From positions 1-64,000 of the forward strand of contig NZ_MRCB01000001.1 of assembly GCF_001904635.1 (NCBI RefSeq): DNA of 64,000 bases, written 5' to 3'. Below are positions 1 to 64,000 of the stretch, one piece after another (the stretch's first letter is position 1; the number at the start of each line of letters is the position of its first letter). The notes below the pieces were generated by a model, which was not told the DNA's origin, searched no databases, and saw only the letters and a program-made list of their open reading frames with translations. This stretch comes from Hydrococcus rivularis NIES-593. Its GTDB lineage: Bacteria; Cyanobacteriota; Cyanobacteriia; Cyanobacteriales; Microcystaceae. Both the position numbers and the translations under genes were made by a program.

Positions 1-53
1 ACGTCCGGATCTAACTGAGAGGTGCGGGGAATAATATCCCTCATCGACTCAAC
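1..53 (+). mobile_element. Group II intron 3' end (domains V-VI), cut by window edge
   Basis: The first ~17 bases match the distal strand of a domain V helix (ACGTCCGGAT), and 18-50 fold as a domain VI hairpin (GGTG..GGGA against TCCC..CATC, closed by GAG/CTC). The last bases before the exon are CTCAAC, giving the usual terminal AY. The same arrangement recurs at 18541-18595, so two related introns are present. The intron body and its reverse transcriptase, if any, lie to the left of the window. Confidence 0.7.
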
Positions 54-252
54 CCAAGTCTCATCTCAACCAGAACGCTGCGCTCGATTTATTGCTGGTG
101 CGATCGCCCAACTGACAGATAATAATACTTATCGCCATCAGCTACTTCATGTAGAGAAAGTTACTCCTATGCGTCAGTGGTCTGCGCGTCAAGCTTCCAG
201 ACTAAAGAAAAGTGATTACCGTCAAGGCTATCTTGGTCAGAGAAGAAACTAA
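54..252 (+). CDS. 3' exon of an interrupted gene (partial, unknown)
   Basis: An open frame runs in from the intron and ends with TAA at 250-252. The exon part, from about residue SQPERC onward, is ~65 aa, basic at its C-terminus (SARQASRLKKSDYRQGYLGQRRN) and does not look like intron-encoded protein. A GTG at 22 lies inside the intron and is not a credible start, so this is best read as the C-terminal exon of a gene whose 5' exon is upstream of the window. I do not recognise the family. It may also be a decayed remnant. Confidence 0.4.
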
Positions 253-425
253 GGAGGTGAAAAAATTGCAACCTCCCCGTGGTCGATTACGCTCTCGATG
301 TGTGACAAGGGTTTTGGCATAACCCTGGCTAAATGAACGTTTTTAAGTAAAAATTCGCATTTTTGCACGAAATATTTCATAATCTAAGTGTATATGAATA
401 TCAATCTTCATTTACATATAAAATT

Positions 426-2741
426 ATGCCTGACGACATTTCCCACGAACAAAATCTCAGCAGTAAGTCGTTTAAGAGTAAAAACCTGAGTGGTAAATCG
501 TTTGAGGGTAAAGACCTGACACGTAGTGACTTTAGGGGGGCGAATATACGAGGTGCTAATTTTACTAATGCAAAACTTGTAGAGGCTAATTTTAGTAGTG
601 CGGATATACGAGGTGCTAATTTTACTAATGCAATTTTTATAGATATAAAGGTCAATTTTAGTAGTGAAGATGTACAAGGGGCTAATTTTAGTAGCGCAAA
701 AGCTGGGTTGCAGAAACGATGGATTGCTTTTCTACTTGTTGCTTCATTTCTACTATCTGCGATCTCAGCATATTTTCCCGCTGCGATTGGATTACTTGCA
801 ACTACTATGAGATTAGACTTGCCTAATCTACTTTTAGGCGTAGTGATTTTATTTTTTCTAATTATTTTCCGTAGAACTATAATCCACAAAGGATTAAATT
901 TAGCCGAAAACTTCGCCCAAGTCTTTGCCATAAGCTTCGGCTTCGGTTTCTTAGTACTTATCGCTAGTGGAGACTTTGCGAATGCCATCCCCACTGCATT
1001 CGCACTCGGTGTCACCTTTGTCGTAGTCTTCGCCGCAGCCGTAGCCGTTACCTTTGCTGGAGCATTCGCCATAGCAATAGCTACAGCAACAGCCAGAGTC
1101 TTCGTCGAAGTTGTTACTTTCGCCGGAGCCGGAGCCGGAGCCGGAGCAGCAATCTATACTGTCTATGTCAATGCAAATTATCTCTTTGATGGACTCAGCG
1201 ACTTTGATAGCGGCGCACTCGCCTATACCAATGCAGTTGGAAGTTTTTTAGGATCTGGATTTTTTGCTTTATTAAGCTCTTACATCGCAAGTCAATCATT
1301 TAAGGGGGACGAAAAATATACTGTAATTCGGAAAGCTGCAATGAAAATTGCAGCTATTGGCGGTACAAAGTTTTATAACGCCAATTTAACTAAAGCTAAT
1401 TTTCAAAACGCTACCTTAAAAAGTACAGATTTCCGAGAAGCCAATTTAACCCGCACTTGCTTTTACAAAGCTAAAGAACTAGACAGTATTCTTCCTGGCG
1501 CAACCTATCTTAAAAATCCAGAATTACTTCAACTATTAATAACGCCTAAAGATTCAGTGCCTAAAGATTCAGTAAAAAAAAATTTTAATAATCAAGTTTT
1601 ACAAGGAGTTAATTTAGATGGATATGATTTAACTGGTTATCAATTTATAGGTACAAACTTCTATCAATCATCTCTTAAAGAAGCAAATTTAAAACAAGCT
1701 ATTCTTGTACGTACACAATTTGAGAGTGCTGATTTAACTGGAGCTAAACTAACCGAAGCTTGTATTGAAGGCTGGCTGGTGACTAAGACAACTAAACTTG
1801 AGGATATTGAATGTGATTCGATATTCATGAAGTTATCTGAAAACGGTAGCAAAATTGACCAAATGCCACCAAGAGGAAAATTTAAACCTGGAGAATTCAA
1901 AAACTTTATTAAAACTATCTTAGACACTATCGAGCTTTACAATGACTTTGATATGAACCCAAAAGTTGCTCTTCAGGTTATTGAAAGTCTATCCAAAAAT
2001 TACAGTACTCAGCTTGAAATAGTAGGAATAAGAAGAACAGAATATGGAATAAATTTAATAGTTAAATCTTCGCGCTCTATTGATGAACAACAACTAAAAG
2101 ATGAATATCATTACGAGTACAATCAAACACTCAGCTTAGATTTAGCAGATCCTCAAAAAATATTACCTGATAATACAGAAATTTTAGAAATAGTTACAAA
2201 TATGGTAGAAGAAGCAAAAAATCGTCCAACTACGTATGTTAAATATAATAGTGGCATTGTTGCAGGAATTTATAATAACCAAGGAGATACTATGTCAGAC
2301 AAAAGTAATCCAATCCATTTTGGTAATGTTGGAGGTGATGTCACTGGTGTTGCAGGTGGTGATATTAGTGGTGTAGCAGGTAAAGATATAACTGGTACAG
2401 CTGGTGGTGACATCAGTGGCACTGTTACTACTACTATTGCTCAGCTTGAGAAGTCTGATACGCCAGAAGCACCAAAACTAGCAGAACTGCTAAAGCAATT
2501 GCAAGAAGCAATCGAGTCGGATACTAATTTGAGCGATGATGATAAAGTTACTGCGCTAGAGCAGGTAAAAGCCATAGCAGAATCAGGTCAAAAGCCAAAA
2601 GAAGGAGCAATGCAAAAGGTGGCGAAAAATGCTCTTACGATGTTGAGAGGAACGATAGCCATATTACCTAGTACAGCCAGTTTATTTGAAGCTTGTAATA
2701 AACTATTGCCATTAATTTCAAAATTACTAGGTTTAGGCTAG
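426..2741 (+). CDS. Pentapeptide-repeat multi-pass membrane protein
   Basis: About 771 aa from ATG 426; an in-frame TTG at 363 would add 21 residues, and neither start has a clear Shine-Dalgarno. Residues ~15-95 are A(D/N)LxX-type pentapeptide repeats (RGANFTNA, EANFSSA). Residues ~100-290 hold several hydrophobic segments, including a very Ala/Gly-rich stretch (GAGAGAGAA). Two more pentapeptide blocks follow at ~315-345 and ~390-445. The C-terminal third is soluble, with a Gly-Asp repeat (GGDVTGVAGGDISGVAG) at ~634-665 and a helical tail. Pentapeptide repeats form a right-handed beta-helix; no enzymatic motif is visible and the role is unknown. The gene stands alone on the plus strand, facing the minus-strand genes beyond it. 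Confidence 0.8.
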   Translation: MPDDISHEQNLSSKSFKSKNLSGKSFEGKDLTRSDFRGANIRGANFTNAKLVEANFSSADIRGANFTNAIFIDIKVNFSSEDVQGANFSSAKAGLQKRWIAFLLVASFLLSAISAYFPAAIGLLATTMRLDLPNLLLGVVILFFLIIFRRTIIHKGLNLAENFAQVFAISFGFGFLVLIASGDFANAIPTAFALGVTFVVVFAAAVAVTFAGAFAIAIATATARVFVEVVTFAGAGAGAGAAIYTVYVNANYLFDGLSDFDSGALAYTNAVGSFLGSGFFALLSSYIASQSFKGDEKYTVIRKAAMKIAAIGGTKFYNANLTKANFQNATLKSTDFREANLTRTCFYKAKELDSILPGATYLKNPELLQLLITPKDSVPKDSVKKNFNNQVLQGVNLDGYDLTGYQFIGTNFYQSSLKEANLKQAILVRTQFESADLTGAKLTEACIEGWLVTKTTKLEDIECDSIFMKLSENGSKIDQMPPRGKFKPGEFKNFIKTILDTIELYNDFDMNPKVALQVIESLSKNYSTQLEIVGIRRTEYGINLIVKSSRSIDEQQLKDEYHYEYNQTLSLDLADPQKILPDNTEILEIVTNMVEEAKNRPTTYVKYNSGIVAGIYNNQGDTMSDKSNPIHFGNVGGDVTGVAGGDISGVAGKDITGTAGGDISGTVTTTIAQLEKSDTPEAPKLAELLKQLQEAIESDTNLSDDDKVTALEQVKAIAESGQKPKEGAMQKVAKNALTMLRGTIAILPSTASLFEACNKLLPLISKLLGLG
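541..660 (+). repeat. Two tandem 60-bp units inside the pentapeptide gene
   Basis: Units 541-600 and 601-660 share an identical core (CGAGGTGCTAATTTTACTAA...) and each encode four pentapeptides. A hexanucleotide run (GCCGGA x4) at about 1123-1146 codes the GAGAGA stretch. Both are slippage-prone sequences within the coding region. Confidence 0.8.
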
Positions 2742-2810
2742 CTATCTGTCAAGGTAGTTTTAGTATTTGTATGGCAATGAAGAAAGTTTTGCTTGTTAGG
2801 AGATAGCTAG
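2738..2810. repeat. 10-bp inverted repeat overlapping the pentapeptide gene stop
   Basis: CTAGCTATCT at 2738-2747 is matched by its exact reverse complement AGATAGCTAG at 2801-2810. The left arm contains the TAG stop of the upstream gene. There is no T-tract, so it is not a typical intrinsic terminator, though it may protect the 3' end of the transcript. Confidence 0.5.
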
Positions 2811-2838
2811 TTTCCAAAACTTTCGCCAGATATGTAGC

Positions 2839-3015
2839 TTATGCTAAGACAACAGCGGGGATTTCTATGGAATATTTCTCCTTCAGCCCTAAGACGATCT
2901 CGGCTGCTGCGGTATCAACTCCCAATGCCATACCTGAATAGAACTGAATGCGTTTGTAACCCCACTCAAGGGCGCGATCGCAAGTACGAACAATCATAGC
3001 TTCAAGTCGGTTACG
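2839..3015 (-). pseudogene. SLOG/DUF1273-like fragment (N-terminus lost)
   Basis: The minus strand encodes MIVRTCDRALEWGYK followed by FYSGMALGVDTAAAE before a TAA at 2839-2841. The SGMALGVDTAAAE stretch is the nucleotide-binding signature of SLOG/DprA-like (YspA/DUF1273) proteins. Only ~52-58 aa remain: the N-terminal Rossmann start is missing and the frame ends soon after the helix that follows the motif. It overlaps the end of the next entry by an ATGA. In the same frame the coding sense continues a few codons upstream of the ATG (RNRLEA) to the GCGATCG at ~3012-3018, where it joins a different gene. Confidence 0.6.
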
Positions 3016-3200
3016 ATCGCCCAGGATTGTCCTTGTCGTCCTTGGGGATTACCGTATTCTGCATTGCAGTACTGTCGCGCAAATAAAGCACTTCCAGCAC
3101 CATGTCTTCCTTGTGTGTTGCTGCCAAATACAAAAATCTGGTTTTCTGCTAGTTTGATAACTCTATCAGGAATAATTTTGTAGGGATGATTATTTGACAT
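2994..3200 (-). pseudogene. A1S_2505-like protein, C-terminally truncated
   Basis: The 68 residues contain IFVFGSNTQGRHGAGSALFA and NPQGRQGQSWAI, the conserved N-terminal core of the A1S_2505-type phage/plasmid family (FxFGSNxxGxHGxGAA). Family members are, from memory, roughly twice as long; here the frame stops at TGA just after a GCGATCG, where sequence of an unrelated SLOG gene begins. The ATG overlaps the 3' end of the upstream gene (3190-3411) by 11 bp. Probably non-functional. Confidence 0.6.
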
Positions 3201-3411
3201 TTGGTTCTTTTACCCAAAAGAAAAGATTGGGATATCTGTGATTAAATTTTTTTACTTCTGCTTGAGCAGCAGTTAGGTTATCCCATAATTCCATCTCTCC
3301 ATAATCACCTCTTATCATTGCTTCTTGTCTAGAATTTGGATGATTAAAAATTAGGGGTGATGCGTCTTTACTAGAATTTTTTATTCGCCAACAAATACAA
3401 TACTTGTCCAT
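3190..3411 (-). CDS. Small hypothetical protein (73 aa)
   Basis: ATG start, TAA stop. Composition is that of a small soluble protein rich in aromatic residues (ELWDNLTAAQAEVKKF..HRYPNLFFWVKEP). It overlaps the next minus-strand gene by 11 bp, which suggests translational coupling. No family recognised. The pattern of alternating aromatic and charged residues and the neighbouring small plasmid-type genes argue that it is real. Confidence 0.5.
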   Translation of the reverse strand: MDKYCICWRIKNSSKDASPLIFNHPNSRQEAMIRGDYGEMELWDNLTAAQAEVKKFNHRYPNLFFWVKEPNVK

Positions 3412-3459
3412 TTTATATAAACTGATAATAAAAGTAATTACTATCAGTTTCTATTTTTA

Positions 3460-3828
3460 TTATGCTGACTGTTTCATCTTGTTTAGAGCTATTAACATTT
3501 CTTCTCGATTGAGATGTCGTTTCTTGCCAGTTTTAGATACTTGAATAGCATAACTCCATTTTATTCCAGCTTCTGAGCATCTTTTCCTTAACTGTTCAAC
3601 AGTGATATGTTTGTTTGTAGATCCTTGATTTTTGTTAGATATCCGCAGTTTGGATTTATCAGTTAAATTTTCGATTTTACTTACAGTGGGTTTTATGGAT
3701 GTAGTGCAATTGCAGTGCTTTTCAAAAGCGACAGATATCTCTAGCAAGAATTGGAAAATGAAGAGAGTAGAAAATCCGTAAATAAGAATGTAGAGAAGCC
3801 CTGTTAGCATATACTGTGCTAATTCCAT
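3460..3828 (-). CDS. Membrane-anchored protein with SAP-like C-terminus
   Basis: 122 aa. Residues ~8-30 are one strong hydrophobic helix (GLLYILIYGFSTLFIFQFLL); a polar linker follows, then residues ~75-122 (ITVEQLRKRCSEAGIKWSYAI..LNREEMLIAL) resemble a short SAP/LEM-like helix-extended-helix nucleic-acid-binding fold. The design parallels the 168-aa protein at 57557. A role tethering DNA at the membrane is inference only. Confidence 0.5.
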   Translation of the reverse strand: MELAQYMLTGLLYILIYGFSTLFIFQFLLEISVAFEKHCNCTTSIKPTVSKIENLTDKSKLRISNKNQGSTNKHITVEQLRKRCSEAGIKWSYAIQVSKTGKKRHLNREEMLIALNKMKQSA

Positions 3829-4011
3829 TGTTTTAACTCCTGTTGATATAACTAGTAACTGGCTATTTAATGAAGCGGTATGCCAGCTTTCTATTTATAT
3901 CAAAGCGTGAGCTTGTGTAAATTTACTCTGAATAAAAGAATCGATAATAAATTAATGGTGTAACAGTGATGAAATATTTTGGACTTGGTTTACTTCGATA
4001 AAGATGTCACC

Positions 4012-4461
4012 CTACATATATTTAACAACTGTTCTAATATTATCAACTAACTGTAGTATCATATTCCAAATAGCTTTCCAGCCAAGTATTATTCCCCAAC
4101 ATCCGCTAATAAATAGACCAAGCACTGATTTAAGGAAAATAACCGCCCTGTAATTTATTTCGACATTTGATTCGGCTCTGGCATAGATAAAACCATCCCC
4201 AATTTGATTTTTCAAATTCCTCATTTTTTGTTCTTCTTCTCTAATCCTTCTTTCTTCTTGCACTTTCCAGCCCCAAGGGATAAATCCCAAAATAATCGAA
4301 ATGGGAAGGTAGAATGGCCAGTTATATATGTAGCCAAGGGAAGCATAGATGATGAAAAAGGTTAGCCCCAAACCAGTACGCCAAACTAAACACCAAATAA
4401 TAAACAAACTGTTGATAATAGCGTTACGGATAACTATACTTCGATTTTGATGATATGACAT
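4012..4461 (-). CDS. Membrane protein, unknown (149 aa)
   Basis: Hydrophobic helices at ~12-38 (INSLFIIWCLVWRTGLGLTFFIIYASLGYIY), ~50-65 and ~108-130 are separated by a charged segment with many Glu/Arg residues (VQEERRIREEEQKMRN). ATG start and TAG stop. A perfect palindrome lies ~80 bp upstream of the start. No family recognised. Confidence 0.55.
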   Translation of the reverse strand: MSYHQNRSIVIRNAIINSLFIIWCLVWRTGLGLTFFIIYASLGYIYNWPFYLPISIILGFIPWGWKVQEERRIREEEQKMRNLKNQIGDGFIYARAESNVEINYRAVIFLKSVLGLFISGCWGIILGWKAIWNMILQLVDNIRTVVKYM

Positions 4462-4888
4462 TTGAAGATATCTCCCGATAGCTAATATTTAATTTTTATT
4501 TATGATGATTGCATACCTGAAGATTAAACTTAAAGCTAGTTTCAATTATCATCTTGATAATTGAAAATTAGAAAATACATAATCAATTGCAATTACTTAT
4601 TGAACTACACCAAAGAACGTTAAATTTACCAGCCTATCGTAACAATGTTTGTACCTAGTCTGGTATAGTTACTGCTGCTAAAGTTGATATTTACTGTTTT
4701 ACCGATTATATCTTCACTGATTTTAAATATAAGCAAAGTTTTGATGATCTTTTTAATAAATTTAAAATTGAGGTATATTTTTTAAAAAAATAAAAATGAT
4801 TAAGATTTGACTCTTAACCATTTGATGATATATTTGTAAAATGATGGGATATACCTGTGTTTGATTTATATGGTTGAGGCGTATGCCA
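4462..4888. other. AT-rich intergenic region
   Basis: No convincing gene. An open frame at 4762-4956 on the minus strand overlaps the next gene out of frame and has a low-complexity tail, so it was not called. The only clear structure is the palindrome at 4540-4566. Confidence 0.5.
4540..4566. promoter_or_regulatory. Perfect 12-bp palindrome, possible operator
   Basis: Left arm TTTCAATTATCA (4540-4551), loop TCT, right arm TGATAATTGAAA (4555-4566), with no mismatches. No T-run follows on either strand, so a terminator is unlikely. Its place upstream of the membrane-protein gene (start 4461) fits an operator or RNA hairpin. Confidence 0.4.
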
Positions 4889-5491
4889 TTAGTTGTGGTT
4901 TTTCTTGTTGCGCCCCTTAGTAGCTGATTGCACCTTAAACCGTACCTGTTTCCCAATAGTTATCTCAGCAACATCGCTAATATCTTTACCAGATTTATAG
5001 GCTTCAAGAATTGCCTTATTATTAGCTTGGTACTTAATAACCCTAAATTCATCTGGAAAATCTTGATCGTCTACCTCTACTAGTAAGTTAGCGACTTTGG
5101 GTGGGTTATCCCTGATTTCAATTACCCTTTCCTTACCAATATTTTTGTCACTGATTAATCCAATCTCGTGCAGATGGATCAGGGTACGCTTGATTTGTTC
5201 AAGTTGAGTTTTACGACGTGAAATTACCCGGTCGTGGAGTTCGGCTACTCGCACTTTTCTTTCTTCCCAGGTTTCAAGATCAAGATTTAACTGGTCAACT
5301 ACCCAGGCGATCGCATCAATTTTGGTTTCGATACCATCTTGAACACCCATAAGTTCTTGTACGAGTTGTTCTACTTTACCTTCTTCGCCTAACTCGCTTG
5401 CTTCTTCTATCTGTGACCAGAGTTTAGCAGCATCTAAGCTTAACTCTTTTAGCGTGAGTTGATTGATTTCGCGTTCAATTGCTTGAGCCAT
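4889..5491 (-). CDS. Siphovirus Gp157-like protein
   Basis: 200 aa, strongly helical and coiled-coil in residues 1-115 (EREINQLTLKELSLDAAKLWSQIEEASELGEEGK; a 'DAIAWVVDQL' segment; EERKVRVAELHDRV), followed by a beta-rich region ending in VRFKVQSATKG. This is the layout of the Siphovirus Gp157 family, found next to phage and plasmid recombination genes; members have been linked to phage resistance and recombination, though the biochemistry is poorly known. ATG start. The family call rests on the N-terminal pattern. Confidence 0.65.
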   Translation of the reverse strand: MAQAIEREINQLTLKELSLDAAKLWSQIEEASELGEEGKVEQLVQELMGVQDGIETKIDAIAWVVDQLNLDLETWEERKVRVAELHDRVISRRKTQLEQIKRTLIHLHEIGLISDKNIGKERVIEIRDNPPKVANLLVEVDDQDFPDEFRVIKYQANNKAILEAYKSGKDISDVAEITIGKQVRFKVQSATKGRNKKNHN

Positions 5492-5587
5492 AATTTACTT
5501 TTTGATATGAAAAGCCAGTAGCAGTTACCTATTTACCTGCTACTGCTTGTTGACTAGGAAGAGTTGATGCTTGAAGGGAGATTGAAT

Positions 5588-5755
5588 CTAGTACCCGTAC
5601 CGCAAGTGATAGTAATCTGACTTTTCTTGTGCTAATTCTGCTTCGTAGTCGTAGTAATCTGCCTCGCTTATTAAGGTGCTTATTTGTTGAATTTGCTGGG
5701 CAGAGGTTACTAATTTTTTGTTAGCTTTTAGATTAGAATTAGTAGTAGTTTTCAT
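5588..5755 (-). CDS. Small hypothetical protein (55 aa)
   Basis: ATG at 5755-5753, TAG at 5590-5588. The sequence is KKLVTSAQQIQQISTLIS followed by an acidic, tyrosine-rich tail (EADYYDYEAELAQEKSDYYH). It lies between the HNH gene and the Gp157-like gene on the same strand and probably shares their transcript. No family recognised. Confidence 0.45.
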   Translation of the reverse strand: MKTTTNSNLKANKKLVTSAQQIQQISTLISEADYYDYEAELAQEKSDYYHLRYGY

Positions 5756-5889
5756 GTCGATACAACTTCAATTTTTCAATGAAGTTATTGCGTCAGCAAA
5801 TGTTGCGATCTTGACTTAGAAAGATAATATTTATTTTTTACCTTTCTCATAACTATCTACTACTGATTTGTCTTTAACCACTGGCTTTT

Positions 5890-6189
5890 CTACCACAAAG
5901 ATAGTTGTCCTGGTGATATGTTTCCCCGTCGTCGCGTATGGAACAGCAGATGACAAGCCGTGCATAAAGCCGCGAGATTCTCGACTCGATTATCTTCGGG
6001 CAGATAATTCCAGTGGTGAACTACTAAAGTTTTAATACTGCGTTCTCTACGATTTAACCCATCTCTTTTATCAGTTGGGCGTAAGCATTGTATACCACAG
6101 CGCGTGCATTTCCAGTCGGATTTTGATTTGACCTCAAGTGCGATAGTATCCCAGTTTGAAGAATAGCGACTGCGGGTTTTGCTAGTCAT
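5890..6189 (-). CDS. HNH endonuclease
   Basis: 99 aa. A zinc ribbon is formed by C28-x2-C31 and C76-x2-C79, and the catalytic core is VVHHWNYLPEDNRVENLAALCTACH: HH at ~58-59, Asn at ~71 and the CTACH histidine. This is a complete minimal HNH nuclease of the McrA/phage type. ATG start, TAG stop. It may be a free-standing homing or restriction-type nuclease; nothing nearby names its target. Confidence 0.75.
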   Translation of the reverse strand: MTSKTRSRYSSNWDTIALEVKSKSDWKCTRCGIQCLRPTDKRDGLNRRERSIKTLVVHHWNYLPEDNRVENLAALCTACHLLFHTRRRGNISPGQLSLW

Positions 6190-6510
6190 TAATCAGTCCT
6201 TTTGGGTTACACAAAAATAATTTTGATTATATCGTTAATGTTTATCATAATATACTTAATTTTTATATATTCAGTTTGCTTTATAAATTTATTTGCGTAG
6301 TTAAAGAACTCTTAACTTCTAAAAAAGGATATATATGCACTGATTATTGTAATTGAATAACGCAGGTTACGCCAAACATAAAATATAAATCTTTGATATT
6401 GGTATGGATTTCTAGCGGAGTAAGCTAATGATTGACGCAGAGGATCTACTACTCTTGCGGTTGCTCCTTTGATGAATTTGATGCAATATTGTTGTTTTTA
6501 CATTGAGTAT
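6190..6510. other. AT-rich gap, no gene seen
   Basis: About 320 bp between the HNH gene start and the stop of the 179-aa gene. Both strands are rich in stops. It probably holds the HNH promoter; no repeat or hairpin stood out. Confidence 0.4.
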
Positions 6511-7050
6511 TTAAGCAGAAAGTTTTTCGGAAAAATTCACCTGCGACATAACTTGTGCGCGTATTGAATTAGCAGCCGTCTCTGCAATTTCTGCCCTATC
6601 AGAATCAGTAATAAGTACTGCAAGTAGTGATTTGAGAGCTTCGCGGTTAGATATAAACTCTTCACCGTATAAATCATCTTGTAGCAATGTTGCTTCTAAG
6701 TAAAGTAATAGCTCAGGCGCAGGAGATAACAACCGTTCTTTAATGCGTCTCCTTGCAGTCTCTGTTGCCGCTTTTGTACCTACACCTAAATCCCATGTTT
6801 CAATTATTAGCCTGATTTCACGGTTAAGTGATACACGCAGCGTTGATAGGCGACCAAATAAAGGAAGGTTAAGCATTAAAGGTGGTAGTGCATTACCCCA
6901 ATCCAAACCAGCACCAACAGTGCAATTGGCTTCATCTTCGATACGAACAGCTTCATCGAGCCATCCTTCACCAAAAAGTAAATCTATAGCTTCTTGGGTT
7001 GTTACTGGCTCATTCACCTGAGAATTATTATTTTGCTGTTGATGATTCAT
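6511..7050 (-). CDS. Hypothetical protein paired with GNAT gene
   Basis: 179 aa, acidic, largely helical, with a Gln/Asn-rich N-terminus (MNHQQQNNNSQVNEP). No motif recognised; the middle has LFGRLSTLRVSLNREIRLIIETWDLG and the C-terminal half is helical (SDRAEIAETAANSIRAQV). Its ATG overlaps the TGA of the upstream gene (ATGA at 7047-7050), so the two are co-translated and probably work together. No transmembrane helix. Confidence 0.5.
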   Translation of the reverse strand: MNHQQQNNNSQVNEPVTTQEAIDLLFGEGWLDEAVRIEDEANCTVGAGLDWGNALPPLMLNLPLFGRLSTLRVSLNREIRLIIETWDLGVGTKAATETARRRIKERLLSPAPELLLYLEATLLQDDLYGEEFISNREALKSLLAVLITDSDRAEIAETAANSIRAQVMSQVNFSEKLSA

Positions 7051-7610
7051 AAATTTTCACCTGCTCTCCGTCTCAATACACCATACTCAAAGTAAACCAA
7101 ATTATCGTATTCTTCTTCAGACCCGCAGTTAAACATATTTTGTTTTTCATAAAATCCTACAGACCTTGGTAAAGAATGCAACCCAACTCTACCTTCATAC
7201 CCAAGCTCAACACTTCTAATTCTGGCGAAATTTAAAAGTGCTTGACCAACACCTTTGAATTGAGGCGGATGCTGAATTTCAATTCGGTTAGTGGGGGCAG
7301 TTGCAATACCATCAACATAAACTAGTCTCTTACCAATATTCAACCGGGAACCGTGCATTTGTGTTTCTACTATCATTAATCCTTGAGTTGTGTTTTCGCA
7401 CTCAACTGCATAACCTTCAAGATTTGCTTGATTAGCAATATATCTTAATTTAAATATCCAGTCCCAGTATTTATCTTCTTGAGTAAATAACCTTAATTTT
7501 TCGACCCAATCATTGACATAATTATCAACGTGTCTTTGTCCTAAATCTACCAAATATGCTTCAACAGATGTGTTATCAACGCCTCTTTTTAATTCGATTT
7601 TTCGCTGCAC
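7047..7610 (-). CDS. GNAT-family N-acetyltransferase-like protein
   Basis: 187 aa from GTG 7610, preceded by AGGAG at good spacing. The C-terminal half carries a GNAT core: VDGIATAP (beta4), PPQFKGVGQALLNFARIRSVELG for the acetyl-CoA loop (GVGQALL standing in for the R/QxxGxG/A motif) and LHSLPRSVGFYEKQNMF (beta6-helix-beta7). The N-terminal ~70 residues are not typical of the family. The substrate is unknown. It is coupled to the 179-aa gene downstream, and a toxin-antitoxin-like role is possible but not shown. Confidence 0.6.
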   Translation of the reverse strand: MQRKIELKRGVDNTSVEAYLVDLGQRHVDNYVNDWVEKLRLFTQEDKYWDWIFKLRYIANQANLEGYAVECENTTQGLMIVETQMHGSRLNIGKRLVYVDGIATAPTNRIEIQHPPQFKGVGQALLNFARIRSVELGYEGRVGLHSLPRSVGFYEKQNMFNCGSEEEYDNLVYFEYGVLRRRAGENL

Positions 7611-7680
7611 CTCAAGCTCCTAGTTATTAACTTATTCTTAAAGCTATCGTGTCACTACAAGAGAAATGTGAATGCCTGTT

Positions 7681-8238
7681 TCACCTGAGCGGATGATACA
7701 GTTCGTCAAGAGCATTCCATTCCCAACCCACGCTCATTGGGTCGCGGTTACGTGACCAACTCAAAAATTCTTTGGCGCTCTTGTTTTCTCTTTCTGCAAT
7801 CAGGCTTTGGGGACTAACACCGAGTCTTGGAGCAAGACTTTCGTTTGTCCTGGGCTGTAGTTCAACTTGTGTTTGTTGGTACGACGGGTACGCTTGTCTT
7901 CGCCCTTTGCTGTTGCTCAATCTCCCAGAGGCGATTGCTCGTTCGATTAGCTCCAGCTTTTTGGTGATGGCTTCAAGTTTTGTTTCCACCGAGGAGCCTT
8001 GACTGGCAAGATGGGATTCCAGTTTCAACAGCTGCTTCTCTAGCTGTTTAACTGATTTACTGCCTGCTGTCAGATCGATATCATTTTTGCTATCAAATTC
8101 TCCTAGTAATTCCTCTAAAGCTTGCAGCAAGGCAATTGTATGTCCTTGTCGATGTAGTTTGGATAGTCGCCGAACCACCCCAATTAGTGGAACGGGTACG
8201 CGGATCATCTCGCTGGGTGGGGACTTTTGCTCAGGCAT
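7681..8238 (-). CDS. Coiled-coil hypothetical protein
   Basis: 185 aa. The N-terminus (EMIRVPVPLIGVVRRLSKLHRQG) resembles short plasmid-encoded proteins with a helical DNA-contact segment; residues ~60-100 are a clear coiled coil (KQLEKQLLKLESHLASQGSSVETKLEAITKKLELIERAI). The C-terminus ends AKEFLSWSRNRDP..GWEWNALDELYHPL. It lies downstream of the tyrosine recombinase on the same strand, with a 317-bp gap. Function unknown. Confidence 0.5.
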   Translation of the reverse strand: MPEQKSPPSEMIRVPVPLIGVVRRLSKLHRQGHTIALLQALEELLGEFDSKNDIDLTAGSKSVKQLEKQLLKLESHLASQGSSVETKLEAITKKLELIERAIASGRLSNSKGRRQAYPSYQQTQVELQPRTNESLAPRLGVSPQSLIAERENKSAKEFLSWSRNRDPMSVGWEWNALDELYHPLR

Positions 8239-8555
8239 TTGATATCATTTTTGATATCGACGTATTGATTTTACAAGGTTTGGCAGAAGGGTGGAATTTA
8301 CTGAGTATTAATTGTGTTCATTTTTGTCATAATTGTCATATATCAACACAATTTGTGACGGGAGCGATGGACTATGCTCCAGGCGATCGCCTACAGCAGG
8401 CACAAAAGAAAGGATACGAAAAGCCACTCTACACCTCCACACTATTGCTATGCTTGCTCAACAGAGAAAGTCGGGAGTATGATCTGAGGAGACAGCAATA
8501 ATTCTAAGAGATAGTATCAAAGCGTGAGATTCTCCCCAAACTTGCTTTAGTACTA
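8239..8555. other. Gap between recombinase and coiled-coil gene
   Basis: An open frame on the plus strand overlaps the start of the coiled-coil gene antisense and has no ribosome site, so it was not called. One GGCGATCGCC HIP1 site occurs at about 8382. Nothing else stands out. Confidence 0.4.
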
Positions 8556-9626
8556 TTATTGGCGATATCGTTTGAGGTTAAGAGAGCTAGCCTCATCTTC
8601 ACCCGCGTGTAGATAATTGTCTATCGTAATTTTCCCAGATGAATGTCCCAGAGTTTTGGTGATGACGTGAATAGGCGTGTTTTTCGCAGCATGGGTGGCG
8701 TGGCTGTGTCGCAACCAGTGTGGGGAGGGGATGCGACTTAACCCTGCTACTTCGGCAATGGATTTGATGATGCGGCGGATGTGGCGATCGCCGATGGGTT
8801 CACCCGTTTTCTGGCTTGTGAAAAGCGGCTCGGTTTTGTCTTTAGTATGTTGTCGATTAGCCAAAAGGTATTGGTAAAGTTCTATTGGTATGGGAACATC
8901 GCGCTCCTTGTCTCCTTTGCCTACCACTTTGATGTAAGGTAGCCCAGACTGATTTGAATGCATGGTAGCCCAGGTTAAACCACTCTCACCTACCCGAATA
9001 GCACCGTAGTAAAAAAGCTCCAGAATTAGTTGGTTGCGTTGCGCTTGTATCTTTTTGTGAGGAGTGGGGGCTTGTTCTACAACTTGTGCAGCTGCGTCGA
9101 ATAGCATTTCAATCTCAGTTTCAGTCAGGGTGCGCTCCTTAATCTTTTTGCGCTCCGGAGGTACTTTCAACAACATTGTAGGATTTGCCCGCAAGTAGCC
9201 TACATCGCAAGCGTAGCGCAGAAAGCTTTTAAGGGAAGCAAGGCGACGGCGAACGGAAGCACGCGCAATTTCCCCTGTTTTCTCTTTTTTAAGTAGGTGG
9301 GCTTTGTAATTGTCCACATCTTCTTTGGTGGTGGTGTGCAGGTTTAAATTATCTAAGTCTGGATAGTCAATGCCCAGTCGCCACTGAACAAAGTGCATCA
9401 CGTCATTTCGGTATGCCCGTACAGTTTGCTCTGACTCCCTACTGGTGAGCCAACTAGAAAACAGTTCGCTGGTAGTTTCCGCCCCAGTGATTTTGGGTGT
9501 GCCAGTTGCCTGTACCACCGCTTCGACTGTTGCTTTAATCACCGCTAGTTGTTCCGGTGATAACTGAGCGATCGCAACCCCTAATTCTTCTGTATCTACA
9601 CCTGCGTCTGTACGTGATAACGTCAT
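8556..9626 (-). CDS. Tyrosine recombinase (XerC/D-like integrase)
   Basis: About 356 aa. An N-terminal SAM-like core-binding domain (LFSSWLTSRESEQTVRAYRNDV) precedes the catalytic domain. All catalytic residues are visible: Arg ~209 in YYGAIRVGESGL, Lys in VVGKGDKERDVPI, HxxR ~305 in HWLRHSHATH, His ~325 in LGHSS and nucleophile Tyr ~338 in TIDNYLH. ATG 9626 was chosen because GAGG lies 7 nt before it; an adjacent GTG at 9629 is possible. A Tn7-like element is inserted 23 bp upstream, removing the native promoter region but leaving the ribosome site. Likely role: integration or plasmid dimer resolution. Confidence 0.85.
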   Translation of the reverse strand: MTLSRTDAGVDTEELGVAIAQLSPEQLAVIKATVEAVVQATGTPKITGAETTSELFSSWLTSRESEQTVRAYRNDVMHFVQWRLGIDYPDLDNLNLHTTTKEDVDNYKAHLLKKEKTGEIARASVRRRLASLKSFLRYACDVGYLRANPTMLLKVPPERKKIKERTLTETEIEMLFDAAAQVVEQAPTPHKKIQAQRNQLILELFYYGAIRVGESGLTWATMHSNQSGLPYIKVVGKGDKERDVPIPIELYQYLLANRQHTKDKTEPLFTSQKTGEPIGDRHIRRIIKSIAEVAGLSRIPSPHWLRHSHATHAAKNTPIHVITKTLGHSSGKITIDNYLHAGEDEASSLNLKRYRQ

Positions 9627-9644
9627 CACACAGCCTCAAAATAA

Positions 9645-9649
9645 TACGC
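9645..9649. repeat. Target-site duplication, left copy (TACGC)
   Basis: TACGC directly precedes the TGT terminus at 9650 and is repeated exactly after the opposite terminus at 16015-16019. Five-base duplications are the rule for Tn7-like transposition. Confidence 0.9.
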
Positions 9650-9819
9650 TGTAGAGGAATAATAAAGTTCAACAATTTCAAGAGCTACAACCCTTAATTT
9701 TTGGTTATCCATCACAGATACCAGAAAAATAAAGTTGAACAATAACTGTCCTCAGTTGAGTTCAGTTTAGCAATGTAGAAGAGCGCGGGTCGATTTTTTG
9801 AATAAAAAAGTTCAACAAT
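9650..9819. repeat. Transposon end (tniQ side) with TnsB-site-like repeats
   Basis: Three direct copies of a 16-19-bp motif: AATAAAGTTCAACAAT at 9661-9676, AATAAAGTTGAACAAT at 9728-9743, and AATAAAAAAGTTCAACAAT at 9801-9819. An extra TGTAGAAGAG occurs at ~9775. Spacing is loose, as in one end of Tn7-like elements. Confidence 0.8.
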
Positions 9820-9830
9820 ATAGGGTCTGA

Positions 9831-11168
9831 TTAACCGGAGTCTTTTTCTACACTATCATTCAAAGACTTCCACAAAGCTTCTAGCTTACGCAACATAGTC
9901 GTTGGACTCTTGCTATAATTAAAACTAAGGTTGTACGCAGCTTGCTGAAAATTTCGTCTATCAACAACATTTAATTCCAAATACTTTTGTTCCCATAATT
10001 GACCAAACGTCACGATTCTTTCAAATCGAAACTTATCAACTTTAGTCAAATTCACGCCAATCTTACTATATTGAAAACCGCAATCACACTCAAAAGTGCC
10101 TATAGGATTTTTTATATAAGAATAGGTCGAATTTAGATCATTGCTTAAAAGCATGACTAACTTCGTAACTACAGAATGGAGATAGTGTTCGCAAGCAGGA
10201 TTTAGACAAAGCCAAGGCCCCTTACCAAAAGGTTTATATTTAGATTTACGAGCAAAAAATGTTGAAGGCGAATTCCTCAAAAATCTAATCATTAGCAGAT
10301 GCATTACCGGGTCAAAAACCTCCAAATGTAATCGAAAAATTTTAAATAAATTTATGTTATTATTACTGACATTTATACCAAGAGCCTCAAGAAATTCACT
10401 TCCATAAAAAGACAAAAATTTCTGTCGTAAACCTTGCTCATATACCTGACGGTCTAGAGTCGCTAAATTTCTCTTAATCAATAAAACTATATATTGGATA
10501 TGAAACCAATCTAATTCCTTAGAAGGAAGCGATTTGAAGTCACAGGTCATTAACCACTCAATATCAGATGCAATTAGGCGTAACCACTCTTTAGTGGATT
10601 CACTGTAATTTTTAGTTACATTCGATATAGGACAGTTTTCCAAACTAGCAATACCAACTTGATACCACTTATTATTCCAGATAGGTACAATACTATCGTT
10701 TAAGACAACATCATGAATTGTGCAGACAAGAACACCAGGTGTTTGGTGAAGTCGATGCCAATATGCCTCGCCAAATGTATGCAAGTTTTCAAAAAGGCAT
10801 TTTGGACAAAACCTAAAATATTTTGGCAGATAAACCGAGCTTGCTATTCCTCTATAAATATATGTCCCCAACTCTCCTTTCATGTAACCCAGAATAGCTG
10901 ATTTGCTGTCAGGCATAAAGACTGCATACATGGGGTACAGTGTATGTTTTTGGATTAGACTTTCTACCGTATGTTGAGAAAGCAACGGAAGATTTTTAAT
11001 TAAATAGGTTAAGTTATAGGGTAAGTCCGGCCTAACTATAGTATTCCGGGAATTGAACAATTCTTGCAACGTTTCATCAGGCTTTATATTACCACTTCTG
11101 GCATGATAACGTGCAAACACGCTATATAAAATCTCATCTGGGTAAGGCGTAGGGAAAAAACTGAGCAT
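9831..11168 (-). CDS. tniQ: TniQ/TnsD-type target-selection protein
   Basis: 445 aa. The start MLSFFPTPYPDEILYSVFARYHARSGN is the canonical TniQ opening. Zinc ligands include C121-P-K-C124 with C149 and H152 (GVLVCTIH), and a second ribbon, CLNPACEHYLH..FECDCGF, lies in the C-terminal half. TniQ/TnsD proteins choose the target and recruit TnsC. Size is between minimal TniQ and full TnsD, so the C-terminal part may bind DNA sequence-specifically. It is the last gene of the tns operon, 3 bp after tnsC, and the only target selector in the element. Confidence 0.9.
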   Translation of the reverse strand: MLSFFPTPYPDEILYSVFARYHARSGNIKPDETLQELFNSRNTIVRPDLPYNLTYLIKNLPLLSQHTVESLIQKHTLYPMYAVFMPDSKSAILGYMKGELGTYIYRGIASSVYLPKYFRFCPKCLFENLHTFGEAYWHRLHQTPGVLVCTIHDVVLNDSIVPIWNNKWYQVGIASLENCPISNVTKNYSESTKEWLRLIASDIEWLMTCDFKSLPSKELDWFHIQYIVLLIKRNLATLDRQVYEQGLRQKFLSFYGSEFLEALGINVSNNNINLFKIFRLHLEVFDPVMHLLMIRFLRNSPSTFFARKSKYKPFGKGPWLCLNPACEHYLHSVVTKLVMLLSNDLNSTYSYIKNPIGTFECDCGFQYSKIGVNLTKVDKFRFERIVTFGQLWEQKYLELNVVDRRNFQQAAYNLSFNYSKSPTTMLRKLEALWKSLNDSVEKDSG

Positions 11169-11171
11169 ATA

Positions 11172-12848
11172 CTACTCACCAATAAAAAAGTCTTTGAGTG
11201 GATCTTTAATAATCCCCAAAGCTTTCAAATCTTCACAAGCTGGAGTTTGATTTTTCTTCGCATTTTCAACAATAACTCGGATATCATTCTCCTGATACTT
11301 CGGTTGAAGTTTTATTTTTCGTTCTTGATGCTGAACTAGCTCTGCTGAAATATTACCGCATTGCAAAGCTAGTTTATAAGCCTCTTTAATTAGCACTTTT
11401 TTATCTGCATCTTCTCTATGAGAAGCAACAACTTTTTCGGCACAACTCTTGGCCGTAGCAGGTGGAACATCTAAATTAATCAGTTCAATAATTACATGAC
11501 GTAGCGTTGCTGATATGTGACCCATCCTCTGTGATGAGCGTGCTAATCTTCTCACTTCTTCTAAATCTGTTTCTTCAAGAGAATCCAAGCACTTATTGCG
11601 GTATAGATTTGTGTCCAATGGAGCAATATCTTTGTATTTCATCATCCATTTTTCATCCCCAGACCTAATAGCATCTAACATTGGTTTAACTAGATGCAGA
11701 CCGTCAGCAGCACAAGCGTGAATCAAGTCAACAGTGATTACTTCGCTCCCTAAAGCAATAGCTCTCCATTGCACCATTTTATAGAGTTTAATGACGATAT
11801 CAATAATTCCTTGGCTTTCATAATATAGAGCCGAGGTAATATTTGCAGTTAACGGTATATATTGTTTTGTCCACTGAAACTCCCACATTCCTTCGATAAA
11901 AAAGTTCCATTCCCGATTGTTTTCCATCCTGTCCCAAATTACTCCCCCTTCTCCCACACCTCTTCTCGCATTTCTAAAATTACCTTGAAGAATTGGGAAA
12001 GCCTCATTTGTACCAACGCGAATTACTGGGACTCCAATAATATTGTCCATTTTCACCAAAAAATTCAACATTTCGGAGCTATTTCTTCTGGCTGCTACTA
12101 AATTTTGCATTTCATCGATAACTAAAACTCCTAAATGTTGAGTGTGGGCAATTTGGGCAACTTGAGCCAGCATATAATCCTCAGAGTTGCGTTTTACCCC
12201 AAATTTTTGGAAGTTATTAGTGCCGAGTAATTTGTCAACGGCTCTGAAGAAGTCGATACACAAACCCTTCAAAGAACCGGCATGGGGACAGTCTACTTTC
12301 AACCAAACAATTTGGTAAACACTATGAGCTGGATGGACAATCACCTGGGGATATAAAGAGAGGATATTTAGGAGATTGGTTGTCTTGCCTATTCCTGACG
12401 GCCCAATGATTGTCAACCCAGATGCCGAGGTGGGAACATCTACATACTCCTCTAAGTTAAAACCTCCTCCAGAAAGCACCGCCTGATAAATTTGACCGCT
12501 ACGCAGTGCATATTCTGGTTGCAAAGGATTTCGCCTCAGATAACCTTGCATAATTAATACGCAAACTACCTGTTGTAAATCAACGGTTTTATTCAATGGG
12601 TCAAAATATCTCGATAGTCGCTCAATACAGTGAAATCTGTACTGAGGCTCTAGTTCTCTTTCTGAAGATTTGCACGTCGGAAGTCGTGTCACATACTCAA
12701 CAAATTTCTCTCTAGAAAAGATAGGAGGAAGAGAGCGAATTATTGGATTTGTATTATATTCAGACAACTTGTGGTCTCTGTATTTAGCAACAGCAGCCCA
12801 TTCCCCGTTGGGAATTTTAACCCATTCCCACTCATTCTCTATGTTCAT
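11172..12848 (-). CDS. tnsC: TnsC/TniB AAA+ transposition regulator
   Basis: 558 aa. Walker A GPSGIGKT lies at ~148-155 and Walker B VLVIDEMQN at ~240-248, followed by a sensor region (VIRVGTNEAFPIL). The length is that of TnsC with N- and C-terminal extensions that contact TnsB and TnsA, longer than TniB of TnsA-less elements. TnsC forms ATP-dependent filaments on target DNA, linking TniQ to the transposase. Its ATG overlaps the end of tnsB by 17 bp, so translation is probably coupled. Confidence 0.9.
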   Translation of the reverse strand: MNIENEWEWVKIPNGEWAAVAKYRDHKLSEYNTNPIIRSLPPIFSREKFVEYVTRLPTCKSSERELEPQYRFHCIERLSRYFDPLNKTVDLQQVVCVLIMQGYLRRNPLQPEYALRSGQIYQAVLSGGGFNLEEYVDVPTSASGLTIIGPSGIGKTTNLLNILSLYPQVIVHPAHSVYQIVWLKVDCPHAGSLKGLCIDFFRAVDKLLGTNNFQKFGVKRNSEDYMLAQVAQIAHTQHLGVLVIDEMQNLVAARRNSSEMLNFLVKMDNIIGVPVIRVGTNEAFPILQGNFRNARRGVGEGGVIWDRMENNREWNFFIEGMWEFQWTKQYIPLTANITSALYYESQGIIDIVIKLYKMVQWRAIALGSEVITVDLIHACAADGLHLVKPMLDAIRSGDEKWMMKYKDIAPLDTNLYRNKCLDSLEETDLEEVRRLARSSQRMGHISATLRHVIIELINLDVPPATAKSCAEKVVASHREDADKKVLIKEAYKLALQCGNISAELVQHQERKIKLQPKYQENDIRVIVENAKKNQTPACEDLKALGIIKDPLKDFFIGE

Positions 12849-15060
12849 TAAAATGCTCCTGGCGCTTCTTTCTCAGAAGCTCCAAATGGTCAGGCTGTAA
12901 TGATTTATTTTCTTTAGAGTCCGAATTTTTGCTCGGCATAACTGTCTCAGGAATAGGAGTTTCTGTCTTAGCTAACTCGAACCCCTCATAGTCGCGCCGT
13001 TTAGCCTTCTCTGAAGCTCTATTTCCCCTAATCCCAGCAACTTTTTGGTTATCACTTACCCTATTATCAACAGTTACAGAGGCTAAATCATTAGCTCTGT
13101 TGACAACATTTTCAATGTCAGCTATTAAGTCAACACAAGCTTGAAGTTCATTGCCTTGACTTTTCTGATAAAGCCACTCTTCATAAGCGAGTAAATATTC
13201 AATATCATGTATATTTTTCTGAGAATAACGCTCTTCTGGATCTAAAAGAAAGCACTTCTCAAAATCTCTACCATCAGGAGAGCGGACATAGATAAAATTG
13301 GGTTTACGATAGTCGTAAGAAATATCTAATAATTTATCTGATTTGGAGAGCAAATTACTTCTAGCTTTTTCAAACCAGAATTCTTTCAATGCCTTTTCAC
13401 AACTGTAATACATTCCCTTAAATTTGATGCCACGAGCAGTGATGGTCGCTTTATTACTTGGCATCAAATTTAGCTTGATGATATCTTCAGGAAAAGTCCT
13501 GAGTCTACCAGAACGATTTTCTATCCCCCACTTCCATAATTCTATGGGTATGGGATTTACATTATCAGTAATCATCATTTCTTCCCTATCATAACTGGCC
13601 AGGTAATGATGATTATTGTGATAGCGAATTAAGTGGATAATAATTTCAGTAAACTGCTCTATGTCAACTCTGCTATCAAGACGATAGTCTCGCCCCCCTC
13701 TTTGTCTAAAATCTGTGTCTATATAACCGGGTAAAAATGGTTTGACATGACCATGAATTGTACGGAAGTACCTCTCTACTAAACCCTTCCAATCAGCACG
13801 GTAAGGTGCAGCATTTTCAATTCGGACATTGAGATTTGGGATTAATGTCTCTACTGCCATCCCTGCAAGTTCGCCTCGGTCGCCCAAAATTGCATCTGGC
13901 AGATGGTGGCAAGGCCATTCCGTAGAGGAAATATTAATGCCATATTCCTGACAAAACTGTATTTTATCTGTGGCTGCATTAGCTAGAGCCATCATTGCTC
14001 CTGTCCAAGAAGGCCCCTCTAAACCAACATAAACCCCCACAATCATTCGGCTGAAAACATCAATGATTACATAAATTACTGGTCTGCCAATAATCCAGTT
14101 AGAGTTGTACTTGGAAACCAAATATACATCTGCAATTGTGGCATCAATTTGGTATCTAGAACCGGGACCAATGGTTTCCATCTTAGATGTTCCTAGAATT
14201 GCTCTATGCTCCAAAGCAAATCTTTTCGCTCCCTTTCGTTCTGTAATGCTTTTTTTGATATCTGATAGTTCGACTTCATACCAATATTTCAATTGAGTGA
14301 ATGTCGGCCTAAGTTCGGGGGGAATTAATAGGGATTTTTTTACACCATTTTCGTCATAACGAATATCTGATGAATAATATTCCCTAATCATTAATTTATA
14401 AGTAGTCCTTAAAGAATTCTGTTTGTCATTGTTGTAAAATTTGGCTATGGAAATTCTAAAAATTTTCAGATCATCGTCTGTTACATTAATCCCTACACCA
14501 ATTTCTGGTTCGTGGGCATATTTTCTTGGTCTTCCTCGTTTCTTTTCTCCACATTTTTTGGGCTTTCCGAGACCTCCACAATTTGAATAGTCAGGTAAAA
14601 GCGCATTTTGATTTTTCCCTCTCTGCCAGAATCTTCTCAAATATTCATAAACTGTTTTTTCGACTAATTTATTTTCACTTCTCCCCTGGTTATATTGTTC
14701 AACAACCTGCTTGATAAGCGAACCTCGTGACGAACGATAGTATATGTCCGGTTCTTTTTCAACCAGGGATGAAATTAGTGACCAAGCATTTTCTCTATAA
14801 TCTTTTTGTATCTTAGTTAAATCTTCATTACTCAAATGCCTTGCCCAAGGGTCTTGTTTAAGCTTCAATGCTTGTTCTGTATGAATTGCAACTCTTATTT
14901 CTGAAACTTTTTTCGCTTCGGGAAACCCTTTCTTAGCATTTATGTCAAAAACAAAGGCAATGTTATAACCAGAATCAATCCACAGAACTCTCTCAATCAA
15001 GTTGGGAGGGTTTGAGTCTATCCATTCTATGAGGTCGTTGACAAATAAATTATTATTCAT
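12832..15060 (-). CDS. tnsB: TnsB DDE transposase
   Basis: 742 aa with a retroviral-integrase-type catalytic core: Asp ~307 in YQIDATIAD, Asp ~392 in AILGDRGEL and Glu ~428 in WKGLVERYFRT, spaced as in Mu/TnsB transposases. N-terminal helix-turn-helix domains bind the end repeats (KTVYEYLRRFWQRG is in this part). The basic C-terminal tail is the TnsC-contacting region in relatives. It joins transposon 3' ends to the target. ATG start 21 bp after tnsA. Confidence 0.92.
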   Translation of the reverse strand: MNNNLFVNDLIEWIDSNPPNLIERVLWIDSGYNIAFVFDINAKKGFPEAKKVSEIRVAIHTEQALKLKQDPWARHLSNEDLTKIQKDYRENAWSLISSLVEKEPDIYYRSSRGSLIKQVVEQYNQGRSENKLVEKTVYEYLRRFWQRGKNQNALLPDYSNCGGLGKPKKCGEKKRGRPRKYAHEPEIGVGINVTDDDLKIFRISIAKFYNNDKQNSLRTTYKLMIREYYSSDIRYDENGVKKSLLIPPELRPTFTQLKYWYEVELSDIKKSITERKGAKRFALEHRAILGTSKMETIGPGSRYQIDATIADVYLVSKYNSNWIIGRPVIYVIIDVFSRMIVGVYVGLEGPSWTGAMMALANAATDKIQFCQEYGINISSTEWPCHHLPDAILGDRGELAGMAVETLIPNLNVRIENAAPYRADWKGLVERYFRTIHGHVKPFLPGYIDTDFRQRGGRDYRLDSRVDIEQFTEIIIHLIRYHNNHHYLASYDREEMMITDNVNPIPIELWKWGIENRSGRLRTFPEDIIKLNLMPSNKATITARGIKFKGMYYSCEKALKEFWFEKARSNLLSKSDKLLDISYDYRKPNFIYVRSPDGRDFEKCFLLDPEERYSQKNIHDIEYLLAYEEWLYQKSQGNELQACVDLIADIENVVNRANDLASVTVDNRVSDNQKVAGIRGNRASEKAKRRDYEGFELAKTETPIPETVMPSKNSDSKENKSLQPDHLELLRKKRQEHFNEHRE

Positions 15061-15081
15061 TCAATTTTTCCTAATGCCTTA

Positions 15082-15903
15082 TTACTTAATCATAATTTTT
15101 TGAATTGTTTGAACTGAAGGGCAGCTAGATATTTTGGTTGATTCCATATCCATTAATATTTCTTTGGTGGCAATCAGATGCTTAAAAAGCATTAGTGATG
15201 TCCCAGATTCTATATTCATTTCTCTGTCTAAAGCTGTTGTCACTTTGTTGATAGTGGCACTACTTTTTTGGAGCCGAGACTTTAAAATACTTGAGAGTCC
15301 TCGTAGTTCCTCAACTGCCATTTCGGTAGTCGCTTCTAACGAGTAGGAAGAATGAATCCACTCGATATTCAGAGCTAAAAGCCTGGGAATTTCTTTTTCT
15401 GTTACAATTCCCCAGTCAATATTTTGGTCAGCATAATAGCGTCTTTCTAACTCAAATTTCTCAGCTACTGATTTTTTTTCCAAATCTGAAGATGGTTTGA
15501 CTGTTCGAGCAATTTGAACTGACTTACCCGATTTATTGGCTGTTAGCATGAAGTCAGTAGTTAAAACGTAAGGTATACCGCTAACTGGGTCAGTGGGGTA
15601 TTTCATTCCCATGTCATTAGCGATACTCGTGCATAATTCTAGGTTGAGCAGGGGGAATTGCTCCCTGATATCTACGACAATATCTGACCACTCGAACAGA
15701 TAAAACAGTCGCCGCTCATGGTCTGATAAGAAATGATGCACTCGATTGGTCTTCCAACCAGGGCTTCTTGCCGATCTGCCCATTGAGGGGAAATCGGAGA
15801 CAGTGATCCAAGGCTTATACTTCTCTCCACTACCTTGACCGCGACCTTCTTTGATGTAGCGCTCAAACTTGGCTTGAGTCCACTCCTGCCTACCTCTCGC
15901 CAT
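15082..15903 (-). CDS. tnsA: TnsA endonuclease
   Basis: 273 aa from ATG 15903, chosen because AGAAAGGT precedes it and relatives begin MARGR; an upstream ATG at 15939 would add 12 residues. Restriction-like catalytic residues are visible: Glu ~62 in SDHERRLFYLFEWSD, Asp ~116 in LTTDFMLT and Lys ~134 in RTVKPSSDLE, followed by EKFELERRYY and WGIVTEKEIP typical of the family. TnsA nicks the 5' ends so that the element is excised completely. It is the first gene of the operon, and its start is only 45 bp from the nearest TnsB-like site, so TnsB binding could repress transcription (inference). Confidence 0.92.
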   Translation of the reverse strand: MARGRQEWTQAKFERYIKEGRGQGSGEKYKPWITVSDFPSMGRSARSPGWKTNRVHHFLSDHERRLFYLFEWSDIVVDIREQFPLLNLELCTSIANDMGMKYPTDPVSGIPYVLTTDFMLTANKSGKSVQIARTVKPSSDLEKKSVAEKFELERRYYADQNIDWGIVTEKEIPRLLALNIEWIHSSYSLEATTEMAVEELRGLSSILKSRLQKSSATINKVTTALDREMNIESGTSLMLFKHLIATKEILMDMESTKISSCPSVQTIQKIMIK

Positions 15904-15947
15904 AAAGCTTACCTTTCTGGATCTGCCCAGACCATGCACATCCAGAA

Positions 15948-16014
15948 ATTGTAGAACTTTTTTATTTATTGTTGGACTTTATTATTTATTGTTGAACTTT
16001 TTTATTCTTCTACA
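15948..16014. repeat. Transposon end (tnsA side) with packed TnsB-site-like repeats
   Basis: Three tightly packed copies of the same motif, inverted relative to the other end: 15948-15966, 15968-15986 and 15988-16006 (ATTGTTGAACTTTTTTATT and variants), then TTCTACA to the tip. Dense sites at one end and sparse sites at the other is the usual Tn7 asymmetry. The promoter of the tns operon must overlap this region. Confidence 0.8.
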
Positions 16015-16019
16015 TACGC
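16015..16019. repeat. Target-site duplication, right copy (TACGC)
   Basis: TACGC directly follows the ACA terminus at 16014 and matches 9645-9649 exactly. Confidence 0.9.
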
Positions 16020-16032
16020 GGGATAAACCCGC
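16018..16032. other. GC hairpin at the transposon insertion point
   Basis: GCGGG-ATAAA-CCCGC is a perfect 5-bp stem with a 5-nt loop whose edge overlaps the duplicated target bases. Before insertion it lay about 30 bp upstream of the tyrosine recombinase start. It may be a terminator remnant, a recombinase site or the target signal; this is not decided by sequence. Confidence 0.5.
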
Positions 16033-16593
16033 TTTAGCCACCCGAAATAAATGTCCGATAACGTTTGTTCCCAGACATTTTTAGTCTCATTCTACTCCCA
16101 CTTGCTAGTCTACTCACTACTAATGAAAAGGCTTTTGCTAAGTTAATTGAGATGTTAATTTATGTAAACGCACGAGTCGGTTTTCTGATACTCCTTTGTA
16201 AGTGCGTTCATCAGGCTAAGTATCAGAGACTACTATTATCATGTCGCATTCTTCCTCAGCAGCCCCACACATATAAACGGGAGCAACTGTTTAGGAGTGC
16301 GATCTGCGATCGCTCTTAGCGGGGCTTTGCCCATCGCCCCTTGGGCGGCTCCTTTGGGAGCATCACCTACGGTGGGCGGTTATGCCATTGCACCAATACG
16401 TGCAGATAATTCTAGTGAAAGCGCAATTATTAACCTACCTGTCTACACCGTAAAATCCATCTTGTCAAGTCTAATTTGCTATTGAAATCCAGAAATCCTT
16501 TTCTAGTAAAGGCTACAGGTTTTAGGGGTAGACGGTAATTGCCAACCCACAGAACCTGTTTTTTGAAAATCCCTAGCGCTGCGATGGCGAATT
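16033..16593. other. Non-coding stretch with GC-rich palindromic repeats
   Basis: No convincing gene. Plus-strand frames at 16065-16319 and 16297-16485 lack ribosome sites and family-like content. Around 16300-16385 are short GC-rich inverted pieces (GGGGCTTTGCCC, GGGCGGCTCCTTTGGGAGC, CACCTACGGTGGGCGG) of the interspersed kind common in Nostocales genomes. Confidence 0.4.
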
Positions 16594-17814
16594 TTAGCTT
16601 GGTGTCAGCGTTAATTCTTCACGCTTAGTGGAGTTAACAATTTTCACCAAATGCTGGTTGAGATAACTTTGGGCCGAAATGTACAGACTTTCCCAAATTT
16701 CTTGATTGCGACAAATTTTAGTCCCCACTGTATTTCCTGCTGTTTTCTCCGATATCAAGTATTTACGGTAATAGTTAACCCACAGGTGTTGGAGAAAGTT
16801 TTCGGCGAATTCCTCAAAAGGGATAATCCAGTTATAGTCTTTGTCTAGGAATACCCGATAGGATGCAATTATGGGTAGTGCGAGGTCAGTTGGCGCACCA
16901 AACCCGAATGAGTATTTGCTGTCAGGGAGAAGGGTATTTTTGCGCGTATCGATTGATGCTAAATCGTTGACACCCTTTCTTCTGGGGTTGCTGATATGTT
17001 CTTGGATAATTTCGTACAGTCTTTGCTCTATCCATAGAGCTTTGGGAAGTAGAGGTAGTAGAAGAGTTAATCTTTCCCTCTCAGTGTCTGTGATTTGACT
17101 TGGGGTGTTCGTACCTGTAGGGTGCTTGCTGCGTTTATTACCGTCGGGATTGTATCTATTTCTGTCGAGGCAGTTGATCAGCTTGAACAAATGGTTAACA
17201 TTACACTGAGCATTTCTCGGAGCGCCGCTTTGGTTTTGGTAATAGGCGATTCTAAATTTTCTATCTTCTGCTCTTTCTAACTGGGCTAAATACTGCTTGA
17301 TAAATTTGTAATCTCCCCTGGCGTTGACTTTGGAGCGAGAATCTACAGGAGAAGTAGTATTTGAGGCGAGAGCTATATCTTTAGCCTCCTCTTCCTGGAG
17401 TCCGATGTGGATGGTAACTTTGACTCTGGCTTGGGTTAGGTCATATTTGTAATTTTTAGCTTGCTCAAACGCTAAAACTGTGTGACCTCCGTTGATAATG
17501 CCATCGCTACCCCCCTCGCTAGCTTCCAGCACCAGAAGTTCCAGTTCGGTTTTGTTTTTGCTGGGCTTAACTTTATTCGCTGACAGAACTATTCCACTGT
17601 GACGCTCGAAGAATTTTTCTGGTTGAGTCGTCACAGAGTCGAAGATTTGCCTGTATGTCGCACTTTTGCGGTTAGGTTCCCTGATGTTGGGTTCTAGGGG
17701 TAGGTTTGTGGGGAACGTGTCCACATGGGCGGTGGCGATGATGCAATTGGGGTTTGCATGTAAATAGTTGTCTACTTTAATAATCCAGTTTTTCGGCATG
17801 GGTGGTTTCTGCAT
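16594..17814 (-). CDS. AIPR-family (abortive infection) protein
   Basis: 406 aa. The centre contains GIINGGHTVLAFEQA at ~105-119, matching the NGxQTV-type motif of AIPR (abortive infection phage resistance) proteins, followed by ALASNTTSPVDSRSK, the usual 'N..NtqnpV' segment of the family. Length is at the short end for AIPR. No membrane helix. The family is linked to phage resistance and often sits beside restriction-modification genes; the mechanism is poorly known. Alone on the minus strand, between the Tn7-like element and an intron remnant. Confidence 0.65.
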   Translation of the reverse strand: MQKPPMPKNWIIKVDNYLHANPNCIIATAHVDTFPTNLPLEPNIREPNRKSATYRQIFDSVTTQPEKFFERHSGIVLSANKVKPSKNKTELELLVLEASEGGSDGIINGGHTVLAFEQAKNYKYDLTQARVKVTIHIGLQEEEAKDIALASNTTSPVDSRSKVNARGDYKFIKQYLAQLERAEDRKFRIAYYQNQSGAPRNAQCNVNHLFKLINCLDRNRYNPDGNKRSKHPTGTNTPSQITDTERERLTLLLPLLPKALWIEQRLYEIIQEHISNPRRKGVNDLASIDTRKNTLLPDSKYSFGFGAPTDLALPIIASYRVFLDKDYNWIIPFEEFAENFLQHLWVNYYRKYLISEKTAGNTVGTKICRNQEIWESLYISAQSYLNQHLVKIVNSTKREELTLTPS

Positions 17815-18262
17815 CTTAGCGATACATTCTCCATTATTCTTCTTGTGGGAAGAAGCGAGCGCTTAAAGATTATATTTTGTAATTTATGTCTAAAATTGTT
17901 GCAGTTGACTGGCAACGTCTAAACAACTTGCGGCAGTCCCCATCCGAAGAGCTTAACCCCGCTGCATTTTTGAACGATAGCAGCACGAATCTAGGGGGTC
18001 TGATGGTTAAATTGGCACTACCTAACGGAACAACGCCACTTGCTACAACGGGGTTCCCCCCCCCCACAACGCAGCGGCTCATCAATCATCTGAGGGAACG
18101 AAAAGAAACGGGTCAAAAGTCTTAGAGAAAGTCGAACTCTAAGTAAGTAAGACGAGATATGTAACTCTTTTGATACGGGTAGGATGCGACGTAATTGTTG
18201 CAAGGTATTCAGAAAACACTCACGCATTGCAGAGTATGATTAGGCACAGTAGCTATACTAGT
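17815..18262. other. Gap with a C10 tract and repeat-like DNA
   Basis: A weak plus-strand frame (17886-18125) ends just before the intron remnant; it carries the palindromic interspersed repeat GCCACTTGCTACAACGGGG..CCCC..CAACGCAGCGGC with a run of ten C at ~18056-18065. I do not call it a gene. The left boundary of the intron fragment is not visible; no GTGYG intron 5' end was found. Confidence 0.4.
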
Positions 18263-18595
18263 GAATCTTGGATAATGGAGACTTAACCTACTGGAGCCAA
18301 CGCAACAGTAAGTTATATGATGGTGAAACCTCTAGAGCTTTAAAGAAGCAAAACCATACATGTGGGCATTGTGGGATGAAGTTTACAAGCGAAGAACGAG
18401 TACACTTACACCACATTGACGGTAATCATAGCAACTGGAAAACTAAAAATCTTCTAGCAATACACGAGTCCTGTCATGATTACACCCATATGGGCATCAG
18501 GGCAACCTAAGAATATCGAAAGCTGGATGCGTATAAATACGCACGTCCGGATTTAACAGAGAGGTGCGGGGCGTAATAGTCCCCATCGACTCTAC
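18263..18595 (+). mobile_element. 5'-truncated group II intron
   Basis: The 3' part of an intron: the endonuclease tail of the intron protein, then domain V with the AGC catalytic triad, GCG..CGC helix and CG bulge (18520-18555), domain VI at 18560-18591, and terminal CTCTAC. It closely resembles the intron tail at 1-53. The reverse transcriptase and domains I-III are gone. Confidence 0.75.
18268..18510 (+). pseudogene. HNH endonuclease tail of a group II intron reverse transcriptase
   Basis: 80 codons open from TTG 18268, right after an in-frame TGA at 18262. The residues YWSQRN..SRALKKQNHTCGHCGMKF..HLHHIDGNHSNWKTKNLLAIHESCHD are the C-terminal En domain of intron-encoded proteins: CxxC, HHIDGNHxNW..NL, and CHD. 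The RT palm, fingers and maturase domains are missing, so it is a fragment. The DNA-cleaving core itself looks intact. Confidence 0.75.
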
Positions 18596-18806
18596 CATCA
18601 CAGGTTTTCTGGATTGAGGAGTGAATTTGACGAATAATACAAAGTTTTAAACAGCCCTCTAGGGAACTCCAAAAAATAAATTATCCAATTTCTGGACTTC
18701 ACTACAACTTTCCCTCCCCCTGCTCCCTTGCCTTCAGAGCGATGGGATATTTTTTTCTTTGGAAATCCCCTATTGTGCAACGCCAATTCTTCGCCATCCT
18801 CAAATC
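18596..18806. other. Short gap downstream of helicase gene
   Basis: No gene or clear terminator seen. It contains the 3' flank of the intron remnant and a pyrimidine-rich stretch at about 18707-18726. Confidence 0.35.
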
Positions 18807-21800
18807 TTAAATGGTTTTCTCAACTACTACATAAGTGGTAAATCTAACACGATATTTTCCTTGTTCTCTTGCTAAAAAGGTCATCCCGATGTCAAAAATC
18901 ACTTGATAATGCAATCCGTCTTGTCGGTAGATTTCCAGAACGCGACCGTGAGGAATAAGGTGACTCCATTGTTTGAAATCAACTGAGCGTTTAACTCGAA
19001 CCAACAAATTATTTTCATTCGGTTGGAGTTGAACAAATACTTTTTTAAGCTCTTTCTCTATGGTTAAAGCGTTCTTAGCATCCTTATCTTCAGTTGTGAG
19101 AATTTCGACATGAGATTGAGTATCAAATCCACCCCATTTTAATAATTCAACTAAAATGGAAGCCCCTTGTTCCCTCAGATAGCGATCGCGGTAGATAATC
19201 TTCGTCACCTTGCTTCCAGATAAAGCAGTCTCTAATCTCAGTTTATTTCTAAGTTCTGATATGCTGAAGTCGCCGCGCCATTCCTGCTCAGAGGGGTTTA
19301 AGAAGATTACGGTAGTGTTTAGGTCTTCTAACTCAGATGCTGGGACAAGTCTTGCTTGTTGGCGTAATGTTTCTAACCGACTAACAACTGTTTTAACACC
19401 TTCTGGGCTTCGGGTTTGAAACCATGTTGGTGGTTCATTGTTTGAGAATTGCTTTAATGACAGAACAATACGGTTACTTTGGTTGCTATTGAAACAGAGA
19501 ATTGGGACATCTCTATGTAAATTTTCAGGAAAATGTTCAGCACAAGTCTGGTAAAGTTTTACTAAACCTTGGTCTATCAACTGTTGTAAGCGTTTTCGCC
19601 ATACCTTAAGGTGATTTCGTTGGTCTAAAGAAACATCTGAAAGTCCATTGGGGTCTGGCAGATAGTTTACTATTAATTCAAGTGGTTTATTAATCGCTCT
19701 CATAGAGTAAACTGCATCTGTAAGCAGATTTAACCAAGACAAGTTTGAACCTTTGTTTAAACCAAACTCATCGGTGAGTTTGGGTAAATAAATTAAAGTA
19801 TCTGGTGCTGCTGCTCGGCAAATTGCTGGTAAGTTATCTGCTATGAGAGACAAACTTATTCTGTTGGAGTTGGGAGCAAATTTTTGTAATTCTTCATCCG
19901 GACTGACCTGCTCAACTATCGGTCTCAGAAAATCTGCCACTAAATGACGGTTAAACTGGTTGTGAAATGGCTGGTTAGAGTAAGTTTGTAAACAGTCATA
20001 ACAACTAGTTGCACAGTTGCATGATGAAACTATTTTTAATGCTGTCTTTAAAACTTCATCAAAGCGTTCGGCAATGCGACGGCTGTATCCTGCCCCTCCA
20101 GGCACATTGTCATAAATAATAATGTTAGCGCGTTTGTCCGAACGAGGCGTAAACAGCCCATCTAATTCTGTACGCGGTACGTCAATTACTTGGGCTGCTG
20201 CTGCTAACAATGCATAGGTGAGAGAACGCCAAAATTCTAAACCTCGGTTGCGATTTTTTGTATTGGTAAAAATTTCGCCATCATCTTCGCGTTCTCCATC
20301 TTCGCCGAACAGGGGTGTAGGTTCGGTTTTGGAATCAAAAACAATTTTTAGCAAATCGCTACAAAATTCATGTCCCAAATGCATCAATGTATAGCGGCCA
20401 GAACATGGTTTTCCAGTTCTGGGATGAGTATGAGGAATTTGCGATGATTGTTGACTAGTTGCAGAGTTTTTATTGGCTCCTTTTTTACCTCGGCTTTTTT
20501 TCGTTTCTCCTTTGGGTAATAAATCGCTCAAATCGCGTCCACAGGTACTACAAATTGCAAATCCTTTTCTATCAAACCCTTTGTCTTTACCATAGGAACC
20601 TTGATTAGCTAAAAAGAAATTTCCACCTTTGCTAACAGTAAGAGTATACAAACCCAATTGTGGAGGTAAGGTTTCTGATAAATCTCCATCATTTATTAAA
20701 AAAATCTGAGATACTGGTTGACGCTGCGGTTTAATGTATGGGGTGACTTCTGGAAGTTTTTCCCAATCAGTTGTAAATGCTTTGGGAACTTTGTAAAGTT
20801 TCATTTTTTTAGCCGCAGGTGAGGATGGCTCATCACCGCAAACGGGACAAGATTCTACTGGTTCATCTCCCGTATTAGCATCTAAAAAATGATTGCAATT
20901 TTGGCAAACCCAATAGAACTTTTGTTCTAATTCTGTTGGTTTGAGAATGCCAACACTTTTGTACATTCGGTCATCTACTATTATTTCTTGGTCTGGAGCA
21001 TATTCACCAAGAGCAAGTCGGCGATCGCGTTCTAGTCGATGTTTACCTTGTGCTGAATTATACTCATTGCTTTCTCCAGTCAAAAGACGAACTACGTCAA
21101 TAGGAAAACCATAAATTGGTAGGATACTGGCTTGGGCTAGTTCGTCATGTAAGCGACGAGAGCCAACTTTATCAAGTTCGCGCTTTGTCCCAGCAATAAG
21201 TCTAGCTATTTTCTCTAAATTTTTTGTTTCAGATGGGTTGATCATGCGGTTTCGTAGTTCAAGCATATCTTCCGCTAAACTATTCCAATCTTGAAGTTGC
21301 TGCTGTTGAAAATCTTCAATCCCATCTTTAAAGCCTCTCAGCACTATAGCTGCTTGACTTTCAGAGCTACCTAACCGAGTTAGCCACTGCGTGGCTAGGT
21401 CTGCTGCTTCATTGCTATTTAACCATTGTTGTAACTTACAAATCTTGGCTTCAGCAGGAGGAGTAAAATTTTCAAAGGAAACAGGATTTTCTAGTGGTAA
21501 ATCCAAAAACTCTGCAATTTTTATTTCTTCTGCACTGAGATTCCAGTTTTTTCGTAAAAATGCAGCTAGTAACTCAGCATGAATGTGACGCTGCTGTATT
21601 TGGAAGTTACCAGAATCAAGCTTGGGGATTTGATTGCTACCAGCAATTAACTCTTTTGGTTGCTCAAAATAAAAGCGGTCGTGGGGACGACGTTGCCCAT
21701 ACATTAAAGTAATAGCTACACCATCTGTGCGTCGTCCAGCGCGTCCGGCTCGTTGTTGGTAGTTGCTAACATGAGGAGGGAAATTGCGAAGAACCACCGC

Positions 21801-24800
21801 TTGCAACTCACCAATATCTACACCCATTTCTAAGGTTGTCGAACAACTGAGCATATTAATGCGACCTTGGCGAAAACGATTTTCGCGTTTTTCTAGTTCT
21901 GCAACACCTAGCTGTGCTGTATGTTCTTGCGATCGCAGTGGTAAAGGTGATCGTTTTTTAATTAAATATTGCTGGTAATGTTCGGCAGCAGTTTGTTCAA
22001 TTTTTTCTGGTGTGTAAGGTTCAAGAGTACCTTTACACTTATAAGCTGAACATTTTTGGACGTTAAGTGTCGCCTTCGTGATTTTTGATAAACCTGGAAC
22101 ATGAAAAACCTGCTGGCAGCAATTGCACTGATACCAATCTTCCTGTGTTTGAATAATATTTAACTGTCCCCAGTTAAGTTGATATTCCTTTTTAGCTGGA
22201 ACAAGTAAGCCAAAATCTTGAAGCTGACGGGAGAGCCATAAAAAATCCTCTTTGCTGGGAATATTTTCTTCACCAAATATTTGTGATAAATACCAACCTA
22301 GTCGATTGAATGGCTTTCTTAATCTCCCATTTTTCCAGGGCATAAATGAAATCGAGTCTTTAAATTTCTTGATTTCATCGTCTAATTTATCCTTCAAAAA
22401 TAAATAGTTTTTGGATTTCCCCTGAGCATCTACCATTTCGGGACGACGGCTATCCCCTCCAGTTTCTGGGAAATAATAAGATGAATTTTCAATGCTGACA
22501 ATTCCTGCACGACGAATAATATCTGTAAGGACTGTTAAAAAAATCCTTGCTTCATCGTTTGTGATTTCAAAATGACCCGCAACCAATTCAATCAATCGTT
22601 CATCTAAATCAATATGGCAAGCTAGTAATGCAAACGCTTCTAAAGTTGAACGACGGTTCAAAACGAGAGCAAATTCTCTAAGTAATATTTCCTTAGCTCG
22701 TTTTTGAGCTAAATCTTCTGCATCTATTTTATTTTTTCTATCTTTAGGTTCTTCCTCTGGATCGTTAGGGCGGTAACTTTTATAATTTGCATCAGATTTT
22801 CGGTCAGGATGAGGAATATAAAATTCTAAAAATCTTGCTTTCAGTTGGTTAATTACTTGATTAACAGATGTAATACCTTCAGCGTTTTTTACCTGATGAA
22901 ATGCTTGCCAAAGCATCTGGCGGTACAGCATTTCGGTATGGGTACGTTGATAGTCTGAAGCGAAAAATGCTGCATCTTGACGACCATCGGAAAAGGTAAG
23001 TAATTTCCGCTTTGAAGAGTTTTTATCAGTCTTTTCTGTTTCGGGTAATAGTTCAAAGAGACTATCCAGCATCGCCTCTAATGGGCCATCTGTATAAGTC
23101 ACAAATCGATTGATTGCTAAAGTAGTGCGTCCAGTTCCAGCACCACAAGCAGCACATCTGTTTAAATAACAACCACCTTCATCTTTATCATTTTTTTGGC
23201 GATGCCATGCTAAAGTAAGTTCATTCTGTGCTGTTACTTTGTTTGTAAACGTTTCATCTGAAACTTTACCAATCCAGCCATGTTTTTGAAATTCAAATTT
23301 AAAACTTTTTATGATTGTTGATTCTTGTTCCTCTTCATCTTCACCCATTTCCTCTTCTTCTGTTACACTATCTAAATTACCAGAAGTCAAAGTGTAAATC
23401 TTGGTATTATCCTTTAATCCTTGAATTGATCTGGGTAGAGATTCTAGTTCTCCCGAATCTTGGCGTTGAGTAAATACATAACTCTGACCGCATTGAGAAC
23501 AACTACCCAATTCTAATACAGGAGAGTTACAGCATTCACAAGTTTTTTTCTCATTCAAATAAAGTTGCCCGTACCGTGCTTCACGCTCTGAATAAAGTGG
23601 GTCGTGCGCTGCTCCCGAACATTTGGGATTAATACAGGCATAAAGTCCCTCTAAACTACGAAATAAAAGATGCAATCTCACAGGAAGTAAAGGTAAATCA
23701 TCTGGATTTGCACGAGCGAGAGTGCCTATTTGCAGCAAATGAGCTAGAGCAACTTCTGCATCTGTATCATCAACGCTACCATCTAATTTAATTGGCAGAT
23801 TGACACCCCATAATTCTGGAGAGCGAACTATTTCTTCCCAAGGTTTAGGTTCGCGGCAAAGTATATTAATCAGTCGATGTATTAAGGGGTGTCCCTTGAG
23901 AGCAAACCAGAGGAATTTGTGAATATCATTATCAGCTTGCGATTCAGCTATTTTTAGTTGTTGTTCGGGGACGATAGCACTCAGTGGGTCAAACCAAGAA
24001 CTAATAGGAGAACCTGGTTGTGGTAATTCGATAATACTTAAATATTGTAGAATTTCTTCATTAGTAAGTGCAGCAGGTAGGGTATAAGGGTTGCCTAATC
24101 GGTCTTTGGCATTGAGACGCTGACCGCGAATTACTTGACTAAAAGTTTCACCAAAAAACTCTCTTGCAAATGCAAGAACTTTATCATCAACCAAAGCATT
24201 TCCTAAGCTAGCACTGGTAGCAATACAGCGAATTTTACCTTTTTCTTCCACACCTATAGAAGCTTTAAAACGCTCCAACAGCATAGAAACTTCGCTACCC
24301 TTAGCACCATCATAGGTGTGAGCTTCATCTACTACTAACATTTTGAAAGTATTTACTGAAGCCTCAAAAATTTTTTCTCGCTCCTTGGGTCGAATTAACA
24401 TATGCTCCAGCATGGAGTAGTTGGTGATTAAAATATGGGGTGGTGCTTCCCACATTTCTTCTCTTGAGAGTAATTGTACTCTGCTAGTTTTCTCAATAGC
24501 TTTATCAATTAATTCCTCATGTTTTATAGATTCTATTTCAGCCGAGGTAAATAATTGCCGCAGTTCCTCTGGATCGTAAGCCGCGAATTCTTCTCTTAAT
24601 GACTCTATTGCTTTACCTCTGTCTTTTTCGGTGCGACTGGTGTAGAATCCGAATTTAATTTTGGTTGTCGTCTTTTGGCGACATAATAATTGCCGCAGAC
24701 GTTTAACTTGGTCATTTACCAGAGCGTTCATCGGGTATAAAATTAGTACCCGGACTCCAGCAAGCGATAAATTATTTCCTTCTTTTAGCAGCATATCGAG

Positions 24801-25175
24801 CATGGGTGTCAGAAAACACTCAGTTTTTCCCGAACCTGTACCAGTTGCAACGACTATATTTTGCTGTTGTTCCACAACTGCGCGGATCGCTTTTTCTTGA
24901 TGTTCGTACAACCGACGACTACTAGGTATAAATAGTGTTGCCATATCAGGGTGTAAAACCCCTTGTTCGACCAACTCATTAATACTAAGACTTGATTTAT
25001 ATGGCTGGGAACCTTCGAGGTAAGGATGTTGCCAAAGGTTTCCAGGTTGCTCTAATAATTGCTTAAAACCGTAGCGGAGATGGGGGTCACGTAGGGGGTA
25101 AGCTGTAAGTAAATAGCGAATAAAGTCTGCACGGGGTTGTTCAACTGCTGCGATTGGATCTAGATATTTAGTCAT
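18807..25175 (-). CDS. Giant DEAD/DEAH helicase with DUF1998 (Druantia/DISARM type)
   Basis: 2122 aa. Superfamily 2 motifs: Walker A TGTGSGKTE at ~111-119, DEAH ~283 in VVDEAHTYDGAKGSE, and motif VI ~1143 in QQRAGRAGRRTDG. Cys pairs recur through the middle (CECCNSPV, CNCCQQVF, CPVCG). The DUF1998 region at ~1600-1740 has GHEFCSDLL, YDNVPGGAGYSRRI and CNCATSCYDCLQTYSNQ. Size and order fit DruE of Druantia and, more loosely, DrmA/DrmB of DISARM. It should move along DNA as part of anti-phage defence. It overlaps the upstream 307-aa gene by 4 bp and ends the operon. Confidence 0.85.
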   Translation of the reverse strand: MTKYLDPIAAVEQPRADFIRYLLTAYPLRDPHLRYGFKQLLEQPGNLWQHPYLEGSQPYKSSLSINELVEQGVLHPDMATLFIPSSRRLYEHQEKAIRAVVEQQQNIVVATGTGSGKTECFLTPMLDMLLKEGNNLSLAGVRVLILYPMNALVNDQVKRLRQLLCRQKTTTKIKFGFYTSRTEKDRGKAIESLREEFAAYDPEELRQLFTSAEIESIKHEELIDKAIEKTSRVQLLSREEMWEAPPHILITNYSMLEHMLIRPKEREKIFEASVNTFKMLVVDEAHTYDGAKGSEVSMLLERFKASIGVEEKGKIRCIATSASLGNALVDDKVLAFAREFFGETFSQVIRGQRLNAKDRLGNPYTLPAALTNEEILQYLSIIELPQPGSPISSWFDPLSAIVPEQQLKIAESQADNDIHKFLWFALKGHPLIHRLINILCREPKPWEEIVRSPELWGVNLPIKLDGSVDDTDAEVALAHLLQIGTLARANPDDLPLLPVRLHLLFRSLEGLYACINPKCSGAAHDPLYSEREARYGQLYLNEKKTCECCNSPVLELGSCSQCGQSYVFTQRQDSGELESLPRSIQGLKDNTKIYTLTSGNLDSVTEEEEMGEDEEEQESTIIKSFKFEFQKHGWIGKVSDETFTNKVTAQNELTLAWHRQKNDKDEGGCYLNRCAACGAGTGRTTLAINRFVTYTDGPLEAMLDSLFELLPETEKTDKNSSKRKLLTFSDGRQDAAFFASDYQRTHTEMLYRQMLWQAFHQVKNAEGITSVNQVINQLKARFLEFYIPHPDRKSDANYKSYRPNDPEEEPKDRKNKIDAEDLAQKRAKEILLREFALVLNRRSTLEAFALLACHIDLDERLIELVAGHFEITNDEARIFLTVLTDIIRRAGIVSIENSSYYFPETGGDSRRPEMVDAQGKSKNYLFLKDKLDDEIKKFKDSISFMPWKNGRLRKPFNRLGWYLSQIFGEENIPSKEDFLWLSRQLQDFGLLVPAKKEYQLNWGQLNIIQTQEDWYQCNCCQQVFHVPGLSKITKATLNVQKCSAYKCKGTLEPYTPEKIEQTAAEHYQQYLIKKRSPLPLRSQEHTAQLGVAELEKRENRFRQGRINMLSCSTTLEMGVDIGELQAVVLRNFPPHVSNYQQRAGRAGRRTDGVAITLMYGQRRPHDRFYFEQPKELIAGSNQIPKLDSGNFQIQQRHIHAELLAAFLRKNWNLSAEEIKIAEFLDLPLENPVSFENFTPPAEAKICKLQQWLNSNEAADLATQWLTRLGSSESQAAIVLRGFKDGIEDFQQQQLQDWNSLAEDMLELRNRMINPSETKNLEKIARLIAGTKRELDKVGSRRLHDELAQASILPIYGFPIDVVRLLTGESNEYNSAQGKHRLERDRRLALGEYAPDQEIIVDDRMYKSVGILKPTELEQKFYWVCQNCNHFLDANTGDEPVESCPVCGDEPSSPAAKKMKLYKVPKAFTTDWEKLPEVTPYIKPQRQPVSQIFLINDGDLSETLPPQLGLYTLTVSKGGNFFLANQGSYGKDKGFDRKGFAICSTCGRDLSDLLPKGETKKSRGKKGANKNSATSQQSSQIPHTHPRTGKPCSGRYTLMHLGHEFCSDLLKIVFDSKTEPTPLFGEDGEREDDGEIFTNTKNRNRGLEFWRSLTYALLAAAAQVIDVPRTELDGLFTPRSDKRANIIIYDNVPGGAGYSRRIAERFDEVLKTALKIVSSCNCATSCYDCLQTYSNQPFHNQFNRHLVADFLRPIVEQVSPDEELQKFAPNSNRISLSLIADNLPAICRAAAPDTLIYLPKLTDEFGLNKGSNLSWLNLLTDAVYSMRAINKPLELIVNYLPDPNGLSDVSLDQRNHLKVWRKRLQQLIDQGLVKLYQTCAEHFPENLHRDVPILCFNSNQSNRIVLSLKQFSNNEPPTWFQTRSPEGVKTVVSRLETLRQQARLVPASELEDLNTTVIFLNPSEQEWRGDFSISELRNKLRLETALSGSKVTKIIYRDRYLREQGASILVELLKWGGFDTQSHVEILTTEDKDAKNALTIEKELKKVFVQLQPNENNLLVRVKRSVDFKQWSHLIPHGRVLEIYRQDGLHYQVIFDIGMTFLAREQGKYRVRFTTYVVVEKTI

Positions 25176-26095
25176 ACTAATTTAACTCCTAAACGTTTAA
25201 ATGCTTCTTTGACAAGTGGCCAGTTTCTTGATTGAAAATTTCGAGTTCTGTATTCTTCTCCAGGCTCAGAAATATGCCATAACCACCGTGCATAGGTACT
25301 GGGAAGATAGACCCCTTGCAAATTTAACTTTCCTGGAGGTTCATCCCAAATAATTTTTAAAGGACATCCCATTTGTTTCTCCTGGTAAAACATAGCTAAA
25401 ATAGCTAAATCTGGCTCTAATTCATAAAAATTTTGGTCTTCAAACCAGAGATATTCACCTGTGGGCAAGCGCAATATATCTTCGTTTTTGATGCTCTCGC
25501 GGCTCGGATTGCGCCAACGTTCTTTCTGCGCTTCATTACAGGGTACGTATCGCTGAATGTAGCCTTCATTTTGCCAATTTTTAATAGAAAAAGGGTCTTC
25601 CGTCCAAGTTGAGCGCAACTCCGATTTCAAGGGTCTTCTTGGTATTGGTAAATTTTCAATACTATCTGAAATAGTCAGCAACCGAATACCAACTTGACTT
25701 AGGCGGTCTTTAATTCTGTGAAATTGGTTACTTTTAGGGCGCAATAGTAAAGGATTTTGAGGATTTTTTTGACTTTCTAGGACTTGATGAGCCAGAGCCA
25801 AATAAGCGCGATCGCCCCGAAATAACAAATTTCTCAAATCTTCTTTATTTTGAGCCAAAACCATCGGAGGAGCCATACAGTAATGGTTGCGTCTTCCTGC
25901 TAGCACTTCCCCTTCTGCTTGCAATTCATTTAGGGTATCTTGAATTGTATCTGTTAGGTTTTCTTGAGATTCGTTAGGAGAAAGACTTGAAATTAACAGC
26001 GAAATAATCTGATACTTTGTTAAAGGCTGTGGGATTGTTCGATTATCGGAATGACGGTGATTACTGAGTAGTCGAGTAATTTTTTCATTTAACAT
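25172..26095 (-). CDS. Unknown partner of the DUF1998 helicase (307 aa)
   Basis: No family recognised. Residues 1-75 look like winged-helix segments (TKYQIISLLISSL..DTIQDTLNELQAEGEVLAGRRNHYCMAPPMVL), the rest is mixed, ending AFKRLGVKLV. ATG start. It overlaps the helicase by ATGA and starts 4 bp after the 966-aa gene, so all three form one transcription unit. The winged-helix pattern suggests DNA or protein docking for the helicase; this is inference. Confidence 0.6.
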   Translation of the reverse strand: MLNEKITRLLSNHRHSDNRTIPQPLTKYQIISLLISSLSPNESQENLTDTIQDTLNELQAEGEVLAGRRNHYCMAPPMVLAQNKEDLRNLLFRGDRAYLALAHQVLESQKNPQNPLLLRPKSNQFHRIKDRLSQVGIRLLTISDSIENLPIPRRPLKSELRSTWTEDPFSIKNWQNEGYIQRYVPCNEAQKERWRNPSRESIKNEDILRLPTGEYLWFEDQNFYELEPDLAILAMFYQEKQMGCPLKIIWDEPPGKLNLQGVYLPSTYARWLWHISEPGEEYRTRNFQSRNWPLVKEAFKRLGVKLV

Positions 26096-26099
26096 AATT

Positions 26100-29000
26100 T
26101 TAATTGTTTAAGATTTTTTGAGCATCATTGTAGGTTACATATTCCATTTCTTTAATATATTCTTGAGGTAGATAAATCTTAATATCTTTTATATTTTTAT
26201 ATTCCAGTAACAAAATGTCGCTGAAAATAAATAGTTGAGGAATATGAATACTTAAATTTGCTTTTAGTTGATGATTCTTGGCAATCATTATTTCTACTTG
26301 TTTATAAACAAAATTACGTTTTTTAGGATTTCTTAACCTGATTAATAACCAATTTTCTTGAGTTGCTGCTACATTGCCAGTATTCGCTACTTTTGATATT
26401 GTTACTTCTTGCGTACTTGCCTGACTTTTTAACTCGATTTTTAGATTTTCAACAAGAGCTTGGAGTTTCTCTCTAAGAGAATTAATCTGTAACCATTCTG
26501 GAAGATAAAATGGTAAATTTTTTAGGCTATCGATAGCTGTTTGCAATAAATAGGGGTCATAATCATATTTGGCAGATTTCACAAAATCACTAACAGATTC
26601 ATTATCCAGAATGGTGTAGCAGTAATCTGCCAAATCTTCATTTTCTAAAGTTTCATCAGGTAAATCATTTTGATTACTACCACACCACCAACCAAGGTTG
26701 TGTCGTAGTTTACGTGAACCTATTAGCTGAATGTGATAAATTCCAGGTGGCAATGCTAATAGAACAGTAATTTTATCTTCATTTAACGAAACTGGTGAAA
26801 TTGTAATTTCTACTGGGTTTTTTTCAGGTAAAAGTAAATTCCAGCATGATAGGGAATAAACTTCGTCAGATAATAAACCAGATAGGTGAATTGCTTGATG
26901 CGCCCAAGTACAGCTAATTACAAGGGGAGAAATTTCCGTTTTTATTAAACGTTGCGCGTCCTCACCTAACCTCTGGAAATCTAAAGCATACCAATTAGAG
27001 CTAGGAGATAATAAATTATAGAAAGATGCTAGGTTTATGCATAAAAAACCTAGTGAATCTGCTTGACATTGAGAAAATATAGTTTCCTGTTTATCGTATA
27101 AATATAAACTGATAGTTTCTAGAGGTAAAAGCCCTTCTAGTTGAATTTCTTTTGCCCAGAACTTATCAGCAGAATCACATAAAATTGGTAATTGAGCTAT
27201 TGGAGATTGATTTACCAAACTAATCTTTAAATTCTTAATCTCTGGTTTGCCAGTTATTTGATAGTTTGATTGAATTTCAAATTTATATGACCATCGATGA
27301 GATTGATTCCAAAAGCGGGCTTCATATTTACCTGGTACAGTAATCCATTTATCAAGAGGAATTGCCTGCCATCTATCGCTTGGCTGTACTATTTCAGTTG
27401 TAGTAATAAGTGTTTTTTGATGGGTGATATTTTCGATAGAAATATTTAAGGATATTTCTCCTTCAATGGGTGGATACCAAAAAGTGGGAATTTCCAGATA
27501 AACAGATTTTTTACCCTTCAGCTTCAGTCCTCTTAAGCTTGGCTGTTCGTCAGAAGAAGGTTTCCAGCTAATCGCTCGAAATGTAGTAATATCTTCATAA
27601 GAAATTACTATGAAGACAATTGATGATTCTTTCGTTGTAAGTGTAAGCTGTTGACCCTGCCAGCCTCTGATACTAGATGGTACACAACTATCTAGGATTT
27701 CAATACCATTACCAAAGTCTAGACTGACACCTTTAGGGGCAAATAAAATAATCTCTTTGGTTCCCCTAATGCTAGGATTAGCAGAGTCTAAATTTATGCG
27801 ATCGCCTGTCCAAGCATCAAATATTAAACAGGGAAAATTGCTGGCTACTCCCTCAAGTCTCCATTCAGTTAGGCTTTTGCTACGGTGATCTAACAGTTGC
27901 CACTTCCATAGTTCAGCCACATTCCTGATGTCTACAACTTGTTCGGGAATAATTAGTCCTGGTTTTGAGGGTATAGTACCTTCCCAAGTCGCTTCTGGAA
28001 TCTGGCAGAAAGTTCCACCCAAGTTATCCCACCCTTTCTTCCAAAGGTTTTGCTCTGGCAGCACTAGTTGTATATTTAAGGAGTCAGCAGTATCTAAAAC
28101 TAAAGATAAAGGCTTTTGGCGACGGCTAATTATTTTACGGCTATTACCAAAACGACGTTGTTTAGGAGTTAAAACTTGAATCAGACTGTTCCAATCCCTC
28201 AAGAAAAAATTATTTGGTAAGTAATAGCTTCCCAAAAGTTTTTCGCGCTCATTGTGATCTTGCAGTGCTTCAGGTAATGTTCCTTGACGTTCAAGTTCAA
28301 CAGCAACAATAGCAATACCTTGAAGTAGCTTCCCTGCAATTGGCTCAAATTCCTCGTCTTCCTTCTGTGGGCAACTAGCTTTGAGAAAATTAATCAGAGT
28401 ACCCCATTGAGGATGCTTTTCCTGACAAAAATATAATAGTTCTTCGGAAATATCTTCACATGAACTATGAGCAATTTCCCACCATCCATACTCATGTGAG
28501 AATTCCTGAACTAACTGAGAAAAATGAGTGAGATTTTGCTGAGGGATACCACTCTGTAACCATAAGGTTGATACGTAACGATATCCTCCTTTAGCTTGGA
28601 CAATACCCAGTAGGTCAAATCCTTCACCTACAAGCTGACGTAGTGTATTTTCTAGGCTTTGATTACATAAAATATTTAATTTTTGACAAAAACCATACCA
28701 AAATTTTTCTTCAACACTTGAATAATAGTAGGCATACTCTGATAGAGCAAAAGTTATAATTTTTAGCCAATTTTGTTCAGGTTCATTAAATCTTTTATGC
28801 AACTTATGATGAGTAACTGTATCTAGATTTCTCAAGTTGTAGCCTACAATATCTAAAACTTCCTCGGTGGCTTTTTGGCTAATCTGAACGCTACCTAAAA
28901 ATCGCTGCCCTTTGGGACGATTGGAATGAGACCAATATGATGAAATTTTCTGCCAAAGCTGTAGAGTATGTCTTGGTTGAGAGAAATTAAAAGTAGTCAT
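26100..29000 (-). CDS. Large unknown defence-operon protein (966 aa)
   Basis: First gene of the helicase operon. The N-terminal ~300 residues are helical (HHKLHKRFNEPEQNWLKIITFALSEYAYYY..LRQLVGEGFDLLGIV), followed by a long beta-rich region (~330-760) that reads like repeated sandwich domains, and a C-terminal part ending in a strand-rich segment. No nuclease, ATPase or membrane motif. In Druantia type III a large unknown protein (DruH) accompanies DruE; whether this is a distant relative cannot be decided here. A 404-bp divergent intergenic region precedes its ATG. Confidence 0.6.
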   Translation of the reverse strand: MTTFNFSQPRHTLQLWQKISSYWSHSNRPKGQRFLGSVQISQKATEEVLDIVGYNLRNLDTVTHHKLHKRFNEPEQNWLKIITFALSEYAYYYSSVEEKFWYGFCQKLNILCNQSLENTLRQLVGEGFDLLGIVQAKGGYRYVSTLWLQSGIPQQNLTHFSQLVQEFSHEYGWWEIAHSSCEDISEELLYFCQEKHPQWGTLINFLKASCPQKEDEEFEPIAGKLLQGIAIVAVELERQGTLPEALQDHNEREKLLGSYYLPNNFFLRDWNSLIQVLTPKQRRFGNSRKIISRRQKPLSLVLDTADSLNIQLVLPEQNLWKKGWDNLGGTFCQIPEATWEGTIPSKPGLIIPEQVVDIRNVAELWKWQLLDHRSKSLTEWRLEGVASNFPCLIFDAWTGDRINLDSANPSIRGTKEIILFAPKGVSLDFGNGIEILDSCVPSSIRGWQGQQLTLTTKESSIVFIVISYEDITTFRAISWKPSSDEQPSLRGLKLKGKKSVYLEIPTFWYPPIEGEISLNISIENITHQKTLITTTEIVQPSDRWQAIPLDKWITVPGKYEARFWNQSHRWSYKFEIQSNYQITGKPEIKNLKISLVNQSPIAQLPILCDSADKFWAKEIQLEGLLPLETISLYLYDKQETIFSQCQADSLGFLCINLASFYNLLSPSSNWYALDFQRLGEDAQRLIKTEISPLVISCTWAHQAIHLSGLLSDEVYSLSCWNLLLPEKNPVEITISPVSLNEDKITVLLALPPGIYHIQLIGSRKLRHNLGWWCGSNQNDLPDETLENEDLADYCYTILDNESVSDFVKSAKYDYDPYLLQTAIDSLKNLPFYLPEWLQINSLREKLQALVENLKIELKSQASTQEVTISKVANTGNVAATQENWLLIRLRNPKKRNFVYKQVEIMIAKNHQLKANLSIHIPQLFIFSDILLLEYKNIKDIKIYLPQEYIKEMEYVTYNDAQKILNN

Positions 29001-29403
29001 TGTTTGGTAGATAACTAACCTGGCAAAATTATTGAGTTAGATACTTAAATTTGACTAACTAGACAACTAACAAAGTTCGTTTGCTGCCTTGACAAAAAAA
29101 TATCTCTATAGTTAATGTTCCCTAAAAATATTTTTGAGTAACTATTTTTACTAAATAATTCAAATTTGTACTTAAAAGCATTTTAGAGATTCGATCTAGT
29201 GCTGTTTTCATTTGGATAAGGTAACTTGAGTTGTTTGACTTATCGTATCTAAAGTGCATAGTAGCAAAAGACATTTCAGAGATTCCAATAAATGCGAGTA
29301 TTGATTTAATTAGTTAAAATTACTCTAAACAACAATACCTGTAAGGCTTTGAGAGATTAATCTCAGTAGTGCTTGAATATTTTCTTTTACTTGACAAATT
29401 AAA
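29001..29403. promoter_or_regulatory. Divergent intergenic region of helicase operon and WYL regulator
   Basis: 403 bp, AT-rich, with no gene. It must contain both promoters. No exact operator was identified. WYL regulators usually bind such shared regions, so control of both units from here is likely (inference). Confidence 0.45.
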
Positions 29404-30579
29404 ATGCCCAAGAAGCCTGTTACTCATCCATACACTGACCTCCAGGCCTTTGAACGGTTGATGCTACTAATTGCAACTTTTGTGCGTTATCCCGGAGTAG
29501 GTAGTAGTGATTTAAATAATTCAATTGAACCAAAATCTGGAGATTCTCACGATGCACTTGCTGAGGTATTACTGCGCTTGCAAGAAGTTGCTCGTGATTG
29601 CGGTATTGATTTACCGACTTATTCGCTACACACGCTGCGAAAAGATTTGCGGACATTGCGTCGCTACAACATCCTAGACAGCCGCATATATCGTTGGGGT
29701 TATTACCTGGGAACTGGTGCAATGAGTTTGATGGAACTACAGGTTGCGTTCAATGCCTTGAGTTCGCAAGCAAAGTATCAACAAGATCCGCAAGTGAGTA
29801 AGATTTACCAGATATTGATGCGAAGATTGCGGGGGCTGAACTTAGCGGATGAAATTGTTTATCCAGTGCGAGCGCAAATCAATCGAGCTATTATTTACAC
29901 CGACCCAGAAGAAATGATGGCTGATAGCAAGTATCGTGGCACCCTTTTTGAAAAAATAGAACAGCTAGAAAGTTCTATTATTCGGGGTCAGGCAATAGAA
30001 ATTTATCGCAGTCGCAATGCTTATCAACAAGGTATTACTGAGTTTTTAAATATCTATCCTTTACAACTTATCTACTCAGATGTAGCTTGGTATCTATTGC
30101 ATGAAGATTGTCAGAGTGGACATTTAGCTACCTCAAGGTTAGATAGGTTTACCGAACACTTTAAGTTGCTTGGCTCTAAAGAACGGGATTTAACAGAACA
30201 ATGGCAAAGCCTCCAAGTCGCACATGAACTACTGGAGAATGGCTGGGGATTATATTTAGGTAAACAAGAAGAACAAAGTTTAGAGCGACAGGGCAAATTA
30301 GATTTTATTAACGTAACCGTGCGCTTCTTCCCTGATGTTATGGTGTTTATCCAAGAAGGCGAAAAACGCCATAAAAGCCAGAAAATTTCTTTTGGAGCCA
30401 AAACTCCAGATGGAAAACCAAGCTATCTTGATTACAGTCTCAAACTTCCACCGCGATCGCTGGCGGAATTTAGCCGTTGGGTTTATCGCTTTATGGGTAG
30501 CGCTCAATTCCTTACACCAAAGGAATTGGTAGAAAAACACAAGCAAGTTGCTCAGGAATTGCTCGCTCGTTATCTTTAA
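29404..30579 (+). CDS. WYL-domain transcriptional regulator
   Basis: 391 aa. The N-terminus resembles a helix-turn-helix (YSLHTLRKDLRTLRRYNILDSRIYRWGYYLG); a WYL domain with the literal motif AWYLLHED lies at ~227-234, and the C-terminus matches the WCX extension (DFINVTVRFFPDVM.. and FSRWVYRFMGSAQFLTPKELVEKHKQVAQELLARY). WYL proteins sense nucleic acid or nucleotide ligands and commonly control defence operons. It is divergent from the helicase operon. Confidence 0.8.
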   Translation: MPKKPVTHPYTDLQAFERLMLLIATFVRYPGVGSSDLNNSIEPKSGDSHDALAEVLLRLQEVARDCGIDLPTYSLHTLRKDLRTLRRYNILDSRIYRWGYYLGTGAMSLMELQVAFNALSSQAKYQQDPQVSKIYQILMRRLRGLNLADEIVYPVRAQINRAIIYTDPEEMMADSKYRGTLFEKIEQLESSIIRGQAIEIYRSRNAYQQGITEFLNIYPLQLIYSDVAWYLLHEDCQSGHLATSRLDRFTEHFKLLGSKERDLTEQWQSLQVAHELLENGWGLYLGKQEEQSLERQGKLDFINVTVRFFPDVMVFIQEGEKRHKSQKISFGAKTPDGKPSYLDYSLKLPPRSLAEFSRWVYRFMGSAQFLTPKELVEKHKQVAQELLARYL

Positions 30580-30899
30580 ACTATTGGCATCTCCTTTCTT
30601 TTCTAGCCGTAATTGATTAAATGCTTGGTTATAGCGATCGCAAGGTTCTGCTTCCGCGCCCACTTAAACTAAGCGCTCACTTGGGTTGTCACCTCGTTTT
30701 TACCCTTAGCCCCACTGCGACTGCTATTGATTCAACAAACAATCCGGTGAAATTATCGCACCACTCCTTCTGCACTGCTTGACATGAGCAATGTCTGCGC
30801 CAAGCTACTACGTGTTTAGGCATTTTGAACATTTGCCTACTATCTCTTGATCGCCGCCAAACAAGTCTCTGGGTTAATCCGTAATCGTTTTTATTCAGC
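30580..30899. other. Gap between convergent genes
   Basis: 320 bp. One short minus-strand frame (MPKHVVAWRRHC..., ~44 aa, about 30688-30822) is possible but unsupported. No clear hairpin-plus-T terminator was seen for either neighbour. Contains one GCGATCGC site (~30635). Confidence 0.35.
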
Positions 30900-33719
30900 C
30901 TACTTTGATCGTTGCTCTAATTTTTGTCGCAGCAAACCTGCTAAGGGTACACCTGCATCTACTAGCCGATATACTAGGTCAGAGTACCGTTGCAAAGTAG
31001 CTGTGCGATCCCTAATTTGTTTTTCAAAATTATTCCATATCCGTTGCAACAATTCGGCTGTTCTCTCACTGTTATCTCGTTCTTGCCAAAGTGGATGAGT
31101 ACTTGCGTTTACGCATTGAGTTAGCCATTGCAATGTAGGTTCTGGTGCAAATTGCCATCCCGAACTGCTCAACATTGTTATCAGGTAGCTGAAAGCCTGG
31201 GGGTTATGTCCAATAACTTTGACCCACTTTTCTATAATGTCGGAGAATAAAGCCGCATGAGACCATTCTTCTTTGAACCAACACTTGCCAAGTTGAACAA
31301 AGAGGATGCGTGAAACAGTATCGGACATATCGTTGCTTAGATAAGCATTATTAGCCCACCTCGCTATCTCTGAACTATCAAGTACCCAGTTACATATTTC
31401 TCTCCATCCTAATATTGCTTCAGTAGTTAGCGGTTCTAAATATGCAATATGGTATTCAATATAACCATCTAAAAGGTCGGTTGTTATACGTGGTGCTTTT
31501 GACCAACAATTTCGGACGGGGTTAAGGATATGTTGACGTGCTTCTTCATAACTAAGCGAGCGCATTAGGTATGATGCCCATCTGAAGAAGGAATAATTCC
31601 ACTCAAAAGGAGGTCGGTCATGATATCTACGATTTTCGTCTTCAAGTGTGTTAGCCTCAACTGTCCACGCAATCAAATCATCAGTGAGTTGAAGAATTAT
31701 TTGTTTAGTTCTAGGGTTTTTAAATAATTCATGAATAGGGAGAGCGTATAAAAAAATGGTAGCTAGTTTCTGAGAAAATATTATCTCTTTGACTGAAGGT
31801 ACTTTTGGAATTACTGGAAATTGATTTTGGTTTAAATTGTCTAAATGGTTTGCTATGAGAGTTTTTTGCCATTTTTCTTTTTCATCAAAATTCGTATCAA
31901 AATTACCCACATGTCTTCCAAAGGCAATGTTTGCTGGTATCAAGCACAATGATAGAATGAGGCTCAAAGCATTCCAGCAAAGAATTTCATCAACTTCCCA
32001 TACTTGATAAAGACTGCAAAAGATCGCTTTAACTACTTCTTCCTGTTCTTCTCCAAGCAACATAAGGACTTGTTGTCTCACTTCTAGATCCGCCGCATTA
32101 TGAGCAATGAGCATTCCAAGTCCTCGCCCTGCTGATACTTTTGGATGAAAAGAGATGATATGTGCTTGATTGGCATCAGGCATACGAGCCGCAGCAATTA
32201 AAATGTCACGGCTCCAAGTAACTAAATTTTGTGTTTGTGCCCATTCAAAATCGGCAATTAAAATAGCTGCTGCAACACTAGCTATTGCTTCTAAACGTCT
32301 ACTAATTTGCTCAGTATTTTCATATGGTAGGGAGAAATCTCCAGCTTGTTGAAGTTCTTTGACAGATGCTACTGCTTGCTCAATCGTTATGTCATCTGCG
32401 GCTGTTCCTTGCTCAATTGTTTTTTGCGCCCACATACATAAACCGAGCCAGCTTTGTAACTTGGAGATAGGGTTAAGCTCAACTTCATTACGCTTTCTGA
32501 TATCTTCAGGAGGCTCAACCCATATCATCTGTTTATCTCCTATGTCTTTTATCCTGTAATTTGCCCGATTACCGTAAGCCTGATAATTCTCCATCCGCTC
32601 TCTAATAATGGCAATAGCTTCTGCATTTTCTGTTTCATCCTGGTAAAAGAAAGGAAGATTTTGTGTGAATTTGGCGATTGCTTCCTCAACTGGAAGTCTT
32701 AAGCTTTCATCGTTAGAAAGAATATAAAGTTGTGCAAGATGCCTAGCTTCTAAAGCTCGCTGCGGTCTTTTATTACGTTCCTCAATCAATTCGTAAATCC
32801 ATTTAACTGAAGGACGCTCAAATTCTGGTAAAATCTTCCACGGATTACTATGGTCATTAACCCATCTGTTTATGTCCATTTCCCAGACAAAGGGGGAACT
32901 AATAATTGGTATTGCTGCTCTCAGACATTGATCTGGGTAAGCCAGAGTAATACCAAGACAAATACCCAAGACAGCTACGCAGTTACTACCAAGTAAAATC
33001 TTCTCGAAAAGTTCTTCTACATTTCTGCCGGCTTCAATTTGTCTTTCCATCCATACTTCCAAAGCCATTAGTGCCGAAATAACTGGATACGGCCCGACAC
33101 TTGTGCCTCTATACCAGCAGTAAATATCTGCATTACCCCAAAACTCATGTGCCTCTGATGGTAAATCAATAATCACAGGTAAAGGAATTATACCGCTTTC
33201 ATCGTATTGAAGTTTTTGTTCTCTTTCCCGCCATTTTGCAACTGCGAAATTTGTCAAAGTTTGGACTAATCGTAGCCCTTCATCCTCATTTTTTTGGAGC
33301 AGATACAGGAAAGGTCCTTGGACGTGAGCAGGTGGTAAAAACTCATTGAAGTCTTCAATTTCTAATTTACTGAAATCAAAAGGTTCATAATCATCATCAG
33401 GAATTATTTCCTGAAAAAGATAAGAATGTAAATTTGTATTCAACTTTGAATCTTCTGCTTCCTCAAAATTATCACTTGTAATTGGAGGTGGAAGTCTTCG
33501 CATTCTGGGCTTTTTAATAAAAATATCAAGTGCAAAATCAACAAATACTTTAGGAATATGAGCGACTAAGGGTTTATATTCTTTGAGGATTTCCTTTTTG
33601 GTATCTGTATAGCCGTATTTAGCAACTTCCTGAAGATATTCCGCTACTTTCTCCGGAATAATATCGGCTGAATGAAGCACAATTTTTCTTAATTGTTTTT
33701 CGTAATCATCTCTAGTCAC
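30900..33719 (-). CDS. Large helical partner of the nuclease-NTPase
   Basis: About 939 aa. GTG 33719 is chosen because GAGAGGA precedes it at suitable spacing; an earlier TTG at 33737 would add 6 residues. The sequence is Trp-rich and helical throughout (YEKQLRKIVLHSADIIPEKVAEYLQEV near the start), like an alpha-solenoid scaffold or sensor, with no ATPase or nuclease motif. It overlaps the upstream gene by 8 bp, indicating strict co-expression. Its job is probably to recognise a target or hold the upstream NTPase inactive; family unrecognised. Confidence 0.6.
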   Translation of the reverse strand: MTRDDYEKQLRKIVLHSADIIPEKVAEYLQEVAKYGYTDTKKEILKEYKPLVAHIPKVFVDFALDIFIKKPRMRRLPPPITSDNFEEAEDSKLNTNLHSYLFQEIIPDDDYEPFDFSKLEIEDFNEFLPPAHVQGPFLYLLQKNEDEGLRLVQTLTNFAVAKWREREQKLQYDESGIIPLPVIIDLPSEAHEFWGNADIYCWYRGTSVGPYPVISALMALEVWMERQIEAGRNVEELFEKILLGSNCVAVLGICLGITLAYPDQCLRAAIPIISSPFVWEMDINRWVNDHSNPWKILPEFERPSVKWIYELIEERNKRPQRALEARHLAQLYILSNDESLRLPVEEAIAKFTQNLPFFYQDETENAEAIAIIRERMENYQAYGNRANYRIKDIGDKQMIWVEPPEDIRKRNEVELNPISKLQSWLGLCMWAQKTIEQGTAADDITIEQAVASVKELQQAGDFSLPYENTEQISRRLEAIASVAAAILIADFEWAQTQNLVTWSRDILIAAARMPDANQAHIISFHPKVSAGRGLGMLIAHNAADLEVRQQVLMLLGEEQEEVVKAIFCSLYQVWEVDEILCWNALSLILSLCLIPANIAFGRHVGNFDTNFDEKEKWQKTLIANHLDNLNQNQFPVIPKVPSVKEIIFSQKLATIFLYALPIHELFKNPRTKQIILQLTDDLIAWTVEANTLEDENRRYHDRPPFEWNYSFFRWASYLMRSLSYEEARQHILNPVRNCWSKAPRITTDLLDGYIEYHIAYLEPLTTEAILGWREICNWVLDSSEIARWANNAYLSNDMSDTVSRILFVQLGKCWFKEEWSHAALFSDIIEKWVKVIGHNPQAFSYLITMLSSSGWQFAPEPTLQWLTQCVNASTHPLWQERDNSERTAELLQRIWNNFEKQIRDRTATLQRYSDLVYRLVDAGVPLAGLLRQKLEQRSK

Positions 33720-36087
33720 GTCTATAATTCCTCTCAACTTCTTTCATCCAAGCAACTGCTAGTTCTCCAATTTCTCTCCGATAAACTGAGCCAACTGGTG
33801 TTTTAGTTTGCCATATTTCCATCAGTTTGGCTGCTTCTGGTCGAATAGAACTTGGTAAATTATTTAAACGTGGAACAAGCCACCTCATTAGTGGTAACCA
33901 AACCCGCCATACAGGAACAGGGTTGAGCATTAAAATTGGGAGCAACTCATTAAGAGGCTTATTCGGTTCTTTTAAAAAAGGCAACAGTGAAAAATCAGGA
34001 TTTACTTCTACAGTCCGCAGCGCCACTAGCAATTGTGTCAAACGTTGAGCATCATCTGATACAAGCAGTGGCTCTGCTTGGTCAAGCAAATCGGGCGCAC
34101 GAGGCGAAATTAGGGGAGCAGTCAGTAGAGCCTGTCGCCATCTAGGAGACAGGTCATTTGCTTGTTCAACATCTCTGACTAACTGCACCCAGGTGTCAGT
34201 TTCATTTTTTTCAAGCAGAGAAGCTCCCAATAGTTGAACAGCCCGAAATAATCCTATTGGCTGACCAATTTTTTGAAGATATGAAACCAATTCTTCCCGA
34301 TTTTGGTCTAAAACCCGACAAATTACCCAATCTTCCAGCAAATCATGACGGAAGCGATACACATCCCGACGCGGGACTCGCGAAATTATTTGGTCAGATT
34401 CAAGAGAAATAAGGGCATCAGGAGATATTTCGTCAACCAAAAGGCGATTTCCTGGTAAGTTAACAACTTGTCTGCCCAGTTTCAAAAGTGCTTGTCGTTT
34501 CGCAATACCAAGAACACGATCTTTATCTACTTCGCCTACAACCCTTTCCCACCAAACCTCACTGACTTCTATCTCTGTAGCAATTGGCGGTAGTGGTTCT
34601 GAATCTGGGAGCATTCGTTGGTCTTCCAGTAAACTTAGCATAAATGGATTTTTAATCACTGCTTCCAGTTGAGTCAGTAATAAAAGTGGCTTTAAGCGAG
34701 GGCTATGCTCGATAATGCTTTGTAGTTCTTCGGTTGTTAGTTCTGGTATTGCTAGCGTTTTTGGTTTTCCCAAAACTCTCAAATCGATCCAAGTATGAAC
34801 CTCTTGAAGGTTTTCCTCTCTCACTGAAACAACAACTGTCCAGTGTCGAGAGCCATCTTCACTCAGAGGAAAATTGGCTAGACTACGGAGCAAATCATTT
34901 ACAACCTTGCGTCTGCCAGAATCAAAAATCTTATCAATACCGTCAATAAAAATTGCGGGTTGAGGACTGCTACTGGCTGCTAATAGTAATTTAGCTAAGG
35001 GTTGAGTCAGTTGTAGGTCGTTAGCATAACTACTCCAGCCTGTACCGCTCATGCGATCGCCTGCGAACAAAATTACGGGTCCCTCTCCCTGTTGAATTTC
35101 AACCAGTGCTTTCAACACCGCAGATTTACCAGCACCAGGCGAGCCAACCAATTCCAGCAGTCTTGTTTCTCGCATCATTTCTCTAGCAGCAGCGACTAGG
35201 TTAGTTCGGCTGAGGGTAAGACCGCCAATATCAGTACGTATGTCTTGCAACACAAATTCTGCTTCCTGCTGCAACTTTTGCAGGTCAGCACGGCAGTCTG
35301 GAGATGGAACTAGGGCAAAATGTAATTGTAATCTTTGTCTAAGTGTTTCTGTATTAAAACTGCCAGCAGTTCGATTGGTTTCTGCTGCATACTCAACAAG
35401 TTGAGCAAAAAGCTGGGGAGAATCAGCTTTTTTATCTGGACTTAATAACTGGCTAATTATCTCGACAGTATAAGTGTAATCACGCGACCCCTCGCGTTGA
35501 AAGTCAAAGTACAGAATGACCATCGAGCGCAGGAATTGCCATAGCTCGTCATCACTAACATTGCTTCCCTGGTAACTATCCAATTTTTTGCGGATTAATT
35601 CAACAAACTTACGCTGTTCTTTATTTGATAATCCTTGTTGGGCAATTCTTTTTAGAAAATCACCAGCATTAGCACTGTTACGCGCCCAGCTGAGAACACT
35701 TTGGTAGTTTTCATCTATATTTTTTGAATAAAGTGCAATAACAATACCAAAACGGTCAATTCCAATGTTAAATTTAGGGGACTTAAATGTTTCCCAGCAA
35801 GCAAGTATCACCTCATCAAATGTCTCGTCTTTCTCACCAAAGGTGAGGTCGCGCTTGACTTGGAGCGCAAGTTTTACCTCACCAACGGTCAGGTCTGCAA
35901 TGATAACAAGGTCGTCTAACGGTTCTCCCTCAAAAAGGCGCTGAAAACGCACTTCCCGTGTAATACCCGCCTCTAAACCACGGGGAACGGAACCAAGTAA
36001 TAGCGCTGCTAAATAGTAAGCACCAACACGCTTTTCGTAGTCACTTCCACCACCTCCAGTAGAAACGGGGCTTGCAACCTTGGTCAT
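33712..36087 (-). CDS. Nuclease-NTPase fusion (Cap4-like nuclease plus STAND-type ATPase)
   Basis: 791 aa. Residues ~10-110 form a PD-(D/E)xK-type domain (GGSDYEKRVGAYYLAALLLG; DDLVIIADL..ALQVKRDLTFG), close in pattern to Cap4/DUF4297 dsDNases. Residues ~300-500 hold a P-loop NTPase: Walker A VGSPGAGKSAVL ~316 and Walker B AIFIDGIDKIF ~379, then a winged-helix-like segment (RVPRRDVYRFRHDLLEDWVICRVL) typical of STAND proteins. The C-terminus is helical. It is translationally coupled to the large helical gene that follows. Likely a DNA-degrading defence system triggered by a sensed signal. Confidence 0.75.
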   Translation of the reverse strand: MTKVASPVSTGGGGSDYEKRVGAYYLAALLLGSVPRGLEAGITREVRFQRLFEGEPLDDLVIIADLTVGEVKLALQVKRDLTFGEKDETFDEVILACWETFKSPKFNIGIDRFGIVIALYSKNIDENYQSVLSWARNSANAGDFLKRIAQQGLSNKEQRKFVELIRKKLDSYQGSNVSDDELWQFLRSMVILYFDFQREGSRDYTYTVEIISQLLSPDKKADSPQLFAQLVEYAAETNRTAGSFNTETLRQRLQLHFALVPSPDCRADLQKLQQEAEFVLQDIRTDIGGLTLSRTNLVAAAREMMRETRLLELVGSPGAGKSAVLKALVEIQQGEGPVILFAGDRMSGTGWSSYANDLQLTQPLAKLLLAASSSPQPAIFIDGIDKIFDSGRRKVVNDLLRSLANFPLSEDGSRHWTVVVSVREENLQEVHTWIDLRVLGKPKTLAIPELTTEELQSIIEHSPRLKPLLLLTQLEAVIKNPFMLSLLEDQRMLPDSEPLPPIATEIEVSEVWWERVVGEVDKDRVLGIAKRQALLKLGRQVVNLPGNRLLVDEISPDALISLESDQIISRVPRRDVYRFRHDLLEDWVICRVLDQNREELVSYLQKIGQPIGLFRAVQLLGASLLEKNETDTWVQLVRDVEQANDLSPRWRQALLTAPLISPRAPDLLDQAEPLLVSDDAQRLTQLLVALRTVEVNPDFSLLPFLKEPNKPLNELLPILMLNPVPVWRVWLPLMRWLVPRLNNLPSSIRPEAAKLMEIWQTKTPVGSVYRREIGELAVAWMKEVERNYRRD

Positions 36088-36147
36088 ATCAATTTACAGC
36101 TAATTTTTACGGTAACAATTTTCGATAACTAAGAATAGGATTGTAAC

Positions 36148-39100
36148 CTAATCCTGCATAAAGTCCCGTTTCTTTTCTATTTCGATATTTTCCCGTATCA
36201 ACTGAATTTTTTGCTCTACGTATTGCTTATGTTGGAGAAAATCTACACTATTGAAAAGTGGAAGGAGTGACTCTAAGTACTCAACACGCTTTTGATATAC
36301 GGGAACCCAACTGCCTGAGCAACCCCAAGAACTTGGTTCTAGACGAAGTTTTTCAAAGTCCTCGAAGTTGTTGTTGTGTTTGATAAAGCAGTCAATAAAT
36401 GAACGCCTTCTCTCATACGAGAAGTTTATAACTATGTCAGATATAAATTGAATAAACTCAATTTCTTTGTACTTAGATATGACTAATGCTATCAAAAGTT
36501 TATCTTGGCGTTCCCACAAAATTTCATTGTCTTTTCCATTTGCATTAAGAATAAAAAAATTGCTAAGTCTAATAGATCGTAAGCTAAGCTGTTATCGATT
36601 TCGATTATAAATATATTCTATTATCTGGCTCATTAATTTATCATAGTTGTCATATCTCCAGAGGAATGAATAATCTTGTCTATCATTTCGATGATATGAG
36701 TACTCTTGCTGCTGGTAAATCCAATCGATATATTCAAAAATAAATTCTGGATTGCGGTTTAGAATATAAACAAAATATCGCCCATCATCATCCATGTGTT
36801 GATCGTGCTTCAATACTTGAAGATAAGCTTCCTTTAATATATTAAATTTGTTATCAAAACAATTAAATAAAAGTGTATTAGATTCGTATTCATATTTATT
36901 GAATAAGCATGATAGTGGATAATTCTTGTAGTTATCATTGCCAACTTCTAGCAGAATTTTTACTATCTTGACCAAGATACCCTTTTCTAAGGCACAATAT
37001 TTTAAAATAAAGTTCAAATCGTCTGGCACTTCATTAGTCTGACTTTCTTTATAGAGGTTACAAAGTTGATCTAGATGCTCTTCTCTAATTAGTTCTTGAG
37101 GTAATAAACGATAAAAGTTAAATAACCACTTCCGTTTTGAAGGATAATCAGCTTGATTAATAATTTCATAAGTATTGTCAACATTTAAAATATGAATTAG
37201 ATAATTAATCAGTCTAAGGTCATTAATCTTCAATTGCTCTCCCCAACTTAGGTAATATTTCATAACATCAATATATAATTGGGGATCTCGATCAGCCAGA
37301 GCAATAAACACTCTAGCTACTTGGCTTGGAAAATAGTACGCATTATGTTTTAGACGACCTGTTTCTTGCTGAATTTCAAGGCATTGATTAAAGAACTGCT
37401 TGTAGTCTTCCAAGTTGTAGTTTACAAAGAAGTCTTGAATTTTTTGTTGCTTAAGTCGCTCTTGCTCCTCAAAGCTATAGTTGACCAAGAAGTTTTCAAT
37501 AAGTCGCTCATTTTCCTTATCTGTTATATTGCGGTGTAGTCTTTCTGAAGGATCATAAAAAAGAATTTCAGACAGAGCATAGGTTTTATTAGTAAAACGT
37601 TCACGCAAATTTTTATCAAATGGCACATTATGACGTTCTAAATGATCTAAATAGCTTTGAATAATCAGGCATTTAGAATAGCTGCTGGCATCTAAATATG
37701 AATCAATAAAAGGAAGTACTTCAGATGAATCTTGGGCAATTATTTCATGTACCGAAACCTTATAACCTGATGTACTGTAATTGTGAAGAAGGTTAAGCAC
37801 ATCTTCTTTGAGAAGAGCTACTTGATAAAGTTGGAATACCCTCTGCCAAATTTTTTGTCTAAGTTCAGATAGTTCCGGTATTTGTGGTAAGGTGAATTTA
37901 AAGATATTTATCGCTCTCCCTTTCATTCTAGTAGTATCAAATTCTGTAAAAAAGTAATGTTTAGCTACAGCGATAAATAGCTTTGAGAATAATACATCTT
38001 CACCATTTTTAACTCGTTCCCACAGTACATCAATTACTATCTGCTGAATGGCAAAACCATAACGATAAGATTCGTGATCAAAACCAAATTGTTCAGTCAG
38101 AAGGTAAAGCACTTGCGGTATTTCAGTAGGTCGTTTTTTGGCGTATTGTAAAAGAATATCTAACGCTATCTTGAGATTACTCTCATCTGAATGGCTGAAT
38201 AAATTTAGTATATTGAGAATAGAAAGTGATGCAATGCTAGAGTTAGGCTTAATATCTAATTTAGATAAATCTACTGATTCCTGTTCCATTATAGAAATGC
38301 AGTTATGAACATATACAAGGATGTCTGTTTCCTTGAGGAACCAGAAAACTTGTATAAAGTGCATCAGATTTTTTTCGTCTCCTGCATTTTTATATATTTC
38401 CCATGCTTGATTAACGTGTGGACGCATTACTTCTATAACTCTTTCACTATCAAAGGTATTTAAAACAGGATTGAGAGCGTCAACAAGTCGATACTGAAGC
38501 TGAGGAAAAAAATGAGTTAGGAGAGTAGCAAACTTAAGTAATCTATCTTTAAAGAAGGTAAGGTAAAAAAGATATGTAGCGAGAACTTGGTCAGAAACTC
38601 GCACAATCTCGTTCTCATACATATCGAGCAATTCTGTTTCATGTAGCTGGCGAACAGCCTTCCAAAAAACTTCCTGGCTAATAGTGAATGCTGTCTCAAT
38701 TGCCTTCATCATGTTTTCGTCTGAGCGATCTACTGTCCTGAAAAAAGCAACGATTCCAGCAGCTTTTAAGAGATTTTCATCACCTAGTTCGTGCAAATCT
38801 CTTCGGACTGAAGAGTAATATTCGTCATAAAGATTAGATATATTATTAATACTGTCAAGCCTATTTTCTTGCTTTGCTAATAGTGCAGCCATGATTGCAA
38901 GACGAGGATTTCCTTGTGTAATGTCAGCAATTCTGTGGAGATAGAGAGGATTAAGAATTTCATACTCATCCTTAAGTATTTGCTTTATCTGATTCTCATC
39001 CAAAGAGTTTAGCTCTACGCCAGCCCAATTATTATAAGAACACGATAATTTCTGAATTTTTTCAAAGGCATAATCTCGAACAGTAGCAATAACCTTGATT

Positions 39101-39957
39101 TTTTGATCCTCACGTTGGTTATGAAGCAGATCAATGAAATAGTCAAATGAATTGACCCGATTGGCATCATCTACCAAAATCAGGTGACAACCAGGTTCTG
39201 AGAAATAAACCCGTAGATCCTCAAAAATATCTGCTCCTCGAAGAAAAATACATCGAACTTGATATTCAGGGTGACTTGCTAAAAATCTATTGCAACATTC
39301 GAGTGCCAGTCGAGATTTACCTACCCCTGCTTTTCCAGATACAATAACAAGATTACTCTTCTCTAACCCTTGTAATACTTCTTCTAACTCTTCCTCTCGA
39401 AAGTGAAAAGTTGTATTAATAGGAGTAGCTGCTTTTTTATTATAAGCATTAACAAATTCATCAACATCAATAATTTGTCCTGTATCTACCTCAACCCCTA
39501 GCTGCTCTCGTGCAATGCCTGGATACTTTTGGTAAAGGTCATAGGAGATAGGCCCAATACCAAAGATATTGAGGTTTACTCCTCGCTTCTGGCATTCATC
39601 CCTCAGTAAATCTTCCTCATCAGGGGAAAGCATAGAGGTATGACATAAAACTATCTCTTGGATTTTTTCAACAGAGATTCCAGTTTTTGACTCATCAAAA
39701 CATTTGTTGAGGTCTTTCTTAAACTTGTTAGTAACCCCTTCTTTTTGTGTTGTGTATTCTGCAAAGACATACTTTCCATTAGGTAGTACTACTAATGTAT
39801 CAGGAGTTCCTTGTCTCACTTTGTCAGCACCAATTACAGATCCAAGTGGATTGATACGGTCGTATCCTCTCTTGTAGAGGTAAGCATCCGCAAGCTTTTG
39901 GAATGCTCCACCATCCAGTCTCAGCAGTTCGTTTTGGATCTGGTTAATTTTTGACAT
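36148..39957 (-). pseudogene. Frameshifted Mrr-STAND (Avs4-like) gene, whole span
   Basis: The 1121-aa frame stops with TAA at 36592-36594, but the next frame is open across that stop and continues to TAG at 36148, reading ..IDNSLAYDLLDLAIFFILNANGKDNEILWERQDKLLI and then into the 123-aa frame. The downstream part is helical and matches the style of the upstream C-terminus, and there is no ribosome site for a separate gene. A single-base shift in AATCGAAATCGATAA would give one protein of about 1270 aa. Whether this is a mutation, a programmed frameshift or a sequencing error is open. Confidence 0.55.
36592..39957 (-). CDS. Mrr-like nuclease fused to STAND NTPase, main part
   Basis: 1121 aa. 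The N-terminal restriction-endonuclease-like domain (FQKLADAYLYKRGYDRINPLGSVIG..) has catalytic-type Asp ~53 (GTPDTLVVL) and Glu ~67 (YVFAEYTTQK), with Thr where ExK usually has Lys; the same EYTTQK pattern is familiar in this family. The STAND NTPase has Walker A SGKAGVGKSRLAL ~207 and Walker B HLILVDDAN ~258. From ~420 on it is all helical repeats. The Mrr-STAND-repeats order is that of Avs4 (AVAST type 4), which detects a phage protein and then degrades DNA. Monocistronic, ATG start. Confidence 0.75.
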   Translation of the reverse strand: MSKINQIQNELLRLDGGAFQKLADAYLYKRGYDRINPLGSVIGADKVRQGTPDTLVVLPNGKYVFAEYTTQKEGVTNKFKKDLNKCFDESKTGISVEKIQEIVLCHTSMLSPDEEDLLRDECQKRGVNLNIFGIGPISYDLYQKYPGIAREQLGVEVDTGQIIDVDEFVNAYNKKAATPINTTFHFREEELEEVLQGLEKSNLVIVSGKAGVGKSRLALECCNRFLASHPEYQVRCIFLRGADIFEDLRVYFSEPGCHLILVDDANRVNSFDYFIDLLHNQREDQKIKVIATVRDYAFEKIQKLSCSYNNWAGVELNSLDENQIKQILKDEYEILNPLYLHRIADITQGNPRLAIMAALLAKQENRLDSINNISNLYDEYYSSVRRDLHELGDENLLKAAGIVAFFRTVDRSDENMMKAIETAFTISQEVFWKAVRQLHETELLDMYENEIVRVSDQVLATYLFYLTFFKDRLLKFATLLTHFFPQLQYRLVDALNPVLNTFDSERVIEVMRPHVNQAWEIYKNAGDEKNLMHFIQVFWFLKETDILVYVHNCISIMEQESVDLSKLDIKPNSSIASLSILNILNLFSHSDESNLKIALDILLQYAKKRPTEIPQVLYLLTEQFGFDHESYRYGFAIQQIVIDVLWERVKNGEDVLFSKLFIAVAKHYFFTEFDTTRMKGRAINIFKFTLPQIPELSELRQKIWQRVFQLYQVALLKEDVLNLLHNYSTSGYKVSVHEIIAQDSSEVLPFIDSYLDASSYSKCLIIQSYLDHLERHNVPFDKNLRERFTNKTYALSEILFYDPSERLHRNITDKENERLIENFLVNYSFEEQERLKQQKIQDFFVNYNLEDYKQFFNQCLEIQQETGRLKHNAYYFPSQVARVFIALADRDPQLYIDVMKYYLSWGEQLKINDLRLINYLIHILNVDNTYEIINQADYPSKRKWLFNFYRLLPQELIREEHLDQLCNLYKESQTNEVPDDLNFILKYCALEKGILVKIVKILLEVGNDNYKNYPLSCLFNKYEYESNTLLFNCFDNKFNILKEAYLQVLKHDQHMDDDGRYFVYILNRNPEFIFEYIDWIYQQQEYSYHRNDRQDYSFLWRYDNYDKLMSQIIEYIYNRNR

Positions 39958-40233
39958 ATGAGTTTACACAGACAAAGGAAAATAGTCATTGCAATACTTT
40001 TGTACTATATTAATCTATAAATCTAGTTAAGATGCGAGCGCTATTCATGGAATGCCTTCAAAAATGCACTTCACATCCCAAGCAAGGCTAAGACAGCTTT
40101 TACACTATCGAGTTGATGCCGACGAGTGTTTATCTGAAAAACTCACTGTTATTTCTTGCGCGTCAGCGCATCTTCATACAAAATTAGGATTAATAGCAAA
40201 AGCTTACTCTGTAATGCACATTTAAAATTGGAT
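39958..40233. other. Intergenic; one possible 57-aa plus-strand ORF
   Basis: ATG 40052 to TAA 40225 reads MPSKMHFTSQARLRQLLHYR and on to SVMHI. It has no clear ribosome site and faces opposite to both neighbours, so it is only a possibility. The upstream half should hold the promoter of the Mrr-STAND gene. Confidence 0.3.
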
Positions 40234-40566
40234 CTACCTTGTTTGTATCGAATTAGTTTTTGCATTTTGTACTCTTTTTAATAATTGTGCGTGGTTCTTA
40301 TATCGCTTAAGTTGAATTTCAAGCTGACGGGCTTCTTGTTTACTTGAGGTCTTCCACACGTAGACAATTTTGAATTCGATGCCGCGTTCTATCGCAGCAC
40401 GAGTAAATGCTGACCCAGACCCTTGTAGATGCTGCTGAAATCTCTTCTTGAGGTTCGCGCATGAACCTAAGTAATAACGAGCTTGATGTTTCTCATTTCC
40501 AAGCGGACGAGATAGCTTAATCATGTAGCAGCAAGGAATTGAGGGTATTTTTCCTGACAATTCCAT
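40234..40566 (-). CDS. GIY-YIG nuclease-domain protein
   Basis: 110 aa. CCYMIKLSRPL and YYLGSCANLKKRFQQHLQGSGSAFTRAAIERG match the GIY...YIG motif region and the following Arg/His helix; EARQLEIQLKRYKNHAQLL supplies the catalytic Glu and the KN motif seen in UvrC-like single-domain members. A compact nuclease, possibly a structure-specific or defence nuclease. ATG start, TAG stop; 54 bp after the 373-aa gene. Confidence 0.65.
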   Translation of the reverse strand: MELSGKIPSIPCCYMIKLSRPLGNEKHQARYYLGSCANLKKRFQQHLQGSGSAFTRAAIERGIEFKIVYVWKTSSKQEARQLEIQLKRYKNHAQLLKRVQNAKTNSIQTR

Positions 40567-40619
40567 TTATACTTTTTTAGATTAATTTGAAAGCTGAGGC
40601 GTTAGCTGATTGTGGTGAT

Positions 40620-41741
40620 TTACGTAGTTACGCAGTTGAGTCTTTCTTGTTCCTGTATCCAACTAATTACATTTGATTTACTAATGCTTACAGGCTTATC
40701 TTCACCTGCAATAAATACTTGAAACCAGCCAGTTTCTAACTCATAGTAGTCAATAATTAAACCTGCTTCTCTAGCTGTTTGGAGAGCTAATACTTCCTGG
40801 GGTAACAATCTTTTAATTCTTAACTGTTCTTCTGGGGAAAGCTGCTGCCAAGCTTCATCTTTAACAGCCAGATGCCTGTAGATAGCACTTCTAATTTGAT
40901 AATAACTGGTAGCTGATTTGAGTTTTTCTGCCAGCATTAATACTTCTTCCCCAACTGACTGCTGTTGTGTAGCGTTATCGGTGCTGGTTTGTTCGTTTTG
41001 TTTTAGCCTAGAGTTAACTTCTATAGCTTTTTCGCTCTCTGTTGGGGATGTTTCTAATTGTGGAAGCATACTCGACTCAACCACTTCAGATTCAGCAGTA
41101 TCTTCCTGGGGCTGCTCTTTTTCTTGGGATTTGATTTTGGCGTGATAATCTGCGATCGCAGCGCGGAGAATTTGCTGAGGGAGTAGTCCATATCCGTCAA
41201 TCAATTCCTGTGTGAGTACCCCTGTTTGGTGGTCTTCTTCCCACTGAGGAGGAAATTGACAGTAGCGATCGCCTTTTGGAGTTCTGCGCCAGATTGATAT
41301 CTGCTTTTGTTGTTCCTGTTTTTGGGTTTTAAGGAGGGCTTTCCTTTCTTCGATTAACTCCAGTACCAGTTTGCAGGTCAATCCCCCAATTGGATAATTC
41401 TGTAGCTGACTGATAATTGGTTTGTATTGAAGAGAACACAATCTGAGAAGTATTGTTACTGGAATTGCGGCTAGGTGTTGAGGACAAGTTAAAAATTCTT
41501 GGAAGTTTTCGGCTATTTTGAGCGCTCGTTTTTCCTCAGAGCTTCCTTTATCCCAACCGTATGTATCGAGCAAGGTTCGGTATTCTTTCTTGCTGTAGGT
41601 GGTTTTATATTCGTAGAGTAAGAAAGCGGCGTGCAAATATTCCAGACTGCTGGTTTCGATATGTGCGGTTGGATTTGGATCTAATTGATGTTTTTGGAGA
41701 TAAGAGATTGATGTGATAGTTGCTGGCATGATAAGATTCAC
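40620..41741 (-). CDS. Hypothetical protein (373 aa), cyanobacterial plasmid type
   Basis: Mostly helical and Gln/Glu-rich, with a central charged linker (KTQKQEQQKQISIWRRTPKGDRYCQFPPQW). A C-terminal segment, GWFQVFIAGEDKPVSISKSNVISWIQEQER, resembles a small beta-rich module. No catalytic motif. The first Met is taken; a second ATG five codons on is equally possible. Follows the duplicated-repeat gene by 60 bp on the same strand. Confidence 0.5.
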   Translation of the reverse strand: MNLIMPATITSISYLQKHQLDPNPTAHIETSSLEYLHAAFLLYEYKTTYSKKEYRTLLDTYGWDKGSSEEKRALKIAENFQEFLTCPQHLAAIPVTILLRLCSLQYKPIISQLQNYPIGGLTCKLVLELIEERKALLKTQKQEQQKQISIWRRTPKGDRYCQFPPQWEEDHQTGVLTQELIDGYGLLPQQILRAAIADYHAKIKSQEKEQPQEDTAESEVVESSMLPQLETSPTESEKAIEVNSRLKQNEQTSTDNATQQQSVGEEVLMLAEKLKSATSYYQIRSAIYRHLAVKDEAWQQLSPEEQLRIKRLLPQEVLALQTAREAGLIIDYYELETGWFQVFIAGEDKPVSISKSNVISWIQEQERLNCVTT

Positions 41742-41801
41742 TTTGCATTAATTTCGTTGGTCTTAAAAGACCACTTACCTATTTCAGTCAGCGCAAATAA
41801 T

Positions 41802-42389
41802 TCAGGCTGCTTGTTTGTCCCAAGCTTTTGATGATTTGGAAATAGCAGCCAAAGCATAGCCCAAGGTGTGCTTGTGAATTTTGGGCATTTTGTGAAACGA
41901 CATATCTTGACCCCAATCTTGGACTGATTTGGTGCCAATGTGTAATACTTGCGTGAGGGTTTTGACACAAGTTGCACGAAAATTGGCGTGGGAAACAGTT
42001 TGCAGTATTTGCTGTTCAGTTAACCCTTCAAGGAGTATTCTTTCAAGAAAGGTTTGAGCGTCTACTTCCGGTGCGTTGTATTCTCCTATCAAGATGCTTT
42101 TTAGCTGGTTTGGTATGATTTCGGCCGCGTGAATGTAAGCAAGTGAAATTTTGCAGTAGTTGGGTATTCCGTCAAAGTTGAGATCGCTTCCCCACTTACG
42201 AACTGTCGGTCTTTGTACCCCTAAGACTGCACATAGTACGGTGATACATTTTTTGCGGTATTGCGAATCTGTTTCTTCTTCGAGAAGTTCTGGGGGGCTG
42301 AGTTCGGCTATACCGAAGCAGTAGCGTAGAAATTGTCTAGGTTCTAAACCTTGAGTTGGGAGGATTTTGAGGGTGTTGTAGTGGTTCAT
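41802..42389 (-). CDS. Protein with two HTH-like repeats (195 aa)
   Basis: Two copies of one unit are visible: CITVLCAVLGVQRPTVRKWG followed by DLNFDGIPNYCKISLAYIHAAEI, and CVKTLTQVLHIGTKSVQDWG followed by DMSFHKMPKIHKHTLGYALAAIS. Each looks like a phage-repressor-type helix-turn-helix (VLxxxxxxVxxWGxD). Likely a DNA-binding protein. ATG start; divergent from the RHH gene at 42630, with 240 bp between. Confidence 0.55.
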   Translation of the reverse strand: MNHYNTLKILPTQGLEPRQFLRYCFGIAELSPPELLEEETDSQYRKKCITVLCAVLGVQRPTVRKWGSDLNFDGIPNYCKISLAYIHAAEIIPNQLKSILIGEYNAPEVDAQTFLERILLEGLTEQQILQTVSHANFRATCVKTLTQVLHIGTKSVQDWGQDMSFHKMPKIHKHTLGYALAAISKSSKAWDKQAA

Positions 42390-42629
42390 GGCAGAGATTC
42401 CATATAGGTCAAAGATTCTTGATATTTAACTTTTTGGCTCAAACCTGAAATTGGATTTTTCCTTGTCTTTCAGGCTTCTTTTCGTTTGTACGTAAATTTT
42501 ATTCAGATAAATATAACTCTAGAGAATCCCTAGAGAGTCTGTCAAGCAACTTTAACGCTAAAATAACAAAATAGATTCTTTAAAGCATCACCAGACCATC
42601 GCCAGAGATAATAAAGAGGATGTACATTA

Positions 42630-42890
42630 ATGAAGACACAGCTAGAAGAAGTATTAGACATGGCAGAGGAAAACGTTCGTTTTTCAATTACCCTATCCCC
42701 ATATGACTTTCGGAAGTTAAAGCTTTGGGCAAAGCTTCGGGGCCGTTCCCCTGCTGCGTTTGCTGCCCAAATCATCGCCGCAAGGATAGAAGCAAATTTT
42801 GAAACTATTAATCAGCAACTTGCAGAATATGCGCGATATAAAGATATTTCTATCGAAGAATTGGAAGCTAGCCTTGATTCTGATAGTTAG
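42630..42890 (+). CDS. Ribbon-helix-helix (CopG/Arc-like) small protein
   Basis: 86 aa. NVRFSITLSPYDFRKLKLWAKLRGRSPAAFAAQIIAARIE is a beta-strand followed by two helices, as in RHH repressors and antitoxins; the C-terminal tail is acidic. AGAGG precedes ATG 42630 (an internal ATG at 42660 is possible). It lies upstream of the Rossmann-like and ATPase-HNH genes on the same strand, which fits a regulator of that unit, but a 96-bp gap follows and coupling is unproved. Confidence 0.6.
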   Translation: MKTQLEEVLDMAEENVRFSITLSPYDFRKLKLWAKLRGRSPAAFAAQIIAARIEANFETINQQLAEYARYKDISIEELEASLDSDS

Positions 42891-42986
42891 GTAATTCGTT
42901 GGCCTGTGAAGTGTACCGTTTGGGCGAAGGTAAAGACATTACACCAATCAGCCGTCCCAAGGTTGTTTCATAATTAGCGAGGTTTT

Positions 42987-43838
42987 ATGGCAGTAAGATT
43001 CCTAGAAAACAAGGGCAGCGGCAATATCCTAGAGATTAGTAAAGCTAGGCTTTTAGAACTTACTCCTAATGTTTATCCCCTTACTTGGGAAGCCATTCTT
43101 TCAGGTAAAAATGATAGTGTAGCTATCTTGGGTGCAGGTTTTGCCGAGCGAGAAGTTTTTTTTGGTTTTGAAGGAGTTGACCTAACGCGCTACCAACTTC
43201 CGACAATTGACTGTTACGACATTGCTACTAATCCACCAGAAAAGTTTTTAGCTTTACGCAGCCAATACCCAAATCTACAGTTAAATTATTTTTGCGATCG
43301 CAATCTAGCAGAACTAGAACTGACAAAACTTTACGCTCCTAAAACATTACGGTTAGTTTCAGTACATGGAGTGTTAGATTATTTACAACCGGATGCCGTT
43401 ATGCGGTTGTTACTCGATATAGTGAATGTGCAACCGGAGGCGATATCAGTGCGGCTATTTTTAATTGGAAACCCGTGGTCGCGGAATTTTGCAAGTACAA
43501 ATCAGTTAGCTGAGGAAGTAAAATCAATTGAAATTATTACAAGTAGTTTGGTTGAACCAATTGATTTTAATATATTTTGTCGTACAGGTATTGTTAGATT
43601 AGATATTTCAGATGAAGATAAAATTGCACATAATTTATTACCAACATATGGTGCATCCCATGTAATCCCTGATAAGTTAGTTGGATATCTTAAAACTCAA
43701 GGATATCAACTTCTAACCAGCGATGTGTACTCACTTACTAGTCAAGATTTACAAGGATATGAATCACAACATTCTAATCTTAATGAAGACAAATGTACGA
43801 ATTATCCGCACGGAATATTGTTATTTTTCAAACGATAA
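42987..43838 (+). CDS. Rossmann-like protein, possibly methyltransferase
   Basis: 283 aa. SVAILGAGFAEREVFFGFEGVDLTRYQLPTIDCYDI and LRLVSVHGVLDYLQPDAVMRLLLDIVN resemble a class I SAM-methyltransferase fold (Gly-rich loop, acidic residue after strand 2, 'SVHGVLDYLQ' like the strand-4 region). The usual GxGxG is only partly kept (GAGF), so activity is uncertain. It precedes the ATPase-HNH pair by 145 bp on the same strand. ATG with AGCGAGG upstream. Confidence 0.45.
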   Translation: MAVRFLENKGSGNILEISKARLLELTPNVYPLTWEAILSGKNDSVAILGAGFAEREVFFGFEGVDLTRYQLPTIDCYDIATNPPEKFLALRSQYPNLQLNYFCDRNLAELELTKLYAPKTLRLVSVHGVLDYLQPDAVMRLLLDIVNVQPEAISVRLFLIGNPWSRNFASTNQLAEEVKSIEIITSSLVEPIDFNIFCRTGIVRLDISDEDKIAHNLLPTYGASHVIPDKLVGYLKTQGYQLLTSDVYSLTSQDLQGYESQHSNLNEDKCTNYPHGILLFFKR

Positions 43839-43983
43839 AATAGCTGGCTCCATAAAATTCATAGGCGTAATTAACTAAATTTGTCTAAAAGCGCAGTTAA
43901 AGAAATAATGTTAATAATTAAAGTAAAGTTATTTAATTTATAAGAGGTTATTTGATAAGTATAAAATTGTTTGGGAGAGCAAA

Positions 43984-45228
43984 ATGTTAAAAGAACTTCA
44001 CCTCCAGCAAGTTGGACCTGCTGCCCACTTTGATGTCGCATTTGCCGATAGGCTCAATATATTTACAGGTGATAATGGTTTAGGTAAAAGTTTTTTACTA
44101 GATATCGCTTGGTGGGTGATGACTACAAATTGGGTAGAACAACCAGCGTACCCACAGCGAGTCAGAGGTGAAAATCCGCAAATTACAGGAATAGTTAGCA
44201 ATAAAAAAGATATAAGAGAATATCAGAGTTACTTTGATTTTTCTGAACAAAAATGGCGTAGTTTACAAATGCCTCCTTTATTAAAAGAGGTCGTTATTTA
44301 TGTACGGGTTGATGGTAGTTTTTCTGTTTTTGACCCAGCTCGCCAACGCGATATTGCTTATAATTTTAATCCAAATACACTCTGGAATGGATTAAAATTA
44401 AAAAATAAAGTTCTTTGTAATGGTTTAATTCAAGATTGGGTAACATGGCAAAATCAACCAAATAAATATCCATTTCAACTATTTTCTAATGTTATTAAAA
44501 AACTTGCACCTCACCCTTCAGAATGGATAGAAGTGGGAGAATCAACGCGAGTTTCTATTGAAGATGTGCGCGATATTCCTACTGTTAACCTACCTTACGG
44601 GAATGTTCCTGTCACTCAAACATCAGCCGGAATGAAGCGTATTCTGGGACTAGCTTATTTACTAGTGTGGACTTGGTACGAACATAAAAAAGCTGCTGAA
44701 TTACGGCAACAAAAGCCAGTAAATCAGATAGTTTTACTAATTGATGAAATTGAATCTCATTTACATCCTCGTTGGCAGAGAGTGATTTTACCAGCTATTT
44801 TAGCTGTAGTGAAAGAATTACAACCCAGAATGAAGATACAGGCTTTAGTAACTACTCATTCTCCTCTTGTTCTTGCTTCCTTAGAGCCAAATTTTAATGA
44901 GGAAGAAGATCAACTATTTTTATTTAAATTACAAGATAGAGAAGTTAGCCTTGATGAAGTACCTTGGTCAAAACAAGGGGATACAGTTGGATGGTTAACC
45001 TCTGAAATTTTTGGTCTCAAACAAGCCCGTTCCAAAGAAGCAGAAATCGCAATTGAAGCAGCAGAGGCTTGGATGCGTAATGATGATATGAATGCGTTTC
45101 CAGAACACTTGAGAAGACCAACACAAATCCATCAGGAACTTCAAAGAGTTTTACCAGGACATGACCCATTTTGGCCCCGTTGGATAGTTACAACGGAGAA
45201 AAGAAATTTTGGGTTATCAGAGGTATAA
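43984..45228 (+). CDS. SMC/ABC-like ATPase of a Septu-type pair (PtuA-like)
   Basis: 414 aa. Walker A FTGDNGLGKSFLL ~30-42, a signature-like TSAGMKRILGLAYLL ~213, Walker B IVLLIDEIESHLHPRW ~246-261 and an H-loop TTHSPLVL ~288. This is the OLD/RecF-like arrangement found in PtuA and other defence ATPases. ATG start; the stop (TAA 45226) lies 5 bp before the next gene's ATG. Together with the HNH gene it forms a Septu-like two-gene system. Confidence 0.75.
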   Translation: MLKELHLQQVGPAAHFDVAFADRLNIFTGDNGLGKSFLLDIAWWVMTTNWVEQPAYPQRVRGENPQITGIVSNKKDIREYQSYFDFSEQKWRSLQMPPLLKEVVIYVRVDGSFSVFDPARQRDIAYNFNPNTLWNGLKLKNKVLCNGLIQDWVTWQNQPNKYPFQLFSNVIKKLAPHPSEWIEVGESTRVSIEDVRDIPTVNLPYGNVPVTQTSAGMKRILGLAYLLVWTWYEHKKAAELRQQKPVNQIVLLIDEIESHLHPRWQRVILPAILAVVKELQPRMKIQALVTTHSPLVLASLEPNFNEEEDQLFLFKLQDREVSLDEVPWSKQGDTVGWLTSEIFGLKQARSKEAEIAIEAAEAWMRNDDMNAFPEHLRRPTQIHQELQRVLPGHDPFWPRWIVTTEKRNFGLSEV

Positions 45229-45233
45229 CACAG

Positions 45234-45821
45234 ATGATGCCATTTAATCCTCCTCCAGAACCGCCTGATTTTGATGAAAAAGTGCGACAACCGGGAAATA
45301 CTTGGTTGGAAAAAAATCCTGATCCCAAAAAAGGAACCAGAGATTATTGGTCGCCTTTCAAAAGTTATTTAGCCGATGGATTTAATAATCTTTGTGGCTA
45401 TAGCGTTATGTATGAACCAGTTGGGACAGTAGATCATTATCGCAGCCGTGAAAATTATCGCAATTTAGCTTATGAATGGAGCAATTTACGCTTTGCTTCT
45501 GCTTGGATTAATAGTAGTAAAGGTACGCTTGACGACCAGGTGCTTGATCCTTTTGATTTGGGAGAAGATTGGTTTGAAATTTTACTTCCTTCCCTACAAT
45601 TAGTATTAACAGATAAAGTTCCTCCGCAACAACTTCAAAGGGCAGAATTTACTTTGGAACGGTTGCGGTTACGGGATGACGAAAGAGTCTTGCGCCAGCG
45701 TCAACAATGGTATCAACTTTATTTGGATGGTGATTTGACTCTACAAGGATTAGAGAAAAAAGCCCCTCTGATAGCTCGCGCGGTAAAGAAACAGCAGCAG
45801 GCTATTTCTCAACAAGGGTAA
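45234..45821 (+). CDS. HNH-like effector nuclease (PtuB-like)
   Basis: 195 aa from ATG 45234; an earlier start at 45171 would overlap the ATPase in another frame and is unlikely. Residues ~54-95 (LCGYSVMYEPVGTVDHYRSRENYRNLAYEWSNLRFASAWINSSKG) are an HNH core: D-H at ~67-68, the Asn of SNLRF and a following N for the last His. Degenerate in the last metal ligand but standard for Septu PtuB. Follows the ATPase directly, so the pair acts together. Confidence 0.7.
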   Translation: MMPFNPPPEPPDFDEKVRQPGNTWLEKNPDPKKGTRDYWSPFKSYLADGFNNLCGYSVMYEPVGTVDHYRSRENYRNLAYEWSNLRFASAWINSSKGTLDDQVLDPFDLGEDWFEILLPSLQLVLTDKVPPQQLQRAEFTLERLRLRDDERVLRQRQQWYQLYLDGDLTLQGLEKKAPLIARAVKKQQQAISQQG

Positions 45822-46212
45822 GCTTTGCAGTTATTAGATTGTGAAGGCAAGTATTTTTATAACATGAGACTGCAAGATAAATGGGTAAAAGTTCGATGAA
45901 CTTCTCACAGGCTATTAAGTCCCATATTTCGTTATATATTTCTGTTAGAGTAATTTTTTATTAAAAGAGTATTTTTTTTATTGTTTTTACTCATATATAC
46001 AAACGTGCTTGCATTATCAACAGGCAGTATGTAACTTGGCTAGTGTGCAGTTTATTTGGAGATAGGTTGAACTATAGATGTATTTGAGTTGAGCTATACC
46101 TGTACTAAACTGGCATATTTGGTAAATTATTTTCTAATTTATAAACAGTTTAGTAATTTGCTAGTTTAATTCGCTTCTCATTGATGTTGTCTTTCACTTG
46201 GAATTGAGTTTG
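45822..46212. other. Boundary region between defence island and plasmid module
   Basis: 391 bp, AT-rich, with no gene. It should hold the promoter for the plus-strand module that begins at 46213. A tRNA-like look around 45840-45910 was tested and rejected. Confidence 0.4.
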
Positions 46213-46611
46213 ATGATATGTGAAAACGTTATCTATACCCAAAAAACACTTGCCGAAAGATACGGGATTTCAATCTCTGCTTTACAAAAGTGGTATCCCT
46301 ATGCCGGTATAGTCAAACCGCGAAAGCGGGGAGGATATTTTGATGCAGCAACAGTTGAGATTGCTGATGTTTTCTACGTTGCTACCAAAATTCGGCGGTT
46401 GACGTATAAGGAATATTTACAGCAAGTAATTCCTGCTGGTGGCTTAGATGCTTATTTACAAAAAGTTAATGGCTTAACTCTTTATAACTTTTTGACCAAG
46501 CATATATCTGATGAAGAAAAAAATAACCCGATTGTGCAATCAGTAATTAGGAGAATTGAGCGCAATGAAGCATATCAACAAAGTGGCAGAGACTTTGCAG
46601 GTGTCGCCTGA
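46213..46611 (+). CDS. MerR/HTH-like DNA-binding protein
   Basis: 132 aa from ATG 46213 (an in-frame TTG at 46198 would add 5 residues). The first ~45 residues, YTQKTLAERYGISISALQKWYPYAGIVKP, form a helix-turn-helix with a MerR-like wing (RKRGGYFDAATVEIAD). The C-terminal half is helical. First gene of the module, so probably its regulator or a plasmid-maintenance factor. The next gene starts 47 bp inside it in another frame. Confidence 0.55.
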   Translation: MICENVIYTQKTLAERYGISISALQKWYPYAGIVKPRKRGGYFDAATVEIADVFYVATKIRRLTYKEYLQQVIPAGGLDAYLQKVNGLTLYNFLTKHISDEEKNNPIVQSVIRRIERNEAYQQSGRDFAGVA

Positions 46612-47185
46612 TGTAGTACGTACCTGCTGTCGGTTGTTAGATTTAGCTTTGCAACCAAATGATACGCTTGACGAAACAATCGAACAGCAATTAGTTCAAC
46701 TCAAAGAGATAGCTTCTCGTGAAGGTATGTCCCTTGAAGAAGCTGCCCAGCACTTGATTGCAATGCGCGATCGCAAATCAGAAGTAGGCGAACATAAGTT
46801 CGACAAGCGCGAGTATATTAAACAGCGATTTGGCGTAGATCCAGAACAAGCTTCCCCCGATAGTTTTGTAGGAATACTGTACCGGGATGCAGACAGGGGA
46901 ATTCAGTTAGGAGAATTACGCCATAAAGTAGTGCTTGAATCTTCCACACTTGCTCTAGAAGAATTTGTTTTTCATGGCAGTAGTTCGCTGGCTGAAGGTA
47001 ATACTTCCGTTGCGGCTGGTTACGACCAGGCGCAAGAGCGAATCAATTCGCGTATTGATAACGATTTTTTCGGCAAGGTGAACTGGGGGGAAGAGACTCA
47101 TCCTCTGTTGGTCGGTACATCGACACCGCAGCCCAGACAGTTGAAGTCCTCGCAGCCGAAAACCGGGCAATCTCAGAAGAAATAG
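46565..47185 (+). CDS. HTH-containing hypothetical protein
   Basis: 206 aa from ATG 46565. It opens with a helix-turn-helix-like stretch (VAETLQVSPDVVRTCCRLLDL) and a helical middle; a low-complexity tail (STPQPRQLKSSQPKTGQSQKK) ends in tandem TAG TAG. Overlaps the upstream gene by 47 bp, implying coupling. No enzymatic motif. Confidence 0.5.
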   Translation: MKHINKVAETLQVSPDVVRTCCRLLDLALQPNDTLDETIEQQLVQLKEIASREGMSLEEAAQHLIAMRDRKSEVGEHKFDKREYIKQRFGVDPEQASPDSFVGILYRDADRGIQLGELRHKVVLESSTLALEEFVFHGSSSLAEGNTSVAAGYDQAQERINSRIDNDFFGKVNWGEETHPLLVGTSTPQPRQLKSSQPKTGQSQKK

Positions 47186-47193
47186 TAGCTCAG

Positions 47194-47448
47194 ATGTTAC
47201 CCATCTGCTATCGAATACGGGATGAGAGTTTACTTAATTTGAGAAAAACATCTACCCAAGCAGTTGGTATAAATTTACTTTCGGTAGTAGCTGGTACTGT
47301 GGTTGGGACATGGGTAGCGATTCCCCCAACGCGGGATAAACAGGAGATTTACAGCATCCAGCCAATTTTAGTGGGTGTAGGCATAGGTGAATTAGTTGGT
47401 TTAATTCTGGCACTAGTAGTTATTTGGTTTTCCAGGGAGCAGGTATGA
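47194..47448 (+). CDS. Small two-TM membrane protein
   Basis: 84 aa. Hydrophobic segments at ~26-43 (INLLSVVAGTVVGTWVAI) and ~58-79 (ILVGVGIGELVGLILALVVIWF). ATG 47194, 6 bp after the tandem stops of the previous gene. The next ATG overlaps its TGA (ATGA). Conserved position within the module suggests an envelope component. Confidence 0.55.
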   Translation: MLPICYRIRDESLLNLRKTSTQAVGINLLSVVAGTVVGTWVAIPPTRDKQEIYSIQPILVGVGIGELVGLILALVVIWFSREQV

Positions 47449-47663
47449 GTGCAGCATTTGATTTTTTGGTCAACACTGCGGGTGGTTTGTTAATGAACTT
47501 GGGTGTTTCTGGGATGGTAGGACAGCTATTGGGAGTGGGGGCCACGCTTGCCCTGCATCCTCTGTTGCTACTTACCGGGATAGTTGTGGGTGGTGCGGGA
47601 ATTGCGATCGCACGCGAGTTAAACAAGCGCCCTCAGTTGCAGTTGGTTGTTGATAATACGTGA
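47445..47663 (+). CDS. Small hydrophobic membrane protein
   Basis: 72 aa from ATG 47445, overlapping the upstream stop by ATGA. Nearly all of residues 5-55 is hydrophobic (VNTAGGLLMNLGVSG; LLLLTGIVVGGAGIAIAREL), about two membrane segments with Gly-rich packing. Reminiscent in size of small conjugation-pilus or lipid-embedded subunits, but no family recognised. Confidence 0.5.
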   Translation: MSAAFDFLVNTAGGLLMNLGVSGMVGQLLGVGATLALHPLLLLTGIVVGGAGIAIARELNKRPQLQLVVDNT

Positions 47664-47673
47664 GGGGTAAATT

Positions 47674-48516
47674 ATGTTTACTCCTACACCTGTACGAAAT
47701 AAACAACCAAGTCGAAGAAGACAAAAGGTAAATGTTACCTTGTGGACGGTGTGTTCGACTGTTAGTGCGCTGTCTGTTATTGGGGCGGTTGCATTAATGG
47801 TTGGATGGAAGCAACAAATTCCAGGTAATCAGATATCGGAGGTACAGCAAGTAAAGGCGCAAGTTGCCCAAATTCGAGAAGTGTACTTAGAAAAGCTTTC
47901 CCGTACTGACTACAATATAGACCATCTGTCTAGTTACTCCTCAGTAGAAGGTGCGCCTACTCTTACAGGCTGGCGACAGTTAGCGGCGGCATTGTGGGGA
48001 CAGCAACTGCGGGGTGAAATATCCAGGATGCAGGCTAATGAGAAATCTGGGTTTTACCGCCTTCACTATATGCCGGCACTGGAGATAGTTAAGTTCAACT
48101 CGCTGGATGTGTTACTAGAAGCGGCTTCTGGAAATAATAGTTTTTACTGGGGATACCGCAAAACCGATGGTACGAAAGTTGAGGAGAAGATACCAACCGG
48201 GGCTGCTGCTGTTTTGATCTTGGGTAAATTAGAGGCGATTGATTACGCCCAGAATTTGGAATCTCAACCATCGGTCGATCTGAATCAAATGCTAATTCAG
48301 ATTAGGAATGCTCAAGAACCATACTCGCTTGCACAGGCGCAGTTATTACGGGCGCGAGGGTATTTAGATCCAGTAGAGCAGATGGCACAGGTGGCAGATA
48401 TCCGCGAGAAAATACGCCAGAAGGAGGAACAAAGGCGAATATATCTCCAACAAATGAAGAAGCAATTACCTCAGCCAATTCCTAATAGAAAGCCTGTTAA
48501 TAAATCAGGGGAGTGA
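47674..48516 (+). CDS. Single-pass membrane protein with coiled-coil tail
   Basis: 280 aa. Basic N-terminus (RNKQPSRRRQK), one TM helix at ~22-44 (VTLWTVCSTVSALSVIGAVALMV), then a long mostly helical part outside, ending with a charged coiled coil (REKIRQKEEQRRIYLQQMKKQL). Positive-inside topology puts the tail outside the cytoplasm. Its shape suits a scaffold in an envelope-spanning complex. RBS GTGAGGGG before ATG. Confidence 0.55.
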   Translation: MFTPTPVRNKQPSRRRQKVNVTLWTVCSTVSALSVIGAVALMVGWKQQIPGNQISEVQQVKAQVAQIREVYLEKLSRTDYNIDHLSSYSSVEGAPTLTGWRQLAAALWGQQLRGEISRMQANEKSGFYRLHYMPALEIVKFNSLDVLLEAASGNNSFYWGYRKTDGTKVEEKIPTGAAAVLILGKLEAIDYAQNLESQPSVDLNQMLIQIRNAQEPYSLAQAQLLRARGYLDPVEQMAQVADIREKIRQKEEQRRIYLQQMKKQLPQPIPNRKPVNKSGE

Positions 48517-48520
48517 TGTC

Positions 48521-49087
48521 ATGTATGTTAAGTTTGCTGCTGCGATAATTTGCATAGCTTTGTGTTCGCTCAATGTTGTAGCGGCAGTCAAACGTACCCC
48601 TATTCGTACTACCCTGGAAGGTTCAACTCGCACAACGATTGAGATGATGCCATCTCCCAATTCAGGAGTGCATTGGATGAGTGCAGTTATATTTCTGGCT
48701 GGGTTTACTTGTTTCTTGAGTTGGGGAATTTCTGACTATAACAATGCAGTTGAAGAAACAGATGCAGTGTCTGAAAATTTGGGAAAATCTGGCAATCAAC
48801 AACTTCATGCTGGTGTTTCTAATACTGATATTCAGCCTTCTTTAATCCCCCCAGTTTCGCCTCCTGGGATGAGATTTAATAACGAGTTTTCTGCTAAGAA
48901 TGTCGTTCAATTTTCTCCTCGTTCTACTGTTTCTGGATTAGGGCGAGTAGATAGTAGTGAGTTTCTTGAAGATGGAGTACAAAATCAACCTGGAATGTTA
49001 TCTCCAGAGGAGTTTTACGCCCAACTTCAAGATGAAGATTTTTGGGAAGATACTAACTCCCAAATAAATAATAAACCAGCCGGCTAG
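48521..49087 (+). CDS. Exported/membrane protein, unknown
   Basis: 188 aa. Residues 1-23 (MYVKFAAAIICIALCSLNVVAA) look like a signal peptide or TM anchor, with a second TM at ~50-70 (GVHWMSAVIFLAGFTCFLSWGI); the rest is polar, Pro/Ser-rich and ends acidic (SPEEFYAQLQDEDFWED). Starts 5 bp after the previous stop. Unknown family. Confidence 0.5.
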   Translation: MYVKFAAAIICIALCSLNVVAAVKRTPIRTTLEGSTRTTIEMMPSPNSGVHWMSAVIFLAGFTCFLSWGISDYNNAVEETDAVSENLGKSGNQQLHAGVSNTDIQPSLIPPVSPPGMRFNNEFSAKNVVQFSPRSTVSGLGRVDSSEFLEDGVQNQPGMLSPEEFYAQLQDEDFWEDTNSQINNKPAG

Positions 49088-49109
49088 TTAGTTAATTTGA
49101 GGTCATATT

Positions 49110-49598
49110 ATGAGTAGAAATCAACGCCGTAATTTTGATGTTGATTATTCTGAAGGTGGAGCAATTGTGCCTGCCAATCGGTTGCAAAATATGTTGCAGC
49201 AGGTACAGCAAGGAGGAATGGTAAATCACCAACCTAACATTTCTCCTATGACCACTTATGATACTCAACCCGTAGAAGTTAGGTATATTAATGCACCTAC
49301 TGCTTATAAGCCGAGAGTTCCTCAGATAGAAATTCCCTACATTGAGACTTGGAAAGCACATCGGCTACACCCGCAGAATCCCTGGAGATTTGGCTGGTAT
49401 CCAGTATATTTTTTATCAGATGTAATTAAATCTCCTGTGGGTGTCGCTGCTGTAGGAGTGTGGTTATTAATAATGCTGTTGAATTTTCTCCTTAATGGCA
49501 GTTATACCGGGCCAGGATATGCAGCTGGGAAAAAGATTGAAGTTGTACCCAAGGAAGTTCCTTCTTTTGCCCTGCCTGTGGTTAAGCAGTTGGATTAA
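49110..49598 (+). CDS. Bitopic membrane protein, unknown
   Basis: 162 aa. Polar N-terminal ~105 residues, one TM at ~110-130 (VGVAAVGVWLLIMLLNFLLNG), short external tail. ATG 49110. It ends with TAA at 49596-49598, overlapping the next ATG (TAATG). This is the only main gene of the module that ends in TAA. Confidence 0.5.
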   Translation: MSRNQRRNFDVDYSEGGAIVPANRLQNMLQQVQQGGMVNHQPNISPMTTYDTQPVEVRYINAPTAYKPRVPQIEIPYIETWKAHRLHPQNPWRFGWYPVYFLSDVIKSPVGVAAVGVWLLIMLLNFLLNGSYTGPGYAAGKKIEVVPKEVPSFALPVVKQLD

Positions 49599-49936
49599 TG
49601 TGGGTAAAGGCAATTTTTTGGTTCGTACTGCTGGTGTGGATTGCAGATCTCTTGCAACCGGGGTATTTGCAGTTTTATAACTGGCGTAATGTTGTGGCGT
49701 TGGCACAAAAGCTTCAATTTTTATCGCCAGCTGTTGTCTCTACTACACCTAGTGTGAATATATCTTCTAATCCTGTCTCTACGCGCTATTCCCCTAAAGT
49801 TAAGGAATCTGCAACATCCGGAAATGGACTAAATTCTCCTGATTGCCGTGTAGCTCAGAATGATTTTGAAGAAATATTGAGTAGTGCAAAGATTGGTTGT
49901 TGGCAGGTTTCTCCTGCTAATGCAAAAAGGCGTTGA
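49598..49936 (+). CDS. Small secreted/membrane-anchored protein
   Basis: 112 aa. Signal-like start (MWVKAIFWFVLLVWIADLLQPGYL), then Ser/Pro-rich polar sequence. ATG overlaps the previous TAA. The following M23 gene starts 4 bp after its TGA. No family recognised. Confidence 0.45.
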   Translation: MWVKAIFWFVLLVWIADLLQPGYLQFYNWRNVVALAQKLQFLSPAVVSTTPSVNISSNPVSTRYSPKVKESATSGNGLNSPDCRVAQNDFEEILSSAKIGCWQVSPANAKRR

Positions 49937-49940
49937 GACA

Positions 49941-50591
49941 ATGCGAATAATCTTTGAAACTGACGGTAAAAAGGAGGTTAGTAATTCGACTGTAACTAGT
50001 TTGGATGAGACAGCCGATACTAATTCGAGTGAAAGTTGGAGATATGCGATCGCAACCTCAGTTGTCATTGCAGCTATGGTCATTCCCCAGATTTCTGGAT
50101 GGATTGAATCTCAATTATTAGTTAAATCTCTCCAGAATCTAATACTACCTAGAACTGTTGTTAGTAATCAGGTTTTAAATAACGGTCGAATTGCCTTTCC
50201 TACTGCGGTTGGTACTCCTGTAACTAGTGAATTTGGTTGGCGGACACACCCCATTACAGGCGATCGCAAGTTTCACAGGGGAATTGATTTTGGCGCAGCC
50301 AAGGGTACGCCAATTTATGCGATTGATGCTGGCCGAGTAGCTTTTGCGGGTGACAAGGATGGTTACGGCAAAGCAGTTGTTATTCAGCATCAGGGAAGTT
50401 TATCTACTCTCTACGGTCATGCTAGTCAGCTGTATGTGCAGCAGGGACAACAAGTTGTCCGTGGGCAGATGATTGCAGCAGTAGGTAGTACGGGGTTTTC
50501 GACGGGGCCACATTTACATTTTGAGGTTCACGTTAATGGTGTAGCGCAGAACCCCCGTCCTTATTTACACGAGTATATAGCTAATCGTTGA
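49941..50591 (+). CDS. M23 (LasA/LytM-type) peptidoglycan endopeptidase
   Basis: 216 aa from ATG 49941; an upstream in-frame start at 49884 lies inside the previous gene. One TM at ~34-50 (YAIATSVVIAAMVIPQISG), then the M23 domain: TSEFGWRTHPITGDRKFHRGIDFGAAKGTPIYA with zinc ligands His and Asp in HRGID, and HLHFEVHVNG carrying the HxH ligands. Complete, so probably active. Membrane-anchored cleavage of cross-links in the wall, as in conjugation or secretion systems. Confidence 0.8.
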   Translation: MRIIFETDGKKEVSNSTVTSLDETADTNSSESWRYAIATSVVIAAMVIPQISGWIESQLLVKSLQNLILPRTVVSNQVLNNGRIAFPTAVGTPVTSEFGWRTHPITGDRKFHRGIDFGAAKGTPIYAIDAGRVAFAGDKDGYGKAVVIQHQGSLSTLYGHASQLYVQQGQQVVRGQMIAAVGSTGFSTGPHLHFEVHVNGVAQNPRPYLHEYIANR

Positions 50592-50617
50592 AAGTTATTT
50601 AGCTATTGGCAAGAGCA

Positions 50618-51442
50618 ATGCAAATTGTACCGATTTTTATATCAGGTGTGGTTGGTGCAGCCTGCTCCGTTGCATTTTCTTTCGGAGTAGCTTCACTGCC
50701 ATGTGGATTGGTATCAAAGGGTGCGGATAGTGTTTGCCAAGTGCGTAGTTTCGGTAAGGCAGTTGATAGTTGGAAATTTGGGTTTATTGTTGGTGGTTTA
50801 GTAGGATTGGTTTTCAGTCCTCGTCATCAATTTATATTCCGTTTTCAACCCATTCATTTGTCAACTGCTTCTTTAATTACTTTAGGCATTTATTTCTCAA
50901 TTTCTCAAGGTAATAGTGTTTCTTCATTGTCGTCAAATAGTTTAAGAAGCAGAGTTAATACAAGTTCTTATTCACCACATCTTTATTCACCACGTTTGAG
51001 TGCTTTTTTAGCAACAATTCGTTGGGCAGAAACAGGAACCAGTGAGCCAGAAAGTTATCGCAAGTTAGTATTTAACGGAACTTTTAATAATTTTTCTACA
51101 CACCCGTTAAAGAAACAGTGCGCTCCTATTAATGGTAAAAATGTTTGTTCAACTGCGGCTGGTGCTTATCAAATGTTGGATATAAGTTGGTATGACCTTC
51201 AGCCAAAGTTAAACTTAAAAGATTTTAGTCCAGCTTCTCAGGACAAGATGGCAATTGAATATATTCGTCGTAATAATGCCTTAAGTGACATTGAAGCAGG
51301 AAGGTTTGATACTGCTGTATGCAAAGTAGGTAGAATTTGGGCCAGTCTTATTTGCAACTCGTACAATCAAAACCCAAAATCTTTAGAAGAGTTACGTAAT
51401 TATTATCAAAAAATGTTGGTAGTTTATGGAAGTCAAAAATAG
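50618..51442 (+). CDS. Lambda-R-type lytic transglycosylase/lysozyme (GH104-like)
   Basis: 274 aa from ATG 50618 (an in-frame TTG 50606 is possible). N-terminal TM helices (IFISGVVGAACSVAFSFGVASL; SLITLGIYFSIS), then an endolysin domain close in pattern to phage lambda R: IRWAETGT with the catalytic Glu, STAAGAYQMLDISWYD, KDFSPASQDKMAIEYIRRNNALSDIEAGRFDTAV and IWASLICNSYNQ. Together with the preceding M23 gene it gives a paired wall-opening set. TAG stop; the antisense homing endonuclease gene overlaps its last 10 bp. Confidence 0.75.
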   Translation: MQIVPIFISGVVGAACSVAFSFGVASLPCGLVSKGADSVCQVRSFGKAVDSWKFGFIVGGLVGLVFSPRHQFIFRFQPIHLSTASLITLGIYFSISQGNSVSSLSSNSLRSRVNTSSYSPHLYSPRLSAFLATIRWAETGTSEPESYRKLVFNGTFNNFSTHPLKKQCAPINGKNVCSTAAGAYQMLDISWYDLQPKLNLKDFSPASQDKMAIEYIRRNNALSDIEAGRFDTAVCKVGRIWASLICNSYNQNPKSLEELRNYYQKMLVVYGSQK

Positions 51443-52566
51443 GGTAAAGGTTTGTGCCATTTACGTTTTAACTTAGGTACATTAACTTGAGATAGTATTT
51501 TCCATAATTCTATTCCTCGTTTTCCTGCTACATGATATCGATAAGCTTTTGAATTCATGCTTTGTTTGGGTTTAGCACATTTGTAGTGATTATTAGGAAC
51601 CCAAATATCAAACCAGTTTTTTACCCAATTGAGTACTTCTATTGTTCCTGTGAGGTCTATTTCTATGCTATTAACTTTTTCTTTGACTTTGAATAAGTTT
51701 ACGCCACCATCCCCATCTATTAATCCGATAATGAATGCTTTTATCAATTGCTCATTATCTAGAACAGGAGGTTCAAGAGTCAAAGATTTATTTGGTGTAA
51801 TATTAAATCTGCTAATTAAATCATCACATATTTGTTTACTGTTTATTCTCAATCTAAAGGCTTTACCATTAGTGTAGGTTTTCCCAAATGGATATTGATG
51901 TTTTTGATTAGAATTATGCATTTCGGCTATTTGACGATCGCATTCAAGTGAATCCTTTAATGTTTTTAAATGCTCTAAATCTTGTTCCTGTAGTCCAACT
52001 TCTAAAATATAACCATGACTTGAATAATTTATGCATCCATCAGCTGCTAAAAATCCTGCCCAATAGCAATTTTCTAAATTTGGAGTGCTAAAATAATTAT
52101 GATTAACTGTGTACGACTCAAGTTTTCTTAATTTCATTGCTTGAGCTTTAGCTCTTACCCCTGCTTCGTTTCTACCTAATTTTTTTCCTATGACCTCATA
52201 AGTTTCAGTTAAATAGTTATCTTTGAGGTATCGCATTTCATCTTTTGTCCATCTATGGCGTTGTTTTAGGTTAAGTCTTTGTGCTTTAGCGTGAATTGCG
52301 GGAAGAGTTCTATGAGGCATGAACTGAGATTGTATCATCTTTGGTGATAACTCAGAGTAAAGTTCATGTAATATTTCTTCTTCCTCGACAGTCCATTGTG
52401 GTTCAAGTGTTAATCCTAGTAACCTCAGTTTTCCTTTTACTGATTGTCTACTTCTATATGGAAAATATTCCTGATGTATTTCATCAATATTTGAGCATTT
52501 TGTAACTAATCTAGCAAGAAGTTTTTCTTCCTCTGCATTCCACTTATTCCAATTTTTCATAGTCAA
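51433..52566 (-). CDS. LAGLIDADG homing endonuclease with SANT/Myb-like repeats
   Basis: 377 aa. The N-terminus has three SANT/Myb-like repeats (WNAEEEKLLARL, WTVEEEEILHELY, WTKDEMRYLKDNY). Two LAGLIDADG motifs follow: WAGFLAADGCI and FIIGLIDGDGGV, the second the more canonical. A monomeric (two-motif) enzyme. Its position, antisense between two module genes with no intron or intein visible around it, suggests a free-standing mobile gene. ATG start, TGA stop. Confidence 0.75.
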   Translation of the reverse strand: MTMKNWNKWNAEEEKLLARLVTKCSNIDEIHQEYFPYRSRQSVKGKLRLLGLTLEPQWTVEEEEILHELYSELSPKMIQSQFMPHRTLPAIHAKAQRLNLKQRHRWTKDEMRYLKDNYLTETYEVIGKKLGRNEAGVRAKAQAMKLRKLESYTVNHNYFSTPNLENCYWAGFLAADGCINYSSHGYILEVGLQEQDLEHLKTLKDSLECDRQIAEMHNSNQKHQYPFGKTYTNGKAFRLRINSKQICDDLISRFNITPNKSLTLEPPVLDNEQLIKAFIIGLIDGDGGVNLFKVKEKVNSIEIDLTGTIEVLNWVKNWFDIWVPNNHYKCAKPKQSMNSKAYRYHVAGKRGIELWKILSQVNVPKLKRKWHKPLPYF

Positions 52567-52615
52567 TTTTTTATTCTTTAACTCAATTTTATCATCCTAA
52601 TAATTGAGAAAAATA

Positions 52616-54793
52616 ATGTTAGAAATGTATACTGATAATAATAATACTGAAATTCAAAAACAACAGCTTTGGACTGCAATTGTACAGGCCAAACAAGATG
52701 GTTTGAGCAATGAAGAGATTGTAGAGAATGTACAAGAAGCTTTACCGGAAGCAATGATTTCTTATGCTGAAACTGTTTTAAAGCAGATTGATTTTAGAGC
52801 AAAATTATCACGTCCAGTTGTTGAATTTAATTTAGAATTTTTATTTCAGGTAATATATGAATCAGTAATTGCAGGTACAAACGATGATGAAATATTATCA
52901 ATATGTGCAGAACATTGTACTTTAAATCAGTACGAGTTTGTACGTTATGCACTTGAATATATCCATCTCAATCGAATGCCCTCACAGTGGGAGCAACATA
53001 ACGTGTATCAAAAAATGATTGAGATAGTTAGCATCTCGCCAATAGAATCTTTATTTGAATATATAGAATCCATCAAAAATATTTATCTCAAGCAGATTGG
53101 TTATAAAGTAGTTCAGGAGAATCTTTATAATTTATTTTTGAGCAATAAAGGAACTGGTTATTTTACTGATTTAGCAAATAAATCGAGAGATAACTTTATT
53201 AAAAACTATTGCTGTCGAACGGCAGTGCTTGTTGCGCGTGCCACAGGTAAACCATTAGATTTAAAAATGACAGGTAATGGCTCAATTCTTTTAAAAGAAC
53301 CTAAATATTTGGATAGGGAAATTGCTAATAATGAGATTGTTAGCTCAAATATTTTAACTATGGGGCAAGCAGGAAAACTATTAGTTGATACTTTAGAAGA
53401 TTTTAATATTAATGCTAAGTATGTTGATGCCAAAAATGGCCCCACTTTTAACCGTATTAGGGTAAAACTGGGACGGGGTGTTAGTTATAAAAAAGTAGAA
53501 GATATCGGTAATGACTTAGTACAGCAGCTTGGTGAAGAATTAGGCTTAAAAGTTGCGCCAATGGTGAGTGTAGTGCCTGGGGGAGTTGTATTTGACATAC
53601 CCAGGTTAGACAGACAATTTGCTTATTTCCGTGATTACTTTACTTTTGACGGCGAACCTGACATTTATTCTGTGTCTATCCCCGGTGGTGTTGATGTTGA
53701 TGGCACTTATGTCGAAATTCCCCTTTATAGCGATAACGTGACTCATATCCTGGGTGGTGGGCGGACGCGGGGTGGAAAATCCCAGTTTGAGAAAGCCGCA
53801 ATCTTATACTTAGTGCGACGATATCCCCCTTCTGTTGTGCGATTGGCACTTTCAGATGTTAAACGTGTGACCTTTGGTAAATTTGATGGGCTTCCCCATC
53901 TTGTTGCCCCAGTTGCACGTGATGCAGAGTCTACTGCTAACTTACTCGATTACTTGGTCGAAGAAATGGAATTGCGCTACCAGGAATTTGAGCGCCACAG
54001 CAGCATTGAAACGATCTCACAGTACAACTCACGCTTTGCACCTGATTGTGTCATGCCACGAGTAATTTGTCTAATTGACGAGTGTTTTGACCTACTTTCC
54101 GATGATAACTACTGCGATCGCATTGAGACTGCGCTGATGAAGTTGCTTGCAAAAGCGGGTGGTGCGGGGATTCATGTATTGTTATATACTCAGCGACCTG
54201 ACAAAAACGTGATAGACCCGTTGATTCGCTCAAACTTTCCAGCGAAGACAGCCTTTGTTACAACCCGTCCTGAAGATAGTTGTATTATCCTTGGGGACGA
54301 TAAAGACAAGCGTGCAGTTTATTTGCTGGGATACGGTGATTTTTTGTACAAGACGACTGAAGTTTTACGACTCCAAGCTTTATATGTTGCTGACGATGAA
54401 GACCCTGAATACTTCCAGCAATTACTCTTGGAAGCAAAAAACCATAACGATCCTTATACAGCATGGAAATCTGGGTTAGATTTTGATGAATTTGTCGCTA
54501 GTCTGTATGGCGAGAGTCGTAGTAATGATAATGGTAAATTTAAAGCCACTACTGCTACTAAAACTAAGCAGTCTAAGACTGATTTTGAGGGCAGTTTTAG
54601 TTTTAAGGTGCAGCTTGACGAAGAAGCAAGAAACTCAATTATGAATTTGCATCAAAAGGGCTATCAACTTGATGAAATTGTCAAAGCAGTATTCAATTTA
54701 TCCCGTCAAGATGGTAGGTCATACAAGAAATTTAGAAACGTTGTCGAAGAATTTTTAAATAACTTTAAAGGTGGCGGTGAAGATGATATTTGA
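52616..54793 (+). CDS. FtsK/SpoIIIE-type DNA translocase
   Basis: 725 aa from ATG 52616 (a TTG at 52604 is possible). The C-terminal half is an FtsK motor: Walker A GGGRTRGGKSQFEKA ~380-394, Walker B VICLIDECFDLL ~482-493 and QRPDKNVIDPLIRSNFPAKTAFVTT. The N-terminal ~330 residues are helical and not membrane-spanning; a C-terminal tail has a helix-turn-helix-like end (YQLDEIVKAVFNLS). Soluble single-polypeptide FtsK motors drive dsDNA transfer in actinobacterial TraB and AICE systems. The following RusA-like gene overlaps its end. Confidence 0.8.
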   Translation: MLEMYTDNNNTEIQKQQLWTAIVQAKQDGLSNEEIVENVQEALPEAMISYAETVLKQIDFRAKLSRPVVEFNLEFLFQVIYESVIAGTNDDEILSICAEHCTLNQYEFVRYALEYIHLNRMPSQWEQHNVYQKMIEIVSISPIESLFEYIESIKNIYLKQIGYKVVQENLYNLFLSNKGTGYFTDLANKSRDNFIKNYCCRTAVLVARATGKPLDLKMTGNGSILLKEPKYLDREIANNEIVSSNILTMGQAGKLLVDTLEDFNINAKYVDAKNGPTFNRIRVKLGRGVSYKKVEDIGNDLVQQLGEELGLKVAPMVSVVPGGVVFDIPRLDRQFAYFRDYFTFDGEPDIYSVSIPGGVDVDGTYVEIPLYSDNVTHILGGGRTRGGKSQFEKAAILYLVRRYPPSVVRLALSDVKRVTFGKFDGLPHLVAPVARDAESTANLLDYLVEEMELRYQEFERHSSIETISQYNSRFAPDCVMPRVICLIDECFDLLSDDNYCDRIETALMKLLAKAGGAGIHVLLYTQRPDKNVIDPLIRSNFPAKTAFVTTRPEDSCIILGDDKDKRAVYLLGYGDFLYKTTEVLRLQALYVADDEDPEYFQQLLLEAKNHNDPYTAWKSGLDFDEFVASLYGESRSNDNGKFKATTATKTKQSKTDFEGSFSFKVQLDEEARNSIMNLHQKGYQLDEIVKAVFNLSRQDGRSYKKFRNVVEEFLNNFKGGGEDDI

Positions 54794-55247
54794 ACTAACC
54801 ATGCCTTTACCCCCTTGTATGAACGAAATTATTAACCAGGCACGGTCAAGTTGGCAAGCTAGTGCTGAACTTAAGAAGTATTGGACAAACTTAATTGGTG
54901 AATTTGTTAGAGAATGTGAATTTTGTTTTGATAGTACAGTGTGGATTGAGTTCCATTGGTATCTCAAAAATTTTGCACGAGATAGTGATAATGTAGCTGC
55001 CGCCGCTAAATTTATTATGGATGGGCTAGTTACAGGGCGAGCAATTCGTAACGATAACCTGACAGTTATCCAATCACCCGTTGTTCATTACTATCATCGC
55101 AGTAGTGGTGATGATGGTGTGCTGTTAAGACTTTCACAATCACCTGATTTCTTATTAGATAATTTTATTGTATCTAACCAATTCTCCAGACACAGTTTAG
55201 AAAAATACAATCAAAAAATCACACATTTAATTTCAAAACAATTGTAG
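54783..55247 (+). CDS. RusA-like Holliday-junction resolvase
   Basis: 154 aa from ATG 54783, overlapping the FtsK stop by 11 bp. The core RDSDNVAAAAKFIMDGLVTGRAIRNDN is the RusA metal-binding segment (D-x-DN..K...DgL.. .. .. DD-like). Short for the family but complete over the catalytic part. It likely resolves branched plasmid DNA during transfer or replication. Coupled to the translocase. Confidence 0.65.
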   Translation: MIFELTMPLPPCMNEIINQARSSWQASAELKKYWTNLIGEFVRECEFCFDSTVWIEFHWYLKNFARDSDNVAAAAKFIMDGLVTGRAIRNDNLTVIQSPVVHYYHRSSGDDGVLLRLSQSPDFLLDNFIVSNQFSRHSLEKYNQKITHLISKQL

Positions 55248-55268
55248 TTTATCTAAAGGATAATAGTA

Positions 55269-55748
55269 ATGTTGCGTTATCAAGAATATACTTGGTTGAT
55301 TGGTGAACTAAATGCAGGCAAGAATGTTAATTTATGGGGTAAACAGGATATTGGTAAGACTTTTACTGTGAAAAACTGTTTACTTAAAGATATTACTTTA
55401 AAGTCTGTTTATCTCAATCTTGAATATCCTTTTAGTGTGGCTCATCTATTTGATGTTATTCCTATGAGTTTTGATTTGTACTACCAGCAGGATTGGCAAA
55501 ATATAGTAACCGAATTATCTAATGGATTAAATGGGTTACTTGTGATTGATAATTTTGATAGATTGCACTTTGTTAGCGATAGTTTTAGCGACGATTCATT
55601 GAGATTACAACAGTTGGCTAAACTAGAAAATTTTTCTTTACTATTAATATCTCGGATGCCGCTAAGATGTTTCCATTTTACGGGTTTTGCTAACTGTTTT
55701 GAAGAATTGGAATTAAACGAAACTAATACTTGGACTTTTGGAAAGTAG
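55269..55748 (+). CDS. Small P-loop NTPase
   Basis: 159 aa. Walker A LWGKQDIGKTFTVKN at ~23-37 and Walker B GLLVIDNFDRLHFV at ~96-109 define an AAA/STAND-like NTPase of minimal length, lacking clear sensor and lid regions. 21 bp after the RusA-like gene. It may load or regulate the neighbouring translocase; function unknown. TAG stop 27 bp before a tRNA-like sequence. Confidence 0.5.
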   Translation: MLRYQEYTWLIGELNAGKNVNLWGKQDIGKTFTVKNCLLKDITLKSVYLNLEYPFSVAHLFDVIPMSFDLYYQQDWQNIVTELSNGLNGLLVIDNFDRLHFVSDSFSDDSLRLQQLAKLENFSLLLISRMPLRCFHFTGFANCFEELELNETNTWTFGK

Positions 55749-55775
55749 ATATGTTATTTCTATATATTGTGATTT

Positions 55776-55843
55776 GGTGATATTTCAGTTCGGTTAGATT
55801 GTTGTTTTAAGCAACAAAGCAAGTTCGACTCTTGCTATCACCA
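55776..55843 (+). tRNA. tRNA-like sequence with anticodon UUA (putative ochre suppressor)
   Basis: Acceptor GGTGATA (55776-55782) pairs perfectly with TATCACC (55836-55842), followed by discriminator A. The anticodon stem TGTTG/CAACA (55800-55804 / 55812-55816) closes a 7-nt loop TTTTAAG, giving anticodon TTA at 55807-55809. The T stem GCAAG/CTTGC encloses TTCGACT, an ideal T-loop. The D arm is weak (about two pairs), although AG, GG and TTA are in place, and the variable loop is only ~2 nt, so the whole is ~68 nt. It may be a true tRNA reading UAA, an atypical plasmid tRNA, or a decayed gene. No CCA is encoded. Confidence 0.45.
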
Positions 55844-56019
55844 TTGGGAATGAAACTACTACTGAGACTGAAAATTAATGAGTACATATCTATTAAATAG
55901 TTGTGGAATTGTTAATAGAGTAAGGGGTAGGTTAGTAGTGTAGTTCTCAGCAAATCCCAATTTGTGCCGGGGCGAGAGTAATTAAAAACCTTGTGACCTG
56001 CATTTTGGAGGGATGAATT
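55844..56019. promoter_or_regulatory. Leader before the 421-aa membrane gene
   Basis: TTGGGA near 55845 and TCCCAA near 55957 could pair over a long distance, but no compact known riboswitch was recognised. A strong GGAGGG ribosome site lies 8-13 bp before ATG 56020. Confidence 0.3.
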
Positions 56020-57285
56020 ATGTTGAAGAAGTTTGCGTTTAATGGCTTGAGAAATCTTAATGCTGCTTTTGGAATGGTGTCTTTGACTGCTATTGCTTTA
56101 GGCACTGTAGCAACTTTTTCTGGTTTGGGCTTATTGTACTTAGCTAGGGGCGGATTCCCAATAGTTGAGAAAGAACGCTCTGAACAAATTGCCTATATTG
56201 GCACTGGTGCTATTGTATTGGGCTTTACCGGAATTATTCTTGCTTCCTTGGGCGGTGCTTTCTTAAGCGTTGTTGAAGAATCGGAGGAAACTAATTCGAG
56301 TAGAGAAACTGCAAAAATAGCTGACATAAAACCGCTTGTATTAACAAAAGCTGAGAACTCTGAAGATTTTGATTGTCTGCCTTCAATTTACACTTACACG
56401 GTGATGAATTTTGAGAGACATCCTGATTCAAAGTGCTTGGTTGTTTCTAGATTTGAGGAAGAACCATATCGGAAATTCGTACTCTACCAAGAATTACATT
56501 CTCACCAAATTGACGACTTGGCAGTAATCTATGATGAAACCGATCCAGACGGATTAATTGGACAAACCTTCTCCTCTTATAAACCTTTACCTTGTGAAGC
56601 TTTAGAGGAGCATTTAGATATACACCGACGCTATATTAATGCAGTTAATAGCGAAGAATTTAGTTCTTGCTATTTGCGAGTATGTGCTGGGTGTAAGTTA
56701 CTGCACGGTGCCAATAATATTGTTTGTGGGATTCATCCATATGGATGTTTAGAAAATAGTTGCTGTCCAGATAAGCAATGGGATGAACGTAAGGCGTTGT
56801 TTCCATTTGAAGATGATGCTGTTGTCGAAAATTTAAATAGAGAAATATCGTCCAATCAAGCGAATATTTACAAATTTTACGGCAATCTTATCTTGTGGGA
56901 TGAATACGCTAATCGTAGGTTTTCTTTTTCCTATTCCGGTATCTTGCTTAAACATTCTGACAGACTGCTTGAGCTTGGTATGGAAGCAACACTTCTTTCT
57001 TACATCCAGTATTTCCGTACTCGAAATGTAGTGGTCTTTGACTATGTAGCATCAGGACGAGTTTTAGAGTTTACAAAGGAACTCAAGGGCATAGCTCAAA
57101 TCGAAGTTGATGGAGATGAAATATCTATCTTTTTTGATATATATGCGCCCTGTCATCGCTTTCGCCGTGATGGTGTATCACTGCATCCTTACTCAACTTT
57201 CGTTCCTCAAGAACTCAGATATAACTACAACTTGGTTAGCTACGTTAACTACCTTAAGAGTAAAAAATCTGGAGTGCTGAGATGA
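56020..57285 (+). CDS. Membrane protein with Cys-rich domain, unknown (421 aa)
   Basis: Two TM helices at ~20-45 (VSLTAIALGTVATFSGLGLLYLA) and ~58-85 (IGTGAIVLGFTGIILASLGGAF). A soluble part then contains CAGCKLLHG, CGIHPYGCLENSCCPDKQW, which looks like a metal-binding knuckle, and a beta-rich C-terminus. Strong RBS GGAGGG. The stop overlaps the ATG of a tiny ORF (ATGA). Unknown family, but placement in the module suggests an envelope component. Confidence 0.55.
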   Translation: MLKKFAFNGLRNLNAAFGMVSLTAIALGTVATFSGLGLLYLARGGFPIVEKERSEQIAYIGTGAIVLGFTGIILASLGGAFLSVVEESEETNSSRETAKIADIKPLVLTKAENSEDFDCLPSIYTYTVMNFERHPDSKCLVVSRFEEEPYRKFVLYQELHSHQIDDLAVIYDETDPDGLIGQTFSSYKPLPCEALEEHLDIHRRYINAVNSEEFSSCYLRVCAGCKLLHGANNIVCGIHPYGCLENSCCPDKQWDERKALFPFEDDAVVENLNREISSNQANIYKFYGNLILWDEYANRRFSFSYSGILLKHSDRLLELGMEATLLSYIQYFRTRNVVVFDYVASGRVLEFTKELKGIAQIEVDGDEISIFFDIYAPCHRFRRDGVSLHPYSTFVPQELRYNYNLVSYVNYLKSKKSGVLR

Positions 57286-57362
57286 ATAAGGAAGTTTCTA
57301 AAAGCTGCGAGTACAAGCCGGAAAAATCGCATTTTTGCAATTTCTGTATCTTGAACTGGTAA
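57282..57362 (+). CDS. Possible 26-aa ORF coupled to upstream gene
   Basis: ATG overlaps the TGA of the 421-aa gene and reads MNKEVSKSCEYKPEKSHFCNFC.. to TAA at 57360. If UAA were read through, the frame would end at TAG 12 codons later. Very short; supported only by the ATGA overlap. Confidence 0.3.
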   Translation: MNKEVSKSCEYKPEKSHFCNFCILNW

Positions 57363-57482
57363 TTTCTCCAATTTAACAACTGCAAATTTTGGAAAACTTA
57401 GTTCATCTAATTGCTTAAAAAGGCAATTTATCCTCCTTTCTCCTGCTATTGGCTGGGATACGTGTAAAAGCTTTCACTCAGT

Positions 57483-57537
57483 ACGGGGGTTTCCCCCGCT
57501 ACTGGGTGGTAAGCCGCTAAACGCCGCCCATCAGTAA
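57483..57537 (+). promoter_or_regulatory. Two adjacent GC-rich hairpins before 57557 gene
   Basis: CGGGGG-TTT-CCCCCG (57484-57498), then ACTG..GGGTGG paired with CCGCCC..CAGT (57501-57536, one AT bulge). They end just upstream of the GGAGG ribosome site, so they could act as an attenuator or RNA thermometer-like leader, or be an interspersed palindromic repeat. Confidence 0.45.
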
Positions 57538-57556
57538 TTCATGGAGGAATCACATT

Positions 57557-58063
57557 ATGTCTGCTTTTGCAATATCGCCTTTTGTGCAATCTGTTAACGA
57601 TATTTTGTTTCCAATCGAGTTGTTTTTGATGGTCTTCCCAATCTTCTATGTGATATTTGTCCCTGCTCAATCAGTATCACTTCAAGTCAGTAATAGCGTT
57701 GGGGTGATTTCTGAAGAGTTGCCAGTTTTAGAAACTCATGGGAATTTGACTGGTGTTGGTGCTGTTTCTGTTCAGGAAGAATTTTCTAAACCGGAATCTT
57801 CCATTATTGAAACTGCGCCGCCAGTTGTTGAAACTGGGGTTGCGGATGAAGCTAGACAGCTTGTGCTGTTAGACGTTAAGGAAGAAAGGAAGAAGCTTTT
57901 GGATTTAGGTGCGCGGAAGCTGCGACAGTTCTGCAAAGAACGCCGAATTCAAGGCTATTCTACCGTCTACAACCGTAAAAAACTCAATGGACTCGTTGAT
58001 TTTCTGATTGCGCAACAAGTGACCTCTGCTCAAGTGGTCGAGTGTGTGGAAATGCTTGCTTAG
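57557..58063 (+). CDS. Membrane protein with SAP-like C-terminal domain
   Basis: 168 aa. Residues ~14-35 form a TM helix (IELFLMVFPIFYVIFVPA), a Ser/Glu-rich linker follows, and the end (DLGARKLRQFCKERRIQGYSTVYNRKKLNGLVDFLIAQQV) resembles a SAP/Rho-N-type nucleic-acid-binding fold. Same design as the 122-aa protein at 3460. Clear RBS GGAGG. It may connect the plasmid to the membrane (inference). Confidence 0.5.
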   Translation: MSAFAISPFVQSVNDILFPIELFLMVFPIFYVIFVPAQSVSLQVSNSVGVISEELPVLETHGNLTGVGAVSVQEEFSKPESSIIETAPPVVETGVADEARQLVLLDVKEERKKLLDLGARKLRQFCKERRIQGYSTVYNRKKLNGLVDFLIAQQVTSAQVVECVEMLA

Positions 58064-58154
58064 AATTAAAATTTGGTGAAAAGCCTCGGTAAAAACTGGG
58101 ATTGCAAAACTACTCCCTTGGGATAGGATAATACTTGCTTGATGACTCTTTCTA

Positions 58155-58607
58155 TTAAGGTTGAGCTTCTAAAATGCGTCCTATACTTCTTGGCGATAGT
58201 GTTGGTAAACCTCTCTTAGCAGCTTCTTCTGCTACCTGCATATGGTAGTGGTGCTTGGAACGACTAGGTTTTCGGTTCTTGCTCCATTCGCTGATTTCGA
58301 CAATTTTGCTTGCCTCTGTACTTTTGCACTTCTTAGGTCTGCCTACGTTGACACCCAATACTTCATTAGCTTTTGCGATCGCTGAGTCCTGGGTTTCTGA
58401 CAAGATGGTACTTGATGTCCATCTTTTTTTCCACTTTGCTATTGAGTTTTCGGTTACACCAATTTCTTGCGCTAAGGCTAAGTACTTCTTGCCTTCGTTT
58501 AGCCCTAGCAGAATTTTAGCTCTTTTGCTAACTTCATCGCTGCCAGTTGCCGCTATGTGTTCTAGTGCTTGTTTTTCAAGAGAATTTAATATCTGAAGAT
58601 GAGGCAT
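58155..58607 (-). pseudogene. IS630-type transposase N-terminal fragment
   Basis: 150 aa. RAKILLGLNEGKKYLALAQEIGVTENSIAKWKKRW is the helix-turn-helix head of IS630/Tc1-type transposases, and RPKKCKSTEASKIVEIS..SIGRILEAQP continues into the second winged helix. The DDE catalytic domain is absent; the frame ends at TAA 58155. Either a remnant or an independent DNA-binding protein. Opposite to the module. Confidence 0.6.
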
Positions 58608-59127
58608 CTAAAAATTTACCCCTCTTTACTGTACAATTTTGCCAAATGGAATGAAGCCTGATATACTCTTTTTGTAGCGTTCATTTTTTCTAAAAACCCA
58701 CCCAAAGCCCTGGTGCAAACAGGGCTTTGAGGAGAAAACAAGCCCACTTGTTAGTAAAACAAGGCGGAACATTGTTTTGTCAATTTAATTAACTAGAGAC
58801 ATCATATCATGAGTTTAACCAGTTTTACAAATCTTTCTTTCGGTAGATGTATTTTTCCCAAAAATAACACCAAAAAATATCTCTTCAATGAAATTGGTTT
58901 TAAATGGGTTAATAATAATAGTTTTCTACTGCGAAAATTCTCTTCGGGAGATTGTTTGATAATTAATTGTTCATTATTTACAAAAATTAATTATTTTCTA
59001 ATAATAGCACTTTCATCCACTGGAGAAAGTGCCATCCGTCCTGCTGCTTGATTTTTCCTGCTTTCTGCTTAAGCTTTTCAAAATTTAACTTATCTTTTTT
59101 AGGCAATTTGTAACCCGGAGTATCAAT
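58608..59127. other. Leader/gap before ParB-like gene
   Basis: Hairpins: AAAGCCCTG..CAGGGCTTT at 58704-58728 and GCACTTTC..GAAAGTGC at about 59007-59032. Neither is followed by a T-run. A weak 80-codon frame at 58809-59051 spans the second hairpin, has no homology visible to me and was not called. Possible parS/operator sites could lie here. Confidence 0.35.
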
Positions 59128-60312
59128 ATGTCTGAGGTGCATAATCCGGCAATTGTATATATTTCTCCTGCGGAGTTGGTAGTTCATCCAAAGCTGATAG
59201 AAATATACGGTGAAAATGAGGATCGTCCGGCTTTGGAAAAAAGTATTTCGGAAAAAGGGATTCTGGAATCTTTAAAGGTATCTGCACGCACTGGTGTAAA
59301 TGTCGTTTTAGCTGGTAAGTGTCGTTTGCAGATAGCCCGCCAGTTGGGAATCTCTGCTGTGAAAGTAGAATTTGTCGAGTCTGGCTCGCCTGAAGAAGAT
59401 TTGAAATTAGTGCTTGACTTTAATCTCCACCGCGAAGGCGGGAAGACTCATTACCAGAAATTTCATGAAGGGCAGTACTGGGAGAGCGTACTTCGTCCCC
59501 AAGCCAAAGAAAGACAACGGGAAAGTGCCCGTCGTTTGAATGAAACGAAGTATTCAAATTTGAACACTTCGATAGATGAGAATAAAACTCAATTAAATAA
59601 GGGTAAACCTGTGATTCAGGAGGTTTCAGAGAATTTAAGGATAAGTGTTGGCAGTTATCACAAGGGTAAAAAAGTATTTGAATATATTTCTCACTTAAGG
59701 GAACTGCAAAAATTTAAGGCAGTTGTGGCACTGGAGGCGGAATTTAACCGGAGTATTGATGCAGCTTACAAGTTTGTTTGCAATCAAGATATCTGTGACC
59801 AGGTTATAGACCTGATTGAAGCAGACGAGATAGGTAGTATAAGTGATGGTATCGCTTGGATGCGGAATGGCGATCGCAATCCGTTTCGGCGTTTCCAAGT
59901 TGGTCAAGTATATCAATTTAAGGAAAGACTGCGGCCAGAGTTGGAAATTGTGGGGCGTGTTATTGGTATAACTAATGAATTTGTTGTGTTTGGATTGAGG
60001 AATTTAGTAAATATGAACCTAGAAATTGTGAATCTACGTCCGCGACAGATTGATGCAGAGTTGCAAGATGAACCATCTGCTGAACAGAGAGAAAGAATAC
60101 TTCACTTAATGGAAAAGTTTAGGGATGTTTTTCCAGTTCAGGTATCTTTAGCTGAATTATTAAAACTCCCAAATTTAACTGATAAAGAGGAGGTTCTATT
60201 GCGGATGTACGAGTCTGACGTATTTGAAAAAACTTGGGAGGATTATAAGAACCAAATGAAAGCAATGGAAGTGTCTACAAATAGAAAAGAGGGTAATGTT
60301 CGTGCTGCATAG
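59128..60312 (+). CDS. ParB/RepB N-domain protein
   Basis: 394 aa. ISPAELVVHPKLIEIYGENEDRPALEKSISEKGILESLKVS.. and VLAGKCRLQIARQLGISAVKVEFV match a ParB N-terminal nuclease-like domain (here GKCR in place of the usual G-x-RR), followed by a helical region that is also ParB-like (YQKFHEGQYWESVL). A C-terminal beta-rich part (FQVGQVYQFKERLRPELEIVGRVIG) may contact other partners. No ParA gene in the window. Likely a plasmid partition or replication-control protein. Confidence 0.7.
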   Translation: MSEVHNPAIVYISPAELVVHPKLIEIYGENEDRPALEKSISEKGILESLKVSARTGVNVVLAGKCRLQIARQLGISAVKVEFVESGSPEEDLKLVLDFNLHREGGKTHYQKFHEGQYWESVLRPQAKERQRESARRLNETKYSNLNTSIDENKTQLNKGKPVIQEVSENLRISVGSYHKGKKVFEYISHLRELQKFKAVVALEAEFNRSIDAAYKFVCNQDICDQVIDLIEADEIGSISDGIAWMRNGDRNPFRRFQVGQVYQFKERLRPELEIVGRVIGITNEFVVFGLRNLVNMNLEIVNLRPRQIDAELQDEPSAEQRERILHLMEKFRDVFPVQVSLAELLKLPNLTDKEEVLLRMYESDVFEKTWEDYKNQMKAMEVSTNRKEGNVRAA

Positions 60313-60869
60313 GTAGCTGTGAGCAGTTAATCTAGCAGAGAATTTATCCTACAATTTAACGTTATCTAATAGATTAGCATCTCAATACTGATTGCAGTAG
60401 GGGTTCATTTTTTGGGTGCTGAACTCGTATGGATATATTTGACTGTTTTTTGTTTTTAAATTCGTTGGTGGAGTGTAATTTCATCTTCACCCATTGTACT
60501 AACCTCTGCCAGTTTTTGGTGACACTTTTAGGTGTTACTAGCTTTGCATTCTTATTCCAAAACTATTTTCTAGATTTAGTCACAACTTCGCTAGAACTGA
60601 CGTATTTAAATAGCTCTCAAAAAAAAGTTGGGTAGCCGCATTGTTGTTGGTGAAGCGTGTTGGACTAAATCTTAGCCTAAGCCTACGTATGTCTAAGCCT
60701 AAACAAGTATAACCTCTGTTTGCTTTCAACCATGAGACGATTACCAGTCGCCTCCAACAAGCGGATAACCAACCGCTTATTAATAAAACAAAAATTTCAA
60801 ATTTAGGCTAACACATTTTGACCAACAGCGAGGCTACCTGATGCACTAAAACCATCAGGACAGTCACTC
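60313..60869. promoter_or_regulatory. Candidate replication-origin/iteron region upstream of primase
   Basis: TTAGCCTAAGCCTA at 60672-60685 and TCTAAGCCTAA at 60692-60702 carry three copies of a TAAGCCTA-like motif, with an inverted TTAGGCTAA at 60803-60811. Hairpins AAGCGG..CCGCTT (~60758-60778) and CCTGATG..CATCAGG (~60838-60860) flank the start of the primase gene. A short frame at 60429-60635 was not called. The pattern suits a replication origin but no DnaA box was confirmed. Confidence 0.4.
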
Positions 60870-63071
60870 ATGTTCCAAGAAGATTTCGGGGCAGATGTTG
60901 ATAACAGGCCCCAATTAAGCCTTTCACAGCCTGTAAAAAAGAAAATCAAACCCCACCTACCCGCAGAATCTTTGGGTAAACGCTACGTAGAGCGTTTTTG
61001 GCATCCATTTGGGGCGATAGTTGCCCCTTCTTTAGTAGAAGGTGCAAAACCAGCATGGCGTACTATCGACCATTACCTGCAACCCTCGCAACTGTGGAAG
61101 CTGCACCAAGATAAGTCAAAATTAGTAGGTCTGCGTTTTGACAACACAACCCGTTACGCCACAATCGATTTAGACTTTTTTGGTGATTACCATAACATCG
61201 AATCTATAAATCGCATCAAAGCTGCACTAGAGGACATTGGCATAGTCGATATCGTCATTCTCCAGTCCAGCTTTAGTGGTGGTTATCATTTGATTTTAAA
61301 CTTTGCATCTCCCCTGCCTACCTTTGCTTTAGCCTGCGCCTTAGAAATTACCTTGAAAAATGCAGGCTTTATCCTGCGTCAAGGACACCTAGAAATCTTC
61401 CCCAACACTAAACCATATAGTGCCAAACAAATAACCAACTACAAAGCCATCCGTTGTCCCATGCAACCGGGTAGTGGGTCATTTTTACTTGATGATGACC
61501 TACAACCAATTAGCGACTCAGTTTCTATCTTCCTCGACTATTGCGATCGCGCAGCCAGTCGGCAAGATTTAACCAAATTAAAACGGGTAGCGAACAAAGC
61601 CAAAAAACAAATTTCACGGGAGAGATATCGTAAGCAAGAGTCTGCTGATGCTGCACAGTGGCGTGCCAACTGGGAAGAAACAATTGCGATCGGTTGGACG
61701 GGACAAGGACAAACAAACACCCTCCTACAAATCTTTGCAGGCTACGGAATCGTCTTTCTAGACTTAAGAGGCGATAAATTAGTCGAATTTTGCCTCTCCA
61801 CCGCAATTAACGCCCCTGGCTATGAGCAATATTGCCGACACCAACATGAAATCGAAGCTAGAGTACGGCATTGGGTAGAATGCACAATTCGTAACAAATG
61901 GTACAGTGCCTACGTTAGTTATCCAGAACGACTGTTGGGTACATTCGCCAACACATTTGCAGAAGCCATAGCAGGGGTTAGCAGGATCGATCAACCCAAA
62001 GATAACGTAATTCCATTTGACCGCCGCCACCAGCAGAACTGGGAACGTAGCCAACAAGCCCAAAGACGCATCCAGATAGTAGTAACAGCAATAGAGTGGG
62101 ATAGTGGGTTACCAGCAGGGGCTACTGAACGAGCAAAAGCTATACGTGCTGAGTATAAACGTCGCTTTAACAAAACTATTTCCCAAGAGACTCTACAAAA
62201 ACACTTACATTTGTGGCATCCCACACGCTACATTTTAGACCCTTGGGCAGAAAATGGCTCAAACCCTTATCAATCAAATGAGAACGGGCAATTTTACGAA
62301 TTTCAAAGCTCATTTGTAAAACACGATACTCAAAATCCTTGTGGAATAAGTAATTACGTTCATTCTTTCTATATGAAGGTTTTTTGTAGGTGTTTACCTC
62401 CTGCTGCTACAGCCCCCCAAGGGCTGGAGTCAGCAGAGGTAGTTGAACAACCTGATGTTTCTCAGTCAGACTTAGCTGTCATCCAGCCTGCGGAAAATCT
62501 TGAATTCATAAATTCTTCTAATACTGCTGAAATTAATTCCAGTAAAATCAGCAATCAATTAGAGAATTCAGTTCATACAAATATTTTACAATCAAATCAA
62601 TTCAGTTCTGATCAGGATTTTATATACCTGTGTAGCTCCGGCACGTCGTCAAAAGTTGATAATCAAAACTTATCTAACACGGAGGATAACGGGCTGGGTG
62701 TAGTTTCGATACCTGCTGCGGTTCCACTAGAACAACCACTCCAAAACCCCAACAACGGCTTGCACAGTGTATCTGTTGGTGACGAGACTGCTGATGTTTC
62801 CTACCGCATTGAGGAACTCAAGCGAGTGACAAAATTGCGGTTAATGGCTCTAAACCAAGCTAGGGTTAAGGTGCGCCAATACTGCGTAATCACGGGACAT
62901 ATTCTCAGCACTCAAGAACGCGATCGCTTAGAGCAACGTGCCAAAATGCAATTCTACCTCGATTCCGGTAACGAAACTCTAATTGCAGAAGCTAAGGAGT
63001 GGGCGACTGCCAATCCTGGGTGTCTACCGTTTTCCTTGGAGTTGGAAAGCGAAAAATTTTGGGAAAGATGA
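60870..63071 (+). CDS. AEP-type primase/plasmid replication protein
   Basis: 733 aa. AEP primase motifs: D-x-D in YATIDLDFFGDYH ~97-110, SSFSGGYHLILNF ~135-147 (SGxxxH motif) and GHLEIFPN ~172-180. These match primases found in cyanobacterial plasmids and TOTE-type elements. The middle (to ~450) is helical with a PriCT-like segment; the C-terminal third is low complexity (Asn/Ser-rich), ending in a charged helical region. Probably initiates plasmid replication. TGA stop; ATG start with origin-like repeats just upstream. Confidence 0.7.
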   Translation: MFQEDFGADVDNRPQLSLSQPVKKKIKPHLPAESLGKRYVERFWHPFGAIVAPSLVEGAKPAWRTIDHYLQPSQLWKLHQDKSKLVGLRFDNTTRYATIDLDFFGDYHNIESINRIKAALEDIGIVDIVILQSSFSGGYHLILNFASPLPTFALACALEITLKNAGFILRQGHLEIFPNTKPYSAKQITNYKAIRCPMQPGSGSFLLDDDLQPISDSVSIFLDYCDRAASRQDLTKLKRVANKAKKQISRERYRKQESADAAQWRANWEETIAIGWTGQGQTNTLLQIFAGYGIVFLDLRGDKLVEFCLSTAINAPGYEQYCRHQHEIEARVRHWVECTIRNKWYSAYVSYPERLLGTFANTFAEAIAGVSRIDQPKDNVIPFDRRHQQNWERSQQAQRRIQIVVTAIEWDSGLPAGATERAKAIRAEYKRRFNKTISQETLQKHLHLWHPTRYILDPWAENGSNPYQSNENGQFYEFQSSFVKHDTQNPCGISNYVHSFYMKVFCRCLPPAATAPQGLESAEVVEQPDVSQSDLAVIQPAENLEFINSSNTAEINSSKISNQLENSVHTNILQSNQFSSDQDFIYLCSSGTSSKVDNQNLSNTEDNGLGVVSIPAAVPLEQPLQNPNNGLHSVSVGDETADVSYRIEELKRVTKLRLMALNQARVKVRQYCVITGHILSTQERDRLEQRAKMQFYLDSGNETLIAEAKEWATANPGCLPFSLELESEKFWER

Positions 63072-63156
63072 GGGATATCAGGCGGTAAGATGTTTGGTAT
63101 TTTAGATTTTAACTGCACAAAAAGAGGTGATTCAGCTTTACAGAAGTTATTAATTT

Positions 63157-63474
63157 GTGAGTAAAATTTGGTACAAAAATATAGAAGGAGCTATGAAAGA
63201 TATCTTAATGGAAAAACTGTTTAATCAAGCAGTTGAACCAATCTTCCAAGCCAACAATTTAACTAAATATTCAGCACTCAAACAAAGAGAGGATGAATTT
63301 AAATCACTGTTTAATATTGAATTAGCAGAATACGTGGACTCGAAAAGAGGATTTGATTTTTCTCTATTTATTCGTGATTTTTTAAGTGAAGATTGCTTGC
63401 CGTACAGGGATACTATTCAACAAAAATATGGAGAGCGGGCAGCGGATTTGATTGGGGAATTAATTTGTATTTGA
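63157..63474 (+). CDS. Small hypothetical protein (105 aa)
   Basis: GTG 63157, or ATG 63193 with AAGGAG just before it, which seems the better start. Helical and acidic (NLTKYSALKQREDEFKSLFNIELAEYV), with no recognised domain. Follows the primase by 85 bp in the same direction, TGA stop. Confidence 0.45.
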   Translation: MSKIWYKNIEGAMKDILMEKLFNQAVEPIFQANNLTKYSALKQREDEFKSLFNIELAEYVDSKRGFDFSLFIRDFLSEDCLPYRDTIQQKYGERAADLIGELICI

Positions 63475-63542
63475 AAGCAAAAAAAGTTAGCTGGTAGTTA
63501 GAATTTATGACTATACGGTCAGCGTTCCGTACAAATTTAACA

Positions 63543-64000
63543 CTATGTATCTGTATCTTCCTGACTTAATTGTTGCTCAAACTCAGATATTGAACCTGTA
63601 GTTACTGCTTTTTTTAACAATTGATTCAATAACTCAATATCATATAATTTATTTAATTTTTCTACTAATTCAGTAGAAACATCTTTAAATCGAATTGTTA
63701 GGATTTGAGCAATATATTTCTGGGTAGCTTCTGCTATACCTATGCGTTCTATGCTTGTCATGTATGTCATTTTTTGTTCAGCCTCAAAACGCTCCAATTC
63801 TGCTTTGAAATTTAAGTCTAACTCCGGTGGTAGAGTCATTAATCTATCTAGCAACTGGAAGATTTGCTGGATTTTATCTCTACTATAGCCTAACTCATAC
63901 ATTCGTTTAATTAAGCTCAACTTCCACTGCAATCGGCCTGCTAAATCTTGAGTTGTCGCTTGTGTCCGCAGATGCGCCATCACCAGAACGGCAAAAGGAC
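63543..64000 (-). CDS. Rpn/DUF4351-type protein, C-terminal part (5' end beyond window)
   Basis: The frame is open through the window edge, reading PFAVLVMAHLRTQATTQDLAGRLQWKLSLIKRMYELGYS; the GTG at 63983 is internal. FAVLVMAHL..RLQWKLSLIKRMYELGYS and MTYMTSIERIGIAEATQ are typical of the Rpn (recombination-promoting nuclease) / DUF4351 C-terminus. The nuclease core lies outside the window. TAG stop. Confidence 0.7.
   Translation of the reverse strand, partial: PFAVLVMAHLRTQATTQDLAGRLQWKLSLIKRMYELGYSRDKIQQIFQLLDRLMTLPPELDLNFKAELERFEAEQKMTYMTSIERIGIAEATQKYIAQILTIRFKDVSTELVEKLNKLYDIELLNQLLKKAVTTGSISEFEQQLSQEDTDT

Follow-up and report, generated by a model that had tools for sequence, protein, structure and literature searches.

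A conserved gene module with an FtsK-type motor and two wall hydrolases on cyanobacterial conjugative elements

What is the role, in a cyanobacterium, of a run of genes that encodes a DNA motor, two cell-wall hydrolases and a set of small membrane proteins? We considered such a run in the window, by which we mean the whole analysed stretch of 64,000 nucleotides with which a 517 kb contig (C1) begins. An earlier note on this DNA had proposed a stand-alone conjugation system driven by a single FtsK-type motor. To our knowledge, little is known in cyanobacteria about how a conjugative plasmid establishes itself through a polyploid multicellular filament. The run is part of a well-conserved module that is apparently undescribed; the open-access literature searched held no published description of it.

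Composition of the gene block

The operon-like run spans positions 46,198–55,748 of the window and extends two genes further, to about 58,063. The open reading frames, gene order and coordinates that the earlier note gave for 46,213–55,748 were borne out. The module comprises about 14 genes, for a DNA motor, two wall hydrolases and small membrane proteins, in the order a-b-c-d-e-f-g-h-M23-TG-FtsK-(RusA)-(NTPase)-m421-n168, where TG is the transglycosylase and brackets mark optional members:

46,198–46,611, + strand: a137, which opens the module; probable start codon ATG at 46,213, giving 132 aa; weak helix-turn-helix; syntenic in relatives
46,556–47,185, + strand: b209, soluble protein; dN/dS 0.03–0.09
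47,194–47,448, + strand: c84, small protein with two hydrophobic segments; syntenic
47,445–47,663, + strand: d72, 72-aa membrane protein; 46–100% identity in the alignment; dN/dS 0.00–0.03
47,674–48,516, + strand: e280, single transmembrane (TM) segment followed by a soluble domain; module marker
48,521–49,087, + strand: f188, a signal-like hydrophobic segment followed by a second one, and a polar tail
49,110–49,598, + strand: g162, single TM segment; conserved motifs WKAHRLHP and NFLLNGSYTGPGYAAGKKIEV; module marker, 47 loci
49,598–49,936, + strand: h112, membrane anchor at the N-terminus; evolves fast
49,941–50,591 (reading frame open from 49,884), + strand: membrane-anchored M23 endopeptidase; PF01551, 1.1e-35; TM segment
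50,618–51,442 (reading frame open from 50,606), + strand: lambda-R-type transglycosylase; membrane region at the N-terminus; matches 1am7/3d3d and phrog_90
51,433–52,566, − strand: insertion of a LAGLIDADG/Myb endonuclease-like gene, with TG and FtsK on either side; not a module member
52,604–54,793, + strand: FtsK-type dsDNA translocase; PF01580, 3e-21; PF17854, 2e-7
54,771–55,247, + strand: RusA-like Holliday-junction resolvase; phrog_1682, 3.6e-18
55,269–55,748, + strand: NTP159, 159-aa P-loop protein; optional module member; AAA_22, 1e-3, below cut-off
56,020–57,285, + strand: m421, membrane protein containing a Cys/His-rich stretch; extends the module by synteny (Calothrix)
57,557–58,063, + strand: n168, membrane anchor at the N-terminus; syntenic extension of the module (Calothrix)

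Hydrophobic segments are present in six small proteins (c84, d72, e280, f188, g162 and h112), in agreement with the small membrane proteins of the earlier note, and in the N-terminal parts of the M23 endopeptidase and the TG. None of the membrane proteins of the module matched a known family in Pfam or NCBIfam. The protein d72 is among the most conserved of the module. The marker e280, which matched 13 plasmid records only in a protein search of such records, likewise belongs to no known family that was matched, and its AF2 model is poor (pLDDT 50). The label "phage terminase large subunit", which RefSeq attaches to relatives of e280, found no support in Pfam or PHROGs.

DNA-binding proteins had been placed at the start of the block; the first gene, a137 (dN/dS 0.11–0.17), gave a weak HTH_3 match (E = 0.005, below the cut-off of the Pfam search), and the second, b209, showed practically no such signal and no family above the cut-off in the Pfam profile search. 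The NTPase assignment holds in so far as NTP159 carries a P-loop AAA signal, but this is weak; the gene was not detected in most Calothrix-type loci. The resolvase was confirmed by its PHROGs match. The LAGLIDADG/Myb gene (LAGLIDADG_3, 5e-6; Myb, 3e-5) is a mobile gene in the operon spacer, 67–97% identical in some relatives and missing from most.

Both wall hydrolases of the earlier note are well founded, the first by its M23 profile match and the second by comparison of TG with the lambda lysozyme structures 1am7/3d3d (E ~1e-15) and with the endolysin family phrog_90 (3e-35). Glu142 of TG occupies the position of the lambda catalytic Glu and is invariant in the alignment of relatives. The two enzymes are fused in one reading frame in several Calothrix-type loci (L111, L119, L120 and L126). 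On all seven module-bearing plasmids tested, the module supplies the sole M23 gene and the sole strong lambda-type transglycosylase. A GH23/SLT (VirB1-type) gene was found on none of 14 plasmids (seven with the module and seven module-free), so that plasmids with the module obtain their wall hydrolases mainly from it. Among the seven module-free plasmids tested that carry a type IV secretion system (T4SS), six had no M23, SLT or lambda-type TG gene.

The translocase matches FtsK_SpoIIIE (3.1e-21) and FtsK_alpha (2.3e-7), in line with the FtsK-like motor that had been proposed. It consists of a helical N-domain with no TM segment (residues 1–214), the alpha and beta motor domains (about 250–632) and a three-helix C-terminal domain (673–722); the Walker residues T388, G391, K392 and S393 and the pair D492 and E493 are invariant in 19 relatives. 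In comparisons by VIA, whose matches cover residues of about 245–635 only, the model, which is of moderate quality (pLDDT 70), gave Z = 27 against the FtsK motors 6t8b/2iut and Z = 19 against TcpA and T7SS ATPases. As modelled, the plasmid motor is closest to dsDNA FtsK in sequence and predicted structure, before TcpA and the T7SS ATPases. In place of a membrane anchor the motor has a helical, soluble N-domain, from which it is natural to infer that FtsK docks on the membrane proteins encoded alongside. The clt-like repeat that the earlier note had suggested looking for did not appear: searches for tandem repeats, direct repeats and over-represented 8-mers returned no clt- or KOPS-like repeat. 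It should be noted that the only FtsK_SpoIIIE match over the cut-off in the source genome is this plasmid gene, and the host seems to have no chromosomal FtsK.

The carrier element and the distribution of the module

No VirB4 or relaxase had been seen by the earlier note, which is correct for the window (there is no VirB4 ATPase within 46–58 kb) but not for the element. Positions 1–170.8 kb of C1 and a second contig, C20, align with the closed plasmid of Tolypothrix PCC 7601 (214,962 bp), mostly at 92–97% identity and for the larger part in collinear order. Together they make up an element of ~240 kb, about 95% identical to closed conjugative plasmids, with the following transfer genes:

C1:79,181–80,629: MOBP relaxase, 15 kb past the window end on the same contig; MobB adjoins
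C20:4,404–7,229: VirB4
C20:14,352–16,136: VirD4

VirB10 is likewise on C20. A relaxase, a VirB4 and a coupling protein thus occur on one element, which is what identifies a conjugative plasmid. The earlier note had named a VirB4/relaxase set on the same replicon as the finding that would speak against a stand-alone single-motor system, and in view of this set its proposal is not supported. Such a set can be overlooked because the Pfam model PF03135 misses this plasmid VirB4 family, detecting it in 0 of 12 cases; the VirB4s were found by direct protein search.

Past about 172.2 kb, C1 has a different G+C content and genes that we take, from their N-termini and by eye, to be infB, secA, pheT and aspS, so that this part would be host chromosome. 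The plasmid part meets it at about 172,242, exactly inside a transposase whose other half lies at the right end of C20. The halves are continuous in Nostoc CENA543, and in the source ~50 bp of other sequence lies between them; one simple circle of C1:1–172,242 and C20 was rejected on account of this interruption. The junction is either a plasmid integration or an assembly misjoin, with the element being either a free circle or integrated.

Several other genes of the window deserve mention. A Septu pair (43,984–45,821, + strand; PtuA, E = 3e-187; PtuB, E = 1e-76; PADLOC) lies directly upstream of the module, in a stretch that varies among relatives and carries DISARM-, helicase- or methyltransferase-like genes in several of them. 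Two adjoining genes at 30,900–36,087 (− strand) each correspond to one half of a PADLOC model for an Avs4-like STAND NTPase and are possibly a split Avs-type defence gene. A TnsB-like transposase (PADLOC TnsB, 2e-12) with neighbour genes at 11,172–15,060 (− strand) possibly belongs to a Tn7-like element.

The gene order of the module recurs in 47 loci, as found by a g162 alignment scan and synteny, leaving aside loci truncated at contig ends and a small number of local gaps; all 47 come from heterocystous filamentous genera. The earlier note had asked for gene order to be compared elsewhere, and the order is thus kept. Values of dN/dS were 0.00–0.42 over the module genes wherever computable, indicating purifying selection, which is strongest on d72, e280, g162 and b209 (0.00–0.09) and amounts to 0.12–0.22 for FtsK. 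Given the recurrent order and these values, the block is more than a chance assembly.

Relatives of the plasmid VirB4 family were found in 111 plasmid records, and the marker e280 in 13, all of them within those 111, indicating that the T4SS does not need the module and that the module is found where the T4SS is. The VirB4 family extends to Gloeothece, Chroococcidiopsis and Acaryochloris as well. Laboratory strains that harbour the plasmid include Tolypothrix PCC 7601, T. variabilis ATCC 29413 and Nostoc C052. Ten of the 13 module records were typed as conjugative, two as mobilizable and one as non-mobilizable; two Calothrix module plasmids were typed MOBV only, yet match VirD4 and the plasmid VirB4 family.

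The association extends to chromosomes: for six of the eight chromosomal copies (four contigs, Calothrix-type genomes) a VirB4 or relaxase gene is found no more than 100 kb away, closer than expected from random placement (p about 0.0004; median distance, p about 0.001). The VirB4 proteins of these neighbouring T4SSs are 34–99% identical to the query VirB4. The exceptions are two copies on the chromosome of Calothrix NIES-4101 (L112 and L113), with the nearest VirB4 142 and 294 kb off; they are about 150 kb apart, on a contig with no PF03432 relaxase. Overall, the module is probably accessory to conjugative elements rather than stand-alone.

The source genome is not of the same family as G091 and G278, the heterocystous carriers with which it was compared. 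Either the plasmid has recently crossed families or the assembly is mixed; unless the latter holds, the module is not strictly confined to multicellular hosts.

Possible function and alternative explanations

Because the carrier plasmids already have a normal DNA-transfer machine, the module is probably a second, accessory device, and because its components fit a dsDNA pump that is anchored in the membrane and opens the wall, the likeliest guess at its role is still that it moves DNA. We tentatively regard the module as a second DNA-translocation apparatus, separate from the T4SS of the same conjugative element, and give this reading somewhat less than an even chance. Of the DNA-transfer function proposed earlier, the fit of the parts stands and the form lacking VirB4 and relaxase does not.

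In such an apparatus, c84, d72, e280, f188, g162 and h112, with m421 and n168, would form an inner-membrane complex, and the anchored M23 endopeptidase and lambda-R-type TG would make local openings in the peptidoglycan. FtsK, as a soluble ring, would dock on the complex and pump through it what is presumably dsDNA, in a direction likewise presumed, and the RusA-like resolvase could trim branched DNA. The likeliest use would be movement of the plasmid between neighbouring cells, for example across filament septa after T4SS entry, a cell-to-cell step modelled on the action of Streptomyces TraB/Spd. By this analogy the module might be a Gram-negative counterpart of TraB/Spd that, after T4SS-mediated entry, pumps the plasmid as dsDNA across filament septa, although we consider so specific a role rather doubtful. 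Spread between the cells of a filament would explain why scan hits come only from filamentous heterocystous genera, though the T4SS is distributed more widely. Several findings count against a wall-opening pump: the failure to find a clt or KOPS repeat, the lack of a TM segment in FtsK, its score of 20.5 bits on the NCBIfam TraB model NF041214 (cut-off 800), the membrane proteins that match no family, the NIES-4101 copies with VirB4 at least 142 kb off, and the source host, whose family differs from that of the heterocystous carriers G091 and G278.

The presence of relaxase, VirB4, VirB10 and VirD4 on the same element, together with the complete lack of GH23/SLT genes on the 14 plasmids, which leaves the module as main wall-hydrolase source, would suit a module that belongs to the element's own T4SS as an accessory and provides that conjugation channel with wall hydrolases and with a motor for dsDNA or for feeding substrates. 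We think this rather unlikely: the VirB4 family occurs in 111 records and the module in 13, six of the seven module-free T4SS plasmids do without any such hydrolase, a VirD4 is already there, and VirB4 identity to the query falls to 34% among the T4SSs that neighbour the module. The same transfer genes, on the ~240 kb element and its closed relatives, leave a stand-alone FtsK conjugation system in place of T4SS and relaxase unsupported and very improbable, given also that clt-like repeats were not found, even though the composition within the window is TraB/Spd-like.

The joint occurrence of FtsK and a RusA-like resolvase in one operon, on large plasmids and in a genome with no other FtsK over the cut-off, might instead point to plasmid segregation or dimer resolution, with FtsK pulling large plasmids through the closing septum, RusA resolving junctions and the hydrolases acting in division. 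This seems unlikely to us: ParA/ParB, ParM and a site-specific integrase are already encoded by the closed relative, segregation has no need of two wall hydrolases and six small membrane proteins, and the module is missing from most large cyanobacterial plasmids with the plasmid T4SS. A module for lysis, conflict or T7SS-like protein export with an FtsK-family ATPase is quite improbable. The lambda-type lysozyme and M23 enzyme do resemble endolysins, the motor shows weaker similarity to EssC/EccC, and a defence-rich stretch adjoins the module; but the FtsK alpha domain is present, EssC/EccC scores are far under cut-off, the hydrolases carry membrane segments, and PADLOC matches FtsK as a generic ATPase only. 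Prophage origin was also considered and rejected: IMG/VR holds no relatives of two module proteins, and phage records gave matches to the FtsK motor only (up to 35%) among the matches listed. Homologues are thus not limited to prophages with capsid genes, the other outcome that the earlier note had counted against its proposal.

A second DNA-translocation apparatus would be of interest in several respects. As a conserved motor and wall-opening module that the scan found only in heterocystous genera, it offers a direct genetic handle on plasmid establishment in filaments and could guide gene transfer into hard-to-transform strains. If the crossing of septa is real, conjugative elements of filamentous hosts would have a separate DNA-transfer machine for each of two kinds of barrier.

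Comparison with known systems

The module is not a prophage, a T7SS or a chromosomal FtsK. Its motor matches the alpha and beta domains of chromosomal FtsK/SpoIIIE at about 23–27% identity but has a soluble helical N-domain in place of the TM N-domain, gives no Pfam gamma-domain hit and belongs to a plasmid operon. It scores 58 bits on the EssC model (cut-off 778) and has a single ATPase domain, in contrast to the multi-ATPase architecture of T7SS proteins. TcpA of pCW3, which may move dsDNA (PMC12857230), is the next-best structural match after FtsK (VIA Z = 19); however, TcpA is the coupling protein of its own T4SS, whereas here VirD4 is present too and the motor is nearer FtsK (Z = 27).

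In Thermus transjugation, according to the parts of the source consulted, a single FtsK/HerA-superfamily hexamer, TdtA, encoded on the mobile element ICEth1, pushes DNA out of the donor (PMC5365140). TdtA differs in being HerA-like with a NurA neighbour, and those parts mention no wall hydrolases or membrane-protein set (PMC5365140). The VirB4/VirB10/VirD4 set and the relaxase of the present element are of the general kind known from cyanobacterial conjugative plasmids of the MPF_C type, such as pCC7120alpha (PMC8600333); the FtsK/wall-hydrolase module is an addition, found in 13 of the 111 plasmid records with this VirB4.

The closest analogy is with TraB/Spd of Streptomyces, in which an FtsK-type hexameric dsDNA motor acts with several small membrane proteins in multicellular hosts with cross-walls (PMC12857230); a 2025 review of T4SSs takes it as the FtsK-type transfer system, and the word cyanobacteria does not occur there (PMC12857230). 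The module likewise encodes an FtsK-type dsDNA motor together with small membrane proteins, but the latter show no similarity to Spd proteins in Pfam or NCBIfam and the motor falls far short of the TraB model. In Streptomyces, the C-terminal domain of TraB recognises clt, which is made up of 8-bp direct repeats; here, a three-helix C-terminal domain is present in FtsK with no clt-like repeat found. A further difference is that in the cyanobacterial element the motor shares its replicon with a T4SS and a MOBP relaxase and comes with its own M23 and lambda-type hydrolases. If the proposed role is true, FtsK-type dsDNA transfer would be extended from actinobacteria to the Gram-negative envelope.
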